From a virus: a stretch of DNA of 64,000 bases. The notes under the pieces are model-generated. The model was given only the letters and a program-made list of their open reading frames with translations, was not told where the DNA came from and made no database searches. Both the position numbers and the translations under genes were made by a program. Numbering within the stretch: position 1 is the first letter of the stretch; each line of letters begins with the position of its first letter. Positions 1 to 64,000 of the stretch are shown here, piece by piece. The DNA lies in the IMG/VR virus record IMGVR_UViG_3300033146_004128, positions 62,001 through 126,000 of that record; one strand, 5' to 3'.

Positions 1-146
1 TTAAACTCACCTCTTCTTTGTGCGAATTTCCTCTGTACATTGTGTACTGTTATACCATGCTCTGCCATGAACAATTCGAGGTCAATAAGCTCTATGCCTC
101 TCTGGTAAAACTCTCTTCTTATATCACTGTACGGTATGTTACTCAT
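1..146 (-). CDS. Partial CDS of unknown function running off the left edge
   Basis: The reading frame is open from an ATG at 144-146 to the window edge, giving 48 visible residues that begin MSNIPYSDIRREF. An in-frame ATG also lies at 159-161, but the AAAGGA at 153-158 is correctly spaced (6 nt) for the 144-146 start, so I prefer that one. The visible part is charged and probably helical; no family is recognised. It is transcribed leftward, opposite to the structural cluster. A TGATATAAT promoter (191-199, minus) with two inverted repeats around it lies directly upstream, so this gene looks separately regulated, as an early or regulatory phage gene would be. The C-terminus is not visible. Confidence 0.6.
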   Translation of the reverse strand, partial: MSNIPYSDIRREFYQRGIELIDLELFMAEHGITVHNVQRKFAQRRGEF

Positions 147-162
147 ATCATGTCCTTTCATA

Positions 163-220
163 AAATACCAGCCTAGGTATTTACAAAAGTATTATATCAT
201 AAAAATACCAGGCTAGGTAT
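163..220 (-). promoter_or_regulatory. Leftward promoter flanked by paired inverted-repeat operators
   Basis: On the minus strand an extended -10, TGATATAAT, occupies 191-199. Two near-identical partial palindromes flank it: AAATACC (163-169) with GGTATTT (176-182), and ATACC (205-209) with GGTAT (216-220). Their shared core is TACCAGSCTAGGTAT and their centres are 40 bp apart. The upstream copy covers the -35 area and the downstream copy the start of the transcript, a typical arrangement for a dimeric repressor or activator. No regulator gene is visible in the window. The binding role is inferred from the symmetry and position. Confidence 0.6.
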
Positions 221-401
221 CACGTCGTAGGTATATAAAAAAGTGCTCGTACACCCCTAGTCACAACACAATACTTAACCACAGTCCCATATAAGAGAAG
301 AGACCCAAGTAATAACATAGAGAACATAGAAGAGAGATAAGAGATATTAGTAACGGAGTAGATTCGTTCTTCGGACTGATGCTGAATGAAACGTTTGCTT
401 A

Positions 402-460
402 GTCTGTGTGCTTTGGGATGAGGTGGGGAGGAAGTCTGCCTCATCCAAAAACACATAGAC
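402..460. ncRNA. Long imperfect hairpin, candidate structured RNA
   Basis: Bases 402-423 pair with 439-460 at 20 of 22 positions (one G-U pair, two mismatches at 411/451 and 415/447), closing a 15-base loop at 424-438. This is by far the longest stem noticed in the window. The transcribed strand cannot be told from sequence, and no T-run follows on either strand, so a simple terminator is unlikely. It may be a regulatory RNA element, a processing site or a DNA-level signal such as an origin hairpin. Confidence 0.4.
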
Positions 461-806
461 GACTGCCCTCACGTGAGTGGGCGTTCACGTGCCACCAGGA
501 TGGTAGCATAGGCTTGCCGATGGATCAAATGAAACCTTTGTGGGCTCTCACCGTCCGTAGTGGTATTATAGCGTGATAGTTCTTAGTCTGCAATAGTTCT
601 ATTTTGGAATGTACGAGAGGAGGGGCTCAGCGTTAACCGAGCCCATATGAAGTAAAAATGTCAATCAGGTCATAGGGTACTAGTCGGACCTGATGTCTTA
701 AAAAAGGATGAAAAGTGATTAACATCACGTTTGCGAAGAGCTTTTTACTCTTGCATCAGCATTATATACGAGTAAACCTTAAAGTATTATGAGCGGTGTG
801 ATTTTT

Positions 807-954
807 GAGTATGCCTATCGTAGGGATAAAAATGGCATGTTGCCCCATAGTGGAATACACTAGTCGGAGCACATGCTTGTAAAAGGAGGTAGGATCTTTC
901 TTGCGATAGCAGTACAGCATATCTTTCTGGCTATCATGAGTATGCCTATCGTAG
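807..954. repeat. 17-bp direct repeat pair
   Basis: GAGTATGCCTATCGTAG occurs exactly at 807-823 and again at 938-954, 131 bases apart. Between them lies the second copy of ACTAGTCGGA (860-869) and a strong Shine-Dalgarno-like AAAGGAGG (883-890) that has no usable start codon at the right distance. The function is unknown. Confidence 0.6.
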
Positions 955-1029
955 TGAATGATACTATCAGTACGAAAGAGAATATAGCAATACTAGAGGA
1001 TAGTATCACTGTGTACATAGAGTCTTTTA

Positions 1030-1257
1030 TCATATCTTCTTCTTCCTTACGCCTTTGGTTCCCATTCTTGGAGCACGGTACGGTCTCTTAACAGACTTCA
1101 TGTAGCGAACGCTCTTTGCTTGAGGTTTTCTCTGGTACTCGGAGTAGCTCATCGCCTCCTTGTCCGCATCTATGTTGTTTTCTGGGGATACCTCTTCAGG
1201 TGTCCTTCCTGATAGTTTCTTGCCAGCAACATTTTTCTTCTTGCTACACTTTTTCAT
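1030..1257 (-). CDS. Small basic protein of unknown function
   Basis: This 75-residue protein is very rich in lysine and arginine (for example MKKCSKKKN at the start and KGVRKKKI at the end), with an acidic patch in the middle. An AAAGGA sits 5 nt before the ATG, and an extended -10, TGTTATAAT (1285-1293, minus), lies just upstream, so it is probably a real and separately expressed gene. It is divergent from the nuclease-like gene that starts at 1363. The basic composition suggests nucleic-acid binding, but no domain is recognised and that role is inference only. An overlapping plus-strand frame (873-1091) was rejected in its favour. Confidence 0.6.
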   Translation of the reverse strand: MKKCSKKKNVAGKKLSGRTPEEVSPENNIDADKEAMSYSEYQRKPQAKSVRYMKSVKRPYRAPRMGTKGVRKKKI

Positions 1258-1284
1258 CTCTATCCTTTTGTATAATATTTACGT

Positions 1285-1293
1285 ATTATAACA
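1285..1293 (-). promoter_or_regulatory. Extended -10 promoter for the small basic protein
   Basis: The minus strand reads TGTTATAAT here, 28 nt before the start codon at 1257, with an AAAGGA between them. No good -35 hexamer is present at 16-18 bp, in keeping with the other extended -10 sites in this window. Confidence 0.55.
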
Positions 1294-1323
1294 AAGAAGA
1301 ATCTAAAAAGCTACAGTTTCATA

Positions 1324-1332
1324 TGGTATACT
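1324..1332 (+). promoter_or_regulatory. Extended -10 promoter for the nuclease-like gene
   Basis: TGGTATACT is an extended -10 match 31 nt before the ATG at 1363, with the ribosome-binding site GAGGAG at 1352-1357. It is divergent from the minus-strand promoter at 1285-1293. Confidence 0.5.
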
Positions 1333-1362
1333 TCTTGGAAGCGTATATATAGAGGAGTGGAA

Positions 1363-2466
1363 ATGAATAAAGATCCAAGAACGTTGAAAGATCTAGTAGA
1401 CAATGCAAATGAGGGCTACTCAATGTCTGTGTTTGGTGAGACAAAGTTCTCTGAAGATGACATCTATAGAGTAAAAGCTGGTGGGTTCAAAAAGACGAAA
1501 GAGAATGTGTATAAGTGGTGGGCGAACGGAAGTTGGATTCTTGCCAGCAAGGCAATGAAAAGAATATCTGAACTGTTCATTATAGATGGCGCTGGGTTTA
1601 AAGCTGTAACAGGCGAGACTCTCACGGCTGAGATAGCGAGACGGAGTAGGATACCGCAACCTTCTGCAGTAGCATCGGCTAGATACAATAGTACAAAGTG
1701 GACCAAGGGTGTAGCAGCAGAGTTTCGTAACGAAGTCAAAGTGTACAAGCAAGTGAGCAAGAAGAATCATGCACAGGTATTGTACGAGAAGTTATCTAAT
1801 ATGATAGAGGATACATACCAAGCACCTATGATAGTGCCTGAGTTCACAACTGGTACAATCTCATCAATATGTGATCTCATAGCAGTCAATGATAAAGACA
1901 TAGAAGCATTTGAGATAAAGAGTAAGGCAGACACACTTAAGAGACTAAGGAAGCAAGTGTCTGACTATAAGATATATGCAGATAAAGTGTGGGTTGTAAT
2001 AGACAAGAAACTTACAGACAAACTCTATGACTGGATGGAAGACAACCCTGACATATCTCCTGGAGTTGGTATAATCATATATGATGGAGATCACATGAAT
2101 GTGGTCAGAGAGGCAGAGAAGAATATTGTCCAGACAAACTATCTTGACATGCTGTGGTCGATAGAGAAGGAAAAGATACTGTATGGGCTTGGTCTATCTA
2201 CATCTGCAACTACAGTAGAAGGCACAAGGGACCAAAGAATATCATCAGTATGCCTCAATGCAGATCACAGAATATCTTCAATATCTAAAACAGTATTATT
2301 GTCAAGGCTCCGTAATTTTGCAAGAGGGAGGCATCCATCTTCACCAAAATACTCTGTAAACGATTGTGCCGGAACTATCTCGCTCACCCTGCTTCAGGTT
2401 GTAGTATATGGAGAACCAGTATTAGATGGAGAGATGAAATCAAGTGGTGGCTGCTCTATACAATAA
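1363..2466 (+). CDS. PD-(D/E)XK-like nuclease-fold protein (sce7726-like)
   Basis: I start the gene at the ATG at 1363, which has GAGGAG at 1352-1357; a GTG at 1357 overlaps that site. The product is 367 residues. Its centre has the pattern of restriction-endonuclease-fold proteins of the sce7726/MmcB kind: D171 at the start of a strand (CDLIAV), E184-I-K186 in EAFEIKSKAD, then the RLRKQVSDY segment with Q198 and a following hydrophobic strand (KVWVVID). These match the expected acidic, E-x-K and downstream Q positions. The N-terminal 150 residues are basic and helical, and the C-terminal third is unassigned. DNA cleavage or repair is inferred from the fold signature. It has its own promoter and opens the rightward cluster. 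Confidence 0.6.
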   Translation: MNKDPRTLKDLVDNANEGYSMSVFGETKFSEDDIYRVKAGGFKKTKENVYKWWANGSWILASKAMKRISELFIIDGAGFKAVTGETLTAEIARRSRIPQPSAVASARYNSTKWTKGVAAEFRNEVKVYKQVSKKNHAQVLYEKLSNMIEDTYQAPMIVPEFTTGTISSICDLIAVNDKDIEAFEIKSKADTLKRLRKQVSDYKIYADKVWVVIDKKLTDKLYDWMEDNPDISPGVGIIIYDGDHMNVVREAEKNIVQTNYLDMLWSIEKEKILYGLGLSTSATTVEGTRDQRISSVCLNADHRISSISKTVLLSRLRNFARGRHPSSPKYSVNDCAGTISLTLLQVVVYGEPVLDGEMKSSGGCSIQ

Positions 2467-2468
2467 AA

Positions 2469-2505
2469 AAGTAGGGTTAGATTTATCTACTTATTTTGTT
2501 ATAAT
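2469..2505 (+). promoter_or_regulatory. Hairpin plus extended -10 promoter before the head genes
   Basis: AAGTAG (2469-2474) and CTACTT (2487-2492) form a 6-bp inverted repeat with a 12-nt loop just after the stop codon of the previous gene. TGTTATAAT (2497-2505) follows. The hairpin is followed by ATTTTGTT, so it could act as a weak terminator for the upstream gene while the TATAAT starts the next transcript. Confidence 0.55.
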
Positions 2506-2514
2506 AGCAGAACA

Positions 2515-2530
2515 TGTATTGGCCAATACA
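2515..2530. promoter_or_regulatory. Perfect 16-bp palindrome at the predicted transcription start
   Basis: TGTATTGGCCAATACA is a perfect dyad placed about 10 bp downstream of the TATAAT at 2500-2505, so it overlaps or directly follows the predicted transcription start. Such placement is typical of a repressor operator; alternatively it forms a hairpin at the 5' end of the mRNA. No matching site was noticed elsewhere in the window. Confidence 0.55.
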
Positions 2531-2555
2531 TCTATAAAACAACTGAAGGAATGAC

Positions 2556-3632
2556 ATGAAGATCACAAAACATGTTGACTTTGACAGTCTCCTATCTAAA
2601 ACAGCATCAAGAGAAGATATAATTGAAGCCCTAAAGATAGATGATGAACTTAAAGATCAGCAGAATGATAAGACAGCAGAGACTAAATCGGAAAAAGCTA
2701 TGGCAGACACAGCTCAAGTGGGTGCACTCGGAGCAGGTGCAGTAGCATACGCAGGACATGCAAGAGCTAAGAAGCAGCTGGGCAAGCTTGGTAAGAAGCT
2801 CAAGAAAGCCAAAGATGCAGAAGCATATGCATCAAGACCTTTGGGACAAAAAGTGAAAGATTACTTTTCCGACATGATAAAAGGTCCTAAGAAGAAGAAG
2901 CCTCTAAGTGAGAAGATCATGAAGAAGATGAACAAGGTTAACGCTAGAGGCAAAAAAGGTGCGCTTGTTGCTATGGGAGCAGCCGGTACTACAGCAGCCA
3001 TTGGTGCATACAGATCATACAAAGGCAACAAGGACAGCCAGGGAAAGCTTGACAAGACTGCGGCCTCAGAAGAAGTTCGTGGTCAGATTGCCAATGATGT
3101 AGAGAGAGATAGTACACCTGAGGGTGGTGCCAAGTATAGAGGTACTCAGGGTGCAATCGTTGGTGGACTTGCAGGGTTTATGCATGGTGTGTCAAAGAAG
3201 AGCCCAATCAAAGGCAAGAAAGCAAAAATTGTAAGAGGGCTATGGCACGGAACATCTGGAGCAGTATGGGCAGGCGGTGCCGCTGGTGCAACTACCTATG
3301 CTAAAAAGAAGCTAATGCCTGACAGCGCAGAAGACAAGCAGAAAGAGTTTGAAAGCAGATTGGAGAAGAGAGCATCTGTTCCTATCGCTGTAAAAACAAC
3401 ACAAAAAGGGAAAGGTCTCGTAGCTGCCATATCAGGGCTATTCAAGAAGAAAACTAAGCCAACACTTAACCAAGGAAGAATAGCCAAAAGCCCTCAACAG
3501 AGAAAGCTTGAAGCTCAAGCAGCAAGCAAGAAGAGGAGCGTAAAGAAGATCAATTACGGTGAAGCTTACAGTATGGACAACAACTATAAAGACTTACAGA
3601 AGATGAGAGGAATACAAAGCAGATGGTCGTAG
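2556..3632 (+). CDS. Basic Gly/Ala-rich probable virion protein
   Basis: The ATG has GAAGGA 5 nt upstream. The 358-residue product alternates lysine-rich segments with short glycine/alanine-rich hydrophobic segments (about residues 53-67, 135-151, 199-211 and 228-247) that could be membrane-active helices. Short motifs of the form K-x-A-S occur at residues 15-18 (KTAS), 167-171 (KTAAS) and 271-274 (KRAS), a pattern also found in the 3928 and 4894 products. No family is recognised. Position at the start of the head cluster and similarity in style to the 3928 product suggest an internal or ejected virion protein; this is inference. Confidence 0.65.
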   Translation: MKITKHVDFDSLLSKTASREDIIEALKIDDELKDQQNDKTAETKSEKAMADTAQVGALGAGAVAYAGHARAKKQLGKLGKKLKKAKDAEAYASRPLGQKVKDYFSDMIKGPKKKKPLSEKIMKKMNKVNARGKKGALVAMGAAGTTAAIGAYRSYKGNKDSQGKLDKTAASEEVRGQIANDVERDSTPEGGAKYRGTQGAIVGGLAGFMHGVSKKSPIKGKKAKIVRGLWHGTSGAVWAGGAAGATTYAKKKLMPDSAEDKQKEFESRLEKRASVPIAVKTTQKGKGLVAAISGLFKKKTKPTLNQGRIAKSPQQRKLEAQAASKKRSVKKINYGEAYSMDNNYKDLQKMRGIQSRWS

Positions 3633-3928
3633 AAAAACAAGCCTCAACAGCAACAGGCAGAAGAGTTGCAGAACTTATGGGCATGGGGCAAGCGTCTCGT
3701 GCCACTAAGGTATTACGAAAGAGTATGGGAACAAAGCATGTCAGCACAGGTGATGTCCTTCGCACTAAGTCTATTCGAAAAGTGAAGAAAGAAGAGATAC
3801 CAGGAATAGGAACACTCAAGACAGTAAAGAGAAATACTCCAAAGGAAGACAAGTCAGTAATAAGACTAAGGTCAGCACGATCAAAGAATAAGCCATTATT
3901 CATACAAGATAAAGTAAGGGGCAAATAA
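3623..3928 (+). CDS. Small basic protein of unknown function in the head cluster
   Basis: This 101-residue frame starts inside the last codons of the previous gene (10-nt overlap) and ends at the start codon of the next, so it fills the gap exactly. A purine-rich AGAGGAA lies about 12 nt before the start, which is only a fair ribosome-binding site. The protein is basic with serine, threonine and lysine throughout and has no recognisable domain. Translational coupling to its neighbours is likely from the overlaps. Confidence 0.55.
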   Translation: MVVEKQASTATGRRVAELMGMGQASRATKVLRKSMGTKHVSTGDVLRTKSIRKVKKEEIPGIGTLKTVKRNTPKEDKSVIRLRSARSKNKPLFIQDKVRGK

Positions 3929-4893
3929 TGAAATACTCGGTAAGAAATACCAAGGCATTAGAGAAGAGAGCAGGCACAGTAGTAAATATCCATAATGGAG
4001 ACAGCAACAAAGATGATACTCCAAAGGGAGAGAACGCAGTAACTAAGGGACTAAGAGCAGGTGCCGGTGCTGGTGCTGCTGCCACTGTTGCGAGAGGTGT
4101 CATAGAAGATCATGAGGGTGACACAGTCCTTGGTCATGCTAAGAAGCTAAAGCAACACAAGGCTGATGCCAAGAAGAATGCAGAGAAGGCAAGTGCTGCC
4201 AAAGAGAAAGCTCACTCATTAAAAGACAAGTGGTTTGCATGGGGAGAGAAGTCTAAAGCTCAGAAGAACTACAGGTTCTACAAGAGTAGAGAGAAGAACT
4301 ATGCAAATACAGCAAAGAAACTCTCTAAGAAGCTATCTTCTTCAGCACGAGCTAAACTTGCATTGCCGGCATCAGTAGGTTCTGCATTGGCAGGAGCATC
4401 ATACTTCACATCGAACAAAGATGAGAGAGATGAGGCACGTAAAGCTAAAGAGCAGAAGTCACTAAAAAAGACAGCAGCAGAGAAGAAGAAAGACCAGACA
4501 GCCAATAAGGTTGGAGCAGCACTTGCAGGAACTGTTGCCGGTGGTGGAGTTCTTGGTGGATACTCTGCATACAAAGGTGCACAGGATAAAGAAGATGGCA
4601 AGAACAATGTAGGTAAGCACGCTGCAGGTCACGCTGCATTAGGTGGAGCTGTTACATACAAAGCTGTAAGCAGTATGGAAAAAGCTCATAACGCAGCAGT
4701 AGATGCACATAACAAGAAGCTAAGGAATACATTCAAGCAGGTTGGTAAACTGAAGATAGGGAAAGGTAAGGTTGCTGCCGTAGGAGCAGGAATTACTGGA
4801 GCACTCGGAGCAGGAAGATATGCTGCAGGAAGATTATTCACAGATACTCAAGCGAAAGACAAGACAAAGTCTGTAGCGAAAAAGGAAAAATAG
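3928..4893 (+). CDS. Basic Gly/Ala-rich probable virion protein
   Basis: The 321-residue product has the same design as the 2556 product: lysine-rich helical stretches separated by glycine/alanine-rich hydrophobic segments at about residues 42-57, 143-158, 194-213, 230-245 and 280-298. EKRAG (12-16) and KKTAA (180-184) echo the K-x-A motif of the neighbouring proteins. The stop codon directly abuts the next ATG. I do not recognise a family. The repeated amphipathic pattern suggests a protein that contacts membrane or DNA during ejection, but this is inference only. Confidence 0.65.
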   Translation: MKYSVRNTKALEKRAGTVVNIHNGDSNKDDTPKGENAVTKGLRAGAGAGAAATVARGVIEDHEGDTVLGHAKKLKQHKADAKKNAEKASAAKEKAHSLKDKWFAWGEKSKAQKNYRFYKSREKNYANTAKKLSKKLSSSARAKLALPASVGSALAGASYFTSNKDERDEARKAKEQKSLKKTAAEKKKDQTANKVGAALAGTVAGGGVLGGYSAYKGAQDKEDGKNNVGKHAAGHAALGGAVTYKAVSSMEKAHNAAVDAHNKKLRNTFKQVGKLKIGKGKVAAVGAGITGALGAGRYAAGRLFTDTQAKDKTKSVAKKEK

Positions 4894-7302
4894 ATGAAAA
4901 GTCAAGTAACATCGAAGTTAACACAGCTCATCAATGATGAGGCAATGAAACAACTGGCAGACAACTATCATGAGTTGTTGCCTAAGCTCATAAAGATAGA
5001 TATAGATCACATCGAAGAAGATATGTCGTATGCTGTAGGTGCTGCCTATTTCATGATTGACAAGAGAATTATCTTTACTCCTATTATATACAGAGACGGA
5101 GCTGTTGACTCTATCTCTTATATAGGTGACACAGAGAACGAGACTCTATATGGTCTCACAAAGAGAATGTATAAGAGACTCATCAGTTCATCTAAGACAG
5201 AGTTTGGTAAAGCATTGTCAGAGAAAGAGCAAGAGAGACTTCTTATTGATAAAGGTATCATTGGAAGACTGTTCGCTACACCTCAGACAATATCTCCAAA
5301 GGTTGCCAGTGATGAGAACTACGAAGATAACATCATCATCGATATGCTAGACAGCCCTATCTTTGCAAAGTCTTTCGAGAAGTTGGCATCAATGCCTGCA
5401 TACAGAGAAGTACTTAACAAGGTGTATGGAGACAGAGTGTTTGAGAAGCTGGCGTCAGTCAACACCCTCCATAAGCTTGCATCTATAGATAGAGATGAAG
5501 ATGGATCAATGACATTCAACAGTATCTCTGATCTAAACTCTCTTCCTAAGAACAAGCGTGGTGAAGCAGCAATGGCTATTGCGAAAGAAGGCTTCTACAA
5601 GGTAGCATCAGCAGAGCCTACAAAGTCAGTTGCATTGAGGATCCCTACCATGGGAGAGCTTTTGATGAAGGCAAAGTCTAAGCTAGAGGTTCTTACAGAG
5701 CCAGGTATCTATAATGCTATTACGAAAGACCTTCGTCTTGTTCCTGCTATAGTTGCAAGACATGGGTCAGGGAATAAGAACTATATCTACTACCATGACA
5801 GTACAGCACTGGTTCAGAATGGTAGTCAAGAGCCAAGAAGCAAGAGGGGTGCATACAATTCACCTGAGAACCTTACTGGGTATCTAGGTATGGAGGCAGG
5901 TGCATTCAATGATGATCCTAGAAGTCATATCATATCTGTGTTTGGAGAAGAGAGAAAGCCTGTCAATGCAGACAAGTTGGTTATAACAGCATCGAAAGAT
6001 GACATCATTGTATACTCTATCAACAGTGTTACGAGAGTTGGAAAAGAGATTGTCGTAGATGTATGGTCTGATCCATCATCTGAGTCAATAGTGATAGGTG
6101 AAGCATACGGATACACCAAGAAGGAAAATACTACATACATACATCCTAACCATGTTCTGTTCCTAGGCAGGAAGTCAGGTCTCTCTCATGTAGGAGAGAG
6201 GAATAAAGCACACCCTCTGTCAGAGCTTATGACTACTGATGATATAGACAGTGCCTTTGTGAAGACAGCATCGTTTGATGTTACTTACTCTGCAGGTAGA
6301 TATTTCTATGGTAATGAGAGGCTAAGTAAGCCTGAATTAATCAATGAGTTAAGAGAAACTGGGTATGATAACGAAAGTATAAGCACGATTGTTAAAACAG
6401 CTCAGGACGCAGGCGGTATGCCTGTTGACTTCAACGAGATTTCTCTCACACTGAAGGCTATCCTGTCTGAGATAACTGAATCCAAAATACTCATGACTGA
6501 CTTACGTTCAGCTATGATGGCAGCACAAGGAATTGGAAATGGCGAGACTACAGAACAACCGCAACCGCAGGGGCAACCAGCGCAAACACCACAAGGCAAT
6601 CAGGGGCAACCAGAGCAAGCCACAGGGCAAGAAGGGCAGCCTGCAGGGGCTGATGGACAATCTGACCCAGCAGTTCAGTCTATTATGGAGTTGGCTGCTT
6701 CAGTGGGAGCAGACGGACAAGCGGTACTCCAAGCCGGTCAACAACAAGGTATGGAACCAGCACAAATAGCTCAACAGCTTCAGCAGGAGATATCACAAAT
6801 GCAGGGTGGCGGTGAACAACCACAGCCACAGCAAGGCGCAGGGCAAGGTTCTCCTATGGAGCAAGACATGGCTGCTCAAGGTCAGCAGATGGCAGGACAA
6901 GATCCTAGTCAGATGCAAGGACAAGCACAAAGTCCTCAGGTAGCAGGACAAGATGGTTCAGAGAGAACAACAGAAGAGCTACAACAGCAAGGGTATAACC
7001 CTAACATGACACCGGAGATGTTGGATCAGTTACAGCAGATAGCAGACAAGGATGTTCTTAATGCATCTATCATCTCTTATCTTGTTGACACTCCGGACGC
7101 AAAAGCAGTTACAAGTCAGTATATAGATGATATCACACGAGGTGTTAATGGTCTAGCTAGAACACTTCTTCTAGTAGAGATACAGAGAACATCATTTAAT
7201 GACCAGATTGGAGACAAGCAGTTGAACACATTCTTATCAAGAGGTAAGACACTCCTTAACCGTATGACAGACTTCGTTATAGATGTATCCGTTATAGACT
7301 AA
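4894..7302 (+). CDS. Large Gln-rich probable head protein
   Basis: The 802-residue product starts immediately after the previous stop. The first 250 residues contain repeated short motifs: KVAS (136-139), EKLAS (162-166 and 184-188), HKLAS (193-197) and KVAS (236-239), with KTAS and KTAQ further on. A glutamine-, glycine- and proline-rich low-complexity region spans about residues 550-700. A helical C-terminal domain of about 100 residues follows. The gene sits two places upstream of the portal, where scaffold, head-maturation or minor head proteins are common, but no family is recognised and no protease catalytic signature was seen. Confidence 0.7.
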   Translation: MKSQVTSKLTQLINDEAMKQLADNYHELLPKLIKIDIDHIEEDMSYAVGAAYFMIDKRIIFTPIIYRDGAVDSISYIGDTENETLYGLTKRMYKRLISSSKTEFGKALSEKEQERLLIDKGIIGRLFATPQTISPKVASDENYEDNIIIDMLDSPIFAKSFEKLASMPAYREVLNKVYGDRVFEKLASVNTLHKLASIDRDEDGSMTFNSISDLNSLPKNKRGEAAMAIAKEGFYKVASAEPTKSVALRIPTMGELLMKAKSKLEVLTEPGIYNAITKDLRLVPAIVARHGSGNKNYIYYHDSTALVQNGSQEPRSKRGAYNSPENLTGYLGMEAGAFNDDPRSHIISVFGEERKPVNADKLVITASKDDIIVYSINSVTRVGKEIVVDVWSDPSSESIVIGEAYGYTKKENTTYIHPNHVLFLGRKSGLSHVGERNKAHPLSELMTTDDIDSAFVKTASFDVTYSAGRYFYGNERLSKPELINELRETGYDNESISTIVKTAQDAGGMPVDFNEISLTLKAILSEITESKILMTDLRSAMMAAQGIGNGETTEQPQPQGQPAQTPQGNQGQPEQATGQEGQPAGADGQSDPAVQSIMELAASVGADGQAVLQAGQQQGMEPAQIAQQLQQEISQMQGGGEQPQPQQGAGQGSPMEQDMAAQGQQMAGQDPSQMQGQAQSPQVAGQDGSERTTEELQQQGYNPNMTPEMLDQLQQIADKDVLNASIISYLVDTPDAKAVTSQYIDDITRGVNGLARTLLLVEIQRTSFNDQIGDKQLNTFLSRGKTLLNRMTDFVIDVSVID

Positions 7303-7310
7303 GGGTACTC

Positions 7311-8081
7311 ATGCGGAATCTTTCCATATTTGATGAGGACTTCAACCTCATCCGTGAGCCGGAAGAAGATAATACCTTCGACCTGGCTCTAGAAATCAGC
7401 AACAGACTAAAGGGCAAAACAAAGAAGCTATCTCACGACGCAACAGAATTGCTTGAGGCAGAGCAGGGTAGAATAAGAGGCTCATTCATAAAGCTTATGC
7501 TTTTTGCTGATGCACAAATAGAAACCATAGCAGCATGTATGGATATGAAAGAAGAACTTGTAGTAGCCTATAAAGAGATTTTCTTTGATACTTCACTTAT
7601 TCGTGGACAGCTTGGTAAGACAGAGATGTATGAAGACATGCTATACAAGTATGACGATGGTACACAACAGTTCAATTTCGCTACAATGCTAAGAGACGCT
7701 CACTTAGGTGGTCCGGACATCGTAATGGCACAGTTTAATATAGAGCTAGATGCATACGGTGTAGCATCCTATAAAGATAGAGAGCAGAAGTATATGATGT
7801 GGCAACTCAAGGATACAGACAGAGGAAGTAGGGACTACATCACTCTCAATGATCAAATGAGGGCAAGAAAAGCTGTCTTGACCACAATCAAAGAGGCTGC
7901 TGCAACAAACGGACATCACAAGATGTCAGACCTTGCATCTCTTGTCAGAATCATAGAGACAATGAGTGAAGAGAGTATGGGTGTTGGAGAGATTGAAGTA
8001 AGATCATACGACATAGAGACAGACACAGTCATGGAAGCAGATTTATTGCCAGCACCTACAGAAGGAAGTACAGATGAATAG
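7311..8081 (+). CDS. Protein of unknown function directly upstream of the portal
   Basis: The start has AAGGGT upstream. The 256-residue product is acidic and mostly helical, beginning MRNLSIFDEDFNL. A segment near residue 65-95 (IKLMLFADAQIETIAACMDM) has a spacing reminiscent of a helix-turn-helix, and small terminase subunits often sit near portal genes. That resemblance is weak and no terminase large subunit is visible in the window, so I leave it unassigned. It is likely co-translated with the portal gene, 24 nt downstream. Confidence 0.65.
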   Translation: MRNLSIFDEDFNLIREPEEDNTFDLALEISNRLKGKTKKLSHDATELLEAEQGRIRGSFIKLMLFADAQIETIAACMDMKEELVVAYKEIFFDTSLIRGQLGKTEMYEDMLYKYDDGTQQFNFATMLRDAHLGGPDIVMAQFNIELDAYGVASYKDREQKYMMWQLKDTDRGSRDYITLNDQMRARKAVLTTIKEAAATNGHHKMSDLASLVRIIETMSEESMGVGEIEVRSYDIETDTVMEADLLPAPTEGSTDE

Positions 8082-8105
8082 TAAAAAAACAACAGGAGAT
8101 ATGTA

Positions 8106-9935
8106 ATGGGATCAACGTTTAGTGGAAAATTATACGACAGAAGGTTTATGGGTAAGTATAATAACCTATCCAGTGTATACGCAGACATTCTGCCAAATGA
8201 TATCAAGGAAGTCATACAGTGGTCAGAGTTCATTGTAGCAAACGTACCTACTGTAGCATCAGCATTGGACAAGATGTCAAGTGTTGCCATTACAGCTCTA
8301 CAGTATATGACGTCAGACCTTACAGAGATGTCTTCGACAGACGCTAAGTCATGGAAGAATATCCTTGAAGAAGAAATGGACATAGAAGAGAAGCTACAAG
8401 AGATAGGGTTCAACTATCTTCTTAACGGTAACGTATTCCTATCTGTGTTCTTCCCAGTACATAGAACTGTTACATGCATGAAGTGCAAGACTTCACTGTC
8501 ACAGGAGAGATTCTCTTCAGTAAGCAAACTGAAGCCAGAGATGGAAGAGATGCTAGTGCAGAACAATGGTAAGAGAGACGGAAAGAAGATGCCAGGAGAG
8601 AAACAGCACTCAAAGAAGAAGGTGTTGGTATTCAAGGGTGCTTGTCCTGCCTGTGCATCAAAGTCAATATTCACCATACAGGACATAAAGGTGAAGAATA
8701 TGCAAGGGGTAAATGTTGTTAACTGGCCTGTGAACAGTATGAACTTCGTATCTGACAACATCACAGGTAGGAGTACATATTACTACAAGATGCCAAACTC
8801 AACAAAGAAGATGATCACTTCAGGGTTCCTTGACATGCTATTCCATCAGCCATTAGATATGATAGAGTCAGCAGTAAACAATACAGCAGTAAAGTTTGAT
8901 CAGGATAAGATTCTACATATAAAGAGAAAGAAGATGTCCGGGACAAACACAGGATGGGGAATGCCTATACTTACCTCATCGATACCAGAGATGATCTCTC
9001 TACTCTTGCTTAGAAAGTCTCAAGAGAGAATACTATCGGATATGATATTCCCGTTACGAGGATTGTCACCAAGGGCAGCAGGGTCTGATGGTAACGCAGT
9101 GTACAACTTCATGTCCGGAAGTGACCTGACGAAGAAGGTAGAGGCTATTCTGATGCAACATAAGAACAATCCTACCTCTGTAAAGTTCTTCCCTATACCT
9201 CTAGACCAAGTGAATGCATTCGGAGAGGGTAAGGCACTCAACCTAAGCGAAGAGATAGACCAGATATCTACAATGATTATGACTTCTATTGGTGTACCTA
9301 TTGAGTTCGTAAAAGGTGGTCTTGGATATACAGCTGCCGGTGCATCTATTAGAGTGCTTGAAAACCAGTTGATGGGACTAACAAACTCTATGGAGAAGGT
9401 AGCAAACTTTGTAGCCAAGCAGATAGCAACATTCACAGATAAGAAACAGGTAAGGATTAAGATTACTCCATTCAGAATCATCGATGACCTTGCAGAGAAG
9501 CAAATCTTACTTCAAATGTACCAAGGACAGAAAGTATCAGATCACACTATGGCATCTATGTTCAAGCTCGATGCGAAGACAGAGAACGACAGAATGGAAG
9601 AGGAAGCAAAAGCAGGTGCAAGAACACAGGCTGCTGTGCAAGAGTATATGCAGAACATATCTCAGAACCTCGAAGAGAAGGCAAAGACAGAGGCTATGCT
9701 ATCTCAGAGTTCTACTCAGCAAGTCAATCAACAAGCTATCATGCAAGAGGCAGATCAGATGGCAGCACAGTTACAGCAGATGGAATCCGGGCAGCGTAAG
9801 TCAGAGATGGATCGTCTTCAGAAAGAGAACTGGCTATTATATGTTGCTACTAAGGAACGCATGGAGTTCAATGGTCGCAAGGACGCTACACAGGCTGCGC
9901 AACAACAACAAGCTGAACAGCAAGGAGGAATGTAA
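8106..9935 (+). CDS. Portal protein with an inserted zinc-ribbon-like motif
   Basis: AGGAGATAT precedes the ATG. The 609-residue product has the layout of tailed-phage portal proteins, the dodecameric ring at the capsid vertex through which DNA is packaged and ejected. Support comes from an N-terminal helical and beta region, the middle segment with IDQISTMIMTSIGVPIEFV followed by GLGYTAAGASIRVLE, and a long C-terminal helical, Gln-rich tail after about residue 480. Unusually, two CxxC pairs (CMKC 124-127 and CPAC 180-183) bracket a basic insertion, which looks like a zinc ribbon. The portal assignment is from pattern recognition and context. Confidence 0.8.
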   Translation: MGSTFSGKLYDRRFMGKYNNLSSVYADILPNDIKEVIQWSEFIVANVPTVASALDKMSSVAITALQYMTSDLTEMSSTDAKSWKNILEEEMDIEEKLQEIGFNYLLNGNVFLSVFFPVHRTVTCMKCKTSLSQERFSSVSKLKPEMEEMLVQNNGKRDGKKMPGEKQHSKKKVLVFKGACPACASKSIFTIQDIKVKNMQGVNVVNWPVNSMNFVSDNITGRSTYYYKMPNSTKKMITSGFLDMLFHQPLDMIESAVNNTAVKFDQDKILHIKRKKMSGTNTGWGMPILTSSIPEMISLLLLRKSQERILSDMIFPLRGLSPRAAGSDGNAVYNFMSGSDLTKKVEAILMQHKNNPTSVKFFPIPLDQVNAFGEGKALNLSEEIDQISTMIMTSIGVPIEFVKGGLGYTAAGASIRVLENQLMGLTNSMEKVANFVAKQIATFTDKKQVRIKITPFRIIDDLAEKQILLQMYQGQKVSDHTMASMFKLDAKTENDRMEEEAKAGARTQAAVQEYMQNISQNLEEKAKTEAMLSQSSTQQVNQQAIMQEADQMAAQLQQMESGQRKSEMDRLQKENWLLYVATKERMEFNGRKDATQAAQQQQAEQQGGM

Positions 9936-10132
9936 TGAGCAAGAAGAAGATAACATCAGTAAGCATACCATGTAGGGGACTTAAGCCTTCTAAGACAAGA
10001 GGGTTTAGTTGTAAGCAAGAAGTTAAGACAGCAAAGCAATTCATCACAACTCACAGAGCTAGATCTAAGGGATACGATTCACTATCTGACATTCCCGTAT
10101 CTATTCATAAATTTATAGACTCAACAGGATAA
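9935..10132 (+). CDS. Small protein of unknown function after the portal
   Basis: The ATG overlaps the portal stop codon (TAATG) and has a strong AAGGAGGA upstream, so the 65-residue product is probably translated by coupling. It is basic, with two cysteines (C13 and C26) in the first half. No family is recognised. Confidence 0.6.
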   Translation: MSKKKITSVSIPCRGLKPSKTRGFSCKQEVKTAKQFITTHRARSKGYDSLSDIPVSIHKFIDSTG

Positions 10133-10136
10133 CATA

Positions 10137-10919
10137 ATGGCAAAAGACAAAAGCGTAAAGAAGAAAGAAGATAGAGAGTTAACCTTTGGTGAGAAGGTTC
10201 TTGGTTTTGGTGCTGGGTCAATCGCAGGTGGTGCAGTAGGACTTGGAGGTCAGATAGGAATAACGCTTGGAACAATAAAGGCTATGAACTCTAATCGTGG
10301 AGAGAAGTTTGACATGGAGAAGCTTCGTAAGAGCGTAACAGGAAAATCAAAAGATGGTTCCCTGGTCATGATTGACAATAAGTCACCACTATCATCACAT
10401 TATGCATCAAAACATGTAATCGATGCAGGAGGCGCTCCTCTTGGTAGGAAGAGTGGAGGAAAGAGATACGTCTCTTCACCACATGATAATGCAGCCATAA
10501 CAGCTCACGAGTTAGCACACTCGTCAAGTAAGTTCGTAAATCATAAGGCTGGTGCCGTAGCGTACGGACTATCAACTCTTGGAACTGCAGGTGCTCTACC
10601 TATAGCAGCAATGATACAAGGAGCAAGAGGTGAAGATCTAACCAAGACAGAAGCAGCAGGAATGCTCGGTGTATCTGCTCCTATGTTATATGAAGAGAGT
10701 AGAGCAAACATAAAAGCTTTCCAGGCATTAAGAAAGATGAAGCATAGAGACGGTCTATTGAGAGCATCTCTTCCGCTTATTGGATCTCAGCTGTCATATA
10801 CTGGGATGGCTGCGCTTCCATTTGCAATACGAAAAGGTGCTAAGACCGCTAGAGAGTATGTAGACAAGAATATTGTAGACCCAAATTCATCTACTAGCAA
10901 CTTGGCCTCTGCTCTATAG
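10137..10919 (+). CDS. Candidate membrane-type HExxH zinc metallopeptidase
   Basis: The 260-residue product contains AAITAHELAHSS, a canonical HExxH zinc site (H124, E125, H128), preceded by a segment that could be the edge strand of a metalloprotease. LYEESRANIKAF (E186/E187) lies about 60 residues downstream and matches the position and E-x-x-A style of the third ligand in YugP-type neutral zinc peptidases. Hydrophobic Gly/Ala-rich segments occur at about residues 23-46, 138-161 and 208-230, suggesting membrane association. The basic N-terminus resembles the Gly/Ala-rich virion proteins upstream. Its place directly after the portal suggests a virion role, for example head maturation or wall or membrane penetration. 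Activity is inferred from motifs only. Confidence 0.6.
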   Translation: MAKDKSVKKKEDRELTFGEKVLGFGAGSIAGGAVGLGGQIGITLGTIKAMNSNRGEKFDMEKLRKSVTGKSKDGSLVMIDNKSPLSSHYASKHVIDAGGAPLGRKSGGKRYVSSPHDNAAITAHELAHSSSKFVNHKAGAVAYGLSTLGTAGALPIAAMIQGARGEDLTKTEAAGMLGVSAPMLYEESRANIKAFQALRKMKHRDGLLRASLPLIGSQLSYTGMAALPFAIRKGAKTAREYVDKNIVDPNSSTSNLASAL

Positions 10920-10950
10920 TATTTGAATATGGAAAGAAATACTGTATAAT
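10918..10950 (+). promoter_or_regulatory. Inverted repeat abutting a TATAAT promoter
   Basis: AGTATTT (10918-10924) and AAATACT (10937-10943) form a perfect 7-bp inverted repeat with a 12-nt loop overlapping the stop codon of the previous gene. TATAAT (10945-10950) follows one base later, preceded by TG. The next gene starts 24 nt after it with AAGGAATAT upstream. Confidence 0.55.
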
Positions 10951-10973
10951 TTACAGATAAAAAGGAATATAAT

Positions 10974-11882
10974 ATGTCAAAATTTATGACCAGTGTAATT
11001 ATAAGGGGAGGGATAAACTTCTTGGGTAAACATCTATTAAACAGAGAAGGACCTCTCCAATCAACAATAGATGCAAGCGACCCCGCATCATGGACGTATA
11101 CAGGGAGTCAATTTTCATTTTCAGAAGGTACATTCAGCAGTACAAACCACTCTCATCGCTCAACATCTAGTATGAGCATGACAGTTCCACTGCTTAGTTT
11201 CATTAGACTTAAGTGGAGAGTAAGCTCAGAGGGCGGATGGGATTATATAAATATTTACATAAACGGAGAGAGAGTGATAAGAAGGTCAGGAGACAGTGGC
11301 TGGACTGACTTCAACTACACTGTAGATGGAGAACCACTTGAAAATGCAACTATAAAGATAGAATATTACAAGGATGGTAGTGTATCTAGAGGAGAAGATA
11401 GATGTCAAGTGAAAGATATAGTCGTGTCTGGACCAACTGTGTTTGGACCTCCTCCATGGAGACTTATGCATCAGTTCGCCTCAAATACCGGTGCACCTCC
11501 ATACCCTAACGAAGTCAGCCTTAATGGGGCTCACGAGGCAATCAATACACACGCCAAGCTTGACGCTGCAGGAATAACACACTCGTTGAGCCATTATAAC
11601 TATTCAGGCTATACTAGACCGGCAAACTACCTTCAGGCATTCAGAAGCGGATCACCTCAAGGATATATAGAAGTCACTATGCCAGTTGGATTCACTGAGA
11701 TGAAAGTAGAGTGGGGAAACTGGTATAGTGGACATGTGTTCCTTAAAGTTAATGGGACAACAATAAAGACTCTTTCTCCAAACCAGAAAGCAGATGTTGA
11801 AGAGTTCGCATGCTCCTCAGGCAGCAAGGTTAGAATACAAGAGGATGGGATTCTTTTTGTGAAAGCAATATGGGTACGATGA
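10974..11882 (+). CDS. Beta-rich, possibly carbohydrate-binding virion protein
   Basis: The 302-residue product reads as beta-sandwich in style, rich in glycine, serine and aromatic residues. Around residues 80-150 it has a lectin-like run (WDYINIYINGERV, then WTDFNYTV and IKIEYYKDGS) of the kind seen in carbohydrate-binding or CUB-like domains. The C-terminal half (from about 160) includes another beta domain ending FVKAIWVR, with matching phrases KVEWGNWYSGHVFLKVNG and ATIKIEYYKDG suggesting two related sheets. It is the first gene of a new transcription unit. Host-surface binding is inferred. Confidence 0.6.
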   Translation: MSKFMTSVIIRGGINFLGKHLLNREGPLQSTIDASDPASWTYTGSQFSFSEGTFSSTNHSHRSTSSMSMTVPLLSFIRLKWRVSSEGGWDYINIYINGERVIRRSGDSGWTDFNYTVDGEPLENATIKIEYYKDGSVSRGEDRCQVKDIVVSGPTVFGPPPWRLMHQFASNTGAPPYPNEVSLNGAHEAINTHAKLDAAGITHSLSHYNYSGYTRPANYLQAFRSGSPQGYIEVTMPVGFTEMKVEWGNWYSGHVFLKVNGTTIKTLSPNQKADVEEFACSSGSKVRIQEDGILFVKAIWVR

Positions 11883-11883
11883 T

Positions 11884-12174
11884 ATGTATGATAAAGAAGC
11901 ATTAAGTATGAAGCTTACGGCAATGAAGAGACTGCAGAGTAAGTACGCTGGTCTTGCCAGTGAAGCCACTGAGCAAGCAAACATAATAAAGAGTATAGAT
12001 GGGGCAAGCAAAGAGGCTCTGAACTATGCCAGGATCGGAGAGAGCAGCGAAAAGAAACTGTACTCTCTTAGAGACAAGATAAAAAGTAAGGTATCAAAGA
12101 GATACAAGAAGATATACAAGACAGAGCCAACCATGCTAGGAAAGCTTACTCGGCTCATACAAGGTAAGAAGTAA
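11884..12174 (+). CDS. Small basic coiled-coil protein of unknown function
   Basis: The 96-residue product is helical and charged, with heptad-like spacing in the first 70 residues and a lysine-rich C-terminus. The start one base after the previous stop has little ribosome-binding sequence; the ATG at 11911 is an alternative. Its stop overlaps the next start codon (TAATG). No family is recognised. Confidence 0.55.
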   Translation: MYDKEALSMKLTAMKRLQSKYAGLASEATEQANIIKSIDGASKEALNYARIGESSEKKLYSLRDKIKSKVSKRYKKIYKTEPTMLGKLTRLIQGKK

Positions 12175-12620
12175 TGGCAGCAAGGACAGAAAGAAGAGAG
12201 CCAACCGAGGCAGAGATACAAAAGGCTATCATGCAGTACCTGGCCACTAGGAAGAAGATGGTATTTTGGAGGCAAAACTCAGGATCATTTGTTGCTCCAG
12301 TATTACGTGCCATCGCTGCAGTCTTAGTCAAGTTTGGACTAGGCAAAAAGAAGATGGCTATCATGGCAGCCGTAAAGAAGGCTGCAGGTCACTATAAGTG
12401 TACAAGTGAACCAGGCATACCTGACATAACAGCAATATATCGTGGTGTATACGTTGGTCTTGAGGTGAAGACAAAGGTTGGAAGACTTACTAAGGACCAA
12501 AAGGTGATGCACGACAGAATGCACAAAAATGGTGTCAAGGTTGTCATTGTAAGAAGTGTTGATGAAGTGAAGATGGTGCTTGCTGACATAGACGAACTCT
12601 TTGAGAGAAGTGGTGCATAG
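12174..12620 (+). CDS. VRR-NUC domain nuclease
   Basis: The 148-residue product matches the VRR-NUC family of PD-(D/E)XK nucleases along its whole length. The N-terminal TEAEIQKAIMQYL helix, a WRQNSG strand, then GIPDI (D84), GLEVKT (E97 and K99) and KDQKVMHDRM with Q109 form the expected active-site order. The last 30 residues (VKVVIVRSVDEV) match the usual closing strand and helix. Family members cut branched or structured DNA, and stand-alone phage versions are thought to act in recombination or repair. The start overlaps the previous stop codon and has AAGGTAAG upstream. Confidence 0.85.
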   Translation: MAARTERREPTEAEIQKAIMQYLATRKKMVFWRQNSGSFVAPVLRAIAAVLVKFGLGKKKMAIMAAVKKAAGHYKCTSEPGIPDITAIYRGVYVGLEVKTKVGRLTKDQKVMHDRMHKNGVKVVIVRSVDEVKMVLADIDELFERSGA

Positions 12621-12621
12621 C

Positions 12622-13269
12622 ATGAGCTACAGTAATCTAAGCAAGTGGATCAGTGACAAGTTTGGCGACATAGAGGTGAAAACATTGTCGTCTCTATCTG
12701 TGTGCATATATGGGACATATAGCATAGATATAGAGATGAGTTCTGAAGGAATGAGACTGGTATCAGACAGGGATCTCAATCTTCCTGTTATAGGACCAAA
12801 AGAAGGAATAGGTTGTGAAGAGATAGCCGGCTTCAGAGTCAAGGGCGCTACAGAACTCAGGAATATAGATATACTATTTGATATGAGTGATGTGTCAAAG
12901 TCTTCATTATTCATACAGAGAGGAGCAAAGCATACGTATCCGGACTCAGGAGTTGGTGTGATAGTAAATGCTGACATAAGCCTTGCTATATTCATAGCTT
13001 GGTACTTGTCTATTGATGAGGTGTCAACACACATAAACAATGAAGATGATGTTATAAAGGCACTAGAGATGCTTCCTGTTCCATTCTCTGATAAGCTAAT
13101 ACACTCAAAGTTTGTAAATGCTATAAAAAGCTCAATGGATGAAGAGGTAAGACTCATCATAAATGTAGAAGAGATGATATCTAGGGTGAAGGGGATAAGG
13201 CTTGATCTTATAGATGAAGTTCACTACTATCTCGAACATGATTGTCATTCCAATACAGACTCATTTTAG
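12622..13269 (+). CDS. Protein of unknown function
   Basis: I place the start at the ATG at 12622, one base after the VRR-NUC stop; the frame is open further upstream but only through the end of that gene. The 215-residue product begins MSYSNLSKWISDKFGDIEV and mixes helices and strands with no recognised motif. A hydrophobic segment near residue 115-135 (GVIVNADISLAIFIAWYL) is probably buried rather than membrane-spanning. It shares the operon with the nuclease but no functional link is evident. Confidence 0.6.
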   Translation: MSYSNLSKWISDKFGDIEVKTLSSLSVCIYGTYSIDIEMSSEGMRLVSDRDLNLPVIGPKEGIGCEEIAGFRVKGATELRNIDILFDMSDVSKSSLFIQRGAKHTYPDSGVGVIVNADISLAIFIAWYLSIDEVSTHINNEDDVIKALEMLPVPFSDKLIHSKFVNAIKSSMDEEVRLIINVEEMISRVKGIRLDLIDEVHYYLEHDCHSNTDSF

Positions 13270-13304
13270 ATATACTACGATAACAAGAATTTTAAGGAAA
13301 TAAC

Positions 13305-14375
13305 ATGAGTAACAAAAAAGTTTTACTATATAAAGACAAGATGGCTCCACTTACACATAGAGAATTGGATGACAACTTTGAGCTATTGGGTGCCAAGGCA
13401 GATGGAACGTTCTCTGGAGACTTTGCTATTGTGCTTGAAGGAATGAAGAGCGAAGACTATGTGAACCTTAGTAATGGTGCAGGTCACGCAAAACTGGAGG
13501 GACCTTGCCCACTATACGATAGTGACGGTAGTGCTATGTATCCTATAGAAGGTGAGATAGGAATAAAATTTGATCCTTCGACAGGAAGAAAGTCTTTTGT
13601 GTTGCTACCAAATGATGAAGATATGGCTCTATCTCCAAACGGACAGATAATTGCATCAGCAGGTGGGAGTAGAATTGTAATATCTTTTCTTGAAGATGAA
13701 AAATTTGGAGAGTTTTCGTTACCTGCTGGTTTTACCTCCCAGACATATTGTTGGTGGAAAGATGACGAAACACTATATGTAGCTGGCCACAGATATACTG
13801 ACATACTTGTACTGAAAGTTGATCTAACTAAAGACTCTCTTCTTGTGCTAGATAGTACCATGTCCGATATGTTGCCGGTAAACAAAAGAGGGGTCGTTCT
13901 TAGTGGAGACTATGCATGTTCCTATGACTATTCCAACAATAGCATTGTGACTGTTCATATTTCTACAGGTACAAAAGCGGTATTACCAGAAGAGTCAATA
14001 TCAGCTACAGCAGAATTTTTTGCCATATCTTTAATTGGGATGAAAGATAACAAGTCAATGTTTATAGGAATAGAGTATAACATGAATGAAGCTGGGGATA
14101 ATCTAGATATAGGATCCCTAGCTGTTGTTGGTATAGCCTTGGACGTGAACGGGTCTTTTACAAAGATGTATGATATGGATATGTCTGTTCTTGAGTCAGC
14201 AATGCTACTAAGCGATGATAATGAATTTGTACTTCAAAGACATGTCGTCCAAGGAAAAGAGTTCTATAAGCCTACATATCAAGAATTTTTTACAGGAATA
14301 TACATCCCAAATGAGGATAGATGTTTAGGTATAAACACGCTTTCTCAGGAGATAGCAGTTAAAAAAGGCAAATAA
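13305..14375 (+). CDS. Fibre-type protein with a beta-propeller-like body
   Basis: AAGGAAAT precedes the ATG. Near the N-terminus, residues 7-29 contain KDKMAPLTHRELDDNF, a form of the motif [KR]xxxxLTxxELDxNF found near the head of many phage fibre and tail proteins and seen again in the 19160 and 20875 products. The rest of the 356-residue protein consists of repeated strand patterns such as LSPNGQIIASAGG, ETLYVAGHRY and SGDYACSYDY, spaced like beta-propeller blades. It probably binds a surface ligand or another fibre, which is inference. No enzyme motif was seen. Confidence 0.65.
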   Translation: MSNKKVLLYKDKMAPLTHRELDDNFELLGAKADGTFSGDFAIVLEGMKSEDYVNLSNGAGHAKLEGPCPLYDSDGSAMYPIEGEIGIKFDPSTGRKSFVLLPNDEDMALSPNGQIIASAGGSRIVISFLEDEKFGEFSLPAGFTSQTYCWWKDDETLYVAGHRYTDILVLKVDLTKDSLLVLDSTMSDMLPVNKRGVVLSGDYACSYDYSNNSIVTVHISTGTKAVLPEESISATAEFFAISLIGMKDNKSMFIGIEYNMNEAGDNLDIGSLAVVGIALDVNGSFTKMYDMDMSVLESAMLLSDDNEFVLQRHVVQGKEFYKPTYQEFFTGIYIPNEDRCLGINTLSQEIAVKKGK

Positions 14376-14376
14376 C

Positions 14377-15171
14377 ATGACATGGATAATCACAGACCTG
14401 ACATCGAGTGGCTATGGAGTATATGTAGATCTTCCCTCTGATACAGAGGAGACCGCATGTACTGTAAAAGAGATATATACCGGGATGACATATCCGGTTG
14501 GCGATGAGTGGAGAATGGTGTCTGAGCCAATCGAAGGTCACAACGGAAGCGTTCAGGGTGGAACATACGTAGCTAATGGATATGTTGCATCGGGGTACAC
14601 AGAAATAGAGGCTGCTCCAACTTACACAGAATCAGGATATGTGGCAGCCGGATACGTTGAAGGTGGATCACCTATACCTGCTTCTTATGTGGCAGCCGGA
14701 TATGTAGCTTCTGGGTATACAGAAGGTGGAGCGGTAGTATGTACTATAGGAACCAATAATGATCTAGCTGTTGACGCAGGATTTGTTGACGCAGGCTACT
14801 TTGAAGGTGACGAGGGACAGAGTAATTATGTTGCTTCAGGATATGTTGCCAGTGGATATCTTCCTTCTGCAGACACCGCATGTGGTATCTATGTTGAAGA
14901 GGTAGAAGGAGTCTGGGAAAGATGGATAGTTGACCCAGTAGACTCTACATATGTCAGATCAGGGTTCTTCGCTGAAGACATAAACCCAACTCCATGTGTG
15001 CCATACACAGAGGAAGAAGACGATGATATGTTCAGTTCAATATACGGACTGTATCCTTTCGGGGACCAAGTACCTGCACTTCTAATAAATAAGAGCCTGA
15101 ATAGACTGTTCGGATCAAGAGTCCCAATAAAAGAGAGACCAGATATTGGCCACTCTGTACTAGGGAGATAG
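14377..15171 (+). CDS. Virion-type protein with tandem YVAxG repeats
   Basis: The 264-residue product contains a run of short repeats of the form Y-[VT]-x-[SAN]-G-Y: YVANGYVASGYTE at 64-76, ESGYVAAGYVEGG at 85-97, SYVAAGYVASGYTEGG at 103-118, DAGFVDAGYFEG at 133-144, YVASGYVASGY at 151-161 and YVRSGFFAE at 192-200. These are not classical pentapeptide repeats (A[DN]Lxx) or collagen Gly-x-Y. An acidic patch and a more ordinary globular C-terminus follow. The gene is 1 nt from the next gene and so may share its transcript with the two-component genes. The role is unknown; a repetitive surface or fibre protein is likely. Confidence 0.65.
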   Translation: MTWIITDLTSSGYGVYVDLPSDTEETACTVKEIYTGMTYPVGDEWRMVSEPIEGHNGSVQGGTYVANGYVASGYTEIEAAPTYTESGYVAAGYVEGGSPIPASYVAAGYVASGYTEGGAVVCTIGTNNDLAVDAGFVDAGYFEGDEGQSNYVASGYVASGYLPSADTACGIYVEEVEGVWERWIVDPVDSTYVRSGFFAEDINPTPCVPYTEEEDDDMFSSIYGLYPFGDQVPALLINKSLNRLFGSRVPIKERPDIGHSVLGR

Positions 15172-15172
15172 T

Positions 15173-15676
15173 ATGGGATGGACAGACTTATTTAAGTCCA
15201 AAGAGGCAGACACTCTTAAGGACATAGACAAGATAGTAAAAGACCTAAAGGATCTTCAGTTGAGTATAATTGAGTTCACAAATGATTCCTCTATAGATAT
15301 GGAGATATCAGAGATGATAGGGAAGCTTAAGGCACAGAACCCAGAGAATGTAGATCCTGAAAAGCTTATGGAGTTTCTGGCTTATCTTAGCGACAAGACA
15401 AAAACAAAGAGTGACATGACACAGAGCCACTATACTGACACAATGATGAAGGTTATTCATGCTAAAATAGAACTGCTTGCAATATATCATACCGGTGTAG
15501 TAAGAGGTAGTGTGATAAGGCAGATATTCTCAATGTCTTCAGTATGGCCTATTCTATTCTCGCTTGTGTTTATTGTGGCTATCCTGATAGGTACACACAA
15601 GTATGATCCGTCTTTGTTTCGTGACTTAGGGATATCAGGACAAAGAACAGTAAAGACAGAAGGAACTTCAAAATGA
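15173..15676 (+). CDS. Single-pass membrane protein upstream of the two-component genes
   Basis: GGGAG lies 4-5 nt before the ATG. The 167-residue product is helical and charged for the first 110 residues, then has one clear membrane segment at about residues 121-141 (SSVWPILFSLVFIVAILIG) followed by a short basic tail. There is no signal peptide or lipobox. Its stop codon overlaps the start of the receiver-domain gene by 4 nt (ATGA), so it belongs to the same unit and could be a membrane partner of the kinase. That link is inferred from gene order only. Confidence 0.65.
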   Translation: MGWTDLFKSKEADTLKDIDKIVKDLKDLQLSIIEFTNDSSIDMEISEMIGKLKAQNPENVDPEKLMEFLAYLSDKTKTKSDMTQSHYTDTMMKVIHAKIELLAIYHTGVVRGSVIRQIFSMSSVWPILFSLVFIVAILIGTHKYDPSLFRDLGISGQRTVKTEGTSK

Positions 15677-16305
15677 TATCTTTTTTAAGAAAAATAATGA
15701 GCCCAAGTGAAGAGACAGTAGACTCAAAGAGTATAGATGATATCCGGGAGAGAATGGCTAATCATCTTAAGGATACAAAGACTCCAGCTCTCAAATATCC
15801 AGACGGATTTGCCTCTGACAGGAAGACGGTAATTATACTTGATGACAGTGCAGGTGCAACTATGCTGTTTGATGACACGATACGAGAACTTCAAAAGAGT
15901 GGGGAGAACTGTGTAAACGAGATACAATTCGTAAAGATAAGCACACCTCAGGCAGTATTTATGCTTAAGAATGAAGTTAACAGAGGAAACTTGTCAAACA
16001 TAGTAGGTGCAGTGCTTGACATTACAATAGGAGGATATGCTATAGTTGATGGCAACACGGTTATCTTGGACGGTATCGATGCCTTTGAATTTCTTAGCTC
16101 AAGATTCCCTGAGGCAGAGATGAGGTTCTTTACTTCTCACTCTATGAACGAGAAGAACGCAGAGATATTCAGGTTTATGCAGAAATACAAGAAGCTAACT
16201 GGTGAAGACATTACAGGTAAGACATACATAAAAAATCCGTTCTCTACCAACAGAATAGACATGATGAGAGATATACTAGAGAGTATATGTAATGCAAAGA
16301 ATTAA
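15673..16305 (+). CDS. Stand-alone response-regulator receiver domain
   Basis: The 210-residue product has a receiver (REC) domain at about residues 50-200. The required residues are in order: the acidic pair D57-D58 in VIILDDS, the phosphoacceptor D116 in GAVLDIT, T154/S155 in FFTSHS, and K187 with the following P189 in IKNPF. No DNA-binding or enzymatic output domain follows, and there is a 50-residue N-terminal extension, so output would have to be by protein contact. The gene overlaps the membrane-protein gene by 4 nt and the histidine-kinase gene by 14 nt, which argues for a coupled pair. Confidence 0.85.
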   Translation: MISFLRKIMSPSEETVDSKSIDDIRERMANHLKDTKTPALKYPDGFASDRKTVIILDDSAGATMLFDDTIRELQKSGENCVNEIQFVKISTPQAVFMLKNEVNRGNLSNIVGAVLDITIGGYAIVDGNTVILDGIDAFEFLSSRFPEAEMRFFTSHSMNEKNAEIFRFMQKYKKLTGEDITGKTYIKNPFSTNRIDMMRDILESICNAKN

Positions 16306-17704
16306 AACATTTGTTGACTCATCGAGCGTAACATTCGCTGCCAAGTTCTTCTTTATGTTCGGTATCATTTATACCCTAGTAGTGAGTATAGCATTTCTTG
16401 TAGTTGTTGACGAGTGGAAGCAATATGCGAGCAGTGGAGTATATGCTGTAGAAAAGAGCGAGGCTCATGCTATAGATGTGTGTGACATACTTCAGTGTGA
16501 GTATATAAATATTGATGGAAGTATGATATATAGGATATCAAAAGGTGAATATGACGTAAAGAAGCTTCCGGAAAATAAGGTTATGGAGGCGATAAACTCA
16601 ATCCTTACTGTCGATATACCAAGTCATACAAGTGGTGTTACATTTGGATTCTCACTAGAAAACATAATAAAATTCTATGCCAATGCCGTTACAATACTCT
16701 ATTCACTACTCATGATACTGTCATTACTCTTCCTGGTGCGTTTTTTGATTAAGAACAATATCAACAATCTAGTTCAGGGAGCAAGCACAACAGCGTCATT
16801 GCACAATAAGAATATGGCTATATTAGCAGAGCAACTTCATCATGAATTGAATACACCACTATCTGTTGTAAAAGAGCTTTGTGACAAGATATTCGTCAAC
16901 GTAGAAAGAGATGCAACATGTGGTGTTGGAGATCCAAAAAAGAGATCAGCATGCGACAAGTGTGAGGCAGCGAAAAACTACTCTCAACTTAGTGTGTACA
17001 AGAGAATAATAGACAACAATATAAAGCAAGCATTTGTATTCATAGAGAGAATGGCAGATGTAAAACAGATACGATATTCCAATGGTAATAAGAGCGTATA
17101 TGACATAACAAAAGCAACCTTTGATGTGATGGGCGTATTCAATAGAGCAAACTACTCGTTTGATGTAGATCAGAAGCTAAGAGGATACACCCTAGATCAT
17201 GCCTCCGGGCTTCAGAACCATGAGCTAATGAATATACTCCTGAACCATATTAAGAACTCTCTAGAAGCAGGGTCTAGTCATATATTCATATCCCTTAACA
17301 AGATAGAACCTCCAAAGAAAACCTCATTAGACAAGATAATACTAAAAACTATAGACATACTGAATAAGTACAATATAGGTGTACCAACATACGCATCAAT
17401 AGTAATGCTGTCTAAGATGCTTAGTCCAAAGGTTAAGTCAGGTGTAACTATTGCAAGGATAGCACTCATAGATAATGGATCAGGTATACCTAAAGAATTT
17501 CAAGCCAATATATTCAATCTTAACACGTCTACAAAAACAAAGGATGGAGTCATACGTGGCGCAGGTCTATATCTAAACAGACAGATATTAAGAGATGCCG
17601 GCGGAGACATCTGGCAACATGACACAAGTGGAAAAGGGACAACCTTCATATTGGACGTTCCAGTAGCAGCTGCCTCGAAAGAGATGTTCCTCTATGGGAC
17701 ATAA
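16292..17704 (+). CDS. Transmembrane sensor histidine kinase
   Basis: The 470-residue product has two membrane segments (about 16-39 and 128-153) around an extracytoplasmic loop of roughly 90 residues. A cytoplasmic part follows with an H-box LHHELNTPL (phosphoacceptor H184, E185), a dimerisation region with a CGVG...ACDKC cysteine insert (C210, C221, C224), an N-box MNILLNHIKNSLEAG (N322), a G1 box LIDNGSGIP (D394-G396) and an F/G2 region ending IRGAGLYLNRQIL (G423-G425). The HATPase part has a longer than usual spacing between N-box and G1 box. All catalytic residues are present. The partner is the receiver protein next to it. The signal it senses is unknown. Confidence 0.9.
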   Translation: MQRIKTFVDSSSVTFAAKFFFMFGIIYTLVVSIAFLVVVDEWKQYASSGVYAVEKSEAHAIDVCDILQCEYINIDGSMIYRISKGEYDVKKLPENKVMEAINSILTVDIPSHTSGVTFGFSLENIIKFYANAVTILYSLLMILSLLFLVRFLIKNNINNLVQGASTTASLHNKNMAILAEQLHHELNTPLSVVKELCDKIFVNVERDATCGVGDPKKRSACDKCEAAKNYSQLSVYKRIIDNNIKQAFVFIERMADVKQIRYSNGNKSVYDITKATFDVMGVFNRANYSFDVDQKLRGYTLDHASGLQNHELMNILLNHIKNSLEAGSSHIFISLNKIEPPKKTSLDKIILKTIDILNKYNIGVPTYASIVMLSKMLSPKVKSGVTIARIALIDNGSGIPKEFQANIFNLNTSTKTKDGVIRGAGLYLNRQILRDAGGDIWQHDTSGKGTTFILDVPVAAASKEMFLYGT

Positions 17705-17715
17705 TATGATATAAT
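17684..17715 (+). promoter_or_regulatory. Hairpin plus extended -10 promoter before the coiled-coil gene
   Basis: ATGTTCC (17684-17690) pairs with GGGACAT (17696-17702) over 7 positions with one G-U pair and a 5-nt loop, at the very end of the kinase gene. TGATATAAT (17707-17715) follows. The next gene starts 37 nt after it with AAGGAACAT upstream. Confidence 0.6.
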
Positions 17716-17751
17716 ACATTTGTAACAAAAACACAATCTAAGGAACATATA

Positions 17752-19089
17752 ATGCCAAACGCAGAAATGGTAGCTATGCTACAACACTTAATGGCGATCA
17801 CTGGTGCTCACACTGGTACAGCGATCAAAAATGCTATAGACAATCTTGTTGGAACACACGATATTGACGTAGATGCTTTACAAGCAAAAATCCAAGTAAT
17901 ACAAGACATATTGGATGCTGACCCGTCGACCCCGGAGTTTGACCAAGCTCAGAACATAATCACTTCACTTAACTCAATCCTCTCTCGTCTTTCTATTGTA
18001 GAGACTACGATTGCACGCCTTGAAGGTGACGAAACCGTTGCTGGATCAGTAGACTTTAAAGTCGCTGCTGAAAGAGCGAGAGCTATGGCTGCCGAGCAGG
18101 CGAACGCTACATGCTGTTCAACAAATGCTGACAACCTTACAGCTCACATTGCTGCATACGATGCCTTCGTAACAGCTACGAATGCTTCACTAACAACACT
18201 TGCTAGTGACATATCTACAAATGCTCAAGCGATCTCAGATGAGACAACTCGTGCAACAGCTGCAGAAGATGCGATCAACGCTGCTATCTCGGCTATACAG
18301 ACAGCTACAGGTGCATCTGATGCAGACTTAGCAGACCTTACAGATCTTGTTGGAGACATTGTAACTGGTACCGGTCTAAACCCGGACGGCTCATTCACTC
18401 CAGACACTGCAGCCTCTGACGCTACAAACCTATACGAGTACATCCATGATGTTACTGCTGAAGGTGCTGACCGTGCGAATACGCTACGTAAAGCCATCAG
18501 ACGTCTTGCTCGTAAATCACGTCTTGCTGATGAAGCACTAGACGCTCGTCTTGACATACTTGAGGGTGATGCTTCTGTTGCCGGTTCAATCGTGCAAATT
18601 GTAACTGATGCAGTTGCTACAGAGACAGCTCGTGCTGAAGCTGCTGAAGCTGCTCTTGCTCAAGCTGTGGCAGATGAGGAAACTCGTGCCACTGCTGCTG
18701 AAGTTGCACTACAGGCACAGATCGATGATCTGTCTGGTGGTGGTGACGGTTCAATACAGTCAGTACGTGATGAAGTAGATGCTACTCAGACCGGTGCAGG
18801 CTTAGAGGCTGACGGATCGTATGTTGCTGATGCTACGACTGAGTATCTTGGTGATGCGACATCTCTCAAAGATGCCGATAAGAAGCTTGACGTTGAGATC
18901 AAAGGTCTCGAAGATCGTAAAGCTGACCGTACAGAGGTAGTTCTTTCTGCAGATATTGCAGCTATCGACTACTCAGCACTCGGAACAATCTTCCTAGATG
19001 CTCTTAACTGTGGTCTAACAGGAGGAACTGACTGTGGAACACCTAACACAACACCTGATGGTGGTGATGGAGACGGTGCTGTACTTTAA
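17752..19089 (+). CDS. Alanine-rich coiled-coil virion protein, probably abundant
   Basis: The 445-residue product is rich in alanine, aspartate, glutamate and threonine with repeated heptad-like phrases (ETTIARLEGDETVAGS, DARLDILEGDASVAGS, ETARAEAAEAAL, EETRATAAEVAL), so it is probably a long trimeric or dimeric coiled coil such as a fibre or whisker. A short Gly/Cys-containing C-terminal domain follows. Its arginine codons are about 13 CGT against 3 AGA, the reverse of its neighbours. It has its own extended -10 promoter and a terminator-like hairpin, so it is likely a monocistronic, highly expressed gene. No family name can be given. Confidence 0.7.
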   Translation: MPNAEMVAMLQHLMAITGAHTGTAIKNAIDNLVGTHDIDVDALQAKIQVIQDILDADPSTPEFDQAQNIITSLNSILSRLSIVETTIARLEGDETVAGSVDFKVAAERARAMAAEQANATCCSTNADNLTAHIAAYDAFVTATNASLTTLASDISTNAQAISDETTRATAAEDAINAAISAIQTATGASDADLADLTDLVGDIVTGTGLNPDGSFTPDTAASDATNLYEYIHDVTAEGADRANTLRKAIRRLARKSRLADEALDARLDILEGDASVAGSIVQIVTDAVATETARAEAAEAALAQAVADEETRATAAEVALQAQIDDLSGGGDGSIQSVRDEVDATQTGAGLEADGSYVADATTEYLGDATSLKDADKKLDVEIKGLEDRKADRTEVVLSADIAAIDYSALGTIFLDALNCGLTGGTDCGTPNTTPDGGDGDGAVL

Positions 19090-19098
19090 GTCTTACAG

Positions 19099-19118
19099 AG
19101 AACTCCTTCGGGAGTTTT
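19099..19118 (+). terminator. Terminator-like hairpin with TTCG tetraloop
   Basis: AACTCC (19101-19106), TTCG, GGAGTT (19111-19116) form a 6-bp stem with a stable UUCG-type loop, extendable to 8 pairs with the flanking AG and TT. It lies 10 nt after the stop codon. Only four Ts follow before CG, so termination may be partial. Confidence 0.6.
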
Positions 19119-19159
19119 CGATAAGGCCTAAGCCATAGCAATAAAAACAGGAGAAAGAA

Positions 19160-20110
19160 ATGCAATCAATTAATGTGCATGATGCAGAAGAACTACAGAT
19201 AGGTGAGACCACGCTAAGCAGTCTTAATGCTGGAAAAATATACAAGATAACTGCTAAAAAAGGTCACGTGTATACAATGTCAATGAAAGCTCCAGACGGG
19301 AACTATATTTCACTTCGTGGATTCAATGCATATGGATACGAAACACTTAGCTCTTCAGCATATGGTGAAGAGTATAGTAGTGAGATAGAGATTCAGCTTG
19401 AGGAATGGGAAGAAGAAGATACTCCAGTATTCTTTGAGCTTAATGCAAACTCAGGAGACTATACTGGAACTGTTAAAATTTCTGAAACATTCGTGACCCT
19501 TCGTGAGAAGAAAGGAAAGTCTCTTACTCATTCTGAAATGGATAACAATTTCAGAATGATGGATAAATCAATGCGTGTCCTTGAAGAGAAACTCTGGTCT
19601 AACAGATTTATACCTGAACATACTGCACTATTTGCACAGGGGATAATGGGAACCGTGAATCCTGGGTCATCAGGATCAGCGTCTCTATTCCAGATATCAA
19701 CGGATGACTTTGAAGAGGATGATCTCATAATGGTTGAGATGAAGCTCATGGTAAGAGAAGCAGGAACGTCAGTACCATTCACACTAGTCAATACACTGTC
19801 AGTTTTCAAGGTGTTGGCTAATGGTGAAGTAGCAGAAGAGGACTTCCAGTATATGTCTGGGCCTTATGACTTTGCTACAATAAAGCCTGCCGTGTATGGT
19901 AGTGAAGACAGCAACATAGGGTACAGCGAAGAGTCAGTTACTCCAGAAGGAGAAGATGCTATAGAAGTTGAGTATGTTGGAACACTAAGCTTCAGTTCGT
20001 CGTCGTCACCTAGTGCTCCACAGACATATTATGTTTATGACTCAGAAGATGGGTCAGGTAGTGGTTCCGGAAGTGGTTCTGGAAGTGGTTCTGGAAGTGG
20101 TGGGAAATGA
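19160..20110 (+). CDS. Fibre-type protein with Gly-Ser tail
   Basis: AGGAGAAAG precedes the ATG. The 316-residue product has an N-terminal beta domain of about 110 residues, then REKKGKSLTHSEMDNNF (residues 115-131), the same fibre motif as in the 13305 and 20875 products. A helical connector and a second beta domain follow. The C-terminus ends in seven or more Gly-Ser dipeptides encoded by a 12-bp tandem repeat (about 20057-20100). The overall design matches the 20875 product, so the two are probably paralogues. The glycosyltransferase gene overlaps its stop codon (ATGA). Confidence 0.65.
   Translation: MQSINVHDAEELQIGETTLSSLNAGKIYKITAKKGHVYTMSMKAPDGNYISLRGFNAYGYETLSSSAYGEEYSSEIEIQLEEWEEEDTPVFFELNANSGDYTGTVKISETFVTLREKKGKSLTHSEMDNNFRMMDKSMRVLEEKLWSNRFIPEHTALFAQGIMGTVNPGSSGSASLFQISTDDFEEDDLIMVEMKLMVREAGTSVPFTLVNTLSVFKVLANGEVAEEDFQYMSGPYDFATIKPAVYGSEDSNIGYSEESVTPEGEDAIEVEYVGTLSFSSSSSPSAPQTYYVYDSEDGSGSGSGSGSGSGSGSGGK
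20057..20100 (+). repeat. 12-bp tandem repeat encoding a Gly-Ser tail
   Basis: GGAAGTGGTTCT and close variants are repeated head to tail at the 3' end of the fibre-type gene, encoding (Gly-Ser)n. Such repeats can change copy number by slippage, always in multiples of four residues without shifting the frame. Confidence 0.7.
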
Positions 20111-20802
20111 TAACGGTAGTCTATCCTCTTATTAAAGCAGAGAGAGATTGTGAGGAGTTTCGATACTCTCTAAGATCTCTTGAGGCAAATATGCAAGAGG
20201 AATTCAGAGTATACGTGATAGGGCATAAGCCTTACTGGTGCACAGGGGTAGAGCATATACCATACTCTGATGCAGGAGAGAAGCAGCAAAATAAGAACAT
20301 AAAGGCACTTATAGCATCATCTCTTGCCGATGAATTTCTATGGGTGAGTGACGATATGTATATTGATGAGCCTGTATCAATAGATGAACTCTCTAAACAG
20401 TACTATCTTGAGGTGTTCAGTGGCATCAAGAAGGGAAGAGTAAAAGGGTTCAAGGCAATGCTATGGAGAACCTATGATAAGGCAAAAGCACTTGGCCTGC
20501 ATGGGCTAAACTATACTACACATACACCGGTACTATTTAATTCTGAAAAGCTAAGAAGAGCGATGGTTGATTTCGGTGCAGTAGAGAATGGATTACATCT
20601 TGAGACTCTATATCTGAATCATATTGGTGCAGAGAAAGATGCCATCAAAATAGGTAGCGAGAAAGTTGGCAGATATAGCAACAGTGAATTTCGTGGTGCC
20701 AAAGATGCTATATATTTGAGTTTTGACGATGCCGGAAAGGGCAGTGGAATATTCAAGTACATCAAGGCTAAGTATAAAAATAAAAGCAGATTTGAAATAT
20801 AG
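20107..20802 (+). CDS. Glycosyltransferase-like protein (GT-A style)
   Basis: The 231-residue product begins MITVVYPLIKAERDCEEF, followed by RYSLRSLEANMQ, FRVYVIGHKP and FLWVSDDMYID, where D82-D83 act as a DxD-like metal and sugar-nucleotide site. The order resembles GT-A fold enzymes including the Stealth-type capsule transferases. It overlaps the upstream fibre-type gene by 4 nt and so is co-translated with it. The substrate is unknown; the acceptor could be a virion protein or host surface glycan. Confidence is moderate because only the N-terminal half carries recognisable motifs. Confidence 0.6.
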   Translation: MITVVYPLIKAERDCEEFRYSLRSLEANMQEEFRVYVIGHKPYWCTGVEHIPYSDAGEKQQNKNIKALIASSLADEFLWVSDDMYIDEPVSIDELSKQYYLEVFSGIKKGRVKGFKAMLWRTYDKAKALGLHGLNYTTHTPVLFNSEKLRRAMVDFGAVENGLHLETLYLNHIGAEKDAIKIGSEKVGRYSNSEFRGAKDAIYLSFDDAGKGSGIFKYIKAKYKNKSRFEI

Positions 20803-20806
20803 GCAG

Positions 20807-20848
20807 TACCAGTTAGGTATTGTAGCCATATACTATTTCTGCTATAAT
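20807..20848 (+). promoter_or_regulatory. Extended -10 promoter with an upstream operator-like site
   Basis: TGCTATAAT lies at 20840-20848, 26 nt before the next start codon. Upstream, TACCAGTTAGGTAT (20807-20820) resembles the operator core TACCAGSCTAGGTAT found twice at 163-220, but it is one base shorter, so the match may be chance. Confidence 0.55.
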
Positions 20849-20874
20849 GACAAAAAACAATAAAAGGACAACAC

Positions 20875-21987
20875 ATGCCAGTATCAGTACCAATAACAAC
20901 AGAGGGTCAATTCCTAAACAACTTAGATTTTGCAGAGTTTGGGTTTGCGCCATCAGTAGACGGAGTATATAATATTACATTGTTTGCACTAAATGATAGC
21001 TACACTGCAGCAGGGGAACTTACTCCATCAGCTCGTGTTAACGGGGACATAGTAAATGACAAAGACGGAGACCCAGTTGATACATCAACATCATACTCAC
21101 TAGAAAGAGGCGAGTTCTGTACCATAGCTATCCCACTCGTAGCAGGGGGAACGGTATATATTCAGACAGGTGCAGCCAAGATAGCAGGTATTGTTAGACT
21201 TGAAAAGCCTTTCATCTCAAGAGAGGCAAAAGGGTCAGAACTTTCTTTCGAAGAGATGGATGCGAATGTTGCGCTAGGTAAGGAAGCAATATTTAGATTG
21301 GAGCAGGATGAATTAGAGGCTCTAGCAGAGAAGCATTCAGTTGAGCCTGCTGCTAAGACACTTATCCCTAATGGAGATATAGATGCATTCTTTGATGCGA
21401 TGTCATCAAACTATGTTAGTAGACCGATTCAGCTTGGAACAGATGATAATGGTCAGTTCGGGTTTGGATATATGCAAATAGATGAATATGCAGGAAACTT
21501 TGTTGTAAGAATGCCTATCCCAGGATTTGACTCAGTATTCTCTCCAAGTTCAATGCTTAGCTTCGGCAAGGACTATTATGACAATTTATCCATTACAGAA
21601 TGGACTATAGAGGCTGATGAGTATGGCTCTAGTGGTTGGGTAACTTCAACTGTTACAAATGCAGATCTTGTGGCAATGAAAGAAATCGCTGAGCTCGATA
21701 TAGGCCAAGGAGAAGAGCACATTGTACTAATGGCATTCGCAGGGGATAACTACCTGGCACCTCAGATAGGAAAAGGATTTGGAAATTTCGGATACGACTT
21801 TAGCGACAGCCCTATGCCATACTCAGAGCCTATGCATCCTGCTGAAGTATGTGGAGTACCAAACAGAGTTCTTACAACAGTGTCTATGACCGTAGGACAA
21901 AAGAACATTAGGGTTGCAAGATGGTGCGCCATGAACATCGACGAGTACAACAACATCACATTTGACCCATCAGCACAAGCGGGCTAA
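20875..21987 (+). CDS. Fibre-type protein, paralogue of the 19160 product
   Basis: The 370-residue product has an N-terminal beta domain of about 110 residues, then ISREAKGSELSFEEMDANV (residues 114-132), the same motif and position as in the 19160 product. A helical connector and a beta-rich C-terminal domain with several aromatic and glycine residues follow. AAAAGGACA precedes the ATG. It stands between the two glycosyltransferase genes and could be a target of their activity, which is inference from gene order. No depolymerase or lectin family was recognised. Confidence 0.65.
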   Translation: MPVSVPITTEGQFLNNLDFAEFGFAPSVDGVYNITLFALNDSYTAAGELTPSARVNGDIVNDKDGDPVDTSTSYSLERGEFCTIAIPLVAGGTVYIQTGAAKIAGIVRLEKPFISREAKGSELSFEEMDANVALGKEAIFRLEQDELEALAEKHSVEPAAKTLIPNGDIDAFFDAMSSNYVSRPIQLGTDDNGQFGFGYMQIDEYAGNFVVRMPIPGFDSVFSPSSMLSFGKDYYDNLSITEWTIEADEYGSSGWVTSTVTNADLVAMKEIAELDIGQGEEHIVLMAFAGDNYLAPQIGKGFGNFGYDFSDSPMPYSEPMHPAEVCGVPNRVLTTVSMTVGQKNIRVARWCAMNIDEYNNITFDPSAQAG

Positions 21988-21989
21988 GC

Positions 21990-22622
21990 ATGAGACATGA
22001 CAACTTAACAGCTGTCGTAACTCACTACAATACACCGAGAGACCTGCTCGTCAGGGCTCTTGCCTCTCTAGATAAATTCAAAATACCATATATCATTGTT
22101 GATGACGGAAGCGACCAAGAATTTGTTGATGGGCTACGTGAGTTTGGCGACAGGGTGATATACCTGAAGAAGAACATAGGTCAAGCACAAGCATTTTATA
22201 CTGGAGCATATGCAGTAAAGACAAAATGGACTCTAAAACTAGATAGTGATGATTATATCACAGACCATCCAGTATATGACGATACTCATGATGCACATGT
22301 TCCTAAGATAAAATACGATGCTCCTATAACACACAAAGGATTGATGGCTGTACCATATTGTTACTTTTCAGGATCAGTTATTAAGACATCATTTTCATGT
22401 GCTTCATATGCTAAAGTCACCAGAAGATTAAATGATGATGTTGAGGCGTATGCACACTTGATAGGTCTTGGAGCAAAGATAGCTACATATGAGTCTAGTT
22501 GGTATAAGTATGCATCAGACAAGCCTAAGAGCGTGTCTAAATCACACAATATATCAGAAAAAAAACAGGCACAAAGGGAAATAAGACAATTAATAACAGA
22601 AGAGTATGGAGAGTTCGTATGA
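21990..22622 (+). CDS. Family 2-type glycosyltransferase
   Basis: The 210-residue product has a clear GT2 (GT-A fold) N-terminal half: LTAVVTHYNTPRDLLVRAL, then IIVDDGSD (D38, D39), a KNIGQAQAFYTG segment, and LKLDSDDYI with the DxD metal site D85-S-D87. Family members transfer a sugar from a nucleotide donor. The C-terminal half is short, and the 210-residue length is compact for the family. The next gene overlaps the stop codon by 4 nt (ATGA), so it is translationally coupled to the radical SAM gene. The acceptor is unknown. Confidence 0.8.
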   Translation: MRHDNLTAVVTHYNTPRDLLVRALASLDKFKIPYIIVDDGSDQEFVDGLREFGDRVIYLKKNIGQAQAFYTGAYAVKTKWTLKLDSDDYITDHPVYDDTHDAHVPKIKYDAPITHKGLMAVPYCYFSGSVIKTSFSCASYAKVTRRLNDDVEAYAHLIGLGAKIATYESSWYKYASDKPKSVSKSHNISEKKQAQREIRQLITEEYGEFV

Positions 22623-23338
22623 TAGCTGATGTGCAGATGGAAATAACAACGGTATGTAATATGGCATGCTTCTATTGCCCTATCGAGGACATGCCACATA
22701 AACATATGGATCTTGCGCTGGCCAAGGAGATTGTTGACCGGTATGATAAAGGTTCAATGTTCATGCTCAATGGTACCGGAGAGCCAACATTGTATCCGCA
22801 TCTTCTTGAGCTTGTTACTTATATTGTGGACAATGGGAAGCTAGCAAACTTCATTACAAACGGAGTGAACTGTGTAGATGAGGACATACTTAGATTGCTT
22901 GATCACATAGCCTTCTCTGTTGATGACTCAGATACAGACAAGAATGTGAAGACACTAGAGAATGCAGAAAAAGCAATACGTCATGCATGCTCAATAATTG
23001 GAGGCGGAAAAGTTTCTACAATGACTGCTGACTATGGTCAAGATTTGTCAAAGATAAAAGCATTCAGTGAAGAGCTTGGGTTCACGATGAGAAAGCAGAG
23101 GCTGCAACCAAAGGCGTCATATCAAAAGAAGTATTCTATACCTGGGCATAAGCCAAACAGGCTTGAATGTCCATATATAAAGTTCTCGTATATGGATTTC
23201 TATTTTCAGAACGGAACAAAGGCACCATGCTGTTTCATGGTATATGAAGAGCAAAGCATGTCACGTGATGAAGTTGAGAAATCCCTTAATAAGGGAATAG
23301 TTCCAGAGTGCTGCTCCGGATGCTACTTAATGAAATAA
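22619..23338 (+). CDS. Radical SAM enzyme with SPASM-like C-terminus
   Basis: The 239-residue product carries CNMACFYC (C13, C17, C20), the CxxxCxxC site that binds the [4Fe-4S] cluster and S-adenosylmethionine, and NGTGEPTLYP (about residues 51-60), the GGEP-type SAM contact. The C-terminus has C184, C204-C205 and C231, C232, C235 in an arrangement like a SPASM or twitch auxiliary cluster. Enzymes of this kind modify peptides or sugars by radical chemistry. Overlap with the GT2 gene suggests a joint modification pathway. The target cannot be told from sequence. Confidence 0.85.
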   Translation: MIADVQMEITTVCNMACFYCPIEDMPHKHMDLALAKEIVDRYDKGSMFMLNGTGEPTLYPHLLELVTYIVDNGKLANFITNGVNCVDEDILRLLDHIAFSVDDSDTDKNVKTLENAEKAIRHACSIIGGGKVSTMTADYGQDLSKIKAFSEELGFTMRKQRLQPKASYQKKYSIPGHKPNRLECPYIKFSYMDFYFQNGTKAPCCFMVYEEQSMSRDEVEKSLNKGIVPECCSGCYLMK

Positions 23339-23358
23339 TTGTAGAGTGAAGATAGTTA

Positions 23359-23367
23359 TGGCATAAT
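23359..23367 (+). promoter_or_regulatory. Extended -10-like promoter
   Basis: TGGCATAAT lies 26 nt before the next start codon and is a one-mismatch form of TGnTATAAT. CAGGAGATTG provides the ribosome-binding site downstream. Confidence 0.45.
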
Positions 23368-23392
23368 TACATATTGAAAACAGGAGATTGCT

Positions 23393-23995
23393 ATGGCAGG
23401 TGCGTTATGGAAAAAAGAGGTCGTTATACGTCAGAACTCAACAATAGGAATAGTGGCAGCTCAGAACTGGACAAAAAATTGGCTTGCTAGCTTCCAAGAT
23501 AATCCAGTAAACATTGATGAAAATGGAGACTACATAGATCACTTCTTTGGAGATCTCTTTGATGCAAGAACCGGAAACTTGTATAGGATATTCTCAGATG
23601 CTGCAGGCGTTAAATATAGCATGCCAAATGTAATCTTTGACGTACTTATAACTTCTAAGTTTGTGCCATGGGATAGCGTAAGTGATAATCCCGATCTTGC
23701 CACCGATGAAGACTTTCTTATTACTAGAGGTGGTGTTGCTGATGTAATAGATGAGTTTATTAGTGAGGCAAAGATAATCAATGATGGTGGGATAATCAAC
23801 AATAATAAAATAACCCTGTCGAATACTCCAGTAGGAGGTATAATTGGGGGGACATGTAGGATCAAGATAGGAGCAGTAAATGTGTTCGACGAGGTTGACT
23901 GTGTAGCCAATGGGAATATCCTTACTGTGCTTCCTGATCAAGGTGTAGACTACGAGGGAGAAATGTGTCTTGTCAGCTATCTAATTAACACATAG
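23393..23995 (+). CDS. Probable structural protein of unknown function
   Basis: The 200-residue product starts MAGALWKKEVVIRQNSTIG and is beta-rich, with glycine turns such as LSNTPVGGIIGG towards the end. No family is recognised. It is a single-gene unit between two predicted promoters. A virion or fibre accessory role is guessed from position only. Confidence 0.6.
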   Translation: MAGALWKKEVVIRQNSTIGIVAAQNWTKNWLASFQDNPVNIDENGDYIDHFFGDLFDARTGNLYRIFSDAAGVKYSMPNVIFDVLITSKFVPWDSVSDNPDLATDEDFLITRGGVADVIDEFISEAKIINDGGIINNNKITLSNTPVGGIIGGTCRIKIGAVNVFDEVDCVANGNILTVLPDQGVDYEGEMCLVSYLINT

Positions 23996-24023
23996 TGCTT
24001 TTTGGACAACACTATGCTATAAT
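23991..24023 (+). promoter_or_regulatory. Inverted repeat abutting an extended -10 promoter
   Basis: CATAGTG (23991-23997) and CACTATG (24010-24016) form a perfect 7-bp inverted repeat with a 12-nt loop overlapping the previous stop codon. TGCTATAAT (24015-24023) overlaps its last two bases. The layout copies the one at 10918-10950. Confidence 0.6.
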
Positions 24024-24049
24024 AAAATAAAATTTTTAAGGAAGAAGAT

Positions 24050-24751
24050 ATGTTGAGAGATGCAATTTCTGGCCAAGAATACGATAAAGAGGCTATCTTG
24101 GGAGGAGCACTGCTTGCCGGCGGTAAAATGATAAAGTCTCTCGGTAGTGGAATAGGCAAGTTAGGGTCTGGTAAAATTTCAAAAGTTGGAAAAAATATGA
24201 AGTCTTGGGCCACTAATAGGAATAAGGCACTACAGACGAGAATGACCAAGACAGATAACCTCATCAAGAAGAATGGATTAGAGAACAATCTTGGCGTTGG
24301 TGGAAGCATAGGTAAGAGTCTACTTAGACACACAAAGCAGAGTGGAGGTTTTGTAAGTTCAAAACTTAACTCTCTGGGAAAAACTCTCATTAACAGACGT
24401 AGTGTAAAAATAAAGGCTAAAAAGACTGGTCCGTATGATCTGAATGACATCAATACAAAAGGACCTACCAGTGGTGGAGGTTCTGGAACCACAACTACGA
24501 CCTCAAGCACAACAAGTAGCACAGGTGCACAGCATGGGCCAAGAACACCTCAAGAAGAAATAGACTTCCTTAAAAATAAAAATAAAAAGCTAAAAAAGAA
24601 GAGCAAGAACAACTCTTTGCTTGATGCATACAAGACTACAAAGCTACATAAAAACTACGGGAACACCCCTCTTTACGCAGCCGGTGGCGTTGCTGCTTAT
24701 GCTGCAGGTGGAGGATTGGGCGGTGGTCCAACCGTAGTTAACAACGGATAA
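24050..24751 (+). CDS. Basic Gly/Ser/Thr-rich probable virion protein
   Basis: AAGGAAGAAG precedes the ATG. The 233-residue product is basic with repeated glycine and hydrophobic runs in the first 110 residues, a Gly/Thr/Ser low-complexity linker at about 143-161, a lysine-rich stretch, and a Gly/Ala-rich hydrophobic C-terminus. The style resembles the 2556 and 3928 products. No family is recognised; an internal or membrane-interacting virion protein is possible. Confidence 0.6.
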   Translation: MLRDAISGQEYDKEAILGGALLAGGKMIKSLGSGIGKLGSGKISKVGKNMKSWATNRNKALQTRMTKTDNLIKKNGLENNLGVGGSIGKSLLRHTKQSGGFVSSKLNSLGKTLINRRSVKIKAKKTGPYDLNDINTKGPTSGGGSGTTTTTSSTTSSTGAQHGPRTPQEEIDFLKNKNKKLKKKSKNNSLLDAYKTTKLHKNYGNTPLYAAGGVAAYAAGGGLGGGPTVVNNG

Positions 24752-24760
24752 GGACATATC

Positions 24761-25207
24761 ATGGTTGACCCAGACAAAGTAAGAGCATATATACGAGACA
24801 GGAAAGAGCTAAACGTTCTACTGAACAATAAAGAGCAGTTTGATGATGACGAGATAGAGATATTTGATATGGACACAAGAGAAGAGCTTGTCCTTATGAT
24901 ACCTGCTCTTAAGTCTCAGATAGGGTCAATTAGCGATCTGATAATACTTAACGGTATAATCGCAAAACTCATGGAAGCTGTTGCTCAGCAAGAGAACAGA
25001 AACCAAATGACAGTCGGTGATGACAACGTGGGACAGATAGATTTCTCAAATAAAGCAGACAAGTATTTATCCTTGTCTCAAGCATATTACAACAAGATGA
25101 TGAGACTTGCTACAAATGCGGCAGCTTCATCATTCTACAATGATGCCTGGGGAAGTGTAAATATGGGTTCTGGGGACTATGAGTTCTACTTAGGAAGCTC
25201 TGACTAA
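24761..25207 (+). CDS. Small helical probable structural protein
   Basis: The 148-residue product is helical and acidic, beginning MVDPDKVRAYIRDRKEL, with a Gly/Tyr-rich C-terminal tail (YNDAWGSVNMGSGDYEFYLG). Its stop overlaps the next start (TAATG). Size and helical content would fit a connector or assembly protein, but I see no family signature. Confidence 0.6.
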   Translation: MVDPDKVRAYIRDRKELNVLLNNKEQFDDDEIEIFDMDTREELVLMIPALKSQIGSISDLIILNGIIAKLMEAVAQQENRNQMTVGDDNVGQIDFSNKADKYLSLSQAYYNKMMRLATNAAASSFYNDAWGSVNMGSGDYEFYLGSSD

Positions 25208-25725
25208 TGAGTGATATAGTACGAGAGAGTGTCGTAGTTACACCTATATCGTCAGAGAGAATGGACGTTACTGGTGCTGTTCATAGATACAACTTCGGAT
25301 GGATAAAAATACATAGGGTAGTTGGTGGTGATCCTGGGGATGGAGAGGTTATAGAATCTACATCTACAGGAATATCAGGGATGTCAAGAGTGTTTGACGA
25401 AAATGTAACAGAGGAGATCCTACCGCCTAGCCTGGAAACACCAGATGTGACAGGATCGGTATCAGCAACAGGGATATCGGTTTCTACGTTTTACAAGATA
25501 GGAATAAAAAAGAGAGCGATAGTAAGAACACGAGCTGCTGCTCCGGCAGAGCTTATTATTCTTGGGGCACTGCCGTTTTCTATAATGGAAGATAAATTGT
25601 ATGCAGATGCAATAGGAAATGGAAGCGAAGCTCCTACTCCCGAAGGGGGGCCAGAGTCCGCAGATGGCGGAGTAACAATAACTGCAGCGAATGGCGTAAT
25701 AACAACAACAAAAATAAAAGGCTAA
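25207..25725 (+). CDS. Beta-rich probable structural protein
   Basis: The 172-residue product overlaps the previous gene by 1 nt. It is rich in valine, threonine, glycine and serine with beta-strand spacing (TGSVSATGISVSTFY, then KKRAIVRTRAA) and ends in an acidic, Gly/Pro linker followed by a strand. No family is recognised. It precedes the LamG-type adhesin by 2 nt and is probably part of the same tail or fibre unit. Confidence 0.6.
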   Translation: MSDIVRESVVVTPISSERMDVTGAVHRYNFGWIKIHRVVGGDPGDGEVIESTSTGISGMSRVFDENVTEEILPPSLETPDVTGSVSATGISVSTFYKIGIKKRAIVRTRAAAPAELIILGALPFSIMEDKLYADAIGNGSEAPTPEGGPESADGGVTITAANGVITTTKIKG

Positions 25726-25727
25726 AT

Positions 25728-28541
25728 ATGTATTTCAATTTACAAGGCAAAAAATTTAACGAATCAAGACTTAAGTGTATAGTTGACAAGACAAGATACT
25801 ACTGGCCACTAGACTATCACCTGAGTGGGCAATTCAGTACTGCAATCACAGGGCATAGAACAAAGTTCGAAGAGGTTGACGGAGTACACGCTCTGCATTT
25901 GGAAGCAGCAACATACGCATATCTTAATTCTTATGTTGGATTATTTATGTATGGTGCTGGCTGTGCGTACGGAGTGATGCGTGATGATGGGAATAGTGAT
26001 ACCGAGATGAGACTATTTGCAATTACACATGATTACAGATGGGGAGATGATGCAACTAAATTATCAGTAACTCTTCTTCCTGGAGACAGAAATGTGTTTA
26101 GAGTAAGAGCAAATGTAGATGGGGTAATGAAAAGTGTAGATACTATTGTTGAAAATTTTGACTCGAATAAGTGGTTTGAGTTGGCAGTTCAGTTTGAAGG
26201 AACAAGAGTAGAGCTACGCATCAATAACAAATCAGTAATGAATCATGATTTTGGACCTGGGGATCTACCAGCTACGTCATATTGTTACTTTGGAGGCAGA
26301 GAAAACTATAATGGTTTTTATTTGAGAGAGGTGTCCTTATTCCCGGAGATATTAAATGATGAAGAAATGGATACTCTACATGAATATAAAAATAAAATCA
26401 TAGATGAAGAGTTTAAAACCGATGATAGGTACGCAATGCTACCCGAAGGAAGAGTTCTTAGAGCTTACCCTTTTCAAAAAAATTCAAGAGACATGATAAC
26501 TGGGGATTATCTTACCTACGAAGGTAGCCTAAGCGGCTTTGTTGTTGATACAAAATACTGTAGATTTAACGGCGGCAAAATGGCCGTCAAGAACCTACCA
26601 ATAAATGACGACACAGAAGCTGTAACAATCTCGATGAGTCTAGGAAACCTATACAGGGGAGCATTATTTGGTATAGGCTCTCAGTATCTATACTTTAATT
26701 ATAATTACTATTTTGGGTTTAGTACCGGGAAAGGCGACGTGTATGGAGTAGCTCCTAACCCTATATATTACAAGAATTCCCATATAATAGTAGTGTTTAG
26801 GAAGGGAAGCTATGGCGATATCTATGTAGATGGAATAAAGCAGGAGTTGACGCACAAGGGGGCGATACCAGACTCAATAGTAAACACACTCGGCAACGAA
26901 CTAGTTGTGAATGGAAGAATTGGAACAACATCAGACAGTTCGTATGTTAATGCATACAATATGAAGATCATAGAAGGAGAGGTTACGGACGAAGAGGCAA
27001 TGGATCTCTTTAAGGAAGAGTGGCCAGAGAATAGAGAAGTTGGAAGTTACGTGAAGGCTATTCAAGGAGGCGAACTTGAATGTGGGGACTATACTGAAAA
27101 AGGATGCATTACCGCATCTACAGCATCTTCTGATATTGGGTTCTGGTCAAAGCATATTTTGGAAAAGGTAAAGAGTCATCCGTTTGCAGAATCAACAGCA
27201 GTAGATATTGTTAATGAGAAGGTATTCCAGATACTAAATGAGGTTTCTGACGGATCATCAATATTCAGTCTTGACATAGATGCACTCCCTGAGTTTATGT
27301 ACAGTATACATAATGGAGAGGCGGCACTAGTATCTTCTGAAGCAACACTTACCTATCTTAACAGCAGAAACGATATAAATATGGATAGTGTAAGATCAAT
27401 ATATGCAAGAATAGCGATAGATGACAATACTGTATTTGGATTTGGATCTTCATACCCTCGTGTACTGATAAAGAATAAAGTGATCATAATAGAGTGGGAC
27501 GATAGTGAATACCACAGGACAGCATATCCTATAAGTGGAGTCACGGATGGAGACTGGGCAGATGTAACAATAGTTTTCTCTGTGACAGGAGTAGATCATG
27601 ATAGAGTAGTTGTTAACGGTGACACAATATATAGGGATTATTCTCTATATGCAGAACAGCTAGCATTGCTCCTAAAAGAAAGATCCGGGAAGATCGATAT
27701 TGGATCATGCAAAGTAGGCTCTGAAGAATATGTTCCTAACGCAAGAATATCAAGACTTGAAATATTCTGTACCGGGATGGGTCTCAAGAATATAGAGAAT
27801 ATAGTGTCAGGACTAGAATATAATCACGGAATGAGCAAAGATTTGATACCTGAAAGCAAGATATATATGGATGGAGAAAATATATTTGGAATGTTCAAAG
27901 GGCTTCTACTTCTTCCATATTCGTCAAGAAATAGTCCGTACTGGGAACATGAGCCAGTTGAAGCAATAGCGGGAGAGATACCTGTCCTTGCAGGAATACG
28001 TGCCTTTGATAGACCAAATAAGATAAGAGATATTTCGATAGGGAAAGCTACATTAAATGGTGCATATCGCAAGGTTAACCCACACATTGGGAACTATGCA
28101 ATAACTGGAAACTATGGCGGTAGCATTTCTATTACGGAAAACAATCTTACCCCAAATAAAGATGTGTATGTATATATGGACTTAATAATTTGTGAGTATT
28201 TCTATCTCTATAATTTAACAGTCAGAGTGACTGTAGGCACAAGAAGTTTTGTTATAGAGCCTCCAGTATATAATGGCTATGGTATCGATAATATCGATAG
28301 CCTTCTTAGAACAATAGACGAGGTAGTAGATGTCAAGCCAACACCTATAAATTTAGAAAACTCCGGAAGATATTATGAAGTTGGAGAGATGATAGTCACA
28401 CTTAAAGTAAAGGCAAATACAGGACCAGACGGAAATGTGTATATGCAGACAAAGCTAATATCTGGAAAAACTGAATACTATGGTGCCATAGGACTATCTA
28501 ATGTGTCAGTATGCGACATAGAAGATCCACAGCAGAAATAG
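25728..28541 (+). CDS. Large adhesin with three LamG-like domains
   Basis: The 937-residue product appears to hold three concanavalin A/LamG-like jelly-roll domains, at about residues 15-220, 235-425 and 490-700. Each has the typical order of a strand ending in a [KD]WxE or similar step (SNKWFELAVQFEG; HIIVVFRKGSYGDIYVDG; GDWADVTIVFSV), an NG or DG turn, and a final strand reading FYLREVSLF, YNMKIIEG or ISRLEIFC. The last 230 residues are another beta-rich region. LamG-like domains commonly bind carbohydrate or protein on cell surfaces, so a receptor-binding role is likely but inferred. Confidence 0.7.
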   Translation: MYFNLQGKKFNESRLKCIVDKTRYYWPLDYHLSGQFSTAITGHRTKFEEVDGVHALHLEAATYAYLNSYVGLFMYGAGCAYGVMRDDGNSDTEMRLFAITHDYRWGDDATKLSVTLLPGDRNVFRVRANVDGVMKSVDTIVENFDSNKWFELAVQFEGTRVELRINNKSVMNHDFGPGDLPATSYCYFGGRENYNGFYLREVSLFPEILNDEEMDTLHEYKNKIIDEEFKTDDRYAMLPEGRVLRAYPFQKNSRDMITGDYLTYEGSLSGFVVDTKYCRFNGGKMAVKNLPINDDTEAVTISMSLGNLYRGALFGIGSQYLYFNYNYYFGFSTGKGDVYGVAPNPIYYKNSHIIVVFRKGSYGDIYVDGIKQELTHKGAIPDSIVNTLGNELVVNGRIGTTSDSSYVNAYNMKIIEGEVTDEEAMDLFKEEWPENREVGSYVKAIQGGELECGDYTEKGCITASTASSDIGFWSKHILEKVKSHPFAESTAVDIVNEKVFQILNEVSDGSSIFSLDIDALPEFMYSIHNGEAALVSSEATLTYLNSRNDINMDSVRSIYARIAIDDNTVFGFGSSYPRVLIKNKVIIIEWDDSEYHRTAYPISGVTDGDWADVTIVFSVTGVDHDRVVVNGDTIYRDYSLYAEQLALLLKERSGKIDIGSCKVGSEEYVPNARISRLEIFCTGMGLKNIENIVSGLEYNHGMSKDLIPESKIYMDGENIFGMFKGLLLLPYSSRNSPYWEHEPVEAIAGEIPVLAGIRAFDRPNKIRDISIGKATLNGAYRKVNPHIGNYAITGNYGGSISITENNLTPNKDVYVYMDLIICEYFYLYNLTVRVTVGTRSFVIEPPVYNGYGIDNIDSLLRTIDEVVDVKPTPINLENSGRYYEVGEMIVTLKVKANTGPDGNVYMQTKLISGKTEYYGAIGLSNVSVCDIEDPQQK

Positions 28542-28556
28542 TTTCTGTGCTATAAT
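28528..28556 (+). promoter_or_regulatory. Hairpin plus extended -10 promoter before the RNA polymerase gene
   Basis: TGCTATAAT (28548-28556) lies 22 nt before the ATG. Overlapping the previous stop codon, CACAG (28528-28532) and CTGTG (28545-28549) pair around a 12-nt loop, with an alternative 6-bp stem CAGAAA/TTTCTG (28533-28538, 28542-28547). It is the last clear extended -10 site found before the right-hand edge. Confidence 0.6.
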
Positions 28557-28578
28557 ATGATAAAAATAGGATATATTT

Positions 28579-31500
28579 ATGACAAGTCTTAACAGGGATC
28601 ACAATGAGATAAATGAAGCTATTCACAATGAGATAGTTAAGGCTTTCGAGGGAAGAAAGGTAGAGGGAAAGACAAAGACTCTTGAGTACTCCAATGTGAC
28701 AGGAGCAAAAGCAGACATGTCATACCGAAAGCTAACAGATGCAATAAACTCAGGTGGAACAATAGCTAGAAAATATAAAGCTGATGTTACGATAAGAGAT
28801 AACGAGACCGGTAAAGTACTTGATAAGAAGAGTGGTGTACATATAGGGGAGACTCCAATTTACACAAAGAAGGGTGGGTTGGTTGTTGACGGGAATACAT
28901 ACAACCTTCCTAGCCAGATAAGACTTAAGCCTGGTGCGTATACTCTCAACAAGGCAAATGGCGATGTTGAGACTATGATGAACGTAAAGAACGGAAGAGG
29001 TATGAAGCTTGTATCTCCTCAGGACAAAGATGATGTAAAATTGCAGATAGGTTCAAGACAGTTTAATCCTCTTGATGTCGCAAAGATACTTGGTGCAACG
29101 GATAAGGAATTGTCATCAAACATAGGTAAAGATGTTGCTGCTCACTTAAATAAGAAGTCGAATGTTGAAGGAACAGCACTTAAGCTATCTCAGACCCTTG
29201 GGCTTGTCGGTCCAGACATAACACCTCCACACAAAGAAGTGATATCAAATCTACGAGATTATTTTGGAAAGACTGAGCTAGATACAAGCGTAACTACTCA
29301 TACACTTGGAAGGGCAATAGATAAGATTGATAAAGATGCGATAATGCTTGGTATCAAAAGGAATGTTGCTGTCAAGAGAGGGACAGAAGAGGAAGATGAC
29401 AAAGAAAACCTAATGTTCAAGAAGATTATCCCTCCAGAGAAACTTATGGTAGAGGGTGTAAAGAGGGACCTAATGAAGCCAGAGGCAAGAATGAAAGGTC
29501 TTCTGAATAACCCATTTAACCATGCAAGCATAACAGAGGTTCTTTCTGAGCCTACATTGAAGCATGCAGCAAAGAAGTTTGTGACAACAAGTGCGATCTC
29601 AAGAATGCCTGAAGAGTACAATCCATTACATACATTGCAAGGGAGTAGTGATATAACTCCATTGGGAGAAGGCGGTATAACATCTACCGAGATGATAACA
29701 CCATCTGTAAGGTCACTACACCTATCACAGCTTGGATTTATAGACCCTATAAAGTCTCCAGAGGGTGCAAACACTGGAGTCACATTAAGTACGACTCACG
29801 GGGCTTATATAGACGACAAGGGTAATGCTGCCATGAAGGTTAAGAACTTAAAGTCTGGGAAGATTGAGACAAAGACTGTGGCAGACCTATGGGACAAGAA
29901 GATAGCGTTCCCTGATCCAAACAAAAAAGGAGAGGTTGGCATAAGACACAAGAGCGATATCAGTGTAGGCAAGATGAAAGATGCTGACTATCAGATAACG
30001 CACTCTGAGAATATGTATGGGCCGGCTATGAACTCTCTTGGAATAATAAGTTCAAATGACCCAACCAGAAACCTTATGGCATCAAAGCATGTCATGCAAG
30101 CACTTCCTCTTGTTGATGGCGATGCTAACCCGGTAAGTCTGCTTGGAGCAAATGGAAAGAGTATGCTAGCAAACATAGCATCGAAGCACTTGCCTACTGC
30201 GAGTGTTTCCGGGACTGTTACAAGGGTTGATACTAGAGCTGGGAAGATACACTATAAAGATTCGTCTGGAAAAGAACACAACAGTGACTACGCTATATCT
30301 CCAATGCAATTAAATACAAAGACTTTCATACAGCATTCTCCTATAGTTAAAGCAGGAGACAAAGTAGAGGCAGGACAGGCTCTCGCTGATTCAAACTTCT
30401 CTAAGGGTGGAGAATTGGCCATAGGAAAGAATCTTAGAACAGCATGGATGATGTACCCAGGTACAAGAAATGATGCATTCGTATTGTCTGAGTCTGCAGC
30501 TAAAAAGATGACATCGGTACACTCTTCAAAGTTTGATATAGATGGGACAAAAGGTACGATACTGGATAAGAAGAAGTTTGCAGCCATGTTCCCAGAGGTT
30601 GTTAAGAAGATAAGCCTTGACAAATATGATGACAGGGGGATAATTCTTCCTGGTCAGACAGTGGCTAAAGATGAACCAATCGTTCTAGGCATGAAAAAGA
30701 TGGATCCATCAGAGGTCAGATTTGCAAATGACAAAGTAAAAAAATTACTATATGGCGGAATGGCACCGGTTATGCAAAAATGGAAGGGAGACAATTCAGC
30801 AACCATATCTCATGTCACAACCAAAGGATCCCAGCATAGAGTTATTGCTCAGTACAAGGCAGAGATGAAGACTGGAGATAAGCTTGCAGGTAGATCTGGA
30901 AACAAAGGTATTATCTCAGCTGTTATCCCAGACAAGGAGATGCCTAGAGATGAGAATGGAAAGCCTATAGAGCTTATACTTGGTGGTGCTGGTGTTAACT
31001 CAAGACAGAACCCTGCTCAGATCATAGAAGCTCAACTTACGGAGGTAGCAAAGAAGACAGGGAAGAAGTACGTACTTCCTCACTACACTCATGATGATCT
31101 TCATATATTTGCAAACAACGAGGCAAAGAAGAACAATGTGAACATGTATCATGAAATATACGACCCTGTAAGAAAGACCAAATTGAAGAATAAGGTATTT
31201 GTGGCAGACTACAATGTAATGAAGTTGTTCAAGCAGGGAGAGGGGACATACTCAGCAACAGGTCATGGCCCGGTTGACTCATTGAACCAACCGAAGAAAG
31301 GAGGAAAAGAGTCTGCGGCATCGATATCTAATATGGAGATAAACTCTCTATTGTCACATGACGCAAGAGACTTCCTCAAAGAGGTTGGAACAGTAAAATC
31401 ACAGAGAAACCAAAAGTGGTTCTCTGCATTTGAGTCAGGAGCTATACCGCCTGCACCTGAGAAGAAGTCTGCTAGGGACAATTTTCATGGGCTTCTGAAC

Positions 31501-32826
31501 CAACTCAACATATCAGTGAGAGAGGACGGAACAAGTAAACACATAGTACCTCTAACGGATAAAGATATAGTAAGGAAAAGTAGTGGTAAAATTATTGAGC
31601 CGTATGGTCTTAAGCGTAATACTCTGGATGCTGTCAGTGGCGGCTTTTATGACACTAGTGTATTTGGTGGACATGGTGAAAACTTCGGTCACATAGATCT
31701 TGGATCACATATCATTAACCCTCTATACAAAAAGCCAGTGGCGGCTATGATGGGTACCACAGAAAAAGGTCTAGATAAGATGATGGAGTCAGAGGGCATA
31801 TCAAACATATACAAAAAGATAAGTGGCTCAAGACTAAAGTCAACAGTGAATAGGTTAAAGAAAGACATAGAGAAGACTAAAGATACATCAAAAATAGACA
31901 GAAGCATGAAGGCGATAAAGGCTCTAAGAAAGATAGATAGTCTTGGAGATAACCCTGCAGACGTTATGTTTATGTCAAAAGTTCCGGTATTGCCTGTGAA
32001 GATGAGACCAATATCTAAACTTCCAGACGGCAGTATTATCGAGCATGATGTAAATCATCACTATGCGAACATAATAAGGGCGTCAAATTCTTTACAGAGA
32101 GCAAATGAATCCGATACTCCGGCACCAATAAAGAACAGACTTCATAGAGAGCTACAGGACCATGTTGGGGCAATGTACGGAACAAACAAATCTCCTGATC
32201 CAAAGATGGAGAGAAAAGAGGTCAAGAGCGTAATGGATGTTGTGGCCGGCTCAAACCCAAAGACATCTTTTTGGCATCAAAAGATACTTAAGAATAAGGT
32301 TTTTGGATCAGGTAGAGCTGTAATTGTTCCACACATAAAGACTATGAATATGGACCAAGTAGAGATACCTAAGTATGTAGCATGGAAAGCGTTTGAGCCT
32401 CATATAACAAGACGCATGTCTCAGATGGGTATACCTAATGATATGGCGAAAGACATGATTGACAAGAAGAACGAGACAGCAACCAATGTTCTGCATAGCG
32501 TTATGAAGGAGGTTCCGGTTGTTATAAACAGAGCACCTGCTCTTCATAAGCACAATATGACAGGACACTACGCAAAGATATCATCCGGAAATACAATGCA
32601 TATACCTCCTGAGATAGAGAATGGTCAAAATGCAGACTACGACGGAGATCAACTTGCAGTACATGTTCCTCTTGGGCATGCTGCAATAAAGGATGTTAAG
32701 ACAAAGCTTATGGCGTCAAAGCAGTTGTTTACTGATACGTCTAAGAATGGTCTGACAATGGGAATAGACTTGGATCCTTTTATAGGATTCTATGATGCTA
32801 CAAAACATAAGAATGGTAAAAAGTAA
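28579..32826 (+). CDS. RNA polymerase beta fused to N-terminal half of beta'
   Basis: The 1415-residue product carries multi-subunit RNA polymerase motifs in order. Beta: LGFIDPIKSPEGANTG (385-400), GDKVEAGQALADSNFSKGGE (593-612), GDKLAGRSGNKG (766-777) and a C-terminal anchor region with GHGPVDSLNQPKKGGK and KEVGTVKS (896-941). Beta': DIVRKSSGKIIEP (996-1008), GHIDLGS (1037-1043), SKVPVLPVKMRP (1133-1144), SGRAVIVP (1244-1251), VINRAPALHKH (1315-1325) and NADYDGDQLAVHVPL (1351-1365), whose three aspartates bind the catalytic magnesium. It stops 50 residues later, so the trigger loop, bridge helix and rest of beta' must be elsewhere. The beta' zinc-binding cysteines are absent. Phage polymerases of this class act in the virion or late in infection. 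Confidence 0.9.
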   Translation: MTSLNRDHNEINEAIHNEIVKAFEGRKVEGKTKTLEYSNVTGAKADMSYRKLTDAINSGGTIARKYKADVTIRDNETGKVLDKKSGVHIGETPIYTKKGGLVVDGNTYNLPSQIRLKPGAYTLNKANGDVETMMNVKNGRGMKLVSPQDKDDVKLQIGSRQFNPLDVAKILGATDKELSSNIGKDVAAHLNKKSNVEGTALKLSQTLGLVGPDITPPHKEVISNLRDYFGKTELDTSVTTHTLGRAIDKIDKDAIMLGIKRNVAVKRGTEEEDDKENLMFKKIIPPEKLMVEGVKRDLMKPEARMKGLLNNPFNHASITEVLSEPTLKHAAKKFVTTSAISRMPEEYNPLHTLQGSSDITPLGEGGITSTEMITPSVRSLHLSQLGFIDPIKSPEGANTGVTLSTTHGAYIDDKGNAAMKVKNLKSGKIETKTVADLWDKKIAFPDPNKKGEVGIRHKSDISVGKMKDADYQITHSENMYGPAMNSLGIISSNDPTRNLMASKHVMQALPLVDGDANPVSLLGANGKSMLANIASKHLPTASVSGTVTRVDTRAGKIHYKDSSGKEHNSDYAISPMQLNTKTFIQHSPIVKAGDKVEAGQALADSNFSKGGELAIGKNLRTAWMMYPGTRNDAFVLSESAAKKMTSVHSSKFDIDGTKGTILDKKKFAAMFPEVVKKISLDKYDDRGIILPGQTVAKDEPIVLGMKKMDPSEVRFANDKVKKLLYGGMAPVMQKWKGDNSATISHVTTKGSQHRVIAQYKAEMKTGDKLAGRSGNKGIISAVIPDKEMPRDENGKPIELILGGAGVNSRQNPAQIIEAQLTEVAKKTGKKYVLPHYTHDDLHIFANNEAKKNNVNMYHEIYDPVRKTKLKNKVFVADYNVMKLFKQGEGTYSATGHGPVDSLNQPKKGGKESAASISNMEINSLLSHDARDFLKEVGTVKSQRNQKWFSAFESGAIPPAPEKKSARDNFHGLLNQLNISVREDGTSKHIVPLTDKDIVRKSSGKIIEPYGLKRNTLDAVSGGFYDTSVFGGHGENFGHIDLGSHIINPLYKKPVAAMMGTTEKGLDKMMESEGISNIYKKISGSRLKSTVNRLKKDIEKTKDTSKIDRSMKAIKALRKIDSLGDNPADVMFMSKVPVLPVKMRPISKLPDGSIIEHDVNHHYANIIRASNSLQRANESDTPAPIKNRLHRELQDHVGAMYGTNKSPDPKMERKEVKSVMDVVAGSNPKTSFWHQKILKNKVFGSGRAVIVPHIKTMNMDQVEIPKYVAWKAFEPHITRRMSQMGIPNDMAKDMIDKKNETATNVLHSVMKEVPVVINRAPALHKHNMTGHYAKISSGNTMHIPPEIENGQNADYDGDQLAVHVPLGHAAIKDVKTKLMASKQLFTDTSKNGLTMGIDLDPFIGFYDATKHKNGKK

Positions 32827-32876
32827 ACCGGTTAGTAAATAATGGTGTGACTATAGCGTAATCAATGTTTTTTAGA

Positions 32877-32882
32877 TACAAT
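32877..32882 (+). promoter_or_regulatory. Possible weak -10 element before the tail genes
   Basis: TACAAT lies 30 nt before the next ATG inside the 86-nt gap after the polymerase gene. It lacks the TGn extension and a -35 box, so it is only a weak candidate. Confidence 0.25.
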
Positions 32883-32912
32883 GTTAAATAAACAAATTAG
32901 TGGGAGCAAAAA

Positions 32913-34604
32913 ATGATAACACTCGTAGGAAAAGTCCTAAAAGACGAGATAGCGGTTCCAAATTCACGTGTACAAGTATGCGTTAAGGACTCAGCAAACA
33001 ATATAGGTGGCTGGTCTGAAGTCGTATCTACAGACAGTTCGGGAAGATATCAGATTTCATTTGGTGATATAAGAGATCTTCATCAGAACTTCTCAGACGG
33101 CACAGAAATTCTAATCGCAGCATGGAATGATGATCTAGAAAGAACAGAGAATCACGCTGAACTTGGGACAAAAGTAGCAACCTATAATGGGGATGCACTT
33201 ATTGTAGAAGATGTCACAATACTTGACGCAGACCAGTGTGATTATTACCTTGTGAACAGTGCAATTTTTGTAGTTCAGAAAGAAAGAGTGCCATATACCC
33301 CGGTATTCGAATCAAGAAATCAGAAATCTATGTTCCATGAAGAGAGAGTGTTCCCACAAAATGCTACCACCGAAGTTCAGATGCATAACGGTACTGACTA
33401 CATAAGTCCATTTGACATCATAAAGAACGATGTTGGTGAAAGTTGGATCTTAGTAAGGGGTAGAAATGCGAGTGGACTATCCTATGTTGGATCACTACTT
33501 GTCACCACAACAGAGGCTGCGAACAGTCAAGATATAGACTTTAATTCTATAGATATAGATCAAGGCTTGTCTTTCTTTGTTGTAAAAGACAGAGGAATAT
33601 CTGATAATATATTCAGCGCTACTATATTCACCTCTCAAAGATACACTCTTACAAATGCAAAGTTTTTCGCAAACGGACTCCTGGTTAGAGAGATGACAGA
33701 CTTCTCTATCCCTCTCGTATCAATATCACTGTCCGGAATAGCAGACAGAACAAGAACAATGAAGATGGTAACTACTGGAACAATAGAGGGAAGTGATGAG
33801 CTTGTAGAATACACATACGAAAAAGAGGTAGCAGACTTCGACTCAATAACGGGAGATATCTCTATATCACTTGATGCCAACAGTGGTCTTCATACTGCCG
33901 GGCTTAATATAAACAATTCATCTGAGGTGACAGAGATCCTTTGGCAGATAGTTTACAGGTCTACTATTGTTGAGAGAGTAATTAAAGTAACCGATGCGGA
34001 AGAGAAAGCTCTTATCAATATTCTATATCAAGAGTATGCTAATCCTTCAGATACAACACTTGAGTTTGAGGCATTGCAGCCGGGTAACTATACCGTTATG
34101 GCATACGTTATAAACTCATCAGGTGCATTCTTTAAGATATCAGAAGACCTGTTTGTGCCAGGCGATGCAGGAACAGATCAGCCCATAGAGGTTGGAGATG
34201 CAATAACCATAGGGTGCCTAAGCAACCATGGAGAGGTTCCTATCCTGTCAGTGTATAGGCTGTCTAGAGATGGATATGTGGAAGAGGTATCTGTTCCCAT
34301 GGACCATGCCTACGAAAGAACGTATTTTTATGACTTTACTGTTGCTGATGATGATAGCTTCTATATCTTTAAGGCAGCAGACAGTGTTGTCGTAAAGAAG
34401 GTTGGGATACCAAGAGGATGTGCAGTTGCATATTCAAAAAGTAAAGAGAGCGGAAGAACTATTGAATACAAACTACAAGATTTTAACGGGAATACTATAG
34501 ACGAAGGTACGTTGGATGACTCAGGGTTTGGTGTATACTACAAAGTAATGTCAGAGAATGTTCATGGAGTATTAGTAATAGGAAAAACATATAAGGTTGT
34601 GTGA
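32913..34604 (+). CDS. Beta-sandwich virion protein with carboxypeptidase-regulatory-like start
   Basis: GTGGGAGC precedes the ATG. The first 100 residues of the 563-residue product follow the pattern of carboxypeptidase-regulatory or transthyretin-like beta sandwiches: ITLVGKVL, IAVPNSRVQVCV, and STDSSGRYQISF. Further Ig-like or beta-sandwich stretches follow, for example EALQPGNYTVMAYVINSSG near residue 390-410. No enzyme motif was seen. It opens the long uninterrupted tail-type operon downstream of the polymerase. A baseplate or fibre role is inferred. Confidence 0.6.
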   Translation: MITLVGKVLKDEIAVPNSRVQVCVKDSANNIGGWSEVVSTDSSGRYQISFGDIRDLHQNFSDGTEILIAAWNDDLERTENHAELGTKVATYNGDALIVEDVTILDADQCDYYLVNSAIFVVQKERVPYTPVFESRNQKSMFHEERVFPQNATTEVQMHNGTDYISPFDIIKNDVGESWILVRGRNASGLSYVGSLLVTTTEAANSQDIDFNSIDIDQGLSFFVVKDRGISDNIFSATIFTSQRYTLTNAKFFANGLLVREMTDFSIPLVSISLSGIADRTRTMKMVTTGTIEGSDELVEYTYEKEVADFDSITGDISISLDANSGLHTAGLNINNSSEVTEILWQIVYRSTIVERVIKVTDAEEKALINILYQEYANPSDTTLEFEALQPGNYTVMAYVINSSGAFFKISEDLFVPGDAGTDQPIEVGDAITIGCLSNHGEVPILSVYRLSRDGYVEEVSVPMDHAYERTYFYDFTVADDDSFYIFKAADSVVVKKVGIPRGCAVAYSKSKESGRTIEYKLQDFNGNTIDEGTLDDSGFGVYYKVMSENVHGVLVIGKTYKVV

Positions 34605-35203
34605 TGAACGCAGCCACAAGAGCACCCAAGATAATAAAAGAGAGTCAGTTTGACATCTACTGCAAAGAAGATTCAGATCTTGATATTTTCTCTTTTGTGT
34701 CAGGACAACTCAATAGGCTGGACGTAACATTCACAAGTCGAAATAATGGTCTAAAATCAGTTGTTGTCCCGGCAACATCTGATGGATACTATTTTGTAAG
34801 ATCAGCTAGAAGCATACAATCTCTAAAGAAAGGAAATGTAGAATATAAGTTATTCTTTTTCGATCCAAGACAGCGTGAGAACCTACTTTTGCTACCAGAG
34901 TCATTTGACTACAATGGAGATAAAATTGGGTATAATGACTGTACGCATATTGGATATGGGATATATGCAATAACACCACTAGTCCTAACCCCTTCAATAG
35001 TGAAGATACTAGGAAAGGTATTTTATAGTTTCCCAAATTCAAAAGAGGTCGAGTGTCCTGAGCAGAGTAGAGCTGCCTCAACAGTATCTCTCGGAGCAGA
35101 CCAAGACACAACAACAATAAGTATAGGCGGAGATGATCCTAGCATAGAGGCTAAAGAATCAAATGTTGGCCTATCTGTTGAACAGACAATTTTCAAGGTA
35201 TAA
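34604..35203 (+). CDS. Probable structural protein of unknown function
   Basis: I start at the ATG at 34604, which overlaps the previous stop (TGATG) and has ATAAGG 7 nt upstream; a GTG at 34601 is less likely. The 199-residue product is beta-rich, with an Asp/Thr/Ser tail that ends VEQTIFKV. No family is recognised. The overlap suggests coupled translation with the 32913 gene. Confidence 0.6.
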   Translation: MNAATRAPKIIKESQFDIYCKEDSDLDIFSFVSGQLNRLDVTFTSRNNGLKSVVVPATSDGYYFVRSARSIQSLKKGNVEYKLFFFDPRQRENLLLLPESFDYNGDKIGYNDCTHIGYGIYAITPLVLTPSIVKILGKVFYSFPNSKEVECPEQSRAASTVSLGADQDTTTISIGGDDPSIEAKESNVGLSVEQTIFKV

Positions 35204-35204
35204 T

Positions 35205-35345
35205 ATGAAGAGACAAACATTACGACTGTCAGTAAAGGCAAACAAGCAAGTAAGGCTAAAGACTTCAAAAACAAAGACAAACGCTTCCGCAACAAGTACC
35301 GGTGGCGGAACAATAACATTAAAAGGAACACGACATGGCAATTAG
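35205..35345 (+). CDS. Very small basic protein of unknown function
   Basis: This 46-residue frame starts at the ATG at 35205, one base after the previous stop, with AAGG 5 nt upstream, and overlaps the next gene by 11 nt. It begins MKRQTLRLSVKANKQVRLK and ends in a Ser/Thr/Gly-rich tail. It fills the only gap in this stretch, but being so short it could be a chance frame. Confidence 0.45.
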   Translation: MKRQTLRLSVKANKQVRLKTSKTKTNASATSTGGGTITLKGTRHGN

Positions 35346-36321
35346 TGAAGAAGAGTTTATAAAATTACAAGGTAAAGTTGGAGCATTAGTAAGCATCCTA
35401 TCAGGTAGAGAAGTAGATGAAGCAGATGGCGAGAAGATAAAACGCTTCATAGATAATTACTCAGTTGTAGAGTCTATCATAGAGAACGATACTATTAGTG
35501 AACTTATTGATAATGTTATCCAGATCAAGGTTAGATTCGAGGATGTATCAAGCAGGGTCGACGGAATACTTGGGGCTGTTGAGGTTGAGTCAAGCAAGCT
35601 CGTTTCAAATATTAGTGGAGGTGCTTCCGGAGTAGCTCTAAATATTGCAGATATGGTATTGTTTCAAACGTCAGTGTCTGATGCATACAAGTCACTTCTT
35701 CAGCACCTTAATGATATAGACCTTACAGGAAAAGTAAACAGAATGGAGTCGTCACTGCGTGAGTCTCTTGGTCTTATTGATCAGATGAAGGCGCAGAGAG
35801 AAGAGATTAATGTTCTTCTGCAGAAGGTTGCGGACAACAAAGCATTGATAGACAATATGGACGATGTAAACCATACTCAAGCAGTTCTTATAGATAATGC
35901 TGAGAACATGATAGCAGAAATGGAAAAGCAGATAGAGAACTACTCTTTCTATGCAGAAGAGTTTGATAAGGTATACACAACAGCTGTAATATTCGTATCA
36001 AAGTTCTCATCGATAGTTGCTGAGCTAGATAGAGTTTCGGCAAGAGACGCCAAGCTGGAAGAACTGATGGCGTCAGTAATATCTGTTTCGACGCAGGACT
36101 TCACAGCAATGGAAGAGATTAATGACAAGATGGCTATGGCAATAGAGTCTCTTGGCCTAAATACAGCTCAAAAGCTTGATGACATGATAATGTTCGTGAA
36201 CGAGTACAATGCGGTAGGAATGGCTCTTGACGGAGTAAGAACAGATATGCAAGCAATCACATCAGCTGTTGGAGACGAGCTTACAACACTAGGCGAAGAG
36301 CAAATAGGCTACCAAGCATAA
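35335..36321 (+). CDS. Coiled-coil virion protein
   Basis: The 328-residue product is acidic and almost entirely helical with heptad-like hydrophobic spacing, clearest at about residues 100-210 (for example LLQKVADNKALIDNMDDV and AEMEKQIENYSFYAEEF). Such proteins form rods or connectors in tails and fibres. There is no membrane segment or enzyme motif. It lies between small structural genes and the Cys-rich protein downstream. Confidence 0.65.
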   Translation: MAISEEEFIKLQGKVGALVSILSGREVDEADGEKIKRFIDNYSVVESIIENDTISELIDNVIQIKVRFEDVSSRVDGILGAVEVESSKLVSNISGGASGVALNIADMVLFQTSVSDAYKSLLQHLNDIDLTGKVNRMESSLRESLGLIDQMKAQREEINVLLQKVADNKALIDNMDDVNHTQAVLIDNAENMIAEMEKQIENYSFYAEEFDKVYTTAVIFVSKFSSIVAELDRVSARDAKLEELMASVISVSTQDFTAMEEINDKMAMAIESLGLNTAQKLDDMIMFVNEYNAVGMALDGVRTDMQAITSAVGDELTTLGEEQIGYQA

Positions 36322-36333
36322 TAGGAGAGTTTC

Positions 36334-37485
36334 ATGAGACAGTTCAATTACAAGTATAAATCATATCTCAAGAATAGACATGGATTCGTAAATATGGTTC
36401 CTGATGCAAAGCTGCTCCATGACTATATGGGGATAAGTGGTAAGTATGGAATGCCTGTATTCCAGACACCAGGAGCAAAGTTTTACGGAGAGTTATTTTG
36501 TGATATATTTAAGGACAACAAGAGAACTTTTCAGCACAAGGTAAAAATGTTCTTCCCTGAGATAAAGCACGGCGTTATCTCAATAGACAAGATACAGTAC
36601 TCAATGGAGTCTGACCCAGTTGATGATGTGTCTATGGAGTATAGGCTCATACAAAATGGAAAATACGAAGAATACTATGTTATTGACGACTTTGTAGTTG
36701 AGTTTGAAATAGAAGTGTCTGTATCTTTTGGTAAAAGAAATTCAATAACAAAACCGGTTGAAATATTTTGTGACTACATAGATGTGTATGTGCATAATCA
36801 GTTAATATCTCTTACTGTCCATGATAATAATATCCTATTTGTTCCTTATGCTATGTCGTATAGGTTAGATATGCCTCCTGAAGCTGCACGAAACGAAACA
36901 GATTCGTCAAACATGACAGTAAACACAGACTTGTCATATGGTTTTATTTTAAATAAGGCTTCTAGAGACAAAATGGAAGAGAAGGGGTTCAAGACAACAG
37001 AAATGGATATGCTTCTCTTGGATTCAAAAAAGAAAATTCAAGGGCTAAAAGAAGATGTGGTAGACAACCCTATGGATACAGGCATCCCAGGTCCACTTGT
37101 TGCTAAGAGGCACAGTGGTGTATCCAAGAAGTACATGATCTCTCTTCCTGAGTCAATATTCCCAGATAGGATGACATATAGTGGATTGCCAATTTTCAAC
37201 TCAGAGAATTGTCTATCGTGTTGTGATGTAAAGAAGCTTGGATGGTGTTCTGTGCACTTCAAGCCATATGGGCTACCGATGAGTAGTCCATGCCCACCCC
37301 CAGCACCTCCATGTGGAGAAAAATGTTCTAAATTTACACGGTATACAGTAAGGAATAGACTTATAGACACATTATTGATCCTCATGGATAAAACATTTGA
37401 AGAGCTCGATAGCCTTGTTGTGAAGCACAGTTCTAGAGCAGCAACGGAACTCATAGATGACGAATATATAGTAGAAAAGGAATAA
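36334..37485 (+). CDS. Virion-type protein with a cysteine-rich cluster
   Basis: TAGGAGAG precedes the ATG. The 383-residue product has a beta-rich N-terminal 200 residues, a helical middle and a cysteine cluster: C293, C296, C297, C305, C320, C327 and C331, with a Pro-rich loop CPPPAPPC between the last groups. The spacing would allow one or two metal sites or disulphides. A helical, acidic tail follows. No family is recognised. Cysteines are otherwise sparse in the surrounding proteins. Confidence 0.6.
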   Translation: MRQFNYKYKSYLKNRHGFVNMVPDAKLLHDYMGISGKYGMPVFQTPGAKFYGELFCDIFKDNKRTFQHKVKMFFPEIKHGVISIDKIQYSMESDPVDDVSMEYRLIQNGKYEEYYVIDDFVVEFEIEVSVSFGKRNSITKPVEIFCDYIDVYVHNQLISLTVHDNNILFVPYAMSYRLDMPPEAARNETDSSNMTVNTDLSYGFILNKASRDKMEEKGFKTTEMDMLLLDSKKKIQGLKEDVVDNPMDTGIPGPLVAKRHSGVSKKYMISLPESIFPDRMTYSGLPIFNSENCLSCCDVKKLGWCSVHFKPYGLPMSSPCPPPAPPCGEKCSKFTRYTVRNRLIDTLLILMDKTFEELDSLVVKHSSRAATELIDDEYIVEKE

Positions 37486-37486
37486 C

Positions 37487-39724
37487 ATGATTGTAGTTCA
37501 TGGAAGATCAGAATTAGGAGAAGGTGGTAGCGGAGGGCAGTCGTTTGAGATACTGATAGATAATGATGATCCAAAGATAACCAAAGACGAGAGAAAGTCC
37601 ATAAATGACTCAGAGGTATCAACTGACCCATTCACTAGGTTTGATGCAAGTGATGCTAGTGGAGGAGTAGAGCTCACTATTAAAGGCACAGTAAAAGGAA
37701 TCGAGGGCATGTCTATAGAGAGTGCAATAGTTAGGGGATATACCCATAAAATAAAAGCACCTTCTTTTGATGTTCCATCACTAGGAAAAGAAGATTACCT
37801 TCGTGAAGTTACAGCGTTTTCATCTGCGGCTGCATCTATTTCTATAGGAAGAGGAGAGTGGCACAGTCCAAAGTATGGAAAGATAACATGCGACACGCAA
37901 AAGAATGAAAAAGAGATTGACGTTAAAGGATCAACAGAACTAAAAATGGAGGGGGAAAGCTTTGAAATAAAACTAGCCCTGACTGAGATATTTGCAAGGT
38001 TTATTGGTGACGATAGCTATGGTATCATACAGTCTGTTGACTTTAAGTTTGTTGGCACATCAACAACAGATGGATCAGTGGCAAAAACAGAGGCTACATA
38101 CGTGAACTCAGATGACCGTCCATTGACAAATGGCGTGTCCGGGCTAGATAGCGCAGATATTAACATGATAACATTTGATGACTCTATGAAAATGCTAGGA
38201 GGATGGCTTGATGGGATGGAGATATCATATCAAAAGAGACTGGTAGCAAAAACAGAAGGAATGCTATATAAAGCTCTATTTACATATAAGTTTTATGCCG
38301 AGGTATCACCGAGATACTTTAGTTCAGACATATCACGAATAGCCCTTTGTGCAGACAGGAATGGAGATCAATATTTACTGTCTAAGATCTTTACAAACAA
38401 TTCTCATTTTGGGGGGAAGAACCCAGACGTAAGCGTTACCGCACGTGGTCCAGATGTAGACGGAGACATAACAGTTACTTCTACAGGTGACAAAATAATA
38501 TTTGACACATCAGGATGTTCGACTGCAAGCGGAAGAGTTATAGGTGATCTAGTCATAGAAGGAAGCAATTACCCTTTCCACCCATTTGAGATGCCAAGCG
38601 GCATAGCTACAGGCGACCTTGTTGTTGCAGCAGTTGATTGCAAGATTGCGTATAATGGTCTTGGTAATACGGACTACTATAGAGAGTATGAGGCTCATGT
38701 ATGTGGGCTACACACATTTGACCATGCGGTAAGAGGGTTCTTAAATATAGCGTCAAAACAAAGTGTAGTAAATATACTTACCGGTCTTGTTTTTGCAGTC
38801 TATACACGAGGTATATCCTGTATTCTTATGTCACATACTCTGCCATTTATATATGGAATGATGTATCTTGAGGATCTCAGGAGACTTGGCCCTGCCGTGA
38901 CAACAGCAACACTTAGTGGTTACGATGCCGTGTTTGAAAGATTTCAACTATCTATGGCTGCCACCATAAAAGGAGTTCCTAGAGAGTTGAGATCAGATAT
39001 GGCAGAACAGTTTCTAGAAACAGTATCAGAAGAAAGAGTAGAGGCAATGTCTCATGAGCAGCAAGTTTCTTTGACTATGACGATACTGTGCGTATCTCTA
39101 AACTTCTTATTTCCAGTAAGGTCTGCATGGATGCCTGCTGCTGCAGACTATGGTGTTCCTCTAGGGTCAAATATACTTGAAAACTCAGAAAAAACAGAAG
39201 GCGGTCTTCTTACTGACGATATCAAATCAATGATAAAGAAAAATATGGCTCACAACCTATATGAGACTGCCGTAGATTGGAATGAGGTAACGGTCATAAC
39301 GCTACAGAGAGGTAGGACTGTCATACTTAAGAGGGAAGGAAGACATCAAGAGATGTATGCAATAGAAGACCCTGGGTATATGACAGGAGAATCATTGGCG
39401 AAAGATGGTGGACCCGGAACTGTAGATGATCTAACATATGTTACAATACCTGGAGAGATAGCAGATGAATGGAACGAGAAGAAGAGAAAGTATATAGGCA
39501 TCATGAACAGTCCATATTACCAATATAAGATTGATGGGTATTATGGTAGTGAAGCAGAGACAAAAATAGAGGACCAGAAAACAACAAAAACAGATCTGCA
39601 GCCAATAGGTACAGAGTTTGTAATTATCGATATAGATGCGGAGTCTGTTAAGGACAAAGACGGCACAACAGATGTCAAAATCATAAGACCAAATGAAGAT
39701 TTGCTTCTAGCTTTAAGGAAATAA
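37487..39724 (+). CDS. Large virion-type protein with a hydrophobic helical middle
   Basis: The 745-residue product has a beta-rich N-terminal half of about 400 residues, then an unusual hydrophobic helical region at about 410-560 (SVVNILTGLVFAVYTRGISC, SHTLPFIYGMMYLEDL, LTMTILCVSLNFLFPV). The C-terminal 180 residues are charged. AAAGGAAT precedes the start, 1 nt after the previous stop. The hydrophobic part could be a buried core or membrane-penetrating device; no family or enzyme motif was recognised. Confidence 0.6.
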   Translation: MIVVHGRSELGEGGSGGQSFEILIDNDDPKITKDERKSINDSEVSTDPFTRFDASDASGGVELTIKGTVKGIEGMSIESAIVRGYTHKIKAPSFDVPSLGKEDYLREVTAFSSAAASISIGRGEWHSPKYGKITCDTQKNEKEIDVKGSTELKMEGESFEIKLALTEIFARFIGDDSYGIIQSVDFKFVGTSTTDGSVAKTEATYVNSDDRPLTNGVSGLDSADINMITFDDSMKMLGGWLDGMEISYQKRLVAKTEGMLYKALFTYKFYAEVSPRYFSSDISRIALCADRNGDQYLLSKIFTNNSHFGGKNPDVSVTARGPDVDGDITVTSTGDKIIFDTSGCSTASGRVIGDLVIEGSNYPFHPFEMPSGIATGDLVVAAVDCKIAYNGLGNTDYYREYEAHVCGLHTFDHAVRGFLNIASKQSVVNILTGLVFAVYTRGISCILMSHTLPFIYGMMYLEDLRRLGPAVTTATLSGYDAVFERFQLSMAATIKGVPRELRSDMAEQFLETVSEERVEAMSHEQQVSLTMTILCVSLNFLFPVRSAWMPAAADYGVPLGSNILENSEKTEGGLLTDDIKSMIKKNMAHNLYETAVDWNEVTVITLQRGRTVILKREGRHQEMYAIEDPGYMTGESLAKDGGPGTVDDLTYVTIPGEIADEWNEKKRKYIGIMNSPYYQYKIDGYYGSEAETKIEDQKTTKTDLQPIGTEFVIIDIDAESVKDKDGTTDVKIIRPNEDLLLALRK

Positions 39725-39725
39725 A

Positions 39726-40892
39726 ATGGCACAAATAATTAAGAACCTGCAGGGTCAGTACGAATTAGGATTAGCTCCGGATTCTATAATCCGGGCATTT
39801 GGAAATGGTGTCGGTGGAGAGTATCCGAAGCAAGTAGATGCTCAAGACAAACACTATACGGAAACTATACTTGTGACAATAACTGAAGATTTTGCAAACT
39901 ATGCAAGAGCTCTATGTTCGCAGAAGCTACACCTTGAGGATGGGTTTGGTTCTCAAGGCAATGAGGTTTCTATAATACAGGGGCTAATGAAGGCTCCTCT
40001 ACCAATGGCTCCAGTATACACAGATGTAAATGGAAGTGTCCCTCAGCTTTCCGCATCAGATATTTCAAACATGTCTACAAATCTTGAGAATGTGCAAAGA
40101 GACTTTACTTTTACCGTGTCAATTCAGGTTCCAAATGGAGGATCTTTTTCTCTTATATTTATGCCTGATGCTAGGGGGTTCAATATTATCGCAGTAGATC
40201 CATCCAAGCCCATAAGCCTAGATTATTCTCACCCATTCATATTAACAAAGCCTATAAAGACGCCTTTTGAACAGGCAGACCGACTTACTGACGGGGAAGC
40301 AACAATATCAGGAAATTTCTCTGTAGATGACGCTAGAATTTATAAGTTCTCAACAGAGGAAAGTGTAAAGTTTGGAGAAACTATATCAGGAAGTCTTTCT
40401 ACAATTAGAGGTGACAATGAATACACTGGGAGTTTCATAAGATTATATGAAGCCGTACATAATGAGATGTTCTGGAGAGAGGGGGCAAATCAAACAAAAG
40501 GTGAAATTACAGGTGATAGGCCATGGACATCAGTATTGTATGGTGTGAGTCCAGAGGGAAGAAGTATACAGATAGTAGATATAAGGGACTGTGAAAGACA
40601 AGAGACTGCTGCTCCAGGTATCAATATGATGCTAACAGGATCCGTTACATCTACTTATGTATATGGGGATATAAAATACCCTGCTGACCCAAGAATAGGT
40701 TCACATAAGCCAGTATTCGACATAATATCAGATAGTGAGGGGTGGACAAAGTATGGTCCGACATCTGTAAAGTATGTAGATGGAGAAGATGGAGATAAGG
40801 AAGCACCTATGATATTCTCATGGGAAGGAAGAAGATCATCTTCTCCAAAGATACTTCCTAGAGTAGCTGCACAACTAGAAAAATTTGAATAG
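39726..40892 (+). CDS. Beta-rich virion-type protein
   Basis: AAGGAAATAAA precedes the ATG. The 388-residue product is beta-rich with a helical N-terminal start (MAQIIKNLQGQYELG). A repeated strand pattern (GEATISGNFSVDD, then GETISGSLSTIRG) suggests two copies of a small beta unit near residues 195-230. No family is recognised. It is part of the uninterrupted tail-type run. Confidence 0.6.
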   Translation: MAQIIKNLQGQYELGLAPDSIIRAFGNGVGGEYPKQVDAQDKHYTETILVTITEDFANYARALCSQKLHLEDGFGSQGNEVSIIQGLMKAPLPMAPVYTDVNGSVPQLSASDISNMSTNLENVQRDFTFTVSIQVPNGGSFSLIFMPDARGFNIIAVDPSKPISLDYSHPFILTKPIKTPFEQADRLTDGEATISGNFSVDDARIYKFSTEESVKFGETISGSLSTIRGDNEYTGSFIRLYEAVHNEMFWREGANQTKGEITGDRPWTSVLYGVSPEGRSIQIVDIRDCERQETAAPGINMMLTGSVTSTYVYGDIKYPADPRIGSHKPVFDIISDSEGWTKYGPTSVKYVDGEDGDKEAPMIFSWEGRRSSSPKILPRVAAQLEKFE

Positions 40893-40900
40893 GAACTAAA

Positions 40901-43900
40901 ATGAGTAAGTTTATAGAAGAACATGTCAATGTTGATACGATACACAATCTAGCGAGAGTATACACAAAAGATCTAGGAAATGAAAACTGCATGGTTTCAA
41001 CTGCAGGGGTAAAGCTATCAACAAACAGATCTTTAATGCTGAGCCTTGGCATAGGAGCTACTGTTCCCGTCATAGGAGAATATATAGAGATTCAAGTTCC
41101 TGGAGGAGACTATCTTAGCATGTATGCATACTCAGTTCCAGACTCCACTAGCACTATGGGTCATATATACAGTATCGGATATGATATAGAACATCTCGGA
41201 TATATAGATCAGGAACATTGGGATGAGGATGCAACCCATGAAGACAGAGTAAATGCAGTATTTAGATTTGTAACAATGAAGAGAATGAAGGCTAGACAGT
41301 CAATAACACTAGATGGGATATCGTACAATTCTCAGGGGATGGTGCAATCAGGTGGCGCTAAAGATGTGGCAATGCCAATAACACTAGACATGGAAACAAT
41401 GAGCTTTGGAGACATCGATAGACAACTGTCTACATATAATATGGCAAAGCTATCTAGAGAGGTTTCCATTGTCAGATTCAACAAAGACAACAAATTATGT
41501 TTAACTATAAATACGGATAGAATAAACGACAACTTCATAGGCATGATTGAGTACGAGATGCTCGACTCGTCTTCTTCCGTAGAGGATTCTATAGCGAAGA
41601 AAAAGATAATTATAAATAGTTCTGTGTCTGGTCTAGTTGACATACCTGTAGTGGAAGGAATGTTCATTGATAGAGTTGTAACAGGAGATGACCTACTTAG
41701 GACTGTCGAGGTGATACAGAGCGAATGTGAGACAGCTGTAATTATTGATGATGGCACAATCTCAAAAGGTGAGTGGTTTGCGGTGAATAAGACCCAATAC
41801 AACATGAGAGTATCAATGCAAAATGGTGAAAGTGTGACACTCGATCCTTATGGAATAGTAAAGACAGGATCATCGCAGCCTCAATCTGCAGCAATCTTCA
41901 AGCCTGTATATGCAAGACCTTCAACCGTTTCAGGAAACATAGATAACGAGGTATTGTATAAGCACCCAAAAAGGTTCGAGATAACTCACGCAGGAGGATA
42001 TTTTATGTATCCTGCCGTATCTGTTATACACGGCATAGACAGTGATTCGCTCGTATATGTAGGGAATGCGTCCGGTGGTGGGTATGTAAATATTGGCCCA
42101 TATGAAATAGGAGCTGATATACTTGATGGAACCCATGAGATAAATCAGTTTGGTGACGGACTTGATAAGTTTTTTGCTATCAGATACAGAGGTGTAGATA
42201 TTAGATTATTGAACCACGAGGTATATGCAAAGCTTGAGTCTGATCTAGACTTTACGAAGGTTGAGCTCGGCGATGAGTTCCACTACGGATGGAGGGTAGC
42301 CACCATAGGAGACGTGGAATTTAGAGGTAGATATGACGAGCATTATGGATCAGTACATAGAAACAAGTCGTTTATGTATGAGAGCAACTATATCGTGTCT
42401 AGCGAGAGTGTAGACTCAGAAGTAATTGGGCATGTATACCCTACTGAATTTTTCAGGATGGCGAGACTCAAGAATAAGACATGTCAGACGTTTTCTGATT
42501 TTCCAATGCCAGACGGGCATGCAAACGCAAAGAATAGATACGAGGCAGGCGAAGTTACGGTTGTGTTCGAAGAAGGTGACGGATATCTATTGGTTGGTAA
42601 CAATAAAGAAGTAGAGAATGACAATATAACATACTCATGTTTGGCAGTCGGTGGTAAGTTATCAGATGTTCCTGTGGTTGTGGAGTCATTTGGCTTTGTC
42701 AGTAGAGAAACAATGCTCGGACTTCCTTCTGAGCATTTCTTGTCAAGCAGTATAAAAATGTCAAATGTTTCAAGAACAAGAAAGAGATACTCTGGGGCTA
42801 TAGAGAATATAACTTCCGAGTATCTTCTGATGTGGATAAAGCTTAGAAAAGTAGGAACAACAGAAGAGAATTTATTTGTAGAACATGAGTATGCAGATGA
42901 AAGTAGTATGCATCTTGGCTTTTCTGGGTATCTTGCCAAAGGTGGATCATGTGAAGGAAGCGTGGATCCGGTTAGTAGGCTTACGGCAATAACCAACATG
43001 TTGAAATACCCAGTATACCATGAGTCTAAAAATGGATCCATAGTTCCTAGAGAGCTTAATAGATTAGAGCTTCCAGTAAACAAGGCAGTAACTCATATGT
43101 CTGGAAATTATTATGGGAATATCAATACACATACTATTGATGGAGTCGATGGTGTTCGCATAACAGCACTATCTCTTCAGTCCCCAACAAGAGTGGTTGA
43201 TACGTCAATAATAACAGACCCTGTCGTGTTAAGATCAGACGAGACATTGTTCCTTAGGAACTCAGTAGTTGCATTCCCAGAAATAGGATTCTTTTATCAT
43301 ACCCTAGACGAGGTTGAGTTTAACGATATTATGACATACCAAAAGACAGAGATACGAGAGCCGTCCAGGAGAGGTGTTAGGATCACATGGGAAGATTATG
43401 AACTCGACGCATATTTGGAATATAGAGCTGCAGACACAAATGTATTCTCTGTCTATGAGCTAAGGAGAGCGTCATCTAGCGTAGTTTGTCACATTGAGCA
43501 AAGGTTCCCTGATGCAGCTATCGATGTATCAAAAATGAACAATGTAGATGGTTTATACGATGAATATAGAGGGGATCAGCATGCAGACTCAAATAATATG
43601 TTGCAAAAGTGTATACCTATGTACCTAGCAAATTTTCTTCTTGAAAATTATGGTCATGCACAGAACATAGCAGGAGTATGGGATGAAAGCAGTGGGATAC
43701 TTATAGATGATGCAAGCTTAGAGTTTGTATCGGAAGATGCAGAGGCAGGAGTCAGAGTTGTTCCGGTGTGCTCAGGATCTGAGCCTATGGATATAGTGGA
43801 TCACTACGCAATGCTTTCAATCATGAAGACAGGTAAGCCATACGATGTAAGTACAGAGACAAGAGTCAAGATGAGCAAGTCAGGACTCGTGCAAGGTATA

Positions 43901-44908
43901 GATGAGAACCTATTGCCTGACAGCACAGCTCTATTTGAGAACGGTGATGCCGATGCAGCATCCATAATGGTAGCTAAAAGCATATCCGAAAATATAGATG
44001 GGAATTTAGTCATGATAAGTGTTGCGCCTGTCCTTTACGGTATGCAGGGGCCATGGAAGAATCCTATAGACTATTTAGATACAAAGGAAAAAGTTATTCT
44101 TTCCGGAGACATATCATATAAGATAAAGCCGAAGAACAGACTCATTCTTGAGTTTGATGTTGGTCCTGAGAATACGTTATCTCTAAACTGCCCAGGTAGA
44201 AAATTTGATGAGATGTATAAGATGATCGATGGGTTTGTAGAGGAAGAAGTTGTGTCAGACGACAAGAAGACCCCAATACAGAGAGGAGATACAACATACT
44301 CTTTAAAATACTCCACACATGTAGGTGACAACATAATTTTGAGAAGAGACATTGTTGTGGACCTTGAGGCGTATCCAGCAAGATTGTCTTATCCCAAGAA
44401 TAATCTAATACGAGAACTCATATCTCCAATAAGAGAAGATGCTCACAGCAAGAAAATGGATGCTAGAGCAGTGTATGTCAGGTTCGACACAAGATATGTA
44501 AGTGAATCAGTAAGGTCATACTATGACAAGTTTATAGAGGCACCAACGGCCCTCACATGTGACTCTTTGCCTGAGGAAGCCATACTTAGTAGAGAACATG
44601 GAAATGATGACTCACTGTACAAGAAAAAGATGATGTCAGTTGATGGTAGCGATCTCATGAGAGTTGGAGGAAAGATATTATTGTCATTTGATAATGATAC
44701 TGATTCGGAGATAACATTAACTCCTGAGTATGACAACTCTAGATGCATGGTAAGTACAAACAAGCAAGGGATAGGGTCAATACCTATCTCAAGTGTTTAT
44801 GAGCTGTTCTCTAAGGACTTATTGTTCGCAGGGATAAGTACAGAGAACCCTATAGGAAGAGTTAAAAAAGGCAAGAAATTTGTCAACACAGAAGTGGAAG
44901 GAATATAA
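40901..44908 (+). CDS. Giant beta-rich virion protein
   Basis: The 1335-residue product is one of the largest in the window. Nearly all of it is beta-strand-like with acidic loops and no low-complexity, coiled-coil or membrane segments. Short units of the type hydrophobic-x-[DG]-x-x-[YF] recur, for example SITLDGISYNSQG and QRGDTTYSLKYS, and similar units occur in several downstream proteins. AGGAACTAAA precedes the ATG. No family or enzymatic motif is recognised. A large tail, baseplate or fibre component is inferred from size and context. Confidence 0.6.
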   Translation: MSKFIEEHVNVDTIHNLARVYTKDLGNENCMVSTAGVKLSTNRSLMLSLGIGATVPVIGEYIEIQVPGGDYLSMYAYSVPDSTSTMGHIYSIGYDIEHLGYIDQEHWDEDATHEDRVNAVFRFVTMKRMKARQSITLDGISYNSQGMVQSGGAKDVAMPITLDMETMSFGDIDRQLSTYNMAKLSREVSIVRFNKDNKLCLTINTDRINDNFIGMIEYEMLDSSSSVEDSIAKKKIIINSSVSGLVDIPVVEGMFIDRVVTGDDLLRTVEVIQSECETAVIIDDGTISKGEWFAVNKTQYNMRVSMQNGESVTLDPYGIVKTGSSQPQSAAIFKPVYARPSTVSGNIDNEVLYKHPKRFEITHAGGYFMYPAVSVIHGIDSDSLVYVGNASGGGYVNIGPYEIGADILDGTHEINQFGDGLDKFFAIRYRGVDIRLLNHEVYAKLESDLDFTKVELGDEFHYGWRVATIGDVEFRGRYDEHYGSVHRNKSFMYESNYIVSSESVDSEVIGHVYPTEFFRMARLKNKTCQTFSDFPMPDGHANAKNRYEAGEVTVVFEEGDGYLLVGNNKEVENDNITYSCLAVGGKLSDVPVVVESFGFVSRETMLGLPSEHFLSSSIKMSNVSRTRKRYSGAIENITSEYLLMWIKLRKVGTTEENLFVEHEYADESSMHLGFSGYLAKGGSCEGSVDPVSRLTAITNMLKYPVYHESKNGSIVPRELNRLELPVNKAVTHMSGNYYGNINTHTIDGVDGVRITALSLQSPTRVVDTSIITDPVVLRSDETLFLRNSVVAFPEIGFFYHTLDEVEFNDIMTYQKTEIREPSRRGVRITWEDYELDAYLEYRAADTNVFSVYELRRASSSVVCHIEQRFPDAAIDVSKMNNVDGLYDEYRGDQHADSNNMLQKCIPMYLANFLLENYGHAQNIAGVWDESSGILIDDASLEFVSEDAEAGVRVVPVCSGSEPMDIVDHYAMLSIMKTGKPYDVSTETRVKMSKSGLVQGIDENLLPDSTALFENGDADAASIMVAKSISENIDGNLVMISVAPVLYGMQGPWKNPIDYLDTKEKVILSGDISYKIKPKNRLILEFDVGPENTLSLNCPGRKFDEMYKMIDGFVEEEVVSDDKKTPIQRGDTTYSLKYSTHVGDNIILRRDIVVDLEAYPARLSYPKNNLIRELISPIREDAHSKKMDARAVYVRFDTRYVSESVRSYYDKFIEAPTALTCDSLPEEAILSREHGNDDSLYKKKMMSVDGSDLMRVGGKILLSFDNDTDSEITLTPEYDNSRCMVSTNKQGIGSIPISSVYELFSKDLLFAGISTENPIGRVKKGKKFVNTEVEGI

Positions 44909-44909
44909 T

Positions 44910-46652
44910 ATGCTTTGGATAAATGAAGAATTGGTTAGCTACGATAAGGCTATAAATGGATTAAATTTTGATAAGCTTGGTCATGAGACTGGGCTTGGTT
45001 CATGGGGTGCACTTTTGACTGTTGAAGATAGCTTTGATACTCCACTGTCCCTATTTATAGGTCTTAAGTTTGATGTTGTAAGCATCATAACAAACAGATT
45101 TATAACCACTTTTGTAAATATACCTAGGGAGATAAAAGAGAGATCCCAAAAGCTTAGAGGAGGTAGACCATTATCTGACTCCATATCTGGAATCTCAAAC
45201 TTCATACCAGACATAGATGGTGAAAACGTGATAACATTCTATATAGATACTCATAGGGTAGACATAGATGTTGTTGAGATGTCAAATGTGCTATATAAGT
45301 ACGCAGACACAACAGAGGAGTACGCTGCACTAGCAAGAGATGTGGTGTTCTTGTCCGGTGGGAAGAGGGCATCAAGAGCAATATCTGCATCAATGCTTAG
45401 GGTGTATGATGGCAATCTTGAAAATTTTGGCTTCATATTCACTAGGAGTGGAGTAAATTTTGTTCTTAATGAGATGATGGTGGACGAGGACCTATTAAAT
45501 GATGAGATAAAGTTCACATACTGGCTAACTCCACATGACAGGGAAGAGTACTCTTTTTTTGAGAACAACAACAACGTTAAGGCTGAGGGGGGATCAGAAT
45601 TTGTAGATGGTCTTGGGGTAGAGAAGGTTTCAGGGTATGAGACAGATAAGTTATATCAATATGACAGAAGAGGTATGAGAAATGGATACTATGATATCAC
45701 TGTTGAAAATCCACTAATAAATTCAGGATATACAGATGGCACCATAGAGGTGCATGACACATTCCAGTATACAAAAGATACCGGGGCAAGGATACATAAG
45801 CATAAGGCAGGTGTAGAGATAGACGCTGGATACCAAGATCATACATCGAAAGTTCTGTCATCTCTTGTCCCTGATGAGGGAACCGGAGATAAGCTATCTA
45901 AGATATCACAGATATTGACTCCAATATTCAAGCTAGGCGCACTAAAAATGATGAAAGACGGATACAATGGAAGCTTTACCGACACATTCAATAGCACAGT
46001 GACAGGTGTCGTAATAGATGCTGTCCTTGAGGCTATAGAGCTCACTAGTGAAGAGATACCAGACTCAACAAAGACATATGTATCGAACAATATAAAGGAT
46101 ACCCTAGTCATCCCGTTGGCAATGATGAATAAAATGCATTCATTTGAAGACATAGATGTTCAAAGTATTTATGAAAGTATTGTTTTTATCTATCATCCAG
46201 TCATAGACAAATTTGTGTTTTACGAATTTGGGCAGAATGATCCTGCCATTGTAACAGAGGACTCCATAATATTCACATCAGATGGTACACGATATGGGAT
46301 AGACATGTCAGGCAATGACAATGAGTTTATATGGTCAAACTTCAAGAAGAAATTTAGGCTTGATTCATCAAGATGGATAAACGCATATGGTGAGGTTTCC
46401 GATAATGATACATTTGTAGAGGAGAGTAGCAGAAGTCTTGAACCATTGTATAGTGTACTAAGTAAAGAGGATTCTGGAGTTCCATATTATGATGACCTGA
46501 CATTTGAAGGAAAATCTGCTAAAATTATGGTAATAAACAAAAAAGATATTCGAGAAATCGTTAGGAAAACACATGGCGAAGTTGCCGGTGAATATATCCT
46601 TGGTTTAAAGACAGGTGATGTAGAAATTGTAAGGGATGGATTATGGATGTAA
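44910..46652 (+). CDS. Mixed alpha/beta virion-type protein
   Basis: I start at the ATG at 44910 with GGAAGGA upstream; the frame is open further upstream only through the end of the previous gene. The 580-residue product has a beta-rich start, a helical part near 310-420 (LSKISQILTPIFKLGALKMM), and then a beta unit with IIFTSDGTRYGIDMSG, one of the recurring DGxxY hairpins in this region. Its last codons overlap the next gene by 10 nt. No family is recognised. Confidence 0.6.
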   Translation: MLWINEELVSYDKAINGLNFDKLGHETGLGSWGALLTVEDSFDTPLSLFIGLKFDVVSIITNRFITTFVNIPREIKERSQKLRGGRPLSDSISGISNFIPDIDGENVITFYIDTHRVDIDVVEMSNVLYKYADTTEEYAALARDVVFLSGGKRASRAISASMLRVYDGNLENFGFIFTRSGVNFVLNEMMVDEDLLNDEIKFTYWLTPHDREEYSFFENNNNVKAEGGSEFVDGLGVEKVSGYETDKLYQYDRRGMRNGYYDITVENPLINSGYTDGTIEVHDTFQYTKDTGARIHKHKAGVEIDAGYQDHTSKVLSSLVPDEGTGDKLSKISQILTPIFKLGALKMMKDGYNGSFTDTFNSTVTGVVIDAVLEAIELTSEEIPDSTKTYVSNNIKDTLVIPLAMMNKMHSFEDIDVQSIYESIVFIYHPVIDKFVFYEFGQNDPAIVTEDSIIFTSDGTRYGIDMSGNDNEFIWSNFKKKFRLDSSRWINAYGEVSDNDTFVEESSRSLEPLYSVLSKEDSGVPYYDDLTFEGKSAKIMVINKKDIREIVRKTHGEVAGEYILGLKTGDVEIVRDGLWM

Positions 46653-49600
46653 AATCAACGCACACAGAGCAGGTGGCTGAAGATGCTCTATGGAGAATAA
46701 AACAAGATACGTTTTTTAGGATAATGGATCAAGTTGGCCAGATACATGTAGACGACCAGATACCTCCATTGATGAAGAATATATCTCTATATCTAGAGTC
46801 AGATGCTGATAATACGTTCATCCAGACAAAGTTCCAAGGAATATATAGAGCTACAAGATATAATGTCACCATCCGTGAGTTTTCAAAATTTGATGACAAT
46901 AACTGGGTTGTATACATAGACGTATATAATATCCCAGACATAAAGGACGGTGTTGTTACAGACCTAAATATAGAGAACTCTTTTGCTCAGATAGAGGCCT
47001 TTACTATTGGTGCCGTAGACGGAGTCATAATGATTGCCCCACGAGAGGCAGAGAGATTAATAGCTATCACTGAAGACTTTGAGACTAAGAAGTTGAAAGT
47101 GTGTCTAAAAGAGCTCCGGGAGTTCATGGCTCTTCAGGAAAATAGAAATGGGTACAAAACAGATCAGTTTGATGACGAAGTTTATATTATAGATTCACCT
47201 GCTCCTATGTTCGCAAAAGATACCGTAATGTATAGAGATTCAGACTATGTTGGAATGTGGATATCCTTTGGAACATTGTTGAAATTCGATCTTAGGAATC
47301 TAAATGTGTTTAACATAGATGGAGTTAAGGTAGGTGCTGTGGATATAGGTTCCGGATCTCCGCAAATAAATGCACTAAAATTACTTAGCAACTCTGCATA
47401 TGGATATGCATCAATACTGTTCGACAAGGAATCGTTATTCTCAAAGATAATGGATTATTCAAGAAGATATGTGTATGAGACAAACATGGAAGATGGAACT
47501 AGAATATGTGTTGACAATATACTTGAAACACTTCAAGAGAAGGGTATACTCGGACTGTTATATGAAGATTTTGATGTCGTTAGCAACTACCCTATGATGG
47601 CATTTGACGAAGTAACTGGTGAAGTAAAGAAGATACTCAGCACAATGATAAAGTTTAAATATAGAAATGAGTATATATACATGGTTCTGGATATGCCAAA
47701 TAATAAAATGTACTTTGCATCATACGCAGGACGCATACAGGACTTCTACAACAGTAAGTACGAGTATAATGTCAAGATAATGAATGATATGTGGATAACA
47801 AAGGTAAATGACATCAGTCCTGACAACTTTATTTTGTTTACCGGCTTTCCTAACTTGCAACACAATAAAGTTATAGACATATACTTCGATGACACTATAG
47901 AGACATTTAGTGACTTGGACAAGAGCTTCTCTATTGATGTTACTGAGTTCGACGGATTTTATAGGGACTCTGTACTGCACCCAAATGAGGAAAGCTATGA
48001 TAGAAACACTGACCTTGTACATTCGTATGGTAACAACCCATTCCCTTTAGTGTCAGGACTTATTGCATATCAACCAAAAGATTATGTTGGTCGCACGCAG
48101 AGATATGAACTTGATACACATGCAGAGCCAATAATAACTACATTTATAGACCCTGAGAATAAAGCAGCATACCTGATGGTTCCAGGAGTAAAGACAAACT
48201 GTCTCGTAGATAAGATGGACACACCTATAGGAGCACACGATTTTATCAACAACTATATGGTAAGATGGTTTAAGGGAGAGGATGTTGACGAGTGGATAAA
48301 AGAGGCAGAGCAAGGCGGATTCGCCCATATGGTTCGCAGAGCATATTATAATAATGGATGGACTATTGTAAAGACAGGTGAAGATACCTACTCTACACTG
48401 AAGCTAAATTCTACTAGGCTTATGTATGTATATAATGGAGCTGTCGAGCACCTATGCTACCCAGAAACACAAATTCTTGTTGATATGGCAGAAAAGCTAC
48501 GGGAAAACATGTCTGAAAGTGAAGTAAAGCAAGAGGTAATGGCCCAGGCAAGTAAAGTTGCTGACAAGATAACTGCTAAAGTTATGACTCAGATAAGAGC
48601 CATAGATACGCAATTTATCCAAGAAATAATGGAAAAGTCAAACCAGGTAGTATCTGTTGTTGACTACGCTACTCCAAGATTCGACTTTGATAGGTTCGAA
48701 GATGCGGACAATATCTACGTGAACAATGCTCCTTCTGGGCCGGTTCTTAATCATGCTCTTCTTTTTGAAGACACATTCCACATGATGCAGCAAAAAATGA
48801 AGTCTGAGTACTTTGATGATATGGGATTTGAAATTCTACCAGCAGAGGTATATTGCCCTTACTTCAAGGGTCTAGTTGCTGAAAAGTCTGGCGATATCAC
48901 CCACATAGAAGTTACATCAGATATGTCAAACTCTATAGAAATACTGAAGAATAAATCCATAGGCATAAGGCTAAAGGGGGACAGTATATCTAGAGAGGGC
49001 ACAATAAATGTGGAGGGCAATGTGTTTAGCGTAAAGGATGCCTATACGAAGAATATAGAGCTAAATTACTTTGGAGTAAGGACCATAAACGGAGAAGACT
49101 TCAATATCTATAAGCTAACAACATTCACAACGATGTCCGATGCAGTAAGAGATGCATATGCTGCAGGATTTACGGAGTTTACGCAGAAAGCATCAGAAGA
49201 TGCAGGTGTAGATTACGAGGAGCAGAAGAGATACATACATGGCATAATGGGTATAGACTCTTCGCCTACAGAAATAGAGGTTCCGCCAATTCCTTCAGGG
49301 CAGCCACTATATATTGCAAACATAGAGAATAAACTTATGGTATCTCTAGACGGGAATTCATTTATGGATGCACCTATTGGTTCTGATGGGGTAGAGTTGT
49401 CAGCAAGAATAACAATAGAGGATAAGGTTAGATTTTTGTCTATGCTGAGGAATATTGTAAATGCTGACAAGAATAGTGTTTCGTTCAAGCTTTCTTATGC
49501 GGAGGCTCATGTTGCTGACGATGTGTATTCTGTTGGTGTTAAAGAAATGTGGATAGATCATACCGATATTCTCACTAGAGGAACGGTTTCTGTCACCGCA

Positions 49601-49960
49601 AGAATGTTTGTAGATAACGGTCAGATTGTTTTAGATGATAATCATGATATAATATACTCTCAAGATGATGAGTTTATGATAACCAAAGAAGTTGACATAG
49701 ATGGGTACGTGAGCGATGATGGCGACAGACTAAAGATACTTGTCAATATGGACGTGATATACTACACAAGCATACCTACTACCGATATCACATATGGCAC
49801 AGCTCAAGAGCTAATGATTCAAGATACAACATACAAGATAAGACTCGGACTTCCTGTATCTCTTTCTGTTCTAAATGGAGGGTACGTTTTTGTTGACAGA
49901 GACGATGCACATGAGAATGGTGTGTCTGGGTGGTTTGATTTTACTAAGATGGGAGACTAA
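46643..49960 (+). CDS. Giant beta-rich virion protein with a helical rod
   Basis: The start overlaps the previous gene by 10 nt and has AAGGGA 6 nt upstream. The 1105-residue product is mainly beta, with a helical, coiled-coil-like segment at about residues 610-670 (MAEKLRENMSESEVKQEVM, then SKVADKITAKVMTQIRA). The unit YIYMVLDMPNNKMYFASYAG is a form of the recurring strand-turn-strand module in this region. No enzyme signature was seen. Confidence 0.6.
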   Translation: MDVKSTHTEQVAEDALWRIKQDTFFRIMDQVGQIHVDDQIPPLMKNISLYLESDADNTFIQTKFQGIYRATRYNVTIREFSKFDDNNWVVYIDVYNIPDIKDGVVTDLNIENSFAQIEAFTIGAVDGVIMIAPREAERLIAITEDFETKKLKVCLKELREFMALQENRNGYKTDQFDDEVYIIDSPAPMFAKDTVMYRDSDYVGMWISFGTLLKFDLRNLNVFNIDGVKVGAVDIGSGSPQINALKLLSNSAYGYASILFDKESLFSKIMDYSRRYVYETNMEDGTRICVDNILETLQEKGILGLLYEDFDVVSNYPMMAFDEVTGEVKKILSTMIKFKYRNEYIYMVLDMPNNKMYFASYAGRIQDFYNSKYEYNVKIMNDMWITKVNDISPDNFILFTGFPNLQHNKVIDIYFDDTIETFSDLDKSFSIDVTEFDGFYRDSVLHPNEESYDRNTDLVHSYGNNPFPLVSGLIAYQPKDYVGRTQRYELDTHAEPIITTFIDPENKAAYLMVPGVKTNCLVDKMDTPIGAHDFINNYMVRWFKGEDVDEWIKEAEQGGFAHMVRRAYYNNGWTIVKTGEDTYSTLKLNSTRLMYVYNGAVEHLCYPETQILVDMAEKLRENMSESEVKQEVMAQASKVADKITAKVMTQIRAIDTQFIQEIMEKSNQVVSVVDYATPRFDFDRFEDADNIYVNNAPSGPVLNHALLFEDTFHMMQQKMKSEYFDDMGFEILPAEVYCPYFKGLVAEKSGDITHIEVTSDMSNSIEILKNKSIGIRLKGDSISREGTINVEGNVFSVKDAYTKNIELNYFGVRTINGEDFNIYKLTTFTTMSDAVRDAYAAGFTEFTQKASEDAGVDYEEQKRYIHGIMGIDSSPTEIEVPPIPSGQPLYIANIENKLMVSLDGNSFMDAPIGSDGVELSARITIEDKVRFLSMLRNIVNADKNSVSFKLSYAEAHVADDVYSVGVKEMWIDHTDILTRGTVSVTARMFVDNGQIVLDDNHDIIYSQDDEFMITKEVDIDGYVSDDGDRLKILVNMDVIYYTSIPTTDITYGTAQELMIQDTTYKIRLGLPVSLSVLNGGYVFVDRDDAHENGVSGWFDFTKMGD

Positions 49961-50722
49961 ATGTACGACAATACAAATGGATACAGAGCGATTGTGACAG
50001 ACTGCGAGTTTGTTACAGAGGAATTAGACGGCATGGGAGAGGTCTCTTTCTATGCAAAGTCTGGTGATAACCCTGAGATAAATATTTATCCAGCGGACAC
50101 ACAAGCAAGTCTTGAACCTTTTCTTGAGGGGAATGGTGACTATGTCATGTTTGCATACATAGGCCAAGCGCCATCATTTTCATACGACTATCATATTGAT
50201 GAGGTGACAGAGGGAAGCATTCTTTCTGTGAGGACTGACCACAGCTTATTTTTTGATGTAGAATTTGATCCAAGTGCAGACCTTCTAACAGGGTACATTA
50301 GGAGGGCCATATCTGCAGCTTCTTTTACCGGTAAGAATATAGTGAATCAATTTGCAGGCAAGAATGATGTCGGAGTAGAAACCTTTATGTTACAGATGCT
50401 GTTTCCAGACCCTGCGATCAATGGAGGAAATATAGATATTGTCGCATATGGAAACGGAGAGAGAAACCATATTGCTAGGTCAAAAGTAGAAACAACCTCA
50501 TATGGCTCTCTAAGAAAGAAGCTTAGAATAGTTCTCGGCGATAGCACCAAGCTTATATCCGTATCATTCGGAAGGCTTGATGCCGGAAATATGTATAGTG
50601 GAGGAGAAGAGATCTTAGAAACAAAAGCTATACAGGAACTTGGAAGCGATCAGATGTTCCGAACGATAACAAGAATGCTTGATGCCCCAAACAAGATTTA
50701 TAATACAGAGGTGAATATATAA
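49961..50722 (+). CDS. Beta-rich protein of unknown function
   Basis: The 253-residue product starts directly after the previous stop with GGGAG upstream and ends overlapping the next ATG (TAATG). It is beta-rich in the first 130 residues, with an alpha/beta C-terminal half (LRKKLRIVLGDSTKLISVSFG). No family is recognised. It sits between two proteins above 1100 residues and is probably a small partner in the same assembly. Confidence 0.55.
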   Translation: MYDNTNGYRAIVTDCEFVTEELDGMGEVSFYAKSGDNPEINIYPADTQASLEPFLEGNGDYVMFAYIGQAPSFSYDYHIDEVTEGSILSVRTDHSLFFDVEFDPSADLLTGYIRRAISAASFTGKNIVNQFAGKNDVGVETFMLQMLFPDPAINGGNIDIVAYGNGERNHIARSKVETTSYGSLRKKLRIVLGDSTKLISVSFGRLDAGNMYSGGEEILETKAIQELGSDQMFRTITRMLDAPNKIYNTEVNI

Positions 50723-53700
50723 TGTCAAATTTTTTTACAATCATGGATCCTTCTATAGGGTTGGTATACAAAGAGGAAAACAAGAAGAATGGAGTAGCCG
50801 GTATTTCATTCTACTTCACAAGAAAGACTGTTGATAGCAACCTTCCAATAGAGATATCATTCGTTGACTATGACGGAGAGATCAATGCTGTATCAAGACA
50901 ACTAAACGGAAGCTTCCTTGACTCTGCTTCAATAGATGGTGTTGACAAGTTCATGTACATGAATGATATTATTTTTGATAAAAATGAGATAGCAAATGCA
51001 CTTTCTACAATACCAAACGAAGAGGTTGATAATGATATCGTTTCAATTATTGATGGGCTATTTGGGATAGATATTTCAGGAGTAGACAACATAGAAGCTC
51101 TTGAGTTTGACAAAGTTGTATATGTTGATAGACTAGATGTTGATGGAACATCAAACTACCTAGACGGATACATGTTAATATTCCATGACATATCAACAAA
51201 GACAGTCAAGCTTGCTCTGTATGCAGGAGAACTTGTAGCATACACGTATGAAGACTATAAAGATCAGCTCAATGAGTATGGTAAGAGTAGGATATTGTCT
51301 GAGATACTTGTTACTAACTCAACAAGCAAGACGATCATAAAAAACACATCTCCATTCAGAGTTAAGATAAAAATGGATAGATATACATATGACGTAAATA
51401 GAGCAGTGTATAGAGACAAGAGTTTCACTATAAATTATGATGATGGATTTACATTTGTGCTTACTCCTGGACAAGAATACTCATTCGTACACGATAATGC
51501 TCAAAGAGAGAGATCGTACTCTCTTCTAGACAACCCGATAGACCCACCTAGAGGACCAATATACTCAATGAACTCATGGGAGTATAATGATGCAAGTGAA
51601 TATATTGTAGAGGCTCCATTCAAGCTATCTTTCCAAGAGGTGATAAGCCCGGTTGGGGTAACTGACCCGGATAGATACCTAGCGGTAAGCTCAATGCATA
51701 ATTTGTTCAAGGATAAGTACTCATTCGAGAGAGCAATAGTTGACAAAAATGATGATCTTCTTGGGCTTGAAGTAATAAGCAGTCATGGCACTATAAAGGT
51801 TTCAAATGACAGTGTATTTAAAGATTTTGCATCCAGTGGCGGAGCATCCGTATTCGCTGACAAAATAAGAGTCATGCTAAAGTCAAAACTTAAAAAGATA
51901 TACTCTTATCTTGGTCAGGATGAGATGAATATACTTGTTGACTATTCAATAGAGAGCACAAGATATAGAATATTAGACATACAGAATAGGATAGTATACA
52001 ATGATACGATATCTATGCCACAGCAGGCATTCACAGTAACTATAGGTCTTATTGGAAATATAGATGAAGTATTGCAAAAGAGTAGTCATCTTGAGTACGA
52101 GATGATTGTTAAAAAAGGCGACCTCCCATGCAAGTCAGACAGAAAAGCACTTATCAACAAGATTATAGGGGCAGAGCTATTCACATCAGACTATCTATCT
52201 TTCAATGTAAATGACGTACTGAATAACCCGACAAAGAAGGTGTACCAGGGCCCGTCGTACAAGACATATAACGGAGAGATAGATGATGCATACGAGATGT
52301 ATCAGAAGAGAATGGTATCAGAGATAGAGGGATTCGGACTCGTTAACTCATCAGACATACTCAGCTCTAAAGAATTTGCTGCTGTAATGCCTGTATTTAA
52401 TATGCTATCTGAGGGAAGTGATGGATGTACCGAAGATTTTGTTTTTGATATAGAAGAAAGCATAGATGAGCATGGACTTGAGATAAGCCTAAATGACATG
52501 CTTAAAAAGATGAGACAAGTGGCATACATATACAGACAAAAAGAGGAGATCATAGCCACTGTGTCTTTAGGTATCACTCTTGATAATGAATGGTACTTCT
52601 GTGGTGAGGACTTCTTCCCTGCCTCTGTGATAGAGAACTCTGAATATACTACATATATGGATAATGATGTGGTTACTATGTCTAGAGATATAGAGGGAGG
52701 GAATGTTCCTATCTATGATAAGAAATTATTCCTCGACTCAAATGATTGGGACGAAGACTATAAGCAGCAGATGCACGATGCCTTCATGGCCTTTGTTGTT
52801 GGGTCAATAGACACATCCACTATATACGATAATCCGGGACTTAAATATATCGTAGATCACCTACTAGATAGGCAGAGAAAGTTATCATTCTCTTATGATG
52901 ATATTTTCATACATGCGAGAGATATCGTTTTTTCTAAGAAAGTAGAGCACGTAAGAAATACAATGATAATGCCCAATATATTTGAGCAGATGATAGCTGA
53001 CGGGAAGACAAACTTCACAGGATATGTTGGAGATGACGATGCCCACTATTTTGGAAAATTAAAAGCTGAATATCATGAGAACTACTACTATATATCGCAT
53101 GATGAACCACTAGATTCTGCATACGAGATAGGCCACACTGTTAGTGCAATGATGAATACGGACTCCATAAAGAATGGATCATTACTTTACCGTGAGCCAG
53201 GGAAACTGCTATTCGGTGTGAATACAGGATCATTTACTCAAGTTGACACTCTCTCAGTTAAGAAGGAGACAAATGTAATTATGGATGGCGAGAGATATGC
53301 ATTTGCGCTTAGCCTTGTAAAAAATGACGTGAAAGAGATGTCCATATGCTATGACTACAAGACAAAGAATCTGAAGATAGTAAATTTAGGAAGCTTCACA
53401 ATACACAGTTTCCCTTTGCTTATGGCATCGTTTGATGTATTACTGCATGACTACTATAGCTCATTAGAGGGGTATAAGCGTGTCGCTCTAGGAGTATACG
53501 ACTACTATGAGTCTGACATAGATAGCGGAACACTAAGTAAGCAATATCTTCTCGTAAATAATACACTACAGGCAGAGGATAAATATATCCTGCTTAAGGC
53601 TACAGTTGGATTGTATGATGCACAAGTTATGGTTGATGCGGATAGTGCGCAATGGAAGTATATGTATATGTCTGGGCTAAATAATGGAATTAGAGTTAGG

Positions 53701-54150
53701 TTTACTGGCGGAGATCTGCAGATACAGAAAGGAGATAGGGGTACATCCACGATACCAAGAACACTGATGGAAAACTATCCTGACACAACGTTAGCTATAG
53801 ATGGAGCCTATATTAAATTATATAGACTAGAAAGATTCCTCCCAGTAAGGTATAATAACGAAAGCATTACAAGAACGATAATAAAAGTTACCGATGCTGA
53901 TGGAGCATTATCATCATTGATTGGGTCTTTAACCATTGTTGATTTCGGCAGCTATAAGGAAGTCTTGTCTCCTAATGGGAAAAAGTATGCATTTGCGTTA
54001 GGCGGAGAAGGTATCGTTGGGTGGAGTTCATCAAACGGGTACACCATGCCTCCAGAGAAGCTACTTGACATAGACGAAATATTGTACAATAAAGATGCTA
54101 TACACACTATTACGATTGACGATATAGTCTTTCAGATTACTTTTGAATAG
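50722..54150 (+). CDS. Giant beta-rich virion protein
   Basis: The 1142-residue product is beta-rich throughout with scattered helices. Recurring hairpin units include IFHDISTKTVKLALYAGEL, VIMDGERYAFALSLV, ICYDYKTKNLKIVNLGSF and SPNGKKYAFALGG. GAGGTG precedes the ATG. Two or more of these units sit in comparable positions before aromatic, Tyr-rich stretches, suggesting internal duplication. No family is recognised. Confidence 0.6.
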   Translation: MSNFFTIMDPSIGLVYKEENKKNGVAGISFYFTRKTVDSNLPIEISFVDYDGEINAVSRQLNGSFLDSASIDGVDKFMYMNDIIFDKNEIANALSTIPNEEVDNDIVSIIDGLFGIDISGVDNIEALEFDKVVYVDRLDVDGTSNYLDGYMLIFHDISTKTVKLALYAGELVAYTYEDYKDQLNEYGKSRILSEILVTNSTSKTIIKNTSPFRVKIKMDRYTYDVNRAVYRDKSFTINYDDGFTFVLTPGQEYSFVHDNAQRERSYSLLDNPIDPPRGPIYSMNSWEYNDASEYIVEAPFKLSFQEVISPVGVTDPDRYLAVSSMHNLFKDKYSFERAIVDKNDDLLGLEVISSHGTIKVSNDSVFKDFASSGGASVFADKIRVMLKSKLKKIYSYLGQDEMNILVDYSIESTRYRILDIQNRIVYNDTISMPQQAFTVTIGLIGNIDEVLQKSSHLEYEMIVKKGDLPCKSDRKALINKIIGAELFTSDYLSFNVNDVLNNPTKKVYQGPSYKTYNGEIDDAYEMYQKRMVSEIEGFGLVNSSDILSSKEFAAVMPVFNMLSEGSDGCTEDFVFDIEESIDEHGLEISLNDMLKKMRQVAYIYRQKEEIIATVSLGITLDNEWYFCGEDFFPASVIENSEYTTYMDNDVVTMSRDIEGGNVPIYDKKLFLDSNDWDEDYKQQMHDAFMAFVVGSIDTSTIYDNPGLKYIVDHLLDRQRKLSFSYDDIFIHARDIVFSKKVEHVRNTMIMPNIFEQMIADGKTNFTGYVGDDDAHYFGKLKAEYHENYYYISHDEPLDSAYEIGHTVSAMMNTDSIKNGSLLYREPGKLLFGVNTGSFTQVDTLSVKKETNVIMDGERYAFALSLVKNDVKEMSICYDYKTKNLKIVNLGSFTIHSFPLLMASFDVLLHDYYSSLEGYKRVALGVYDYYESDIDSGTLSKQYLLVNNTLQAEDKYILLKATVGLYDAQVMVDADSAQWKYMYMSGLNNGIRVRFTGGDLQIQKGDRGTSTIPRTLMENYPDTTLAIDGAYIKLYRLERFLPVRYNNESITRTIIKVTDADGALSSLIGSLTIVDFGSYKEVLSPNGKKYAFALGGEGIVGWSSSNGYTMPPEKLLDIDEILYNKDAIHTITIDDIVFQITFE

Positions 54151-54162
54151 AAGGATTTCTAA

Positions 54163-56907
54163 ATGATACCATTAATGTATATATTGAATACAGATGAGAT
54201 TTACACACATGCTTCAGGCATAATAACTAAGATAACGCCTAGCTACAGTCACTATAGACACAGTATTCAAGTTGAGTTCAAATACAACCTAGATGAGTTC
54301 TTTTTCATAGAGATATACCTTAATGAGTTTGATCAACCATCAAAAGTTTCTCTGTATGGGTTTTATGGGTCTGAGAGTATAGAAATATCAGATCTTGTAG
54401 ATGAGTATCATCTTTCCGGAAAAAAGGTATCCGTTATCATGTCTAGAGATGTGATACTTGAGATCGCAAACAATGTCGTTACACATACATCATTCCTTGA
54501 GGGCACAACAATAGAGTTTAAGGTCATACAAGACAAGCAAGAAGTAGAGGATAGAGCAAAAGTTACATCTATAAGAGTTATGCCTACAGTGACAGAGGTG
54601 ACTATAAATGGTATTAGATACTCATACGAAGAGGGTACTAAGGCAACAGGCTATATGCCAACCTTGAATAGTGCAGGAGTAAAGAGAGAGCCTGATGTTG
54701 TAGATGGACACTATAATATTTTTCACTTAGATGGAGACAACGACGGATTGTCGTTCTTGGCAATACCGCCTCAAGATATAGATAAGCATTATCTATTTAG
54801 ACAGAACTCTCTTCTAGCACATATCGACATGGACGGAAATGATATGATTGTAGGTGGAACATCGTATAGATACAATAATGGAATGATAAAGCACTTCGGG
54901 ATGGTTCACTCAATGCAAGAGTTTCTAATATTGAAGAAAAACGAAGAGTACAAGACATACATATTCAATGCAGCAAGAGATAAAAATTTATACAGCGAGA
55001 TATCATTACTATTCCCTGCTGTGCAACACAACTCTATGACAGTATATGATCTTCGTGAGAATATACTAATAAAAGGCCAGGCTACATACCACTCAGAGAT
55101 AGATGTCGAGACAGATAAGCTTCTATTCCATATTACAATAGACAACTGTATTGACTTCTTCGGAAGAAGGGTAAACAAGATATTTGAATTCAGAGTGTCT
55201 CCGGAAAAGATACTTTCAAGTAATGCAGAAGGCATAAGTAACGCCACAGAACTTGGAACTTTTTATGTTATAGATAAGGATACCGGAGAGCAGGATGTAA
55301 TACCTACTGATGGAGCACATATAGATATGCAGAAGGATGGGTATATGACAGGGTCAAACAATAAATATTCATTCAGTATCAATAAAAAGTCTCTAGTAAG
55401 AAACAGTAATCTAATGAGAGGTCAATACACGACCTTTAAGGCGATAACTGCAGATGATTATCTGTCCCCAATGTATAGGTTTGACGAGATAGATTTCAAC
55501 GATAACACCATACAGATAAAGAATGGAACAAAGACAATAAAGACTGAACTGTTCAACTCAAGTAAGTATCTGATATCTACACAGAATGGAAAGATGTCAA
55601 GCAGAGACGTAATGACTGAGTTCGGTGGAGTTGAGTTTACAATAGCACCAGAAGTAATATCTTCATCTGGAATAAATATCACAAATTTCTCTGACTATAT
55701 TATGCTGTGCAGAATGGTAGAGACTCCTGAGTATGGTATAATCGGGGTAAGAAGAGATACAAGAGATCTTCTTTACTCGATAGTGATGTCATACAATTTT
55801 ACTGACATAGCAATGGTATATAATATAAACCTAGATAAGGTATATTACATAGACTTTTCCAGGAAAGAAGTTAGTGACAATGTAAACATGTTGCCATCAA
55901 CATTTGACACCTATATATCTACTATAGACGAGGAGAAGCTAAAAGCTTATCTTAGAGATGGTGGATTTGCAACCTTTAAGGCTATAAATACACCAAACTC
56001 TTCACTTGTTACTCTTGAAGGGCAATCTCTTTTCTCTGAAGAAGTAATGCATGAGAAGTACTTAGACTCAAGCAGAAACATGTCTTCACTGGCAATAACT
56101 GGGTCTGGGGTTGTTGATGCAAGCGTGATAGCGAAAGGAAATGCTATAGACGGTACATATATTTCAAGACCTGGAGAGATATCTGTAATGAAAGCAGGGT
56201 TTGGAAAAAACAGAACAATATTTAGAAAAGTTTCAAATGGAGTATATTCTAATGAGAACATTGATATTGAGTCGGTATCTGTTTCTGGGTCTACGTACAC
56301 TATAGGCTTTTCTCATGAAGGTGACTCTCACTCTGCTTCTATATCAATAGACGGAGGACCGATAGAGGTAAAGAAGGGCTTGAAGCATAGTCTAGTTGAC
56401 GACTCTGAAAGCTTTGAATATATGACTGGATTCACATACTCTTCAACAGTTCCTCAAGATAACATATTCCAGAAGTCAGGAGTCCTAGTTATGGAGTCAT
56501 ATCTAGGCATAGGTCTTGCCTTTGACATTAACACCGTTGAAGATATGATAAATTCATCTTCTATTGGACTACACAGTACAGTTTCGCTATCATATGACAG
56601 TAAGATGATTATGATATCTGGTATAGAAGCAGATACGGTTTCCGTATCAGACTCAGTGTTCAGTAGCGACGGGTTAACTATTGATCTTGACTCTCCTACA
56701 GGAAGTGCATATGCACTATCTTTCAATGGTGATAATGGCGAGATATCAACAACCATACCTAGCGATGACTATGACGCATATCTTACGGCATGGGAAGAAG
56801 ATCTTGAAGACAACGGATTCACAGAGATAAATGAGTACGAGAGCGGAAGCCTCTACGCTATAGCATTTGACATTACAAAAGCACAGTATCTACAATTTAA
56901 GGAATAA
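54163..56907 (+). CDS. Large beta-rich virion protein
   Basis: GAAGGATTTC precedes the ATG. The 914-residue product carries several DGxxY-type hairpins: TINGIRYSYEEG near residue 145-160, IVGGTSYRYNNG near 230-240, and SGSTYTIGFSHEG near 705-715, plus a MVYNINLDKVYYIDFSRKEV unit. The C-terminus ends AIAFDITKAQYLQFKE, similar in style to the end of the next protein. No enzyme motif or coiled coil was seen. It is probably related to its neighbours by modular duplication. Confidence 0.6.
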   Translation: MIPLMYILNTDEIYTHASGIITKITPSYSHYRHSIQVEFKYNLDEFFFIEIYLNEFDQPSKVSLYGFYGSESIEISDLVDEYHLSGKKVSVIMSRDVILEIANNVVTHTSFLEGTTIEFKVIQDKQEVEDRAKVTSIRVMPTVTEVTINGIRYSYEEGTKATGYMPTLNSAGVKREPDVVDGHYNIFHLDGDNDGLSFLAIPPQDIDKHYLFRQNSLLAHIDMDGNDMIVGGTSYRYNNGMIKHFGMVHSMQEFLILKKNEEYKTYIFNAARDKNLYSEISLLFPAVQHNSMTVYDLRENILIKGQATYHSEIDVETDKLLFHITIDNCIDFFGRRVNKIFEFRVSPEKILSSNAEGISNATELGTFYVIDKDTGEQDVIPTDGAHIDMQKDGYMTGSNNKYSFSINKKSLVRNSNLMRGQYTTFKAITADDYLSPMYRFDEIDFNDNTIQIKNGTKTIKTELFNSSKYLISTQNGKMSSRDVMTEFGGVEFTIAPEVISSSGINITNFSDYIMLCRMVETPEYGIIGVRRDTRDLLYSIVMSYNFTDIAMVYNINLDKVYYIDFSRKEVSDNVNMLPSTFDTYISTIDEEKLKAYLRDGGFATFKAINTPNSSLVTLEGQSLFSEEVMHEKYLDSSRNMSSLAITGSGVVDASVIAKGNAIDGTYISRPGEISVMKAGFGKNRTIFRKVSNGVYSNENIDIESVSVSGSTYTIGFSHEGDSHSASISIDGGPIEVKKGLKHSLVDDSESFEYMTGFTYSSTVPQDNIFQKSGVLVMESYLGIGLAFDINTVEDMINSSSIGLHSTVSLSYDSKMIMISGIEADTVSVSDSVFSSDGLTIDLDSPTGSAYALSFNGDNGEISTTIPSDDYDAYLTAWEEDLEDNGFTEINEYESGSLYAIAFDITKAQYLQFKE

Positions 56908-56910
56908 TTG

Positions 56911-58851
56911 ATGGCCAACATTTACAGACTAGACAATAACTGGATATCATCGGCACTTATGCCGTTAGAGACTATATTTACATCATCGAACATAAGAGCA
57001 TCATCTTCTGCGGTAAACATATTCACTGGTGGAGATATCGCACTTGGTCTTAATGCCGGATCAAGAAGAATCGCATACAAGCACAACGACATCTTATTCA
57101 AGACACAGACAAAAGATAGTGGAACTAATAATATCACTTTCGTAACAAGACCTTCTATAGAGAAGGGATTTGTGCAGTGGAATGGATCATTCTCGTGGAA
57201 GAATATCCTAAAAGACCTTCTTTCATTCGACATAACTACAGAACCTGAATCATTGGATATTACAATCAGTAGCGAAAGCAAGACTCTAGTATCTACTGGG
57301 GAAGCTCCATTTACGATCTCATGGAATGATACTGATATAATGTTTAATGACGTACCGTTTACGGGTACTGGGTCTTTTACTCCTGGTACAATGGAATTTA
57401 CAGTAGATGCCACAGAGCTTCTAGATAAGCTTCATGGAGAATATGCAAGTATAGATAGAGTTGAGTATCAGGCACCAACTGAGCCATACGACCTATCCTA
57501 TTCATTGATAGATGGAGAGGAAGGCGTATACAGGGAAGAAGAAATAGTTATTGATTACACGGACATAATCTTTGATGATTATGGTCATCAGTACTTTGTA
57601 GTTCCTGACTATTCATTTGGAGTTTCTCAGACTGCAATATGGTTCCCGTCAGGATCACCATCGTATCTTAAGAATGACCAGTTCTCTTTTATACTTGCAG
57701 GGGATATAGCAAATTCAACGCTACCTAATAGTTTTGCAGAGTTCAGCAAGGATAGATTGCGGTCTGCAGTAAACACATCTACGCTATACAATGACGGACT
57801 AATAGAGTGTTCAGAAAAGACATACATCGGATACGTTCGTGTTTACAGTTCATATATATATGTTGACTATTACTATATAAAAATACCTGTTACAGAAGAT
57901 GAATGTGCACAACTTGAAGAGTCCATATCGTACGGTAGAGCATGTAGACTTAAGATTTCAGATACAGACATTACTATACGGAACATAGACAGTTCACTAG
58001 ATCATGTATCACTAGTAAGTAATGCGACTTCATTGGCCCATAGTGCATATACAAAGTTTAAATTTGGAGCAGGATCGTTCAAGTCAAACTACCCTCTGTA
58101 CTCATACAGAGACAAGAGGGATACTCTTGAGGTAACATTCAACAGAGAAAGTTCATCTAAGTACATAAAGATTACAATAGAGGATCAACCTACAAGGTAC
58201 AGAGCTACCATTGAGACGAGAAGTGGTACCCAAACATCAACGTCAACGAAAAACTTCCCAAGATACTCATCTAATGCAGAGTGGTCTTTAGGTAGCACAG
58301 CATATATAAACATGATTCTTAAGAGATCCCTCGACAACGTGTCGGACACGACAGAGACTTTATTTACGAACGGTGCTATATCTCTTGATGGGGATACAAT
58401 AAAGATTCTTACTCGAACACTATATGTCAATATACTTGAGCAAGCTGTAGCTTTTCCTCAGTTAAATCTTACATATGACACACTTGCAGTTGTGGCATGG
58501 CCAGATGAGGAAGGAAACCTTCAGAATCTTCAAATAAACTTCCAGCCGGCAACTGGCGCCATATATGGTAGAATTGCGCAAGGGTCATCATATGACTACT
58601 ATAACAAGGATGCAATGTTAGAGATGCTGAACTCTATAAATCCTATATACGACTTCAATATGACATGTAACATATCTAGCCTTACATACGAAGACCTAGA
58701 TGGCGTAACACAGGTATATCCATTTACGAACTCAACAATGATCATCGCTGAAGCAATAAACGGATTCTCAGGCAAGTTCTACAGAGTGTATTATAAAAAT
58801 GCTGATAGCTATGGTTTTGTAGTAGCTAAACAATATTCAATCCAGGAGTAA
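56911..58851 (+). CDS. Beta-rich virion protein
   Basis: I use the ATG at 56911 with AAGGAAT upstream, not the TTG at 56908. The 647-residue product is beta-rich and aromatic, with repeated strand pairs such as DIMFNDVPFTGTG, DIIFDDYGHQYFV and TLAVVAWPDEEGNLQNLQI. It ends with RVYYKNADSYGFVVAKQYS. Tyrosine- and serine-rich loops are frequent. No family is recognised; it belongs to the same modular series as its neighbours. Confidence 0.6.
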   Translation: MANIYRLDNNWISSALMPLETIFTSSNIRASSSAVNIFTGGDIALGLNAGSRRIAYKHNDILFKTQTKDSGTNNITFVTRPSIEKGFVQWNGSFSWKNILKDLLSFDITTEPESLDITISSESKTLVSTGEAPFTISWNDTDIMFNDVPFTGTGSFTPGTMEFTVDATELLDKLHGEYASIDRVEYQAPTEPYDLSYSLIDGEEGVYREEEIVIDYTDIIFDDYGHQYFVVPDYSFGVSQTAIWFPSGSPSYLKNDQFSFILAGDIANSTLPNSFAEFSKDRLRSAVNTSTLYNDGLIECSEKTYIGYVRVYSSYIYVDYYYIKIPVTEDECAQLEESISYGRACRLKISDTDITIRNIDSSLDHVSLVSNATSLAHSAYTKFKFGAGSFKSNYPLYSYRDKRDTLEVTFNRESSSKYIKITIEDQPTRYRATIETRSGTQTSTSTKNFPRYSSNAEWSLGSTAYINMILKRSLDNVSDTTETLFTNGAISLDGDTIKILTRTLYVNILEQAVAFPQLNLTYDTLAVVAWPDEEGNLQNLQINFQPATGAIYGRIAQGSSYDYYNKDAMLEMLNSINPIYDFNMTCNISSLTYEDLDGVTQVYPFTNSTMIIAEAINGFSGKFYRVYYKNADSYGFVVAKQYSIQE

Positions 58852-58853
58852 TT

Positions 58854-60377
58854 ATGATACCGAATAGTAGAAGATTTCAACGAGGGGCATACAGAGTTCT
58901 GATGCCAAACTCATTCAATGGGAATATTGTTTTTGACAAGTTTGGAGAGGCAAAAGGGAATGACATCAGGGTAGACGGAGCCATACATGAGGAGATAGGT
59001 AGTGCAGGCGACTTCAATGATGTGTATCTGAACAAGAGAAGCGTTGTGAGGATATCAAAAGGACGCAAGATTCCAGTAGTTGCAAACGTAGACTTCTCTA
59101 TCGGAAGCAAGAACTACGGAAAAATAAGACTTATGTCTGTAAGTAAATCAGACTTCTCTTTGGATATATCTTTGGGGGACGACAACTATCTAGACATGAA
59201 GACATACGACACTGATGATATCAATATCGGAAACAATAATGTAGTGTATGGAGCACTTGATGTCTCTAATGGAGGTGTATCAATAGGTAATAACAACATG
59301 CTTATAGACTTTAAAACGGAGATACACAAAGATACTGTCGTAAAAGGCTTCCCTAGAGTCGGCTCACTTATGTTCGAGACAAAAGTTACAGAGTATGCAG
59401 GTATCGGACAAGACTATATTGAAGTTGAGGATACAAGTAGAATAGCCTTTGGAACTGAGATCAGGTTCAGTAGTGTTTCGGCAGCTTTTGTATCCAGAAT
59501 AGTAACATCTGTGACAGGGAACAGAGTTTATTTTGATGAGCCCCTGCTGTCAAAAGAGTCAACCTTCCCGGACGGGTTGGTATTTAATGAGTTTTACGAG
59601 ATCTTACCTGAAGAGGCAGTAAATGTTGATTCCAACCACATGTACAAGCCAGGTCCAACAAAGCGATTATTCCTAAGTAGGTATGTAAATTGGCCTCTTA
59701 GGGATGTCACCATCACATCATATCATGGAGAAGTCCTTATGCAGACAAAAATGTTCTTTGTTAGAGCTGGTGACAATATGGCAATTATTCGTGACCTAAT
59801 ACCAGACTCAAGTGATATAAGCGGAATGTTTCTTGTCACGGCTGCAGAGTTTAATCCATATAAGGAGTGGACAGTAACCCTAACGAAAGACGAGGTAGAT
59901 ACACACAAATACTATATCAATAGCAAATGCTTGGCTTTCATAGGAAGATCCACAATAGTAGATGGAGTAGAAGCTACCATTATAGCATATGATAATGAGA
60001 GCATTACTCTTGATGTTGAACTAGTAGAGACTGAGACAGAAGTTGTGTTTGCCGAAGAAGACAGTACTCCTTCCGGAGAGATGATTTTGTCTAAGATAAC
60101 ATCAAACATACCAGGAAACTCATCTGAGATCCCTGTTGTCGATGGTAGTGCGTTCTTTATTGGCCAAAAGATAAAGGTTGATGGTATGTCAACAATAGCA
60201 ACTATCACTGAGATAAACGACAATATTTTATCTCTAAGCGAGAATCTATTCGACAGCGTAGTGTCAGATAAGTTCTACATAGGAAGATATGAGTTGTCAC
60301 TTGGTACTGATATGCACAAAAGTAAAATATCTGGGGCAGAAGAAGATCTGCATGAATTTATATTTGGAGAAAATTAA
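58854..60377 (+). CDS. Virion protein with repeated beta module
   Basis: The 507-residue product has a possible beta-helix-like section with NIGNNNVVYGALDV and SIGNNNMLIDF near residues 125-155. Two similar modules follow: one near 180-240 (GIGQDYIEVEDTSRIAFGTE, then GNRVYFDEPLLS) and one near 415-475 (GNSSEIPVVDGSAFFIGQK, then NDNILSLSENLF). Each reads I-x-V-x-D-x-S-x-[IF]-x-x-G followed by an exit strand, so this looks like an internal duplication. GGAGTAATT precedes the ATG. The role is unknown. Confidence 0.6.
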   Translation: MIPNSRRFQRGAYRVLMPNSFNGNIVFDKFGEAKGNDIRVDGAIHEEIGSAGDFNDVYLNKRSVVRISKGRKIPVVANVDFSIGSKNYGKIRLMSVSKSDFSLDISLGDDNYLDMKTYDTDDINIGNNNVVYGALDVSNGGVSIGNNNMLIDFKTEIHKDTVVKGFPRVGSLMFETKVTEYAGIGQDYIEVEDTSRIAFGTEIRFSSVSAAFVSRIVTSVTGNRVYFDEPLLSKESTFPDGLVFNEFYEILPEEAVNVDSNHMYKPGPTKRLFLSRYVNWPLRDVTITSYHGEVLMQTKMFFVRAGDNMAIIRDLIPDSSDISGMFLVTAAEFNPYKEWTVTLTKDEVDTHKYYINSKCLAFIGRSTIVDGVEATIIAYDNESITLDVELVETETEVVFAEEDSTPSGEMILSKITSNIPGNSSEIPVVDGSAFFIGQKIKVDGMSTIATITEINDNILSLSENLFDSVVSDKFYIGRYELSLGTDMHKSKISGAEEDLHEFIFGEN

Positions 60378-61609
60378 TGAAAATATCTATGCCAGCAAGA
60401 ACTGCCCACTTCAAGAGTGGAATACTGTTCTTTAACTTAAAAAACAGCAGACACAATATAGTTGATGAAGACATACAGTCTGGATATGATTTGTGCTTCG
60501 TCCTTGATAAACATTCCGTGTATGTCAATATAGACCCAGGACTTGAGTTTGGAGTTCTTGAATCTGACACAGGTGAAATGTACGGGCCATATTCAAGTTA
60601 TATGTCTGTGGTATCATTGCATTTATTTGGACAGTATGACAACCTTATAAAGTTTCTAAGAGAGAGTTTCGTTCTCAATAATGATATAGGTGCATATCAA
60701 TTCATTTTTGGTTCTTTTAGATATACAAGAGGACTGTATGAGTTTACAGAAGACACTCCTGTTACGGCAAGAAGACTAGCAGAGTTTATACCTCCAATGT
60801 ATGAGAGATTCGAGTATGAGTTTGAGCCTCATACGTATTTTGCTGACGGGTCCATAGAGATGTTCCTGAACAAGCTAAACATTATGTTCAATGAAGGAAA
60901 CTTTGCGGAAGAGAAAAGAGAGACTGAGAATTTCCTAATGGGCTCAGTAGAGAGGTCTTCTGGATATGGCGTTCGGAAGGAGAATGGAAAATCATTCATG
61001 GTAGCAAATCTTTCACACAGAAGACACTCTGTATTTTTTGCACCTTTCAGGATGCCAGTAGAGTATATATCGTTCTTGAGTGACGGATCTCAAAAAGCAG
61101 AGGATGTCATGTATGAGTATATTACAAGCGCAGAGATAGAGACAGTTGATAATGATGCAGATGTAGAATATTACTCGGATGTATATGGTGTAGATATAGC
61201 AAGTAAAACAGTAGATATGGCAACATACTCTCTATTTGAAGATATAGTATTTGTATTGACACCTTTTGATGACCCGTCCGAAGTATATATATTCGTAAAG
61301 ACTTCTGACTTTGGAATAGTTACAATAGGTTTTGATCCGCTTAGAAAAAGGTTCACAATTTTTGGAGATGATAAAATTGCAGATATAAGCTCTGGAATGA
61401 CAAATGCCAACGTTTTAGTTGATGGCACAACATTGAAGTTTGCATATGACTCAGATATAGATGGTGTAGTTGCCAACAATGACCTAGCAATCAGAATATC
61501 TGACACAGAGTTTAGTCTTGACTGTAATAAAAATAGAGCGTACACAACACTAGGCAACGTGCTTGCTGCCACATATGTTGGTGACTTGCTCAACAATATA
61601 TTCGTATAG
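60377..61609 (+). CDS. Beta-rich virion-type protein
   Basis: The start overlaps the previous stop (TAATG) with GGAGAA upstream. The 410-residue product is beta-rich and ends with a long hairpin-type section (IVFVLTPFDDPSEVYIFV, then VDGTTLKFAYDSDID) resembling units in the neighbouring proteins. No membrane segment or enzyme motif was seen. It is followed 8 nt later by the next gene. Confidence 0.6.
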   Translation: MKISMPARTAHFKSGILFFNLKNSRHNIVDEDIQSGYDLCFVLDKHSVYVNIDPGLEFGVLESDTGEMYGPYSSYMSVVSLHLFGQYDNLIKFLRESFVLNNDIGAYQFIFGSFRYTRGLYEFTEDTPVTARRLAEFIPPMYERFEYEFEPHTYFADGSIEMFLNKLNIMFNEGNFAEEKRETENFLMGSVERSSGYGVRKENGKSFMVANLSHRRHSVFFAPFRMPVEYISFLSDGSQKAEDVMYEYITSAEIETVDNDADVEYYSDVYGVDIASKTVDMATYSLFEDIVFVLTPFDDPSEVYIFVKTSDFGIVTIGFDPLRKRFTIFGDDKIADISSGMTNANVLVDGTTLKFAYDSDIDGVVANNDLAIRISDTEFSLDCNKNRAYTTLGNVLAATYVGDLLNNIFV

Positions 61610-61617
61610 GAGACATA

Positions 61618-62511
61618 ATGAAATATTATAATGAGGCAACTGCAGAGATTGTCTCTTCAACCGAAGAGAGAGATGGGGTTATACCTATAGAAAAAAAGAT
61701 ATTGAGCAGTATAAAGTGCAAAATAGATCCTATAAGTGGGGACAGCCTAACAATATTTAATGAGGATTTAACAAAGAACTATAAGGTTACATTACAGTAT
61801 GATGGGGATACACGTTTCCTGGCAGAGAATGGATATCCTGATCCTGTAGAGCTAATTAGAGAGCCATGCTACAGGGAGCCTGACATAGATGCACTTAAGG
61901 TATCGTGGTGTGATGATGTGTCTATGAGCAAAGTTAAGCTTAAAACAGGGACAGAAAGAAAACCTATAGGCAGATCATATCTTGACTCAAGCAGTACGTT
62001 TATGGCATATAGCGTATCTTTTGTTGTATATACAGGAGAAAGATATAACCTGTTTGAATCTCAAAACATTGTAGTGTTCGTAGATAGAGGAAAATTATAT
62101 ATAAATGACACAGAGCTTATGGATGTTAGGCTTGGTGAAAAAACAATATTTACTATACTTAGATATCCTTACTACAACACGTATGGAGCATATTCCACGA
62201 GGAACCATATTGCGTCCATTATCCTTGTTGACAAGTTTGCACTTGCTCTCCATCTTGATGGATCACAGAACTATAAAGATGCATTTGTAAACACTGGAGA
62301 AGATGGATTCGAGGTTTATGACTCGAATGTGTACAGGATAGATAGAGAGGTTGACGGACATGGAGTAACTCCCTACTACTTAAGAAGATATGCGTATACT
62401 GCCGAGGGTGTGTATCAGGATACTCTCATTAGTCAGCACTTTAGCAGTATGCTTCAGGCGAAGAGAGCACCATGTAAAATACTTAAAGAAATGAGAGGTG
62501 AATGCAAATGA
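61618..62511 (+). CDS. Virion-type protein of unknown function
   Basis: AGGAGACAT precedes the ATG. The 297-residue product is beta-rich with a basic, cysteine-containing C-terminus (KRAPCKILKEMRGECK). YSVSFVVYTGERYNLFE and VVFVDRGKLYINDTELMD repeat the strand-turn-strand style of this region. The next gene overlaps its stop (ATGA). No family is recognised. Confidence 0.6.
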   Translation: MKYYNEATAEIVSSTEERDGVIPIEKKILSSIKCKIDPISGDSLTIFNEDLTKNYKVTLQYDGDTRFLAENGYPDPVELIREPCYREPDIDALKVSWCDDVSMSKVKLKTGTERKPIGRSYLDSSSTFMAYSVSFVVYTGERYNLFESQNIVVFVDRGKLYINDTELMDVRLGEKTIFTILRYPYYNTYGAYSTRNHIASIILVDKFALALHLDGSQNYKDAFVNTGEDGFEVYDSNVYRIDREVDGHGVTPYYLRRYAYTAEGVYQDTLISQHFSSMLQAKRAPCKILKEMRGECK

Positions 62512-63782
62512 TAAACATGAAGGAAGTTTTTTACTCAAAAATAGGAAACCATTCTATGGGTAGAGAGATTGTATATAAGGTATACTTCGGGAGTATAGAC
62601 CCACAGTTCTACTTTGCTGCATATGTTATTCCAAGAGGAGAATCTTATGACATGTTTTACATCCCACAGGTGAACAATATTGCCGACAATGGGATTATTG
62701 ATATGTCCGAAGACAGCTCCACATCAAGAATGAATATTCAATATGGAGAGCCTGTAGAAATTCTCCTAACAAACCCTTTTGTTGAAGGAAGAGGATCTAT
62801 TGTTAGTGTATCTGTATCTATAGATGAGAGTCCCGTTGCAGTAAACACCAGCAGTCTTACCCAATTTAACCTAGACGATGCAAGGGCTATAACAAGAGAA
62901 GCCATACAGCCATTGATAGACGCAAAGATGTATCTACTTGCCAATATTGCAATGATAGAGGTTGAGACCAAGCTCAGAAACATATTGGAATCTTCCGTAG
63001 GCGTTAATCAGGATACTGCAATACCTACAATCCTGAGAAGTGTTCTAGCAGTAAAGAAAATTTTCATAGACAACCTACCTGATGGGATGCCTGAAGAAGA
63101 CGAAGAGATGTTCTATATGCTGTATGTGCGAATGCTAAATGTATCTCCAGACTCGAATAATATACCTAGTATATTTGCAAAGGGGATACTGTTTGCAAAT
63201 ATGATGTACTCAGAGGGAATGACGGCACACTTGATACCATATGAAATACTGTTCAGACTAATGATAGATTGGTCAAAAGAATATAGGCCAGAGTACGTGT
63301 ATCTACTAAAGCAAGCATCAGACAATATTGAGATAAAGAGAACCATATCTGTAAACCTGTCTACCATGGAGGATCAGTCTAAGGTATATGAGCTTCTCAA
63401 TAAGACTCAAGAGTTCGTGTACTTGACGAATATAAGGTTCACAAATATGGATAACGGGGAGTATAAGGACTTCAGAATAAACAATGAGTACTTCGAAAAC
63501 TACATAAAGACCACAGACAGATGTATAGAGCAAAAGGGAATACCGTCAGAAGATGGTACAATTACGATACAATACGGATATGGAACAGATTGCGATAGCT
63601 TCATAGGGCTAACATCGACAGACAATCAAAATGTAAAGCGTGGTGTTAGGCGTGACGATAAGATTATTGATAATGAGTTCAAGACGGCAAGAACATGGCA
63701 ATGGGTCAATGACGAGATCATCCAGATAGAGGGTGATGTTACTACAGCAGGAACGATAGCTGTTGAATTTACAGGAGTATAG
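62508..63782 (+). CDS. Virion-type protein of unknown function
   Basis: I choose the ATG at 62508, 9 nt after GAGAGG; the upstream ATG at 62502 is too close to that site. The 424-residue product has a beta-rich N-terminal third, a helical middle (about residues 120-290) and a beta C-terminal domain ending AGTIAVEFTGV. The C-terminal TNIRFTNMDNGEYKDFRIN resembles a small beta-sandwich. No family is recognised. Confidence 0.6.
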   Translation: MINMKEVFYSKIGNHSMGREIVYKVYFGSIDPQFYFAAYVIPRGESYDMFYIPQVNNIADNGIIDMSEDSSTSRMNIQYGEPVEILLTNPFVEGRGSIVSVSVSIDESPVAVNTSSLTQFNLDDARAITREAIQPLIDAKMYLLANIAMIEVETKLRNILESSVGVNQDTAIPTILRSVLAVKKIFIDNLPDGMPEEDEEMFYMLYVRMLNVSPDSNNIPSIFAKGILFANMMYSEGMTAHLIPYEILFRLMIDWSKEYRPEYVYLLKQASDNIEIKRTISVNLSTMEDQSKVYELLNKTQEFVYLTNIRFTNMDNGEYKDFRINNEYFENYIKTTDRCIEQKGIPSEDGTITIQYGYGTDCDSFIGLTSTDNQNVKRGVRRDDKIIDNEFKTARTWQWVNDEIIQIEGDVTTAGTIAVEFTGV

Positions 63783-64000
63783 ATGAATAATATTATGCAT
63801 GATTTCAGTGGGAAGATATCAGCTACAATGAATGCGCTAGACAAGGATGCAACCTTGTATGCAATGGCTTCAAGAGCAGAAATGCCTGCCATACTAGCGT
63901 TCTATGGAGCATGCATGATCGTAGGTAGAGACATTCTTGAATATGAGAACGAAACTATACAATATCTTCTCCTTGAGAAGAGGACTGCACCATCAATAGT
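63783..64000 (+). CDS. Partial CDS running off the right edge
   Basis: The gene starts right after the previous stop, with AGGAG upstream, and 72 residues are visible, beginning MNNIMHDFSGKISATMNAL. The visible part is helical with a hydrophobic stretch (MPAILAFYGACMIVG) near residues 34-48. It is too short to assign and continues past the window. Confidence 0.6.
   Translation, partial: MNNIMHDFSGKISATMNALDKDATLYAMASRAEMPAILAFYGACMIVGRDILEYENETIQYLLLEKRTAPSI

Follow-up and report, generated by a model that had tools for sequence, protein, structure and literature searches.

Once infection has started, lytic phages are commonly regarded as blind to outside changes, with lysis inhibition as the textbook exception. 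Virus-encoded histidine kinases and receivers are nonetheless not new, given that they are already known from the AgrC of phage phiCDHM1 (PMC3901668), from the phaeoviruses (PMC12993054), and from annotated phage response regulators. In the Clostridium difficile phage phiCDHM1, the AgrC-like kinase comes without a response regulator, and a relay into a host regulator was proposed for it by those who described it (PMC3901668). In the open-access literature, no paper was found on a phage-encoded pair of kinase and regulator of the kind described here, which is encoded together with a third, membrane-anchored protein.

The window, i.e., the whole stretch of 64,000 nucleotides that was analyzed, corresponds to bases 62001-126000 of a 187,664-base virus record. 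Its plus strand carries a run of genes that spans a portal gene (8106-9935), whose product is 25-28% identical to the portals of Salmonella phage Arash and of three Vibrio phages, through the gene of an RNA-polymerase-beta-like protein (28579-32826). Three tightly packed genes lie within this run, in the order TMP-RR-HK:

15173..15676, plus strand: TMP, tail-anchored membrane protein of 167 aa (open reading frame, hydropathy)
15673..16305, plus strand: RR, stand-alone receiver of 210 aa (open reading frame, AlphaFold2 fold, Foldseek, conservation)
16292..17704, plus strand: HK, membrane histidine kinase of 470 aa (open reading frame, Pfam, family profile)

The TMP and receiver genes overlap by 4 nt, and the receiver open reading frame precedes that of the kinase and overlaps it by 14 nt. 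The GC content and codon usage of the three genes are those of the neighboring phage genes. The genes flanking the cassette, putative fiber genes, gave no family match, and scans for promoters and terminators gave results at chance level only.

The surroundings of the cassette have several features of their own. The RNA-polymerase-beta-like gene and a beta'-like gene (Rpb1 domain 5, L033:18416-19963) are present, as they are in Arash-type phages, and a Cpn60/GroEL-like chaperonin is encoded in the same phage genome (L032:10967-12403, Pfam 6.1e-19). Genes for Stealth-like, family-2 glycosyltransferase, and radical-SAM proteins are found amid structural-type genes at 20107-23338; the cargo among the structural genes of the close relative lacks the Stealth-like and radical-SAM genes and has a QueC-like gene instead. 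An E-L/M-D-x-N-F/V-type motif is common to three otherwise unlike proteins (13305-14375, 19160-20110, and 20875-21987), and is perhaps a common attachment element. The gene at 14377-15171, which adjoins the conserved cassette, encodes repeated Y-V-A-S-G-Y-V-type motifs and is fast-diverging (37% identity).

The following features were located in the kinase:

16325..16420, plus strand: first transmembrane segment (TM1), aa 12-43 (hydropathy)
16481..16498, plus strand: periplasmic C64-x4-C69 (present in 9/9 homologues covering the region)
16664..16762, plus strand: second transmembrane segment (TM2), aa 125-157 (hydropathy)
16841..16855, plus strand: H-box, H184-E-L-N-T188 (pattern scan, conservation)
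16880..16963, plus strand: C197, C210, C221, and C224 around the dimerization hairpin (conservation)
17243..17257, plus strand: N-box, N318-H-I-K-N322 (conservation)
17471..17485, plus strand: G1 box, D394-N-G-S-G398 (Pfam, conservation)
17558..17566, plus strand: G2 box, G423-A-G425 (Pfam, conservation)

The H-box sequence HHELNTPL is the only match to H-E-[LIF]-x-x-P-[LIM] among the window open reading frames of at least 100 codons on both strands. A profile built from the ten members of the kinase family matches the known kinases FixL (1.6e-12), ZraS (3.1e-12), and HK853 (4.7e-12), and its alignment to HK853 runs from the H-box through the ATPase domain. Residues H184, E185, T188, N318, N322, and D394 are invariant in all ten kinases, and G396, G398, G423, G425, and G449 are invariant save in G016, which lacks the G1 box, and in G014, where the contig ends earlier. 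The assignment of HK as a HisKA/HATPase_c sensor kinase is secure at the level of sequence. The H-E-x-x-T motif is associated with both kinase and phosphatase activity.

Approximately 80 residues separate the two transmembrane segments, and hydropathy gives a sensor topology in both close members of the family. In the sensor domain these two proteins share only 30% identity, and yet C-x4-C is kept wherever the region is covered; our guess is that this periplasmic pair forms a disulfide. The four cysteines around the dimerization hairpin, in a loop that is 31% identical, occur as a set only in the window phage and its close relative, and are a possible metal or redox site. The AlphaFold2 model of the full kinase, built from two sequences, reached a pLDDT of 39 and was used only as a hint of topology.

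For the receiver, no significant match by sequence was obtained in Pfam, NCBIfam, or PDB, and for this reason the predicted structure was used instead. The features placed in this way are:

15841..15846, plus strand: acidic pair D57-D58 at the end of strand 1 (model, conservation)
16018..16020, plus strand: D116, predicted phospho-acceptor at the end of strand 3 (model; invariant in 9/9)
16021..16074, plus strand: beta-hairpin insertion after the phospho-acceptor, aa 117-134 (17/18 residues identical in the close relative)
16132..16134, plus strand: T154, conserved Thr/Ser at the end of strand 4 (model, conservation)
16231..16233, plus strand: K187, conserved lysine just after strand 5 (model, conservation)

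The AlphaFold2 model was built from two sequences and is of modest confidence, with a mean pLDDT of 68 and a pTM of 0.69 for the best of five models and a pLDDT of 44-52 for the other four. The predicted fold is (beta-alpha)5, with the order of strands and helices found in receivers. Nearly all of the best Foldseek matches of this model in the PDB are receivers, with a probability of 1.00 and Spo0F on top, and the matches to Spo0F, FleR, DrrB, and NtrX have target-normalized TM-scores of approximately 0.6. Across the nine receiver homologues D57, D58, D116, and K187 are invariant. The two closest members share 94% identity in the hairpin that follows the phospho-acceptor, versus 68% in the whole receiver domain, and an N-terminal extension of approximately 49 aa is mostly of low confidence in the model. 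No output domain was found, given that the protein ends after the fifth helix in both the open reading frame and the AlphaFold2 model; in particular, it lacks the DNA-binding output domain that defines the regulator of a transcriptional two-component system.

The first-pass annotation had described a complete, intact two-component pair, and the open reading frames, their overlap, the kinase boxes, and residues D57/D58, D116, T154, and K187 are all as it described. Judged from these motifs, kinase and receiver are both intact, with all catalytic residues present. The profile search that it had proposed supports the pair in part: HATPase_c matches the kinase with 1.6e-11, above the curated cut-off, HisKA has no match in the window kinase and a sub-threshold one (E 0.21) in the close relative, and Response_reg (PF00072) has no match in the window receiver, in the close relative, or in four further homologues. 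The receiver had been called from its residues, a call that is upheld by the AlphaFold2 fold, by Foldseek, and by conservation, and that the sequence searches did not recover. The protein is classed as a receiver, with modest confidence, by its predicted structure and against the profile result. Of the listed T154/S155, position 154 is T or S in the homologues, and position 155 is S only in the window phage and its close relative and G elsewhere.

The third gene of the cassette, TMP, had been missed in the first pass, as had the wider phage family. Hydropathy predicts a cytoplasmic helical part, one transmembrane segment at approximately aa 117-145, and a short C-terminal tail. Family searches returned no known relative of this protein. 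The same architecture is encoded upstream of the receiver in all nine receiver-bearing contigs, the window included. Given that the receiver has no output domain and that TMP is the constant third gene, TMP would be the best candidate for the target of the receiver, a choice made from gene order alone.

A 62-kb contig (G001, L002), whose portal is 83% identical to that of the window phage, carries all three genes at the equivalent locus; no other close relative is long enough for this comparison. The identity between the two phages is 57% for TMP, 63% for the receiver, and 55% for the kinase; synonymous sites are saturated or nearly so, non-synonymous distances lie at 0.30-0.38, and no frame is broken. 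This conservation rejects chance open reading frames. The finding that had been named as one that would overturn the pair, a recent host insertion not shared by related phages, is likewise rejected by the equivalent locus in G001, the near-saturated synonymous change, and the phage-typical codon usage.

Whole-protein peptide scans of viral contigs found nothing beyond the close relative. A degenerate DNA pattern for HHELNTPL retrieved eight further viral contigs, whose homologous kinase open reading frames align at 24-37% identity; this number is a minimum, given that the scan relied on one exact motif, and all members are metagenomic contigs. A further hit of the pattern scan, L047, is a dUTPase-like protein and was rejected as a chance match. 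A homologous receiver adjoins the kinase in seven of the eight, the eighth (G021) ending inside the kinase gene, and all seven also encode a protein of 101-172 aa with one transmembrane segment near the C terminus, in the order TMP-RR-HK. The receiver tree groups the window with G001, the G017 group, and G014 with G015, and the kinase tree is compatible with these groups, as is expected if the pair moves together. In G017, an extra protein of 198 aa with hydrophobic segments at both ends is encoded between receiver and kinase (L051:1365-1961), and is possibly a separate sensor subunit.

None of the eight further contigs has a portal match to the window phage, and no cassette was found in the distant portal relatives, i.e., Vibrio phage D181, Arash, and IMG/VR contigs. 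The cassette adjoins T4-type tail sheath, tube, and baseplate wedge genes in G014, a gene weakly matching a tail protein (2.2e-5) in the 193.7-kb G017, and a clpX-like gene, recognized by eye, in G016, G018, and G020; G018 and G021 carry a T4-type DNA polymerase. Given that the cassettes of the relatives adjoin sheath, DNA-polymerase, and clpX-like genes, the locus is not tied to fibers, and the function that the first-pass annotation had read from a position between fiber genes is not sustained.

Directly behind the kinase, G015, G016, G019, and G020 encode a protein of 87-98 aa with a signal-peptide-like start, followed by a protein of approximately 400 aa that also has a signal-peptide-like start and ends in a terminal phenylalanine, as in outer-membrane barrels:

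L053:2943-4483, L049:70-1538, L070:6085-7631, and L050:2948-4344: secreted-type and barrel-like genes behind the kinase

Pfam gave no convincing match for either protein, and the short one has a K-S-x-x-G-W-x-R-x-x-N motif. In G016, the kinase lacks the G1 box and the outer-membrane gene is split between frames (L050:4356-5564 and 2948-4081), which is either decay or an assembly error.

That such pairs are rare in phages, as had been stated, agrees with a search of 50,697 phage records, in which no homologue of the kinase or the receiver was found beyond one weak ATPase-domain match. Generic kinase and receiver probes against the phage records retrieved mostly unannotated fragments and bacterial-looking records; one of them, MW462191, resembles bacterial DNA and encodes a glutamine synthetase adenylyltransferase.

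The cassette could also be a bacterial operon that several phages acquired independently, as moron-like cargo with an ordinary host function. The secreted-type and outer-membrane-protein-like genes behind the kinase in four relatives do look like host envelope cargo, and bacterial genomes are weakly sampled. Nonetheless, no full-length bacterial relative emerged from two scans of 84,980 species genomes, which were run with exact peptides of the two closest members, could miss bacterial carriers, and gave ATPase-domain matches at most; the plasmids searched yielded none either. The comparison with bacterial kinases that had been suggested in the first pass sets the ten phage kinases apart, across a branch supported at 100/100, in a tree with sparse bacterial sampling and some very long bacterial rows. 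It held nine to ten bacterial kinases, one of the ten proteins fetched having no recognizable H-box and being dropped, together with the kinase of a 735-kb megaphage, which groups with the bacterial ones. Given also that the cassette is old and conserved in the close relative, independent acquisition seems unlikely. That the genes are a decaying or non-functional remnant, for which G016 with its missing G1 box and split outer-membrane gene could be cited, is very improbable and is disfavored, because the window and the other members, as far as these are sequenced, retain the catalytic motifs, and synonymous change between the two closest members is saturated.

The kinase and receiver might instead plug into host signaling, the kinase phosphorylating host regulators or the receiver draining phosphate from host kinases, and so reprogram host transcription. 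A receiver without an output domain would suit this role, as would the precedent of phiCDHM1, for whose lone kinase a relay into a host regulator was proposed (PMC3901668); PIT4 is a known case of a phage protein acting on two-component systems of the host (PMC10714779). However, TMP, kinase, and receiver stay together across very different phages, which speaks for an internal circuit and makes a role in the host network improbable. A role at entry, with the proteins packed in the particle and the kinase and TMP delivered with the genome, would fit the position of the genes between portal and RNA polymerase and the detection of RNA polymerase and metabolic enzymes among 116 proteins in particles of the distant relative Arash (PMC10585845); for the algal virus EsV-1, a study cited in PMC12993054 likewise reports a putative hybrid histidine kinase in the particles. 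Proteins with two transmembrane segments or a tail anchor would be unusual virion cargo, however, and the cassette adjoins replication genes in relatives, which leaves this explanation quite improbable.

The reading that we favor, with a probability of roughly 0.6, is that TMP, RR, and HK form a phage-maintained, membrane-confined two-component unit at the host inner membrane, with TMP as the partner of the receiver. Its presence in unrelated phages makes it look phage-maintained rather than a stray host gene. In this unit, the kinase would read a periplasmic cue through its small, disulfide-capable domain. Sensing at the envelope, as the first-pass annotation had suggested, is plausible, given that two conserved cysteines are present in the periplasmic domain of each complete homologue. 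The kinase would then autophosphorylate at H184 and pass the phosphate to D116 of the receiver, steps for which the anatomy is seen and the chemistry is inferred. Given that it carries no DNA-binding or enzymatic output domain, the receiver would have to act by binding another protein, and the likeliest one, on weaker grounds, may be TMP.

The fuller reading is tentative and has somewhat less than even odds: a virus-evolved TMP-RR-HK cassette, common to T4-type and RNA-polymerase-carrying large phages, would sense the periplasm during infection and act directly on a phage membrane effector for lysis timing or superinfection, with no transcriptional output. That the benefit lies in adjusting the envelope of the infected cell to, e.g., superinfection or the timing of lysis is possible and rather doubtful. 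If the favored reading is true, signal transduction at the host membrane would be something that some phages carry out for themselves. The cassette, which is small and compact, lends itself to standard two-component biochemistry, and the family provides a seed profile for measuring how widely it has spread.

With respect to known systems, the kinase shares with the HisKA and HATPase_c kinases of the FixL/ZraS/HK853 type the H-E-x-x-T-P H-box, the N, G1, and G2 boxes, and two transmembrane segments with a periplasmic domain. It differs from them in that the phage kinases form their own long-branched clade, with the HHELNTPL H-box, the periplasmic C-x4-C, and, in most phage members, an R/K-Y-S-N-G-N-K linker. 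The window phage adds the four cysteines at the dimerization hairpin and, unlike the other lineages, has a stretch of approximately 45 aa between its N and G1 boxes. The receiver has the (beta-alpha)5 fold, acidic pocket, phospho-acceptor Asp, Thr/Ser, and Lys of stand-alone receivers such as Spo0F and CheY, and is unlike them in its N-terminal extension of approximately 49 aa, its conserved beta-hairpin, and its failure to match the Response_reg profile. The response regulators of uncultured Caudovirales in BFVD, matched by fold only, indicate that phage receivers exist.

Among viral systems, the agr locus of phiCDHM1 likewise includes a phage-borne sensor kinase gene, but it consists of quorum-sensing genes of proposed host origin, and no receptor domain was identified in its kinase (PMC3901668). 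The 735-kb uncultured phage LR756501 also encodes a kinase and a receiver, in this case as a kinase-receiver fusion of 737 aa with no obvious transmembrane segment by eye, which groups with bacterial-type kinases. The hybrid histidine kinases of the phaeoviruses EsV-1 and Feldmannia are virus-encoded sensory kinases with receiver domains as well, whereas they are hybrid fusions from viruses of eukaryotic algae, with no known link to TMP or to the kinase family of the window. What appears to be new is a discrete cassette of kinase, receiver, and membrane partner that is kept across different phages.
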